IMG/VR virus record: IMGVR_UViG_3300034791_000344
Coordinates: 1 to 20,616 of that record
Direction: 5' to 3' (one strand)
DNA length: 20,616 nucleotides
From: a virus
This document shows, one piece after another, positions 1 through 20,616 of this stretch; positions within the stretch are counted from its first letter, which is position 1; each line of letters starts with the position of its first letter. Under the pieces are notes generated by a model that was given only the letters and a program-made list of their open reading frames with translations, had not been told where the DNA came from and did not search any database. A program made the translations under genes and the position numbers.

Positions 1-2667
1 GGAGCAAAAGGAGACCAGGGTGAAATAGGACCTCAGGGTTTAACCGGTGCGACTACTTCTAGATGGCAAGTTATACCTATTAATGCTAATAATAATCCTA
101 CTAATGAGTATGTTATACTTAAGCCTAAAGTATCAACAGACAACTACCATCCGGTAATATTCTTAGGGGATCAAGATTTTAATGAGGGTTCAAATGATAA
201 TGGAACCACAAACTTAAGATCTACATTAACAATTGGTAAACATGCAGTTGGTGGAGAAAGTCCTTCTGCAGAATTAGTTACATTTTGGCACGGCCAAAGA
301 ACTGGAACTTCAAATAATATAGCAATAACTCTTAGTACTTCTGAACAAACTAAAACAGTAGATAATATTGTTACTGATTGGACTAGATTTACATTAGCAG
401 AGACTTATGGTGTTAATTTAAATACAGATCCTGCAGAAATAATTGAGTATTTTGTAGAACTAGATAAATTTACTTTTAAATCTAGTGTTGCATTTGATGA
501 TATAACTAGTACATTTAAAGTACCTGGTACAAGTATCGATGTTACTGAACTAGAACCTGGTATGATTAGATATTTCGCTGATACTTTTTGGGGAGCTTTT
601 GAAGATGCCAACGGAAATGTTTCATGGATGGAATTCTGTACAGCACCATGTGGAGCTGGCAGTACGCCTGGAACCGTTGCCATAGCTGAGCAACCTGCAG
701 ATCTAAACCTAAACCAATACGGAGGACTAGTAGGTAATACTGTTGAGATATCCCCAAGTGGAGATTTAGATGTGGATCAGAACGGAGACCTTCTTGGGAT
801 CTATGGATGTACGGACAGCACACAAAAAAATTACGATCCAAATGCCACTATAGATGATGGTACATGTATAGCTTATATTTATGGTTGTACAGATCCTGCA
901 GCATTAAATTATTATCCAGGTGCAGATTTAGATGATGGTAATTGTTGTTATATCCAAGGATGTACGAATGCAAATGCCTCAAATTACAATTCGGAAGCAT
1001 GTATAGATGACGGTTCATGTGCTGGATTGGAAACAATCGAGTTTACTGGCGTAACATCTGGTGAATTTTCTAATATGACACATGCAGGTGGAACAGCTTA
1101 CGTGAGTTATGCTACAGGACCAACCGCAGGATTAATATTAAGTGCAAGTACTGTAACTGTACCTGCATGGGTAACGATAACATCATATCAAAACGCGAAC
1201 CTTGATCCGGAATTAACCTTTACGGTTATTGCCAACACGGCTGGAGCTAGATCAGGTGCTATTGTAATTACACACCCTAGCAATTCTGGAGTAACTGATA
1301 CATTGAGTTTATCTCAGGTATCTGATCCGGCATACTCCCTAGGATGTACAGATCCTAACGGAGATAATTACTCTGCAGAGGCAACGGAAGATGATGGAAG
1401 TTGTACTTATTGTGCTAATTTCTCTAAAGCATCCACCGGTGCAACTGACCCAACTACATGGGGTGGAGTCGATGGTACATTTACTATAACTGCAACTGGC
1501 GGTAGTAATAACTATGAATTTAGTGTTTACTTTGCATCTAACGACGCCCTTGCAAATCCAAATAACTTAGCAGCTGGAACATATTATGCAATTATTACGG
1601 ATGTAGGAGCTAATCCTTATGGAGGAGTTTATGGATGTACTGACAGGCATGATTTTACTTTGAGTAATCCTACAACTAATGCAACAACACTCGCTCCAGT
1701 ACCTACGTATAACTCGTTAATTGCAAATCCTGGGACTTTAAACGTAGATGAAGGAACTACGATTACATATACGATTGGAACCTCTGACGTACCAGACGGA
1801 ACTAAAGTATGGATAGACCTAACAGGAACTCACAATCAGGCTGATATTCTCGACGAGTCATCAGGAGCAGGAGCCGGATCTACTGATAGTACCGGCTGGG
1901 GTAGGGAAGTTACAATAAACAATAATACAGGTTCAGGTTCAATTACGATAACGAATGATGTGATATTAGAAGCTGGTATAAATGAAACTATTATAGCTAC
2001 ACTATGGCCAACAGATGGTTCTGGAAATGCAACAGGAGGCATATCTCTGGAAAGACGTATTAATGATACATCATTCCCATCGACTGCAACATTCACCGGA
2101 AACTATTCAGCAAATCCTGCGTGTACTCCTGCCACCGGACAAGGTACATGGGGAATATCATACAACGGGACACAATCAGATTTCATAACGAAAATGATTT
2201 CTGTAAATACAAACCAATTCATTAACTATGCTAGAGTCGAAAGTGCAAGCGCCGGAGGATGGGGTGCCGATAAAATATTATGGCGATTTGACTTGAATGG
2301 GCCAACTAATCAACATGGAACAAACTGTTTTCCTCCGTCACTTACATTCGCTAGCGGGTTTTCGAATACAGATAGAGATGTGATGACAATAAATGACACG
2401 TATTTAGATGTGGCATATACCCTCATAACTGATGGACTAACTTCACCTGCTGGACTAGATGCTTTTACTGGAAGTTCATGGATTAATGGAGCAAATCAAA
2501 CAGGACCGATATCAGGGCATAATGGCAATACTTGGACAGGAACTTATAGATTTACTAAACAACAATCAGGAAGTGGTACTATCGCTGTGGATGTACCAGT
2601 TACTGGGCCATACTCGACAACTGATATGTGGTATGTAAATCTGGACTTTACGAATACGAGATTATAG
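1..2667 (+). CDS. Tail fibre or adhesin-like surface protein, 5'-truncated
   Basis: The reading frame is open from base 1, so the true start lies upstream of the window; the ATG at 562 is internal. The 888 visible residues form a mosaic. First come six collagen-like G-x-y triplets (residues 1-18), then about 250 residues of unknown fold. Three 22-residue GCTD...DDGxC units follow (268-340). Residues about 343-440 are BACON/Ig-like, with an 'ANTAGARSGAIVIT' strand pair and a terminal 'LSLSQ'. A fourth GCTD unit sits at 447-468. An SprB-like repeat spans about 470-557 ('GTFTITATGG...NLAAGTYYAIITD...FTLSNP'). A Calx-beta-like segment spans about 570-680 ('LNVDEGTTITYTIGT'), and the C-terminal domain is unrecognised. 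Collagen-like triplets are common in phage fibres; the other modules are typical of Bacteroidota secreted proteins. I infer a receptor-binding or cell-surface-adhering virion protein. The exact virion position is unknown. Confidence 0.75.
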   Translation, partial: GAKGDQGEIGPQGLTGATTSRWQVIPINANNNPTNEYVILKPKVSTDNYHPVIFLGDQDFNEGSNDNGTTNLRSTLTIGKHAVGGESPSAELVTFWHGQRTGTSNNIAITLSTSEQTKTVDNIVTDWTRFTLAETYGVNLNTDPAEIIEYFVELDKFTFKSSVAFDDITSTFKVPGTSIDVTELEPGMIRYFADTFWGAFEDANGNVSWMEFCTAPCGAGSTPGTVAIAEQPADLNLNQYGGLVGNTVEISPSGDLDVDQNGDLLGIYGCTDSTQKNYDPNATIDDGTCIAYIYGCTDPAALNYYPGADLDDGNCCYIQGCTNANASNYNSEACIDDGSCAGLETIEFTGVTSGEFSNMTHAGGTAYVSYATGPTAGLILSASTVTVPAWVTITSYQNANLDPELTFTVIANTAGARSGAIVITHPSNSGVTDTLSLSQVSDPAYSLGCTDPNGDNYSAEATEDDGSCTYCANFSKASTGATDPTTWGGVDGTFTITATGGSNNYEFSVYFASNDALANPNNLAAGTYYAIITDVGANPYGGVYGCTDRHDFTLSNPTTNATTLAPVPTYNSLIANPGTLNVDEGTTITYTIGTSDVPDGTKVWIDLTGTHNQADILDESSGAGAGSTDSTGWGREVTINNNTGSGSITITNDVILEAGINETIIATLWPTDGSGNATGGISLERRINDTSFPSTATFTGNYSANPACTPATGQGTWGISYNGTQSDFITKMISVNTNQFINYARVESASAGGWGADKILWRFDLNGPTNQHGTNCFPPSLTFASGFSNTDRDVMTINDTYLDVAYTLITDGLTSPAGLDAFTGSSWINGANQTGPISGHNGNTWTGTYRFTKQQSGSGTIAVDVPVTGPYSTTDMWYVNLDFTNTRL
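802..1020 (+). repeat. Three GCTD/DDGxC cysteine repeats
   Basis: Three units of exactly 66 bases (22 residues) lie at 802-867, 880-945 and 955-1020. Each runs from Y/Q-G-C-T-(D/N), through a central N-Y, to D-D-G-x-C. The DNA copies have diverged while the protein pattern is kept, which argues for selection on the protein and not recent duplication. The Asp pair plus flanking cysteines suggests a small disulphide-closed, possibly calcium-binding loop. That role is inferred. A fourth copy lies at 1339-1404, beyond the BACON-like domain. Confidence 0.85.
1339..1404 (+). repeat. Fourth GCTD/DDGxC repeat unit
   Basis: This is a 22-residue unit beginning L-G-C-T-D-P and ending D-D-G-S-C, the same length as the three upstream copies. 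It separates the BACON-like domain from the SprB-like domain, so these units look like inter-domain linkers. Confidence 0.85.
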
Positions 2668-2694
2668 TGAAATAATAGTAATGGAATTTAAATT

Positions 2695-3507
2695 ATGGTA
2701 AATAAGATAAAAGATATATTTTCGAACAAGACTCTAGTGATGTTTATCGCCGGGGCTCTTTTCGTTATGTTGTTTCTTAGACAATGTAATAGTATTGAGA
2801 ACTTAAAACAAGACGTTAAACTAGCACAAGAAGATGCTGGTAGGCAACTTAATAACTTTAAGGCTTCTCAAGATTCTATTACTATATTAAGAAATGATAA
2901 TGGCGATCAGCTTGCTCAAATTAGATCGTATGAATTCGATCTTTCAGATATGCAATCTACTCAAAGTGATTTAACTAAAAAGTACAAAAGAGCTTTAGCT
3001 CTAAACAAAGACTTAAAAGATGTTAATTCATTAATATCTGCAAATCTAGAGATTAAAGACACATTAGATGTAACAACTACTACTGAATCAGTTGGGACAG
3101 ATACAACTAAAATTACATTTGAGGCTAATAATGATTTTGGCAACGGTAACTCAAGATTCTTATCTGGGTTTTCCACAGTTAAATATGATACTATGTTTAG
3201 CGAATTCAAAGTATTAGAAACTCAATTTGATTTAACACAAACACTAAGCCTAATGGCTGCAATTGAAAATGTAAACGGGGCTGATAGATTAAAGTTATCG
3301 ACAAGCTATCCTGGATTAGTGATTAAAGATATTGAAAACATAAACTTAGTTAATAGTAGATTAAACAGAAAGGACCAAAAGAAATCTAGATGGATGGTTG
3401 GTTTTGGAGTTGGATATGGTATTAACTTAAATAACAATCAAGTGATTAGTACAGGCCCTTCCATCGGAGTAGGATTATATTGGTCACCTAAATTTTTACA
3501 ATTTTAA
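2695..3507 (+). CDS. Membrane-anchored coiled-coil protein with C-terminal beta hairpin
   Basis: The protein has 270 residues. A single hydrophobic segment at about 12-30 ('LVMFIAGALFVMLFL') follows a Lys-rich N-terminus, as expected for an inner-membrane anchor. A long polar helical region (about 33-115) with heptad-like spacing follows and is probably a coiled coil. The C-terminus has two short beta strands rich in Gly and aromatic residues ('VGFGVGYGINL' and 'SIGVGLYW') and ends in Phe, as many outer-membrane beta proteins do. The preceding Cys ('LRQC') is a poor lipobox. I do not recognise the family with confidence. The layout of inner-membrane anchor, rod and outer-membrane-like end would fit a spanin-type lysis protein or an envelope-spanning factor, but no lysis gene is visible nearby. 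The leader lacks a Shine-Dalgarno site. Confidence 0.6.
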   Translation: MVNKIKDIFSNKTLVMFIAGALFVMLFLRQCNSIENLKQDVKLAQEDAGRQLNNFKASQDSITILRNDNGDQLAQIRSYEFDLSDMQSTQSDLTKKYKRALALNKDLKDVNSLISANLEIKDTLDVTTTTESVGTDTTKITFEANNDFGNGNSRFLSGFSTVKYDTMFSEFKVLETQFDLTQTLSLMAAIENVNGADRLKLSTSYPGLVIKDIENINLVNSRLNRKDQKKSRWMVGFGVGYGINLNNNQVISTGPSIGVGLYWSPKFLQF

Positions 3508-3510
3508 GAC

Positions 3511-5604
3511 ATGGCTGAATCTTCAAGATATTTTAGAATAGACCAAGACATACTACTTGAGTTTATATACCACGACCAAGGCGATCAAGAGAAGTATCGT
3601 ATCGAGGTAGATGATAATGGTAGTGAGGTTAAATTCCTAGACACTATAAAAGGTGACTCTTCAAGCACTAGACACTTAATTTCAGAACTGGGAAGTGCGG
3701 TGGTTAACTTTGACGTAACTGTTATGTCAGGTTATATTGCAGTTGAAAACTTTGCTGCTAGGACTTTATTAATGCAGAATGGAAAGACTTACAAGTTTGA
3801 TTTAAGTGCTTTGCCACAGCCTGAATTATTTGCAATCAGCGATAGCTTAGGGGTTTATTCGTACTCTGCTATTACTAATATTGCTGAGTATACTCCGGTA
3901 ATGAACGGAACAGCATCATATACATACCCTAATTTAATTGGCGGTAAAGCAATTGTCGATACAAGAGCTAATCCTTTATTTGCAACACCTGATGAGGAAA
4001 CAGGAAACGATATTAACCAGACAATCGGCCGATACCATGCAATAAACGTACCGGGTAATGATAGAACTAAATATGCTTTATTAGGATATGATTCTACTGG
4101 GTACTACGAACAACAAAATTTTATTAATAATTCACTTGATTGGACAGGTTCTAGAGAAGACGATCTATTAAACTACCAAACAGATGCAACTGCTAATATT
4201 AACTTTATCTTATACGATACAGTTAGGTTACACTTAAAATCTGGTTTTAGTTTTGCAGCAAGAGGATATGAAGGATTTCTATTTGAAGTTAGTACAGAAA
4301 GAACTACTAGAATTAAAAACTACTTAACACAATTAGTTTATTTGAATCAAAGTAATTATGAGCTTTCAAATCCTAAGCCTTTTATTTTAGGGGAAACTCT
4401 TTGGTCTAAATATATTAATATTAAGATACCGAGTATTGTTGGTCAGAATTCAGAATTTGATGACAGATTTTATGGGGATGGAACTATAGGTTCTAGCGAT
4501 AAAAACCCATTTAGTAATTATGGTGTTAGTTTTAAATTATTAGATAAGTTAGAAACCAAATCCGGCTATGATTACGTTTATACTGGAGAAGAAAATACAT
4601 TTACAGTTGCAAGAGAAGATGAGTTTGCTGATTTTACAGTAGTAGTAGAAGATGCCAACGATGGGGATTACTTTAAAATATATGGTGAAAAGGATAATTC
4701 ACTTTCAGGATTTGAAGGACATATTTTAAATAGAATAAGTACTTCGTCTGATGATATTGTAGTTATTTTTGACGTAGATGTATTTGAACAAGTAGGTACA
4801 TCGTTTATTAAAACTACTCAAAATACGTTTACTCAATACGAAGACTTTAGTACTCCGGTTACTTTTAGACCAGTGATTACAAATGCAAATGTTGCAGTTA
4901 GTTTCTCAATTGATGTAACTATGAGAATCTACAACCAAACTGATAATAGTCAAATTACTAAAAAGGCATCGCTTACAGTGAATCAAGCTGCTAGATATGG
5001 TAAAAGACTACAGGCACTTAAAATTGATAGCCCAAATATATTAACAGAGGTTTACAATGTATTGCCTAGTTTAACTTCTAACAAAACAATATCTGGTTTT
5101 ATTACAGATAATTTACCTAGAACTGTAAAATACGTACCTACATTTATTGAAAGATATAATGTTATCGCGTCTAGCAGCAGGGTTGATTTAACCAATATAG
5201 GATCTGGATCTGGCAGTGGAGCTGGCATTAATGAAATGATAGCGGATGTTGAAGATATAGAAACTGGTGAATTTGTAAATGAAGGTGATTTAACTATTAC
5301 AATACCTCCATTTGCAACTTACATAAAGTTTGTAATTGCTAAAAAGAGAGGTGATGATTTTGAATACATTTCTTTTGAAAATACTGAATTAGTGATCTTA
5401 ACGTTTAACGACGGTAAAACTAAATTAAAGTTTAACCATGTATATAATAAAGATATTGACATGGGACAAGGTGAAGTCTTGTTTAAGATTAATGAACCTA
5501 ACGCTGTCTCTATTAGAGGTATGCAGAAGAATACATTCTATATTAGCATTGATAACGGACAAGATGAGACAATGGTTACTAAAGGTAAATTCATAAATAA
5601 CTAA
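3511..5604 (+). CDS. Probable virion structural protein, unknown family
   Basis: This 697-residue protein starts three bases after the previous stop, and its own stop overlaps the next start (TAATG), so it is co-transcribed with and probably translationally coupled to the tail-tube-like gene. It is mostly predicted beta: alternating hydrophobic residues and many Asp, Asn, Ser and Thr, with no signal peptide or membrane segment. A Gly/Ser linker ('GSGSGSGAG', about residues 567-575) separates a large N-terminal part from a C-terminal domain of about 120 residues. No catalytic motif is visible. Position between a fibre-like gene and a tail-tube-like gene suggests a tail or baseplate component. 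That role is inferred from context only. Confidence 0.6.
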   Translation: MAESSRYFRIDQDILLEFIYHDQGDQEKYRIEVDDNGSEVKFLDTIKGDSSSTRHLISELGSAVVNFDVTVMSGYIAVENFAARTLLMQNGKTYKFDLSALPQPELFAISDSLGVYSYSAITNIAEYTPVMNGTASYTYPNLIGGKAIVDTRANPLFATPDEETGNDINQTIGRYHAINVPGNDRTKYALLGYDSTGYYEQQNFINNSLDWTGSREDDLLNYQTDATANINFILYDTVRLHLKSGFSFAARGYEGFLFEVSTERTTRIKNYLTQLVYLNQSNYELSNPKPFILGETLWSKYINIKIPSIVGQNSEFDDRFYGDGTIGSSDKNPFSNYGVSFKLLDKLETKSGYDYVYTGEENTFTVAREDEFADFTVVVEDANDGDYFKIYGEKDNSLSGFEGHILNRISTSSDDIVVIFDVDVFEQVGTSFIKTTQNTFTQYEDFSTPVTFRPVITNANVAVSFSIDVTMRIYNQTDNSQITKKASLTVNQAARYGKRLQALKIDSPNILTEVYNVLPSLTSNKTISGFITDNLPRTVKYVPTFIERYNVIASSSRVDLTNIGSGSGSGAGINEMIADVEDIETGEFVNEGDLTITIPPFATYIKFVIAKKRGDDFEYISFENTELVILTFNDGKTKLKFNHVYNKDIDMGQGEVLFKINEPNAVSIRGMQKNTFYISIDNGQDETMVTKGKFINN

Positions 5605-6155
5605 TGATATTAAATAGTAGAAATAATTCATTTGATTTTAGATTTCCTAGAAAGTTTATACCTCAGGAAGTTGCAAACAAATACAAAGCGTATTTAAACA
5701 AGACCCCTGGTAATCTTTTAGCTGAGCCTATTGACGTGATTAATTATTCAATACAAGGAGTTAATATACCTGGTGTTGCATTTGATCCAATTACTCAAGC
5801 AGATAATGATGGTACTACAAGAAGCCACAGAGGAGCAGTACCAATCCAAAATACAATATCTAGAGAATTCACAGTAACTATGCAGTTATTAGATGGTTTT
5901 ATTAATTATTGGATAATGATGGACACTCTACTTTATTACTATGCTAGGACAACAAAGGAGCCTTATATTGAACCAATGACTTTAAGAATATTAGATGCAG
6001 AAGGAAGTTCAGTAGCATATATGGAATTTAATAAAATAATAATGAACTCTATTAATGAGTTAAACTTAAATATGGCAGAGAATGCAGCAGACTTTAATAC
6101 GTTTGAATGTACGTTCGTTTACAATAAGCTAGATTTAAGGTTAGAAATAGACTGA
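5604..6155 (+). CDS. Tail-tube-like protein (T4 gp19 / tube-initiator family)
   Basis: The protein has 183 residues; T4 gp19 has about 163. Visible features fit the tail-tube/baseplate-tube fold. 'IQGVNIPGVAFDPI' lies near the N-terminal third. A central aromatic helix follows ('FINYWIMMDTLLYYYA'). The C-terminal strand pair reads '...MNSINELNLNMAENAADF' followed by 'NTFECTFVYNKLDL', which resembles the closing tube strands of gp19-type proteins. The start overlaps the upstream stop by one base. It could be the main tail tube or a specialised tube-like baseplate protein (gp48/gp54 role); length favours the former, and the lack of an adjacent sheath gene in the window leaves this open. Confidence 0.55.
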   Translation: MILNSRNNSFDFRFPRKFIPQEVANKYKAYLNKTPGNLLAEPIDVINYSIQGVNIPGVAFDPITQADNDGTTRSHRGAVPIQNTISREFTVTMQLLDGFINYWIMMDTLLYYYARTTKEPYIEPMTLRILDAEGSSVAYMEFNKIIMNSINELNLNMAENAADFNTFECTFVYNKLDLRLEID

Positions 6156-6165
6156 TATATAACCT

Positions 6166-6543
6166 ATGAAAGATATTAAAACATTCAACACGTACTTAGT
6201 AGAGCAACAGCTTACAGAAACTGACATGCAATTATTGCAAGAAGGTTTGCAATCCGAATGGACTACTGAATTAGAAGACAAAGTAGATCTTGCTCTTGAG
6301 CAGTTTGTACAACAATACCAAAACGAAGATGGTACATTTGAATTAGATAGATTAGAAGAAGCTTTTTTAAATGAAGGTCTTTTAGGTTCTATCTTTGGTG
6401 GTTTAGCTGGATTTGCTCTAGGTAAATCAGTTGGTAAAGTTATTTGTAAAGTACTAGGTATTCAAAAAGGTATCTTCTACGATTTATTAACCTCCCGTTT
6501 AGTTGGTGCTGCTTTAGGTGCTGCGATGGGTAAAAGAATCTAA
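6166..6543 (+). CDS. Small glycine-zipper protein with capsid-targeting-like N-terminus
   Basis: The protein has 125 residues. It opens with 'MKDIKTFNTYLVE', a tag shared with several downstream genes and resembling the T4 internal-protein capsid-targeting sequence with a protease site after L-V-E. An acidic helical middle follows (about 20-75). The C-terminal 50 residues are hydrophobic with repeated small-residue spacing ('GSIFGGLAGFALGKSVGKVI' and 'VGAALGAAMGKRI'), a glycine-zipper pattern that could insert in a membrane. The protein may be packaged in the head and act in the host envelope on entry, or be a prohead core component. No enzyme motif is seen. The gene's 3' end overlaps the proposed start of the next gene. 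Confidence 0.6.
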   Translation: MKDIKTFNTYLVEQQLTETDMQLLQEGLQSEWTTELEDKVDLALEQFVQQYQNEDGTFELDRLEEAFLNEGLLGSIFGGLAGFALGKSVGKVICKVLGIQKGIFYDLLTSRLVGAALGAAMGKRI

Positions 6544-7219
6544 TTTGAATTTAGTTACAGTTGACTTCTCGCTTAATTCCCCTGGTATATGTGTCTGGCA
6601 GTCTGATACGAATGAATATCACTTTATCTCCTATATTAAAGCTGGTTCAGGAACAAAAGCCGAACAAAAAAGACAAGAAGAAATAAGTCTATTTAAAGAC
6701 GTTACTCTTGTACACCAACCTGACTGGAAATCTTCAGTAGGTGATTACTCCAAAAACGAATTTGCAAAGATTAAAAGATATATCCAAACAGCGGATGATA
6801 TTATTAATTTAATCATAGGCATAACAAATACTAAGAAGGATTATCATATAGCATTCGAGGGAACATCGTATGGTTCTAAGATGGGAACTAATAATATGAT
6901 TGACATGGCAGCAGGAGCTGCAATCCTAAAAGAACAAATGATATCACAACTCGAGGTCAAAAATTTACTGACCGTTGCACCCACAACTATTAAGAAGCAT
7001 GCAGGTAAAGGTAATATGAATAAGTTAGCTCTTTGGGTAGCCTTTTTAAATAATATAGTAGATAGTCCAGAGTTAGCTCAGTCTCCTTTATTTAAGTATT
7101 GTGTAAATGAAATAGGTGATGAGGTTAAGAAGGTTCCAAAACCATTTGACGATCTAGTCGATGCTTGGTTCCTTAATCATTATTTGCTTCAGCAACTTGG
7201 GGAAAATTTGCCGGACTAA
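6518..7219 (+). CDS. RuvC-like Holliday junction resolvase / RNase H-fold nuclease
   Basis: The protein has 233 residues, against about 170 for bacterial RuvC. It shows the acidic constellation of the RuvC superfamily in order: strand 1 'LVTVDFSLNSPGICVW' with Asp16, then 'IAFEGTSYG' with Glu114, then 'PTTIKKHAGKGNMNK' resembling the RuvC pre-catalytic helix, then 'FDDLVDAWFLNHY' with Asp211, Asp212 and Asp215. The expected activity is metal-dependent cleavage of branched DNA before or during packaging. The ATG at 6518 overlaps the upstream gene by 26 bases; a TTG at 6545, just before strand 1, is an alternative start that would remove the overlap. T4 itself uses the unrelated endonuclease VII (gp49) for this job. 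Confidence 0.7.
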   Translation: MLRWVKESNLNLVTVDFSLNSPGICVWQSDTNEYHFISYIKAGSGTKAEQKRQEEISLFKDVTLVHQPDWKSSVGDYSKNEFAKIKRYIQTADDIINLIIGITNTKKDYHIAFEGTSYGSKMGTNNMIDMAAGAAILKEQMISQLEVKNLLTVAPTTIKKHAGKGNMNKLALWVAFLNNIVDSPELAQSPLFKYCVNEIGDEVKKVPKPFDDLVDAWFLNHYLLQQLGENLPD

Positions 7220-7287
7220 CCAGAGATCTTTTTCTGCTTCAAGCCGCGCCAGCACCAGATCTGCTAACCAAGTCTCTGCTTCAAGCC
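7216..7287 (+). repeat. Imperfect direct repeat, ctaacca...ctgcttcaagcc
   Basis: Two units each begin with CTAACCA (7216-7222 and 7264-7270) and end with the identical 13-mer TCTGCTTCAAGCC (7233-7245 and 7275-7287). AGATCT occurs within the first unit and again between the two. A third partial copy begins at TAACCA, 7296-7301. The function is unknown; candidates are a protein-binding region or part of a structured RNA. Confidence 0.6.
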
Positions 7288-7536
7288 CCTTTCTGTAACC
7301 ATCTCAGCCAGACACTTATCTTTCTTTGGCGTTAAAGACATAACTTATATGCGACTATGGAGAAAAGGTTTCAAAAAGGTTCAACAAATCTCAATCTTTT
7401 TTTTTATATAGCTGAGAAAGGGTCCATTTTAGCGACCAATATACTCTTACTATTACGCAAAGTATTAACATAATATCTAGAAACAAAACGAAATAACGAT
7501 ATATAATAAGTATAAAAATCAAACGTTATCAATAAT
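7220..7536. other. Gene-free stretch with C-rich block and AT-rich downstream half
   Basis: This is the longest gene-free stretch in the window. By direct count, bases 7221-7320 hold 35 C and 15 G (50% G+C), strongly C-skewed, while the surrounding genes are AT-rich and purine-rich on the + strand. The block contains an imperfect repeat (separate entry). A nine-T run follows at 7397-7405, then AT-rich sequence with 'TATAAT' at 7502-7507 and 'TATAAAAA' at 7511-7518, some 20-35 bases before the next ATG. I see no tRNA cloverleaf and no convincing ORF. It is a plausible transcription boundary between the virion block and the replication block. Confidence 0.5.
7502..7518 (+). promoter_or_regulatory. 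Possible AT-rich promoter element
   Basis: TATAAT (7502-7507) and TATAAAAA (7511-7518) lie 20-35 bases upstream of the ATG at 7537, directly after the gene-free stretch. TATAAAAA resembles the T4 late promoter core TATAAATA. I see no clear -35 element and no Bacteroidota-type TAnnTTTG, so this is a weak call based on position. Confidence 0.2.
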
Positions 7537-7728
7537 ATGTTAGTAACTGCAGAATACCTTCGTCTTGCTACGATCCTACACAAAATGGTGTTAAACAACC
7601 AGATTACGTCTAATGAACGTGAGGCGTTGTTACACAAATCAGGGCTGATTAAGCTAGAGGATAATAGATGGAAGGAACCTGAAGGAGCTGTATTAACGAT
7701 GAACAATTATTCTAACGAAGAGCAATAG
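7537..7728 (+). CDS. Small hypothetical protein
   Basis: The predicted product has 63 residues and is likely helical at the N-terminus ('AEYLRLATILHKMVLNNQI') with a charged tail ('LIKLEDNRWKEPEG'). It is one base upstream of the next gene and follows the long gene-free stretch, so it is probably the first gene of the replication transcript. No family is recognised. The tight spacing and + strand orientation support it as real. A longer open frame on the opposite strand (7404-7706) is considered its shadow. Confidence 0.5.
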   Translation: MLVTAEYLRLATILHKMVLNNQITSNEREALLHKSGLIKLEDNRWKEPEGAVLTMNNYSNEEQ

Positions 7729-7729
7729 T

Positions 7730-7957
7730 ATGCATACCACTACGTGTAAAGTATTTAATATTATTAATGAGTCTCCAGACGAGCCATTAGAACTTCAATA
7801 CACACCATGTAGTAATGGCATTGCATCGGGTTACACCGTTGTCTCGGGAACAATAACAATGTGTTCTTATGTTGAACCCTATATAACTTCTGGTTCTGGA
7901 TCTGTAAAAAGAATCCATGACGCTGAGTTAAAAGGAATTGGCGAACCACAAAGTTAA
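7730..7957 (+). CDS. Small hypothetical protein
   Basis: The product has 75 residues and starts one base after the preceding stop (TAGTATG). It is rich in Ser, Thr, Gly and Cys and probably beta ('YTVVSGTITMCSYVEPYI'), with three cysteines and no membrane segment or signal peptide. No family is recognised. The context, between a gene-free boundary and the ssDNA-binding protein gene, gives little clue to function. Confidence 0.5.
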   Translation: MHTTTCKVFNIINESPDEPLELQYTPCSNGIASGYTVVSGTITMCSYVEPYITSGSGSVKRIHDAELKGIGEPQS

Positions 7958-8030
7958 ATATGAATTTAGTTTGAAACTATTGATTATTATACCACTATAA
8001 GGAACTGAAAGACATTAAAGTATTTCAATT

Positions 8031-8062
8031 ATTAAACAATTAAACAATTAAACAACTAAAAG
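8031..8062 (+). promoter_or_regulatory. Tandem ATTAAACA octamers in the ssDNA-binding protein leader
   Basis: Three perfect copies of ATTAAACA (8031-8038, 8039-8046, 8047-8054) are followed by a degenerate fourth, ACTAAAAG (8055-8062), ending six bases before the ATG at 8069. In T4, gp32 represses its own translation by binding an unstructured leader with repeated UUAAA-type sequences next to a pseudoknot. The repeats here could serve the same function. A weak stem TGAAA/TTTCA (8006-8010 with 8023-8027) lies just upstream; I could not establish a pseudoknot. Autoregulation is an inference. Confidence 0.5.
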
Positions 8063-8068
8063 AAAATT

Positions 8069-8989
8069 ATGAGCGACTCATTTGACATTTTTAATTTAGG
8101 CGTGGAAGACGTGGAAACGCACCAGCCTGAAAGAACAAGCGTAAACGAAGTTTACAAACCTACAGCCGACGACGGTAAAGACGGCACTTACAAAGCATTA
8201 ATACGTTTTGTACCAAACCCAGAGAATCCAAGAAACTCTCTGATTCAAAAGTACGTACACTGGTTAACTAACTCTAATGGAGATGGTAAATTAGTAGACT
8301 CTCCTCAAACAATTGGTGAACACTGTCCAATTGCAGATGTATTCTGGAAATTAAGAAAATCAGATTCTGCAGTAGACCGTAAGTCATCAGAGAAATTAAA
8401 GAGACGTCAGCAGTACTATTCTCTAATCAAGATCGTTAAGGACCCACAAAACCCAGAGTTAGAAGGTACTTACAAAGTATTCAAATTTGGATATAAGATT
8501 AAAGAGAAGATTGATTCTGAATTGAAGCCAGACTTTGGCGAGCCAACTCAGGTATTTGACTTATTCGAAGGTAAGAACTTTGAGCTTGTTATTACAAGAC
8601 AAGGGGAATACAATAACTACGATAAGTCTAAGTTCTCTTCAAGTAAATCTGCAGTCTTAATGGGAGAAGCTCCAGCAGAAAGATCTAAAGAGACTATGGC
8701 AAGTATTAAAGAGGAATTGGAAGCAGCTCCTTCACTTGCAACATACGACTATAAAGCATGGGACGAAGATACTCGTTCTTTTGTTAACAACGTTCTTAGA
8801 ATGTATCTAAATCCAGGCGAATCGATTTCAGAGGTTACATCAACACCTGCATCGAAAGCGGCAACAAAACCAGTAGCTCAACCAGTAGCTGCAGCCCCAG
8901 TGGCAGCAGGAACTGCAACAGCAACGGAGCCAGCAAAAGCGAATACTGATGATGATTTAGATTCTTTCTTGAATGACCTCAACCTCTAA
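8069..8989 (+). CDS. 32: gp32-like single-stranded DNA-binding protein
   Basis: The protein has 306 residues; T4 gp32 has 301. The core carries gp32-type features: 'YKALIRFVPNPENPRNSLIQ', then 'GEHCPIADVFWKL', then 'RRQQYYSLIKIVKDPQNPEL', then 'VFDLFEGKNFELVI', consistent with the OB-fold. A Pro/Ala-rich flexible linker (about 265-290) leads to an acidic C-terminal tip 'DDDLDSFLNDLNL', the standard partner-docking tail of phage SSBs. Only one Cys remains in the zinc-region equivalent, so the T4 His-Cys3 zinc site seems absent. The protein would coat ssDNA during replication and recombination and recruit the primase and UvsY-like proteins encoded downstream. The leader octamers suggest translational self-control. 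The 3' end overlaps the primase gene by 17 bases. Confidence 0.88.
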   Translation: MSDSFDIFNLGVEDVETHQPERTSVNEVYKPTADDGKDGTYKALIRFVPNPENPRNSLIQKYVHWLTNSNGDGKLVDSPQTIGEHCPIADVFWKLRKSDSAVDRKSSEKLKRRQQYYSLIKIVKDPQNPELEGTYKVFKFGYKIKEKIDSELKPDFGEPTQVFDLFEGKNFELVITRQGEYNNYDKSKFSSSKSAVLMGEAPAERSKETMASIKEELEAAPSLATYDYKAWDEDTRSFVNNVLRMYLNPGESISEVTSTPASKAATKPVAQPVAAAPVAAGTATATEPAKANTDDDLDSFLNDLNL

Positions 8990-10052
8990 GAACATAACTC
9001 TTACTGAGGAGCTTAAAAGTAGAATAAAGAAGGCACTGAAACAAGTATGTGTTGAAGCACATTCTACTCCAAACAAGCAACTACTTAAAGACATGCCAGG
9101 GCGAATAACCCTGGCGTGTCCTTATTGTGGTGACTCAAGTCAAGATGATACTGCAAAGAGAGGCAACATGTATTGGGACACATTACAGTTCCATTGTTAC
9201 AATTGTTCTGAGCATACAAATCTATATGGACTATTAAAAGACCATCAGATAAAGATGCCTAATTCCGGCGACTCGTTTACTATTATAGACTATATAAAAG
9301 CAAACAAGTCTCAAGTTAGCCAAGAACAAGTATTACAAAACTCATCTCTTGCTAGTGTACAAGAGTTGGCATTAACAGTCGCTGAATTTAAAGAGATATT
9401 CGGTGCAAAAGAAATTACACCAGGAGAGTGGATATGGTTTCAATTAAAAGAGAGGCTATTACACAATAAAGCGAATGAATTTCTTTTCTCCCAAAAAGGG
9501 AATAGACTTTGGATTTTAAACATGGGCATGGAAGGTAAAATTATCGGCGCTCAATCCAGAAGAATGAAAGGTTACGGGTCTAGGTATTTAACTTATGATT
9601 TACCTAAGCTCTATGAAGAATGGAAGAAACCGCTTGACCTACAACCTGATGAACTCACAAAACTTGCAAAGGCAAGTACTCTGTTTGGTATTATGCAAAT
9701 AAACTTCCAGCAACCAGTAACTCTATTCGAGGGACCTATCGATGCTAAGTTTATGCATAACTCTTTAGCCCTAGCTACTGCCGGTAGGACTACAGACGAA
9801 TTTGATGAGATGGCAACAGTACGTTATATGTTTGATAACGATAAGACTGGTAAAAAGAAGATGGCAGAGAAATTAAAGAAAGGTAGACCTGTATTCATGT
9901 GGGCTAAATTTCTAACAGATTTTAAGTTAGATACATATAATATAAAAGATCTTAACGATCTTGTAAAGGTATGTTTCGAACAGAAATCCAATGCATGGAA
10001 AGAAATTGAAAACTATTTTACAACAAGCGAATTAGATCTATGGTATGTATAA
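8973..10052 (+). CDS. 61: DNA primase, T4 gp61-like
   Basis: The protein has 359 residues; T4 gp61 has 342. The N-terminal zinc-binding domain shows Cys49-x2-Cys52 and Cys75-x2-Cys78 ('CPYCGD' and 'HCYNCSEH'), the CHC2-type ribbon used for template recognition. The TOPRIM catalytic core follows, with 'VTLFEGPIDAKF' (Glu253) and 'YMFDNDKTGKKKMAEKL' (Asp288 and Asp290), which coordinate the metal for primer synthesis. It starts inside the 3' end of the ssDNA-binding protein gene, indicating coupled expression. It would synthesise RNA primers for the lagging strand; the matching hexameric helicase is not in this window. Confidence 0.88.
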   Translation: MTSTSKNITLTEELKSRIKKALKQVCVEAHSTPNKQLLKDMPGRITLACPYCGDSSQDDTAKRGNMYWDTLQFHCYNCSEHTNLYGLLKDHQIKMPNSGDSFTIIDYIKANKSQVSQEQVLQNSSLASVQELALTVAEFKEIFGAKEITPGEWIWFQLKERLLHNKANEFLFSQKGNRLWILNMGMEGKIIGAQSRRMKGYGSRYLTYDLPKLYEEWKKPLDLQPDELTKLAKASTLFGIMQINFQQPVTLFEGPIDAKFMHNSLALATAGRTTDEFDEMATVRYMFDNDKTGKKKMAEKLKKGRPVFMWAKFLTDFKLDTYNIKDLNDLVKVCFEQKSNAWKEIENYFTTSELDLWYV

Positions 10053-10057
10053 CTGAT

Positions 10058-10252
10058 ATGGTAGAAGATAATCTAGAAGACTTTCTGAAGGATTCAGAGA
10101 GATTTAAAGGCAACAAGTTAATTGTTGATTTTGAGGTAGAAGAGTTTAATGTACAGAGCAATAAATTTGTTGTGGAAAAACCTAAATTAAAGAAAGGCCA
10201 AAAGGCTGCAAAATTTATTAGGCCAAATCCAAACAAAAAGTCTCTGTTCTAA
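10058..10252 (+). CDS. Small acidic/basic hypothetical protein
   Basis: The product has 64 residues from the ATG at 10058, five bases after the primase stop. An in-frame ATG at 10040 would add six residues and overlap the primase gene; I prefer 10058 because it removes the overlap and starts on a charged helix ('MVEDNLEDFLKDSERF'). The N-terminal half is acidic and the C-terminal half very basic ('KPKLKKGQKAAKFIRP'), suggesting nucleic-acid or replisome contact. No family is recognised. It lies between the primase and UvsY-like genes and is likely part of the same transcript. Confidence 0.55.
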   Translation: MVEDNLEDFLKDSERFKGNKLIVDFEVEEFNVQSNKFVVEKPKLKKGQKAAKFIRPNPNKKSLF

Positions 10253-10262
10253 TATAACTAAT

Positions 10263-10685
10263 ATGAGCAAAGAAAAGATTCAAGCATTAGATCAAAAGTT
10301 ATCCGCACAACGGGCAACATGGTCTGATACAATAAGAGGACTCGCAAGAGGACTTAAAAAAGTAGATGGTATGGAAATGGTAATAGCAGAAACGCTATCA
10401 TCAAGACAGACTTGTGTAGATCAGATTGCATACCTAAACGTAAAAATAAAAGAACAGAAGACAGGAATAAGTTTAAGATATAGGGAAGCCTATATTAGAT
10501 ACTATGAGTATGACTATAAGTTAGGTGAAAAGCAAAAAGAAAAGTTTTTGGAAGGCGACCTAGCAGATGAAAATATGATACTATCTCATCTTGAAAACCA
10601 ATTAGAATTCTTTGCAAGTTCAGTTAAGACCCTAGATAATATGGGCTTTGCAATTAGAAATCGATTGTCTCTGAACGGACTATAA
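10263..10685 (+). CDS. uvsY: UvsY-like recombination mediator
   Basis: The product has 140 residues; T4 UvsY has 137. It is almost wholly helical. The C-terminal part ('LENQLEFFASSVKTLDNMGF' followed by 'AIRN') resembles the conserved end of UvsY, where a hydrophobic helix leads into a 'GFAIK' motif. A Lys/Tyr-rich middle ('RYREAYIRYYEYDYKLGEKQ') fits an ssDNA-binding surface. It is followed three bases later by a UvsW helicase gene, the same neighbourhood as in T4. UvsY displaces gp32 and loads the UvsX recombinase. The identification rests on length, C-terminal motif and synteny; overall similarity is low. Confidence 0.65.
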   Translation: MSKEKIQALDQKLSAQRATWSDTIRGLARGLKKVDGMEMVIAETLSSRQTCVDQIAYLNVKIKEQKTGISLRYREAYIRYYEYDYKLGEKQKEKFLEGDLADENMILSHLENQLEFFASSVKTLDNMGFAIRNRLSLNGL

Positions 10686-10688
10686 TAA

Positions 10689-12197
10689 ATGGAACTAAGT
10701 TTAACTGAAAATAAACAGTTTCTGCGAATTGATGATGCAACTGAGCTAGAACTAGAACAGCTTAATATTACATTCAATCGTAGGATTGATAACTGGCGTT
10801 TTCACCCTCTGGTGAAGAAAGGTCTATGGGATGGCTATATCTCTTATATGAAAGATGATAAGTGGATTCCTTCCGGGCTTTGGAAAGAGGTGATGGATAT
10901 GGCAAAAACATATAAATATGAATTAAAAATGAACGGTGTTACCTCACTGTTCGATGCTAGTGTAAAACAAGACGAATTCACAGCATGGGCCCTCGATTAC
11001 TTTGACGGCCACGATATCACACCACATGATTATCAAATAGAAGCAGCATACAATATCTTAAAGTTTAGAAGATGTTTAAGTGAGTTAGCTACATCTGCAG
11101 GTAAAACACTTATCTCGTATATGGCAGTTGCGTATATGTTAGATAAAGGCAAAGCTGGTAGAATACTATTCATTGTACCAAACGTTTCGTTAGTTGTACA
11201 AGCCTCTGAGGACTTTATAGAGTACAACTGGAAGAATGAAACCAATATTAAAATACAACAGATATATGCTGGCCAAAAGATTAGAGTAGGTAGAAATGTA
11301 GTAATAGGTACTTACCAATCGTTAGTTAAAAAGGATAAAGAGTATTTTGAACAATTCGATGCAGTCGTTATTGATGAAACACATAAGGCTAAATCAACTT
11401 CAATTAAAACAATCTTACAAAAATGTACAGCAGCTAATTATCGTTTTGGTTTATCAGGTACAATTCCTAGAGAAAAGACATTAGATAGGTTGACGTTAAT
11501 GGCACACACTGGTCCTGTAATTACAGAAGTTACTGCGGCACTATTACAAGATGAAGGGCATATTGCCGGATGTAATGTAAAGATAATTAAAATGGATTAT
11601 GCTCCTCAAAGTACTAAGAATGCTTTTCATGAGATGTCCCAAAACAGATATGAGAGTAAAGATGTGTACAGGTTTGAGAGCAATTATGTTATTAATTCAA
11701 CAGGCCGCCTTGCTTTTATTACAAATATTATTTCCAGAGTACGGGGTAACAGTCTTGTTCTCTTCCACAGGATTGAACATGGTAAAAAAATATATGAAAA
11801 GCTGCGCCAAGAGAGTGATAAGCCAATATATTACGTTGATGGAAATACTGATAAAGATATTAGGGAAGAATACAAAAAGAAGATGGAAGTCGGTGCTCAG
11901 GTGGTTATTGTGGCCTCTTATGGTACATTCTCCACCGGTATATCAATTAATAAGATACACAACATATTCTTTACGGAATCGTTTAAATCGGAAGTAATTA
12001 TTAGACAATCCATTGGTAGAGGATTAAGAAAACACCACACTAAATCAGAAGTAAATATCATTGATTTTGTTGATGATCTATCATCTCCTGATTGGGATAA
12101 CTACCTTATTAGACACTCAAAAGCTAGGATAAAAATCTACAAGGAACAGAAGTTCCCGTACGAGATAAAAAATGTCCAATTTGATGGAGATATATAA
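10689..12197 (+). CDS. uvsW: UvsW-like superfamily 2 recombination helicase
   Basis: The protein has 502 residues; T4 UvsW has 503. An N-terminal substrate-recognition domain (about 1-100) is followed by 'HDYQIEAAYNIL' (Q-motif region), Walker A 'TSAGKT' (Lys139), 'LFIVPNVSLVVQ' (Ia), 'VVIDETHKAKS' (motif II, Asp229-Glu-Thr-His), 'FGLSGTIPRE' (III), 'VIVASYGTFSTGISI' (V) and 'IRQSIGRGLRKH' (VI, about residues 438-449). The catalytic set is complete. UvsW unwinds R-loops and branched recombination intermediates and drives the switch from origin-based to recombination-dependent replication. It is adjacent to the UvsY-like gene. Confidence 0.92.
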   Translation: MELSLTENKQFLRIDDATELELEQLNITFNRRIDNWRFHPLVKKGLWDGYISYMKDDKWIPSGLWKEVMDMAKTYKYELKMNGVTSLFDASVKQDEFTAWALDYFDGHDITPHDYQIEAAYNILKFRRCLSELATSAGKTLISYMAVAYMLDKGKAGRILFIVPNVSLVVQASEDFIEYNWKNETNIKIQQIYAGQKIRVGRNVVIGTYQSLVKKDKEYFEQFDAVVIDETHKAKSTSIKTILQKCTAANYRFGLSGTIPREKTLDRLTLMAHTGPVITEVTAALLQDEGHIAGCNVKIIKMDYAPQSTKNAFHEMSQNRYESKDVYRFESNYVINSTGRLAFITNIISRVRGNSLVLFHRIEHGKKIYEKLRQESDKPIYYVDGNTDKDIREEYKKKMEVGAQVVIVASYGTFSTGISINKIHNIFFTESFKSEVIIRQSIGRGLRKHHTKSEVNIIDFVDDLSSPDWDNYLIRHSKARIKIYKEQKFPYEIKNVQFDGDI

Positions 12198-12235
12198 TAC
12201 TATAGTACAAGAAAGTAAAAACAAAATTACACGAC

Positions 12236-13726
12236 ATGAGTCAAAACAAACTACAATCTTTTGAAGACTTTGCTAAAGCGAATACAGTAGCTAAATCAGC
12301 AAGACTTGAAGAAGAACAATCAGCCAAGCGAGACGCATCGGCTAATCAATTTAAATCAATCCTATCTGAATTTGGAGTTACTACAGTAAAAGAACTTACT
12401 GAAGAAGATAGAAATAAATTCTTTACCGCGTTAGGCGCATCTGAAGTTTCTGAATCAATAGCAATTATTGAAGAAGGCACAAGATCTCAAATCGGTAAAA
12501 TCAAAAAGAATGGAAAAATATCAACAGTGTATATGCACTATGATGGTTATCCAGATAATATGTTACCTAAAATTAAAAAGGGTTACGCAGATGGAAAGGC
12601 AGTAGACTTACTACTGAAGAAGGGAGGTGGTTCCGGTCTAGAAGTAAAGGTAGACGATATTAATTTCTACGGCGATAAAACCACTTTAGATGGGGACATT
12701 AAAAATGTTGAGAAGTTTGTAAAAGATGCTGCTAATGATGGCGGAGCTGAATTTATCTACCTATATTCTGAAACAGATAAGAAATGGTATATGGTTGATA
12801 TTTATGACAGTTACGATTTAGAGCCTGCATTTGAATCACTAAACACTATGGTAATCAACGAAAAGTTTGTAGTATCTAAAGGTAATTTAAGAGATGCTAA
12901 GAAAGTTGCTAAATGGTTAGAATCATTCTTTACGAACCATACTGCATTAATGGACGGACCTCTTTTATTAGGATGTTCTAGATACTTATTAGCAGAAGCA
13001 TTAGGTGATGCTAATTTCCACAGATACAGAGACCCTGTAAGTAAAAAGATGGGTGGTAAGATTACAACTATTACAGTAGAGATTGATAAACTAGGAGGAC
13101 AACAAATTCCTGTAAGTAAAAAATCAATTATGAATTTACTAGACGAACATTATTCTGGATTAGCTAACGCTGCAGGATGGTCAGGTATTGGTATTGTTGA
13201 AGGTATGGCTTTATTCTTAGACGGATTTGGTCACTCTAAAATAGCAGAAGCTATTACTGATGAATTTAACTTAATATACGCAAATGAATCAGCAGTTACT
13301 GAAGGTAATGCATTTTTAGCTGCAAGAGCTAAGGCAATCGAAGAAGACGCTGAAGAATTTGAATTTAACGGTAAGAACTTTCCGGTAATTAATAACTCAG
13401 TAGAAGTTGAAGAAGTTGAAGAAGGTAAAGCATCTCAGGCATTGGCTGCAATTGAATTAGCTAAAGAACTTGAAGAAGACGAAGTTGAAGAAGAAGCTAC
13501 TGAAGAAGCTACTGAAGAAGTTACCGAAGAAGAAACTGAAGAAGTTACTGAAGGAGAAGTTACTTCTGATGAAGAATTTAAAGAATATGCATTTGCTGTT
13601 TTAGGTAAAGCATTTGGAGATGATTTTGACGAAGAAAAAGCACAAGAAGTGGTAGACGGTTTATTGTCTAAACATGGTGAAGAGTATGGCGCTGCAATTG
13701 GTGCATTAACATCATCATTAGGATAA
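12236..13726 (+). CDS. Acidic-tailed protein with DGYP domain, probable head-core or packaged protein
   Basis: The protein has 496 residues. The N-terminus ('MSQNKLQSFEDFAKAN') is a weaker version of the tag seen in the following genes, with 'RLEEE' as a possible protease site. 'STVYMHYDGYPDNML' (about 100-114) matches a domain with H-x-D-G-Y-P seen in many phage and bacterial proteins of unknown role. A central alpha/beta region follows, then a strongly acidic low-complexity stretch with four-residue repeats (separate entry), and a helical C-terminal module of about 50 residues ('DEEFKEYAFAVLGKAFGDDF'). The acidic tail recalls prohead core proteins, but I cannot assign a family. The A-rich leader has no Shine-Dalgarno site. 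Confidence 0.6.
   Translation: MSQNKLQSFEDFAKANTVAKSARLEEEQSAKRDASANQFKSILSEFGVTTVKELTEEDRNKFFTALGASEVSESIAIIEEGTRSQIGKIKKNGKISTVYMHYDGYPDNMLPKIKKGYADGKAVDLLLKKGGGSGLEVKVDDINFYGDKTTLDGDIKNVEKFVKDAANDGGAEFIYLYSETDKKWYMVDIYDSYDLEPAFESLNTMVINEKFVVSKGNLRDAKKVAKWLESFFTNHTALMDGPLLLGCSRYLLAEALGDANFHRYRDPVSKKMGGKITTITVEIDKLGGQQIPVSKKSIMNLLDEHYSGLANAAGWSGIGIVEGMALFLDGFGHSKIAEAITDEFNLIYANESAVTEGNAFLAARAKAIEEDAEEFEFNGKNFPVINNSVEVEEVEEGKASQALAAIELAKELEEDEVEEEATEEATEEVTEEETEEVTEGEVTSDEEFKEYAFAVLGKAFGDDFDEEKAQEVVDGLLSKHGEEYGAAIGALTSSLG
13490..13564 (+). repeat. Acidic EE(A/V/E)T tandem repeat
   Basis: Five 12-base units encode EEAT, EEAT, EEVT, EEET and EEVT, then a 15-base unit encodes EGEVT. They sit inside a longer Glu-rich stretch from about 13400. 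At DNA level the units share GAAGAA and ACT/ACC, so the array could vary in number by slippage. The product is probably an extended, highly negative linker. Confidence 0.8.
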
Positions 13727-13745
13727 AAACAACTAAAAGCTTCTT

Positions 13746-15017
13746 ATGAATAAACTATATACATTCCAACAATTTTTAAACGAGAAAGTCCAAGTTAGTA
13801 ATTTGGACAATTTCGTATTTGAAGGTGGGGCAGCAGGCCACATGATGCATCCTTTCGACGATCACTCGTTGACCTTTGGAGATTTTAAACAAATAGTTAG
13901 ATCTGCCTTACAAGGTGGATTAGACTTTGAAGAAACTCCAACTGAAAAGACTGATGGTCAAAACCTATTTGCTACAGTAAAGGATGGTGAGGCGATGTTT
14001 GCTAGAAATAAGGGACAAATGATAAATCCACTCGATCTATCAAGTACTATTAATATGTTTACTGGCCATGCGTCAAAATTAGTTGAAGAAACATTCATCT
14101 TGGCTGCTAAAGATCTAGCAGAGGCACTCCCAGGACTTAAGGACGTATCAATGTTCGCGAACGGATTAAATTTCGTTAATATGGAAATAATTTACTCTAA
14201 AAATCCTAATGTGATCTATTATGACAGAGATGTTATTCAATTCCATGGTATTGTAGAGACTGATGGTGCAGGTAATCAAACAGGAAAGCAAAATGTTGCA
14301 GGCGAATTAGTTAAAGCTCTAAAAGAATTAAAATCAGATGTTCAAAAGACATTTACAATAATTCCCCCTCAAATATTAAAATTAGCTAAAGACATAGAGT
14401 TTGACTCAAGAGTTAACTATTATGAAAAGGCGATAAATAAATTAAGAGATACCTATAACTTATCAGATGGTGATGAGGTTAAGATGTATCACGAGATGTG
14501 GTGGAGAAACCAAATTGAAGAAAACTTTGCGGATCTAGATCCTGCAATAAAAGAAGGTTTACTTTTAAGATGGGCTTACTTAGATAAGAAGACATTGGGA
14601 ATGGTAGCTCTTAAAAAAGCAGTTGATGCTGAACAGGCTAAGAGAGTAAAAGAATTTGATGCATTAAGACAGAAGAAGTATAAAGAAAACATTTTACCAT
14701 TCGAAAATCTATTTTTAGAGTTGGGTGCAGATGTTTTAAAGAACGCTTCTAATTTTGTTGCTGCTAATCCAGATGCTGAAAAAGCAAGATTACATAAACA
14801 AATCAGAACTTCAGCAAACAGCGTTAAAAAGAATGGCGACCTTACTCAAATTGAAAAGGTTGAAAAAGAACTAAAAAGACTAGAGGGAATTGGTGGTATT
14901 GAGTCTATCATCCCAACTGAAGGAGTGGTCTTTAAATTTAAAGGTAAAACTTTTAAACTAACCGGTACTTTTGCTGCTATAAACCAGCTAATGGGTATCA
15001 TAAAATACGGAAGATAA
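13746..15017 (+). CDS. Tagged covalent nucleotidyltransferase (RNA/DNA ligase fold)
   Basis: The protein has 423 residues. It begins 'MNKLYTFQQFLNE', a capsid-targeting-like tag with a predicted protease site after Leu-Asn-Glu13. Next come 'GHMMHPFDDHSLTFGDF' and the ligase motif I 'EKTDGQNLF' with nucleophile Lys68. A motif III-like strand reads 'FVNMEII'. Motif IV is 'PTEGVVFKFKG' (Glu392-Gly393), followed by a motif V-like 'KTFKLTG' (Lys404). All catalytic elements are present, so it should form a covalent lysyl-AMP (or GMP) intermediate. The substrate, RNA or DNA ends, cannot be read from sequence. The insert between motifs III and IV is about 200 residues and helical, unusually long. Its stop overlaps the start of a second ligase-fold gene. 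Confidence 0.75.
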   Translation: MNKLYTFQQFLNEKVQVSNLDNFVFEGGAAGHMMHPFDDHSLTFGDFKQIVRSALQGGLDFEETPTEKTDGQNLFATVKDGEAMFARNKGQMINPLDLSSTINMFTGHASKLVEETFILAAKDLAEALPGLKDVSMFANGLNFVNMEIIYSKNPNVIYYDRDVIQFHGIVETDGAGNQTGKQNVAGELVKALKELKSDVQKTFTIIPPQILKLAKDIEFDSRVNYYEKAINKLRDTYNLSDGDEVKMYHEMWWRNQIEENFADLDPAIKEGLLLRWAYLDKKTLGMVALKKAVDAEQAKRVKEFDALRQKKYKENILPFENLFLELGADVLKNASNFVAANPDAEKARLHKQIRTSANSVKKNGDLTQIEKVEKELKRLEGIGGIESIIPTEGVVFKFKGKTFKLTGTFAAINQLMGIIKYGR

Positions 15018-16876
15018 TGGCACTACAAAATCTAAAGACATATTTCGAGGGGGCAAACATTTCAGACATCGACGCATTGTTAGATAACAAATGTATTGTA
15101 ACTGAAAAAATTAGCGGCTCTTCTTTTCATGTTAAAAGAGAAGGTAGTGGATTTGTATATTACAAGTCTGGTTCTAAAGATAAAATGAATGTCATAGACC
15201 GTACTATCGTAAGATATTATGAAAACGCAATTAGGCATTTTAAATCAGTATCTGTAGATGCAATGAACGATATGCCATTTGATTGGAAATTCGGATTTGA
15301 ATACGTTGGCGATAATAAAACAATAGACGTCGAATATGATGTGCTACCTAAATCTAATTTAATTCTAACACATATACAAGTAATGCAACCTTCTAACCCT
15401 AATAAAGTTAGAAAGGTAATTAGAGATACTAAAATACTTAACAAGTGGGCAGGATTATTAGAAGTTACAAAACCACCTGTATTATTTGAAGGTCAATTAC
15501 ACTCAGGACAAAAAGACGATATTAAAAGAATACTTGGAATGTCTCCAAATGAATTTGAACAATCGTTTGAAGATAAAGACAGCCCTTCATTTACAAGAAC
15601 TATCTTTGGTATATTTAATGAGAATATGAAGCAATCAGCTTTAATGAATGATTTATCTAAGGATGTTTCAGGATTTATAGTTAATTTCCATGATGGTAAA
15701 TCTTTACAAACATATAAACTAGAGAAGTTTAATAAGAAAGATGCACCAGCAAGAAAACCTTCTGACATGTATCAAATTACACTTTTAGATATTGTAGAGC
15801 ATTTGGCACAATTTAACTTTCAAGATATTAAATTAATAGGAGAAGAAACTGATAAGAGATATTTAGAATTAATGTCTGAGGTTTTTAATAACTATGTTGA
15901 AAAGAATGCTACTAAATACATTGGTGCTAAGTTTGATTCTGCAGATTTTTCAGAATCACCTATGTTTGAACTAAACCATAAGTTTTTACAGAACGAAAGA
16001 ACATTAACATTAGTACAAGATAAAATACTTTCTGAATTATTTAAAATAACATTAGGTAGTTTTAGAAAGAAAAGAAATAAAGAGACAGATCTTATTAATG
16101 CAGATCTAATGAACAATATTAATTCTATTATTGAAAAGATTGATTCATTAATAATGGCTGAGACTAGTGAGAGTGATGTACAAAGTTTTAATCAATATTT
16201 ACTTAATAAGAAGATTAGCACTCAAGTAAGTCCAATTACTGAAGCATTAAAAGTAGATTACCCAGAACATGGTAAGAAATTAGTTAATATGTTTGTTGGT
16301 AGATTCCAACCATTTACACTAGGCCATGCTAAAGTAGTCGAAACTATTCACAAACAGAACGGCCATCCAGTAGTAATATTATTAGTTAAGGCTAAGAATA
16401 AGAAAAAGGAAGATGCATTTAAAAGACCTTATGATGAGTCAACTCAAGTAGCAATGATTAACTCTTTAAAAGGTAGATTACCAATTGAAGAAGTTTTTGT
16501 AATTCCAACCGGTGGTATTGACACTATGTTCAATGCAATGAGACCAAAATACGAACCAGTATTATGGGGAACAGGAAGTGATAGAATGAAAACTTACGGT
16601 TATCAAGTAAACAAACAAGAATATAGAGATGACTTAGATGTTAGAGATGACTTCGGTTTATTTGAAATCCCTAGAACTGGTAAGAACATTTCAGCAACAC
16701 AGGTAAGAAACGCCATGTTAGATGGTGATGAGAAGCTGTTTAAGAAGCTAACTCCTAAGCCGTTACATAATATGTATGCAGAGTTAAAGACTAAACTGGA
16801 AAACTCTATGGGCGTAATGGCCGAATCTACTGAGGTAGAGTTCTTAACCTTTGACAATTTTATTAAGAATATATAA
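15017..16876 (+). CDS. RNA ligase-like domain fused to NMN-adenylyltransferase-like domain
   Basis: The protein has 619 residues. Residues 1-250 look like an RNA ligase core: motif I 'VTEKISGSSFHVKR' (Lys31), 'WKFGFEYVGD' as the motif III region, 'DVSGFIVNF' in the motif IV position (with Ser replacing the usual Glu), and 'YKLEKF' as motif V. A helical segment (about 250-380) follows. Residues 422-565 are an HxGH-type nucleotidyltransferase: 'VNMFVGRFQPFTLGHAKVVE' at 424-443 and 'ISATQVR' at 558-564, as in NadM/NMNAT enzymes that make NAD from NMN and ATP. Tag-like segments occur at the domain joint (about 380-409, ending I-T-E) and at the extreme C-terminus ('FLTFDNFIKNI'). The start overlaps the upstream stop by one base. 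Combined roles in RNA repair and NAD supply are plausible but inferred. Confidence 0.75.
   Translation: MALQNLKTYFEGANISDIDALLDNKCIVTEKISGSSFHVKREGSGFVYYKSGSKDKMNVIDRTIVRYYENAIRHFKSVSVDAMNDMPFDWKFGFEYVGDNKTIDVEYDVLPKSNLILTHIQVMQPSNPNKVRKVIRDTKILNKWAGLLEVTKPPVLFEGQLHSGQKDDIKRILGMSPNEFEQSFEDKDSPSFTRTIFGIFNENMKQSALMNDLSKDVSGFIVNFHDGKSLQTYKLEKFNKKDAPARKPSDMYQITLLDIVEHLAQFNFQDIKLIGEETDKRYLELMSEVFNNYVEKNATKYIGAKFDSADFSESPMFELNHKFLQNERTLTLVQDKILSELFKITLGSFRKKRNKETDLINADLMNNINSIIEKIDSLIMAETSESDVQSFNQYLLNKKISTQVSPITEALKVDYPEHGKKLVNMFVGRFQPFTLGHAKVVETIHKQNGHPVVILLVKAKNKKKEDAFKRPYDESTQVAMINSLKGRLPIEEVFVIPTGGIDTMFNAMRPKYEPVLWGTGSDRMKTYGYQVNKQEYRDDLDVRDDFGLFEIPRTGKNISATQVRNAMLDGDEKLFKKLTPKPLHNMYAELKTKLENSMGVMAESTEVEFLTFDNFIKNI
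16154..16243 (+). other. Tag-like segment at the ligase/NMNAT domain joint
   Basis: From Met380 the frame reads 'MAETSESDVQSFNQYLLNKK' and continues to 'SPITEAL', ending at Glu409. The F-N-Q-Y-L-L pattern followed by hydrophobic-T-E and Ala-Leu resembles the tag at 18111, which ends I-L-N-E-A-L. Cleavage after Glu409 would release the adenylyltransferase domain. The leader here is less A-rich than at the other internal tags, so this is the weakest of the three. Confidence 0.35.
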
Positions 16877-16893
16877 ACAAAATAAATTAACAC

Positions 16894-17289
16894 ATGAAAT
16901 CAATAAAAACATTTGAAGCATTTACTCATAACATAGTTAATGAAAAAATGACTTTTGGAAGTTATTACTTTAGTACATACGCGTTTGATGGTTTTGATTT
17001 ACCAGCTAAAGGTGAAACTAGTTTCGCTTTAGTGCTACACAATACTGTAGAAGTAAATGGAGAATCAATGTATTTAAGATCTAAAAACGACCATAATGTT
17101 GGAGCCGGATTTAGACCTAAGGTTGTAGCTGTTGCTACAGATCAAGCATCTATAGAAGAAGCATATAAAACTCATGTAAAAACTGGAGGTGAAGGTGCGA
17201 ACCTTTCAATCTCTTATGGATCATTTACTGTTAAAGGAGCAAATTGCTCATATACAGAAGTTGATGGTATAATAAAAAAGCTTAAATAA
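16894..17289 (+). CDS. Tagged small protein of unknown function
   Basis: The product has 131 residues and opens with 'MKSIKTFEAFTHNIVNE', with a likely prohead-protease site after Val-Asn-Glu17. The remainder would be about 114 residues, beta-rich, with 'GSYYFSTYAFDGFDLPAKGE', 'GFRPKVVAVATDQASIEEAY' and a C-terminal helix ending in basic residues. No family is recognised. The leader is A-rich (AAACAAAATAAATTAACAC) without a Shine-Dalgarno site. I infer a packaged internal protein because of the tag and neighbours. Confidence 0.6.
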   Translation: MKSIKTFEAFTHNIVNEKMTFGSYYFSTYAFDGFDLPAKGETSFALVLHNTVEVNGESMYLRSKNDHNVGAGFRPKVVAVATDQASIEEAYKTHVKTGGEGANLSISYGSFTVKGANCSYTEVDGIIKKLK

Positions 17290-17291
17290 TT

Positions 17292-19157
17292 ATGAATAAA
17301 TTTGAAGACTTTTTAGAAGAAGGCAAAAAGATACAAATTAAAAGAAAGTATACTGAAAACCATCCAGCACAAACTGTTGGTAAAACAGCTAATGTTAGAA
17401 ATGAGATTTTAAAAGCTGTAAAAGACGGTGTGATAACTGAAGAAGAGTTTACTAATATAATTTCTAAATTATCTACAAGCCCTAAAAGATGGAGAACAAC
17501 CAATTCAAAATATTTCTTTGTTTCTGAAGAGGGTATTAAACTTTCTAAATGGGGTCTTAGGATTTTAAGTGAAGTTGATGATACTCCTAAATTAAAGGCA
17601 TTTGCTATCCATGAGGCAACAGTTGTTATGGATGCAATGGATCCAAAATCTAAAGTATTAAAGAAACTTCTTAAGAAGCATAAGGTTACAATGGAAATCA
17701 TCGATATGAAAGGCCCAAGTGGTTGGCCTGAAGTAGAACTTACTGGTTCGAAAGAAGATCTTACAAAGGTATTAGCATCAGAAGATGGATGGGATGACGC
17801 GGACTTAGCAGAATATATCGAAGAGTCTAAAGAAGGTAAAGTAACAGAAGGTTATGAAGTTATCTTTAGTGATGGTGTATCTCAAATCCAAAAATTCAGA
17901 GATGAAAAAGGAGCGATTGCTTTTATGAAGAAAGAAATTGCCTCTAATAAAAAATTAAAAGAAATTGCTATATACAACGCAGGATCTGGTTTTCATTCAA
18001 CAACACAAACTGAGTTTGTAGTTAAGTTTTGGGGAAATGGATCTTACTTAGATAACGTTTCTAAAAAAGATAATAAATTAGCATCTAAAAAATTAGAAGA
18101 AAAAAACAACATGGAAAATAATATAAACTTATTTGAATCTTTTGAAGCATTTACCGCTTCTAACGGGATATTAAATGAAGCACTAGGTAGTCAATTACTA
18201 GCTAGCGTTTTAATGAGTAACAAAGAAGGTAAATACGGTAAAGAAAATTTAAAGCAATTAGCTGGTGGTTTTTACCAATTAGCTAAAGTTGCATTAGATA
18301 AAGTAGGTGATGAGGATATGATCGTAAGTAATGATCCAAGTAAAGTATTTAAAGAAAATGGTGGATCAAAGCACATATTATTCTTTATATCTGATAACGA
18401 AAAAGATAATCCATATTGTCCTTATGATGCTGGTTACGGTGCATTAAAAACTGTACCAGGTGGAGGTACTCTAATAGCAGCAATGTCTGGTGATAGAGAA
18501 TTTTATACTAACGACTGGTCTAGATACTCGAAAGATAGAGCATTTAAAAAAGACGGTAAAAAAGGTAAAGAAGACCAAGTTGGTGTATCACATAAATACA
18601 GAGGCTGGTCAGGGACTGGACTTAATAATGGTAAAAGAATCGCAGAAGTTTCTGATAGAGTTGTTATTATTAACCTAGACTTAATTAGACAAAAGTATTC
18701 TACTCAACAATTAAGAGATGCAAGAGCCGCTGCTAAGGCAGGTGCAACTGCATTTAAATCTGATAAAGATTTTAAGAAATCTAACAACGACAGATACCAC
18801 CAAATTTTAGCTACTAAGGCTGCAAAAATGCCACTAGATAAAATGGTAGCAGATGCAATCGATATGTTAACTGATCAAATTAAAGCAGGTTTAGCTAAGG
18901 GCGAAAAGACTAAATATGATGAAATCAAAATTGGTCAAAGTGCAAATGGTAGAGAAGTTAAAATGAGAGACGCTTCTAATCACATGTCAAATATCCTAGA
19001 TGATTATTCTAGATATTGTAATTACATTGCACAAGAAGAAGAATCTGATAAAAGATATGGTTCATCTGAATCTTGGTATAAAAGAGAGATTAAGAATTAC
19101 GCTTTATCACTTAAAGAAAGAATAGCTAAAATCGAAGGATTTGATTACGCTTGGTAA
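17292..19157 (+). CDS. Two-part tagged protein, apparent fusion of two cargo proteins
   Basis: The protein has 621 residues. Part one (1-273) starts 'MNKFEDFLEE', a short tag with an L-E-E site, then includes 'GPSGWPEVELTGSKEDL' (about 141-157) and 'EGYEVIFSDGVSQIQKF' (about 189-205), which look like small alpha/beta modules. Part two begins at Met274 with a complete second tag ('FESFEAFTASNGILNE') and continues with a domain of about 325 residues containing 'GVSHKYRGWSGTGLNNGKRI', 'DRVVIINLDLIRQKY' and a helical C-terminus. I do not recognise either enzyme class. The reading frame is continuous across the joint, with an A-rich leader-like sequence before Met274. Either one fused precursor or two nested products is possible. 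Confidence 0.65.
   Translation: MNKFEDFLEEGKKIQIKRKYTENHPAQTVGKTANVRNEILKAVKDGVITEEEFTNIISKLSTSPKRWRTTNSKYFFVSEEGIKLSKWGLRILSEVDDTPKLKAFAIHEATVVMDAMDPKSKVLKKLLKKHKVTMEIIDMKGPSGWPEVELTGSKEDLTKVLASEDGWDDADLAEYIEESKEGKVTEGYEVIFSDGVSQIQKFRDEKGAIAFMKKEIASNKKLKEIAIYNAGSGFHSTTQTEFVVKFWGNGSYLDNVSKKDNKLASKKLEEKNNMENNINLFESFEAFTASNGILNEALGSQLLASVLMSNKEGKYGKENLKQLAGGFYQLAKVALDKVGDEDMIVSNDPSKVFKENGGSKHILFFISDNEKDNPYCPYDAGYGALKTVPGGGTLIAAMSGDREFYTNDWSRYSKDRAFKKDGKKGKEDQVGVSHKYRGWSGTGLNNGKRIAEVSDRVVIINLDLIRQKYSTQQLRDARAAAKAGATAFKSDKDFKKSNNDRYHQILATKAAKMPLDKMVADAIDMLTDQIKAGLAKGEKTKYDEIKIGQSANGREVKMRDASNHMSNILDDYSRYCNYIAQEEESDKRYGSSESWYKREIKNYALSLKERIAKIEGFDYAW
18111..18179 (+). other. Internal capsid-targeting-like tag and possible internal start
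   Basis: An in-frame ATG at 18111 (Met274 of the 17292 gene) begins a full tag ending in Ile-Leu-Asn-Glu at 18179. The 30 preceding bases are A-rich (ending GAAGAAAAAAACAAC), like the leaders of the stand-alone tagged genes at 16894, 19179 and 19489. It could be an internal translation start, a protease site between fused domains, or both. Confidence 0.55.
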
Positions 19158-19178
19158 TTAATAAAAATAAAACAAATT

Positions 19179-19469
19179 ATGAAAATATTTACATTATTTG
19201 AACAGTTTATTAACGAAAAAGTTAATATCAAAAAAGAAATTAAGAAAATAGCAGACTACTATGATGACACAGAAACATCTGGTACAGAAATATACGTAAA
19301 AGATTATGTAGAAGATGAAGACGTAAGTCCACATGGTTATATGTTCTGGTGGAATGCAGAAGATCAAGAATGCGGTATTGAATATCAAAAAACAGCAGCT
19401 GGTGATGTATCAGATGATCCATGTAAGACAGCAGATGATTTCATAGCATACGTTAATAGTAGAACATAA
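19179..19469 (+). CDS. Tagged small acidic protein of unknown function
   Basis: The product has 96 residues. The tag 'MKIFTLFEQFINE' predicts cleavage after Ile-Asn-Glu13, leaving about 83 residues. After a Lys-rich helix ('KVNIKKEIKKIADYYDD') the protein is acidic and aromatic ('YVKDYVEDEDVSPHGYMFWW'), ending in a short helix. No family is recognised. The A-rich leader (TAAAAATAAAACAAATT) matches the other tagged genes. It could be an injected inhibitor; small acidic phage proteins often are, but this is only a guess. Confidence 0.6.
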   Translation: MKIFTLFEQFINEKVNIKKEIKKIADYYDDTETSGTEIYVKDYVEDEDVSPHGYMFWWNAEDQECGIEYQKTAAGDVSDDPCKTADDFIAYVNSRT

Positions 19470-19488
19470 ATAATAAAATACAAACACT

Positions 19489-19917
19489 ATGAAACACTTA
19501 CAATTATTTGAAGAATTTATTAACGAAGGCACATTAAAGGCTGGAAGAGATGAAGAATTAGGAAACGCTATTCTTGCATATTTTTATGCAGTTGATGGAA
19601 CTCCAGAAGGTGACGCTGTAAGAGCATTGCCAGGAAATCCTATTAGATATGACGGTAGTGTAGGTGAACAAGATGGTTTATCTGGATTTGGAAAGGCTGT
19701 TGTAAAAGACATATCTAAAGCAAGAAGAGTTCCTTCTGATTTTATGATGGGTAATGTTGTAACAATAGCAGCAAACAATGGTAACTCATATTACTTTGAT
19801 GGTTCTGATTTCGTAGAAGGTGATAAAACTATTATTAGTGGAATTCACAAAATGAAATATAGAGAATTTATCGACAAGCTTATTAAGTTAAAGATAATCG
19901 AAACTCCAAAATATTAA
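19489..19917 (+). CDS. Tagged small protein of unknown function
   Basis: The product has 142 residues. The tag 'MKHLQLFEEFINE' predicts cleavage after Ile-Asn-Glu13. The mature part has a helix ('EELGNAILAYFYAV'), a Gly/Asp-rich middle ('IRYDGSVGEQDGLSGFGKAV') and a C-terminal helix rich in Lys and Ile. No catalytic motif or membrane segment is seen. The leader is A-rich (ATAAATAATAAAATACAAAC). The stop is followed one base later by the start of the next gene. Confidence 0.6.
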   Translation: MKHLQLFEEFINEGTLKAGRDEELGNAILAYFYAVDGTPEGDAVRALPGNPIRYDGSVGEQDGLSGFGKAVVKDISKARRVPSDFMMGNVVTIAANNGNSYYFDGSDFVEGDKTIISGIHKMKYREFIDKLIKLKIIETPKY

Positions 19918-19918
19918 T

Positions 19919-20616
19919 ATGTCAGAAGATAAATCATTAGAAGAAAATTCAGCAGGTGCAGTATCTTTAAATCCTGGTATGACTATCGGGGGTATTGGAG
20001 ATCCAGTATTACCAACAGCAACTACGGTAGGTTCTGGAGATGTTCTTTCAGTAGCAGATATAGATGATGACGAAGAAGAAGCCAAGAAAGATAAAACAAA
20101 AAAGAATTTAGAAATGGAATCATTGCACTTAACATTTGACAGCTTTGTAAACGAAACATTACTTATCGAAGGTAAATTTGATAATCATGTTGATTTAGTT
20201 AAATCTTTACATTTTGAAATAGATCCTGAGGTTGCTAAGGAAATGAAAATTGAACTCGGCAAAAGACAAGGTGAATATTCAGAAAGAAAACAAATCGAAG
20301 GTGGAGATTATTCATTAAGAAGATTTAGAAAAGAGATTAAGTATGATGAGACTGGTAAAGATCTTGGTGTATTTAGGCCTGGTAGTTATATGGCTGCCAC
20401 TTCTAAACTAGGCGATGGTCCACATAAGAAAGCAGTTAAGAAAATAAAATGGACTCAAAAGAAATATGACCAATGGTTAGAAGATGTTGCATCAAATGAC
20501 GGTTGGAAGAATGCTTCTGATATGGCTCAAAATGCTAAGAACGAACCAGGACTTATTGATTGGGTTAAAAAGAATAATAGAGGTGAAGATGCAATGCAAA
20601 GAATCCAATGGGATAT
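19919..20616 (+). CDS. Tagged protein with N-terminal extension, 3'-truncated
   Basis: The frame starts at the ATG at 19919, one base after the previous stop, and stays open to the right edge (232 complete codons visible). Residues 1-50 are Gly/Pro/Ser-rich and probably unstructured ('NPGMTIGGIGDPVLPTATTV'), followed by an acidic-to-basic linker ('DIDDDEEEAKKDKTKK'). At Met66 a complete tag begins ('MESLHLTFDSFVNE'), and a charged alpha/beta domain follows ('KFDNHVDLVKSLHFEIDPEV', 'RRFRKEIKYDETGKDLG'). No family is recognised. The unstructured first part may be a separate small module or a fused small gene, as in the 17292 gene. Confidence 0.6.
   Translation, partial: MSEDKSLEENSAGAVSLNPGMTIGGIGDPVLPTATTVGSGDVLSVADIDDDEEEAKKDKTKKNLEMESLHLTFDSFVNETLLIEGKFDNHVDLVKSLHFEIDPEVAKEMKIELGKRQGEYSERKQIEGGDYSLRRFRKEIKYDETGKDLGVFRPGSYMAATSKLGDGPHKKAVKKIKWTQKKYDQWLEDVASNDGWKNASDMAQNAKNEPGLIDWVKKNNRGEDAMQRIQWD
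20114..20155 (+). other. Internal capsid-targeting-like tag and possible internal start
   Basis: An in-frame ATG at 20114 (Met66 of the 19919 gene) starts 'MESLHLTFDSFVNE', ending in Val-Asn-Glu. It is preceded by an A-rich run (AAAACAAAAAAGAATTTAGAA) like the leaders of stand-alone tagged genes. This is the second clear tag in the middle of a longer frame. Confidence 0.55.

Follow-up and report, generated by a model that had tools for sequence, protein, structure and literature searches.

The 20,616-nucleotide stretch of marine phage DNA analyzed here (the window) encodes a 619-amino-acid (aa) protein in which an Rnl2-fold ligase-like half is fused to a nucleotidyltransferase half of the HIGH superfamily (NMNAT/PPAT-like) and which ends in a capsid-targeting-like tail (Table 1). 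The conserved C-terminal F..F(I/L) tail, which resembles the capsid-targeting sequence (CTS) of phage T4, is new here. Because this tail resembles a phage head-packing label, the fusion is likely to be injected together with the phage DNA and to act at the very start of infection; from the analyses below, we consider packing into the phage head rather likely. With confidence a little short of even, we suggest that the fusion belongs to an adenylyltransferase/ligase module that is packaged in the head, injected, and used either to repair nucleic-acid ends or to supply NAD.

Table 1. Features of the fusion gene, its partner and the neighboring genes in the window
Feature	Position	Strand	Basis or remark
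496-aa protein, weak N-terminal targeting-like peptide SFEDFAKAN	12236..13726	+	phrog_1987 (unknown function), same block
Partner ligase-like protein, 423 aa	13746..15017	+	stop overlaps fusion start (TAATG)
Partner N-terminal capsid-targeting-like sequence TFQQFLNE (aa 6-13)	13761..13784	+	pattern count
Partner motif I KTDGQN (aa 68-73)	13947..13964	+	alignment of 49 sequences
Fusion protein, 619 aa	15017..16876	+	single uninterrupted ATG-to-stop ORF
EKISG (aa 30-34), region of ligase motif I, with its lysine at aa 31	15104..15118	+	cluster conservation
Motif IV position, Ser-Gly aa 218-219 (ligases usually Glu-Gly)	15668..15673	+	sequence-pattern assignment
HIGH-type motif GRFQPFTLGH (aa 428-437)	16298..16327	+	invariant in alignment A1
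Second nucleotidyltransferase motif ISATQVR (aa 558-564)	16688..16708	+	I558, S559, A560, V563 and R564 invariant in A1
Candidate cleavage site for the prohead protease, MAE|S (aa 601-604), disordered linker	16817..16828	+	loose pattern
C-terminal capsid-targeting-like tail TFDNFIKNI (aa 611-619)	16847..16873	+	cluster conservation
621-aa protein beginning MNKFEDFLEEG (targeting-like)	17292..19157	+	sequence; same block
96-aa protein beginning MKIFTLFEQFINEK (targeting-like)	19179..19469	+	sequence; same block
142-aa protein beginning MKHLQLFEEFINEG (targeting-like)	19489..19917	+	sequence; same block

A conserved fusion with an eroded ligase-like half

The first-pass annotation had noticed a KISG core and a GRFQPFTLGH...ISATQVR domain in one protein, and both indeed lie in a single ORF. 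IMG/VR contigs carry 105 distinct fused proteins forming 55 clusters at 85% identity, and a further fused homologue occurs in the 462-kb phage LR756500.1 (33.5% identity over 96%); the arrangement is therefore conserved and not due to chance. The ligase-like half occupies aa ~1 to 240 and is followed by a helical extension to aa ~400 and by the HIGH nucleotidyltransferase at aa ~420 to 595. Both proposed folds were recovered in an AlphaFold model made from 59 sequences (mean pLDDT, 85), with matches to T4 RNA ligase 2 and to CoaD/PPAT.

The N-terminal half is like T4 RNA ligase 2 (Rnl2 family, PF09414) in its predicted fold (Foldseek top hit 2hvr, E = 1.5e-7, probability 1.00) and in its E-K-I-x-G-type motif I, but it is joined to a HIGH domain, and profile searches gave no convincing Pfam or NCBIfam match and none to PF09414 (RNA_ligase). 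Its motif I lysine is present in 54 of the 55 fused clusters, but the glycine of KxxG (Gly34 here) is Ala in 42 of them; as assigned by sequence pattern, the motif IV Glu position holds Asp in 46/55 clusters and Ser218 in this protein, and the motif IIIa Asp position holds His (His119) in 55/55. In stand-alone ligase-like cousins from phages of 600 to 700 kb, even the lysine is replaced, by Asp in 45 of 49 clusters. At the level of motifs, then, the ligase half keeps its lysine and has decayed at several of the positions normally used for catalysis, so that the lysine and the Rnl2 fold behind the "KISG core" are borne out, whereas the active ligase that it implied is not, given the Gly-to-Ala change and the Ser or Asp in motif IV. 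The top PDB sequence match of this half, an Aurora kinase (E = 0.006), was judged to be a chance match because its alignment was patchy and the fold search disagreed.

Wherever a locus has room for it (102 loci), a ligase-like gene lies upstream of the fusion. In the window, the product of this gene (the partner) keeps the canonical ligase motifs KTDGQN, EG and KLTG in near-invariant form; among the 49 aligned sequences, E67, K68, D70 and G71 of motif I are invariant, and T69, Q72 and N73 are nearly so. The best Foldseek matches of the partner are ligases, but they are weak (T4 Rnl1, E = 6e-3). Against the ligase-like family DUF6267, the partner had no Pfam match and an hhalign probability of 0.1%, and profile comparison detected no mutual homology among the fusion N-terminal half, the partner and DUF6267; we therefore claim no common descent for these three families beyond fold or motifs. 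We also considered a loop in which the partner would be an NAD-dependent ligase whose NMN is recycled by an NMNAT; since we could not demonstrate an NAD-ligase Ia domain and the partner's listed fold matches include no NAD-dependent ligase, the loop is kept solely as one version of our main hypothesis.

The HIGH half and NAD supply

The C-terminal half matches PF01467 at aa 425 to 565 (E = 2.4e-9, above the Pfam cut-off), and its signature motifs were compared in alignment A1, which comprises 12 close sequences including that of the 462-kb phage. This half has an intact active-site signature and is predicted to be an enzyme; the NMN-adenylyltransferase-like domain named in the earlier reading is upheld in its nucleotidyltransferase fold and signature. 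Its GRFQPFTLGH and ISATQVR motifs and its fold are like those of both archaeal NMN adenylyltransferase (NadM) and CoaD (PPAT): the sequence is archaeal-NMNAT-like (TIGR01527, E = 1e-8; 1f9a, E = 6e-5), and the closest matches to the modeled structure are CoaD/PPAT nucleotidyltransferases, not NMNAT. In contrast to NadM and CoaD, however, the domain falls far below every NMNAT equivalog cut-off in NCBIfam (34.6 bits for TIGR01527, with 181.2 needed) and far below that of CoaD, and the fusion carries no Nudix or kinase domain.

The fusion shares a HIGH-superfamily adenylyltransferase with the phage NAD-rebuilding pathways (NadV plus NadM or NadR) but has no NadM/NadR architecture. In surveyed phages, NadM never occurs without NadV (PMC9503650), whereas NadV (PF04095) was found in just 4 of 15 large fusion-carrying contigs, which are possibly incomplete, the window itself being a 20.6-kb fragment. 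Because of this distribution and the missed NMNAT cut-offs, we treat NMN only as a putative substrate. The same considerations make it unlikely, in our judgment, that the fusion serves NAD supply only, with the HIGH domain as an NMNAT and the Rnl2-fold half as a dead tether or nucleic-acid-binding anchor. Such a role would suit a protein whose HIGH motifs are invariant whereas its ligase half is eroded, and the authors who described NMNAT-like proteins in cyanophage virions read them as NAD supply (PMC10665884, PMC9602691); nevertheless, it would leave the CoaD/PPAT-like structure and the constant ligase-like partner unexplained.

A capsid-targeting-like tail

F..F occurs within the last 14 aa in 52 of 55 fusion clusters, against 3.6% expected from composition; in other ORFs, the C-terminal form has a background of 0.6% (6/967). 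The F..F(I/L) tail of these 52 clusters follows a variable linker, and both of its Phe residues are invariant, with Thr in 51/52; the three remaining clusters (L243, L244 and L245) have no tail. In T4, CTS residues 4 and 7 target and residues 8 and 10 are required for processing (PMC9026906). As in the T4 CTS (internal proteins IPI to IPIII), the fusion tail has aromatic residues three apart (F612 and F615, at targeting positions 4 and 7), a hydrophobic residue next and a putative protease site close by. Unlike the T4 signal, it sits at the C terminus rather than the N terminus and has no Glu at position 10, where Asn stands in 33 of the 52 tailed clusters and Glu in none.

In 51 of 52 tailed clusters, the 25 residues that precede the tail contain a candidate cleavage motif, xE(S/A/N/Q...), although the pattern is loose and looser than the (L/I)xE of T4. 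The linker (aa 603 to 610) has a pLDDT of <50 in the model. An S77 (gp21-type) prohead protease is encoded in 12 of 13 large relatives (the window is a fragment). The clade's S77 proteins with a complete C terminus (L643, L645 and L648) do not end in F..FL; that ending is seen in prohead proteases of cyanophages and in a DUF3008 protein that is annotated as a virion protein. Our literature search found no demonstrated C-terminal targeting sequence for any T4-like phage; T4 Alt is processed at both ends (PMC5694885), and we tentatively propose a similar C-terminal processing for the fusion.

The motif is not confined to the fusion. The pattern [FYLW]..[FYW][LIVMKTA].E is found in the first 25 aa of the partner in 85% of 61 clusters versus 1% expected, and several neighboring products begin with similar peptides (Table 1). 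Sigma-70-like promoters and terminators were no commoner in positions 12000 to 20616 than in shuffled sequences, and the string TATAAATA, which we take to be the T4 late-promoter string, occurs once, at 10911, not immediately ahead of the fusion gene block. N-terminal versions are carried by two cyanophage HIGH proteins detected in purified virions by mass spectrometry (MS), S-SZBM1_140 (MRFRQFIIEA; PMC9146016) and S-SCSM1_91 (MKSFLQFLKEA; PMC9602691). Virion detection covers homologous cyanophage HIGH proteins (PMC9146016, PMC9602691, PMC10665884), with the caveat from the proteomics authors that CsCl carry-over is possible.

An ordinary cytoplasmic enzyme of late-infection repair or metabolism, with the tail serving, for example, as an oligomerization peptide, would agree with the short helix that the tail forms in the model (aa 612 to 617) and with the three tailless clusters. 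We regard this as improbable, given the low background of the C-terminal form and the T4-like spacing of the motif, which recurs at the N termini of the partner, several neighbors and the MS-detected virion homologues.

Recurrent pairing and the counter-defense question

A ligase-like protein and a HIGH domain occur together in at least five gene arrangements across T4-like phages. Microcystis phage Mel-JY01 has HIGH and a partner-type ligase within one 639-aa protein; 46 of 47 marine loci with both domains have them in a single ORF, and one sampled marine protein of 1,292 aa additionally has a P-loop kinase. Campylobacter phage CP21 has a KYDG ligase-like protein (weak PF09414 match, E = 0.029) with a degenerate HIGH domain, and in Stenotrophomonas and Xanthomonas phages the two are overlapping adjacent genes. 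In cyanophages, a DUF6267 gene with KWDG/EG/K motifs adjoins the HIGH gene, although in some (e.g., ACG-2014f, KJ019059) the two are distant from each other. A "cytitidyltransferase" of T4-like cyanophages (T4-GC 190), known from virion proteomes, has a homologous HIGH domain (hhalign probability 96.6, E = 7e-10) and, like the fusion, a capsid-targeting-like peptide and often an adjoining ligase-like gene (DUF6267); it differs in having no ligase fusion and in having its peptide at the N terminus with an LxE|A site. This recurrence suggests a common pathway, not a pair of unrelated counter-defenses, with the reservation that the "pair" rests on motif-level assignment (DUF6267, X1 and Moby) because the ligase-like families have no profile homology with each other.

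The first-pass annotation had instead suggested a two-front anti-defense enzyme, whose ligase half would repair cleaved tRNAs while its NMNAT half independently rebuilt NAD. The two predicted folds and the archaeal-NMNAT-like sequence are compatible with this suggestion, as is the finding that in three NadV-encoding contigs (G005, G009 and G015) the fusion is the sole PF01467 domain detected. However, the eroded ligase half, the scarcity of NadV, the missed NMNAT cut-offs and the recurrent pairing with other ligase-like proteins lead us to set it aside as quite unlikely. Just 3 of 15 contigs encode a separate canonical RNA ligase (RNA_ligase, PF09414), and its gene is not adjacent to the fusion; PADLOC gave no family match and the window has no tRNA gene, both absences carrying little weight.

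A hypothesis for an injected module

The injected module that we favor might work as follows. The fusion and its partner would be made from overlapping genes within the observed block of capsid-targeting-like products, and both would dock in the prohead core, the fusion through its C-terminal F..FI tail and the partner through its N-terminal F..FL.E peptide. The gp21-type (S77) prohead protease of the relatives might then clip the tail at xE|S, a step that we put forward tentatively, and both proteins would be injected. Once inside the host, the HIGH domain would place a nucleotide taken from an NTP (most probably AMP, with ATP as the donor) on a phosphate-bearing acceptor; the Rnl2-fold half would mainly bind nucleic acid or the partner, and the partner would be the active covalent nucleotidyltransferase. 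As infection begins, the two could jointly repair ends of nucleic acids or nicks in them, via NAD/NMN regeneration or direct end adenylylation, an outcome that we infer with somewhat greater hesitation. Adenylylation of nucleic-acid ends by the HIGH domain had also been raised as a possibility in the first-pass annotation. If this hypothesis is true, the very widespread and unexplained pair of a ligase-like protein and a "cytidylyltransferase," DUF6267 included, would be one system of injected virion enzymes, which would account for the repeated NMNAT-like proteins in cyanophage virion proteomes; the capsid-targeting code would extend to C termini and offer a simple sequence rule to predict injected phage proteins.

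AppN ends are a normal ligase intermediate. A more specific and, in our estimate, decidedly improbable proposal is that T4-like phages pack and inject an end-mending kit in which the ligase steps are divided among proteins. The HIGH domain would adenylylate 5'-phosphate ends straight from ATP to give AppN ends, the eroded Rnl2-fold half would hold or seal the pre-adenylylated ends, and the partner ligase would finish the repair, with a kinase domain joined to it in the marine polyprotein versions; to these three roles would be added a moved signal, the tail being a capsid-targeting sequence shifted to the opposite protein end. A polynucleotide-kinase-like AAA_33 protein is encoded in 5 of 13 relatives, where it does not adjoin the fusion.

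Finally, a structural or scaffolding protein of the head core, built from recruited enzyme folds whose catalysis is now irrelevant, would find a parallel in the stand-alone cousins that persist without the lysine and in the apparently degenerate Campylobacter HIGH domain, but is very unlikely, as the HIGH motifs show no variation among the aligned fused proteins and the partner motifs almost none.

Fusion protein and its ligase-like partner

The ORF encoding the fusion is uninterrupted and contains all of the motifs named in the first-pass annotation, whose description of two folds in one protein is correct, as the C-terminal half matches PF01467 (2.4e-9), its nearest solved structure by sequence profile is archaeal NMNAT 1f9a (E 6e-5), and the AlphaFold model (pLDDT 85, from 59 related sequences) best matches T4 Rnl2 and CoaD/PPAT, one per half. 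The N-terminal half had no convincing match in profile libraries. Scans of IMG/VR identified 105 distinct fused proteins, forming 55 clusters at 85% identity, and the same fusion occurs at 33.5% identity in a 462-kb phage. The N-terminal half also occurs by itself in 634- to 735-kb phages, in whose fetched stretches neither a partner-type gene nor a separate HIGH gene was found. One related contig (L570) belongs to a Flavobacteriaceae MAG, which suggests a flavobacterial host. Our literature search found no description of this fusion. Variants include tandem copies and longer fusions.

The partner gene lies directly upstream, overlapping the fusion gene at TAATG, and occupies this position in all 102 loci with room for it. 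Its KTDGQN, conserved Glu, EG, and KLTG are near-invariant among 49 sequences, and a fold search with its model (pLDDT 87.5) returned only ligases as top matches, all of them weak (T4 Rnl1, E 6e-3).

Coordinates of features in the window and in related sequences
Sequence	Position	Strand	Feature
Window	1-2667		Open-ended long protein
Window	13746-15017	+	Partner, 423 aa
Window	15017-16876	+	Fusion, 619 aa
Window	17292		ORF with N-terminal targeting-like pattern
Window	19179		ORF with N-terminal targeting-like pattern
Window	19489		ORF with N-terminal targeting-like pattern
Window	19919-20614		ORF, probably mis-started
Window	20114		ATG giving MESLHLTFDSFVNE, a targeting-like N terminus
L123	4704-7845; 8783-11942		Partner and fusion, two tandem copies on one contig
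L244	5001-7961		Fusion ~300 residues longer, without targeting-like tail
L245	5001-7826		Fusion ~300 residues longer, without targeting-like tail
L516 (marine phage)	1423-5301		Polyprotein, example from L499-L569
L400 (CP21)	3975-5486		CP21_156
L401 (Moby)	2375-3295		Pol-beta-like nucleotidyltransferase (GS...D.D pattern)
L082 (X1)	1128-2138		Pol-beta-like nucleotidyltransferase (GS...D.D pattern)
L406	2103-2999		DUF6267 (PF19782) example

Catalytic state of the two halves

Residues of motifs I, IIIa, and IV are weighed here by their importance in Rnl2. With ligase motif positions assigned by sequence pattern, the motif I lysine is retained in 54/55 fused clusters, but 42/55 have Ala in place of that motif's Gly, 46/55 carry Asp at the motif IV position (Ser in the window's fusion), and His stands in all 55 where the motif IIIa Asp is expected. 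In the stand-alone clade of N-half cousins, Asp replaces the motif I lysine in 45/49. The HIGH motifs of the fusion are invariant in a close alignment. Therefore, the earlier proposal that both halves answer known host defenses suits the C-terminal half better than the N-terminal half.

Recurrent pairing in other phages

Ligase-like and HIGH domains are paired in at least five arrangements, of which the window's fusion with its partner is the first. In the second, found in Microcystis phage Mel-JY01 and marine polyproteins, the fusion order is reversed; one ORF holds both domains in 46 of 47 marine loci showing both, and one 1,292-aa marine polyprotein adds a zeta/AAA_33 P-loop kinase. Marine phage polyproteins of 1,050 to 1,430 aa (L499-L569) join a P-loop kinase, HIGH, and a partner-type ligase, and their complete N termini mostly resemble MNKLTEWL. 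The third is that of Campylobacter phage CP21, where a KYDG ligase-like domain is fused to a degenerate HIGH domain (GKFRILTKAH, ISATAVIE), an erosion opposite to that of the window's fusion, whose ligase half is eroded. In the fourth, Stenotrophomonas phage Moby and Xanthomonas phage X1 have overlapping adjacent genes, the ligase-like member being assigned, like DUF6267, from motifs alone; a pol-beta-like gene lies two genes upstream of the pair. In the fifth, seen in many cyanophages, DUF6267 adjoins HIGH: both occur in 73 of the nearest 80 loci, the other 7 having no room. These 80 loci are closely related to one another, and some cyanophages have the two genes separated by ~100 kb, so the 73 do not count as independent observations. 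K-x-D-G, EG, and K are invariant in DUF6267, the second residue being W, or Y in 6/69. These positions in this function-unknown family resemble those of covalent nucleotidyltransferases/ligases; our literature search found no mention of DUF6267.

Targeting-like peptides and possible packaging in virions

The first ten residues of T4 IPIII are enough for packaging, and in the T4 peptide residues 4 and 7 serve targeting and residues 8 and 10 processing (PMC9026906). The pattern [FY]..F[LIVM].[ENKDQ] occurs at the N terminus of the partner and of the ORFs so marked in the table, and at the C terminus of the fusion; window ORFs before 12236 have no terminal match to it. F..F lies within the last 14 residues in 52/55 fusion clusters versus 3.6% expected by composition, figures that represent conservation rather than independent origins because the clusters share descent. 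F..F[LIVMK] is found at the same place in 6/967 other long ORFs, one being a fragment of the fusion itself. The preceding linker is variable (entropy, ~2.6 to 3.2 bits), and Thr-Phe-x-x-Phe is nearly fixed. Glu never occupies position 10 of the fusion's C-terminal peptide, whereas the partner's N-terminal pattern, with Glu, is present in 85% of the partner clusters, likewise related by descent, versus 1% expected, as we would expect if the N-terminal copy needs end clipping and the C-terminal copy does not. In L570, the counterpart of the upstream part of the probably mis-started window ORF is a separate 90-aa ORF ending LLSFDKFLNIMKG.

Mass spectrometry detected NMNAT-like/cytidylyltransferase proteins in virions of S-CREM2, S-SZBM1, S-SCSM1, and S-CBWM1, with possible carry-over mentioned by the authors themselves (PMC10665884, PMC9146016, PMC9602691). 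The two N termini examined, those of S-SZBM1_140 (MRFRQFIIEA; DUF6267 gene adjoining) and S-SCSM1_91 (MKSFLQFLKEA), both agree with the T4 pattern, and both proteins are matched by the window's HIGH-domain profile (E 2e-9 and 6e-16, respectively). C-terminal counterparts are seen in the prohead proteases of S-SCSM1 (FNDFLNSL) and S-SZBM1 (FHEFLQSL) and in the S-SCSM1 DUF3008 protein, an annotated virion protein (TFKEFLEYIE); T4 Alt is clipped at its C terminus (PMC5694885). A gp21-type S77 protease is present in 12/13 large relatives of the fusion clade, and the S77 proteins of this clade, where complete, have no F..FL ending. By analogy with these systems, we consider it fairly likely that the fusion is packaged and injected. 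In the fusion clade (L638-L649), a long acidic scaffold-like region follows the S77 domain in the same ORF.

Candidate functions

A joint end-mending or NAD-linked function, on a putative acceptor substrate, is a tentative proposal that we hold with less confidence than packaging. NadV is present in 4/15 large contigs with the fusion, and in three of these four no PF01467 domain was detected outside the fusion, although the contigs may be incomplete. The fusion may thus have a NAD role, but not a constant one; a phage survey, by contrast, reported that NadM and NadV are strictly linked (PMC9503650). The two-front anti-defense enzyme proposed at first pass, combining tRNA repair with NAD rebuilding, is possible but lacks direct support and is no longer the simplest reading.

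At the start of the window, the open-ended product has a GAKGDQGEIGPQG collagen-like start followed by repeated GCTDP..NYDP-type Cys-rich stretches and is probably tail-fiber-like.

Follow-up and report, generated by a model that had tools for sequence, protein, structure and literature searches.

Two targeting tags in one reading frame: a predicted head-cargo polyprotein with a probable nested gene start in uncultivated T4-like phages

The reading frame and its tags

The window, by which we mean the whole 20,616-nucleotide stretch of viral DNA that was analysed (IMG/VR record IMGVR_UViG_3300034791_000344), contains a long ORF with the following features.

17292..19157, + strand: modular ORF P0001, 621 aa, predicted head-cargo polyprotein; open over 621 codons and fused in 47/56 distinct relatives
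17292..17321, + strand: tag 1, a capsid-targeting-like propeptide MNKFEDFLEE (residues 1-10) with a predicted cut between E10 and G11; gap-free match to T4 IPIII, tag statistics
18087..18110, + strand: A-rich, G-poor leader before the internal ATG; composition and synonymous-codon tests
18111..18179, + strand: tag 2, MENNINLFESFEAFTASNGILNE, with internal start Met274 (residues 274-296); in L036 it stands at residue 1 of the split C gene (5986) and of that gene's paralogue (7011)
18177..18179, + strand: Glu296 codon, predicted P1 residue of the cut before C; invariant in 33/33 aligned C modules

The initial annotation had placed two tags in this one frame, at residues 1 and 274, and both are there: the 621 codons are open, Met274 lies at nt 18111, and I293-L294-N295-E296 is followed by A297, that is, MENNINLFESFEAFTASNGILNE then A. 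Tag 1 aligns position for position and with no gaps to the start of T4 IPII and IPIII (MKTYQEFIAE, with A after the cut), while tag 2 corresponds to the longer form of T4 IPI, which starts with MKTFKEFTSTTTPVSTITE and continues with A after the cut (the T4 proteins were translated from the T4 record). In the T4 tag, residues 4 and 7 carry targeting and residues 8 and 10 processing, and gp21 cleaves after L/I-X-E (PMC9026906). Tag 1 has the form of a T4-type capsid-targeting sequence (CTS): it is N-terminal and about 10 aa long, T4 positions 4 and 7 are aromatic in it, and it ends in an I/L-x-E cut site. T4-type CTS proteins have the tag at the N-terminus only; here a second one occurs at residue 274, and it is internal in most relatives, so the protein resembles that class in its working without being an ordinary case of it.

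To place the tag among the related loci we use a strict pattern, [FYL]xx[FY][ILVT]xE, with shuffled N-termini as the null. It is found in the first 20 residues of 79 of the 367 non-redundant ORFs of these loci, where 2.7 are expected (maximum 8 in 200 shuffles). The most frequent form, MKHIKLFEQFINEA, is often seen on small genes that follow one another. The strict pattern was not found in Tenacibaculum phage PTm1 or LR756500. Other ORFs of the window are also tagged, as listed below.

13746..15017, + strand: tagged ORF MNKLYTFQQFLNEK
16894..17289, + strand: tagged neighbour MKSIKTFEAFTHNIVNEK
19179..19469, + strand: tagged neighbour MKIFTLFEQFINEK
19489..19917, + strand: tagged neighbour MKHLQLFEEFINEG
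19919..20614, + strand: ORF open at the window end, with the internal tag LHLTFDSFVNE preceded by a Lys-rich stretch

Several of these genes have features of their own. The ORF at 13746-15017 contains a ligase-like EKTDGQN motif and may encode a head-borne nucleotidyltransferase or RNA ligase, a reading for which Pfam returns no match. The ORF at 19919-20614 belongs to a second family of internal-tag fusions (L001:8750-9484, L004:7795-8535, L028:8390-9208, L025:7564-8202, L048:9303-10079, L060:8053-8718), several of which are laid out as an acidic start with NxxGMGxVxLP..GSGD, a Lys-rich run (often KKKKK), the tag and the cargo; the acidic motif resembles capsid-protein residues ~50-85, a short and weak likeness (E about 1e-4, tiny set). 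Tags also occur at the C-terminus: the window ORF at 15017-16876, with a cytidylyltransferase/NadM-like domain, ends in ESTEVEFLTFDNFIKNI before the stop, and the ORF L039:7378-7824 ends in KKKKKKREKKLAKSFEAFIFEKYGNL. Small tagged genes (about 100-290 aa, MKH-KLFEQF-NE) form head-to-tail runs in L033:4270-5607, L053:2575-3240 and L047:79-2113 and are candidate head cargo. At the other end of the window, positions 1-2667 hold a large open-ended ORF with a collagen-like GAKGDQGEIGPQG start and Cys-rich repeats (GCTD..ASNYN..A..DDGSC), a probable tail or fibre protein.

Modules, border sites and the prohead protease

The relatives of the 621-residue protein come from IMG/VR, 60 in a first search and 137 when a profile of the C part was used. 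The protein has no match in 50,697 INPHARED phage records, and no isolated relative was confirmed in the genome contigs searched; all known relatives are uncultivated. Comparison with them divides the chain into four modules, and the same logic is seen in a second ORF of the window.

17322..17615, + strand: module N1, residues 11-108, winged-helix-like core 26-100, predicted cut after I106-H107-E108, before A109; conserved in 28 relatives, VIA-align Z up to 9.1 (moderate), E108/A109 at least 90% conserved
17616..17849, + strand: module N2, residues 109-186, weakly PII/ferredoxin-like, predicted cut after V-T-E186, before G187; in other ORFs and orders in relatives, PHROG 5922 E=6e-7, VIA-align Z about 6.5
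17850..18101, + strand: module N3, residues 187-270, possible cut after L268-E269-E270, before K271; homologues in L053, L036, L046 and L051, in other contexts
18180..19154, + strand: module C, residues 297-621, predicted conserved cargo domain; 137 IMG/VR relatives, AF2 pLDDT 75, no PDB or BFVD match
12236..13726, + strand: second modular ORF, with modules B, D and E and INE/VTE sites; modules B + D lie inside the C-module ORF in L055/L056

The relatives' ORFs are about 490 to 960 residues long, and in them N1, N2 and N3 are reordered, lost, duplicated, joined by further modules or present in other genes of the same locus. The order is N1-N2-N3-tag-C in the window, N2-N1-E-C in L058 and L023, N1-N2-x36-N3-E-E-tag-C in L053, and N3-N1-x11-tag-x13, stop, tag-C, stop, tag-C' in L036. 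In L058, N2 comes directly after the predicted cut site of the N-terminal tag (MINFKQFITE before the cut, ASVIMDA after it). AlphaFold2 models N1, N2 and C as folded and the joints with low confidence. The N1 model looks like a winged helix and that of N2 weakly like a PII/ferredoxin fold; the model of C is only moderate, and searches with it against PDB and BFVD give nothing at E up to 0.001. Pfam has no domain above cut-off in either half of the ORF, where remote folds may still exist. The gene L069:14067-15815 lies downstream of the capsid protein gene and has modules x31/x32 with VTE/VNE borders in common with the 12236-type ORF in L017 and L008.

The initial annotation had suggested that the prohead protease could cut the fusion at I-L-N-E into two proteins. 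The site is indeed of the prohead-protease type, but it is one of about five likely sites in the ORF, and the chain appears to consist of two tags and four modules (N1, N2, N3, C). An earlier comparison of site density between tagged and untagged proteins told us nothing, as polyproteins were still present in the untagged set, and tests at the borders took its place. At homology end points with shifted context, the motif [ILVM][NT]E occurs at 147 of 702 left ends against 75+-7 at random, and at 131 of 456 right ends against 53+-7. The near-motifs [ILVM]DE, [ILVM][NT]K and [ILVM][NT]D are at expectation at the same end points. The permuted motif [ILVM]E[NT] is also enriched at the borders (1.8-2.1-fold), so linker composition may explain part of the [ILVM][NT]E signal. 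For the named modules a site stands at 71 of the 104 left borders, with only 10 in 15,024 core residues. The motif alone does not make a cut, since an ITE (E50) sits within the well-folded N1. Before C, E296 is invariant in 33 of 33 aligned sequences, and the surrounding linker varies. The chain is thus built as a polyprotein would be, from several folded units with protease-type sites at their borders and low-confidence AlphaFold2 linkers between them, and cutting at these borders is predicted.

An S77 (gp21-type) prohead protease is found above the family cut-off in all 11 long relatives examined; its gene is not in the 20.6-kb window record, which is itself a fragment. In L061-L074 the protease shares its chain with a scaffold-like region made of a long repetitive coiled-coil (YTEHVAE...), in the manner of a gp21-gp22 fusion. 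Small acidic tagged genes lie between portal and protease and, in some loci, also between protease and major capsid protein (the head cassette). The clade's capsid protein itself starts with MATLINE, followed by A after the site.

This head cassette bears on a quite unlikely alternative, namely that the chain is a scaffold or core protein consumed in the prohead, with fragments that leave or fill the head like T4 gp22, gp67 and gp68, and is not delivered cargo. The tagged acidic genes of the cassette would suit it, as would the cutting of T4 core proteins into several fragments by gp21 (PMC9026906). The modules, however, are folded, diverse and fast-shuffled, as T-even internal proteins are, and the clade already has a separate protease-scaffold fusion. 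We therefore prefer to read the chain as a predicted precursor of head cargo.

The predicted internal start and the fused and split relatives

The A-rich stretch before tag 2 had been likened in the initial annotation to the leaders of stand-alone tagged genes, and the resemblance is general. Across 30-31 distinct relatives, the 24 nt before the internal Met have A 0.65 and G 0.07, compared with A 0.59 and G 0.06 at stand-alone tagged genes, and with A 0.38 and G 0.19 before other ATGs of the same ORFs. At the third codon positions of the leader, G is absent (0 vs 15.5+-3.5 expected) and A is in excess (125 vs 84+-5). The Thr codons are 29 ACA and 1 ACT, whereas ACA makes up 39% in the rest of the ORFs; Lys is AAA in 34/34 and Glu is GAA in 30/30. 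When one leader is taken per relative cluster (12 clusters), 34/35 codons still end in A (p=1.2e-5). A K/N/T/E-rich linker alone does not account for the A-richness, because the synonymous codons are skewed and K/N/T/E-rich control windows lack the skew (ACA 69/163). In the internal leaders, position -3 is A in 87% and position -6 in 100%. In Flavobacterium johnsoniae, from a phylum that does without Shine-Dalgarno sequences, A at -3 is reported to be the determinant of the start site (PMC6847099).

The relatives that lack the internal Met, about a quarter of the distinct ones, provide a contrast. In the 14 distinct leader regions where it is lost, A is 0.47 rather than 0.65 (p=1e-4) and G is up to 0.15, while the fusion, the tag and its Glu remain. 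Since the A-richness goes with the Met and the tag and Glu stay, the tag and site appear to be kept for their own sake and the leader for the start. In some relatives (L053, L054, L056, L058) no recognisable tag adjoins C. The codon tests, the composition tests and the Met-loss contrast all indicate an internal start signal under nucleotide-level selection of its own; the Met274 start looks real, and initiation there is predicted. "Fused cargo precursor or nested genes", as the initial annotation put it, are then not alternatives, and both probably hold together.

The selected leader, together with the stand-alone tagged C genes in L036 and L100, could also be read to mean that C comes mainly from the internal start, that the long frame arose incidentally when a stop was lost and that polyprotein cutting is irrelevant. 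We regard this as very unlikely: those same 14 leader regions without Met or A-richness retain the fusion, the tag and the Glu, and the N modules have border sites of their own. A precursor that is cut and also contains a nested start is the reading that we keep.

Next we consider how often the fusion is found. The distinct C-module ORFs number 56: 47 fused, 4 cut short by a contig end and 5 that start near C. Two of the five are pieces of the frame-broken L052 record, the L028/L036 lineage contributes two (the C gene and a paralogue), and L100 the last, a second tagged copy. In a tree the split C is placed inside the fused set. On these counts and this placement, fusion is the common state, and the splits come from shuffling, with C gaining a stand-alone tag again. 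A frameshift or assembly artefact is rejected because the same fusion recurs in many independent contigs, so the frame, for which the initial annotation advised independent sequencing, is not a sequencing slip. Only L052/L153 looks frame-broken; in L047, N1 and C lie in overlapping, different frames, which may be a further such case.

Split versions, for which the initial annotation had advised a search among related phages, do exist but are rare. The clearest is L028/L036, where the upstream gene retains the leader and tag 2 before a different cargo (x13), and C comes next, as a separate gene with a tag of its own. The origin first proposed, two ancestral genes whose intergenic stop was lost, is right in that separately tagged cargo genes are joined in one frame; the simple loss of one stop is too simple, because the L036 upstream ORF keeps the leader and tag 2 with x13, and the lineage shows module shuffling and not the loss or gain of a stop. 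The initial annotation had also set against its proposal homologues that are always fused through a conserved, structured joint. This is not what is seen: the joint before C is modelled with pLDDT <50 (residues 1-21 of the C model) and is variable among relatives except for the tag and its Glu.

So prevalent a fusion, with disordered linkers, is also what would be seen if the product were an ordinary uncut multidomain virion protein, in which flexible linkers join the modules, and past gene fusions left the N-E motifs and tag 2 behind as relics in these linkers. Against this stand the invariant Glu at the C border within an otherwise variable linker, the sites that mark most module borders and are almost absent from module cores, and the persistence of tag and site even where Met and leader are gone. 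An uncut protein is unlikely on these grounds, and we return to the protease-cut precursor.

Proposed reading and comparison with known systems

Taking together the tags, the module permutation, the border sites, the invariant Glu, the protease gene in relatives and the selection on the leader, we think it likely that the ORF encodes a head-cargo precursor of a T4-like phage, composed of prohead-protease-cut modules, with tag 2 doubling as the start of a nested gene. According to this model, tag 1 would steer the whole chain into the prohead core, where the gp21-type protease would cut after [ILV]-x-E at E10, E108, E186, probably E270, and E296. The cuts would release N1, N2, N3 and C, about four proteins and not two, for ejection into the host. 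Tag 2, which comes with the conserved A-rich leader and ATG, would serve as a second targeting sequence, placed in front of C, so that the internal start could also yield C by itself in a form that would still be packaged. Because the cut sites divide the modules, these could be swapped between precursors without breaking the products. The host phylum is probably Bacteroidota, as suggested by the leader type and by the nearest capsid relatives among known records, which are Lak phages of Prevotella and Tenacibaculum phages.

A more tentative extension, which we put forward with some reserve, is that a whole clade of uncultivated T4-like phages delivers shuffled, protease-diced cargo polyproteins, with internal tags as nested, independently translated genes. 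The same tentative reading may be pictured as a cargo train: recombination at the cut sites would exchange its cars, and the last of them would be able to travel alone as well. If true, tailed phages apply polyprotein processing to the proteins that they deliver into hosts, and rapid turnover of the cargo set would need no new promoters or stops. Proteins that a large group of uncultivated phages probably injects could be listed by a sequence rule, namely a tag combined with [ILV]-x-E borders. Two further points would become testable: that a capsid-targeting sequence works from an internal position, and that a Bacteroidota-type leader can start translation within a coding frame.

In the open-licence literature searched, with subscription papers outside the scope, we found no description of a phage cargo polyprotein of this type. 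The targeting tag, the protease and the cut rule are already known, being those of the T4 internal proteins. What was not found in the papers searched is the combination of a shuffled cargo chain, prohead-protease sites at the borders and an internal tag with its own start.

Among the closest known systems is that of T4 IPI, IPII, IPIII and Alt, which have a short N-terminal, gp21-cut CTS with the same spacing, [FY]xxF[IL]xE with the cut after E (PMC9026906, PMC3012670). The clade shares with it a gp21-type protease and diverse, fast-changing cargo behind a conserved tag. In T4, however, one gene gives one protein with one N-terminal CTS, whereas here there are several modules per chain, a second CTS inside it and shuffling between precursors. 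Several cuts per substrate after x-x-E are also known for phiKZ gp175 and SPN3US gp245 (A-X-E in SPN3US; PMC10052503), but those cuts strip long propeptides from one mature protein, while the cuts predicted here would separate folded modules at the motif [ILV]-x-E. The polyvalent proteins of phages and mobile elements are likewise long and multidomain, with shuffled domains, and are proposed to be packaged and delivered (PMC5512222). They seem to differ in that no metallopeptidase, ART, PBECR or other polyvalent domain is found here by Pfam, and in that the border sites here point to an outside protease. For the nested start, T4 gene 17 is annotated with a second start in one frame and a shorter C-terminal product. 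Lambda C/Nu3 is another phage head gene with an in-frame internal start. Unlike in both of these, the internal product here would have its own tag and predicted protease site, and its start lies behind a Bacteroidota-type A-rich leader and not a Shine-Dalgarno sequence.
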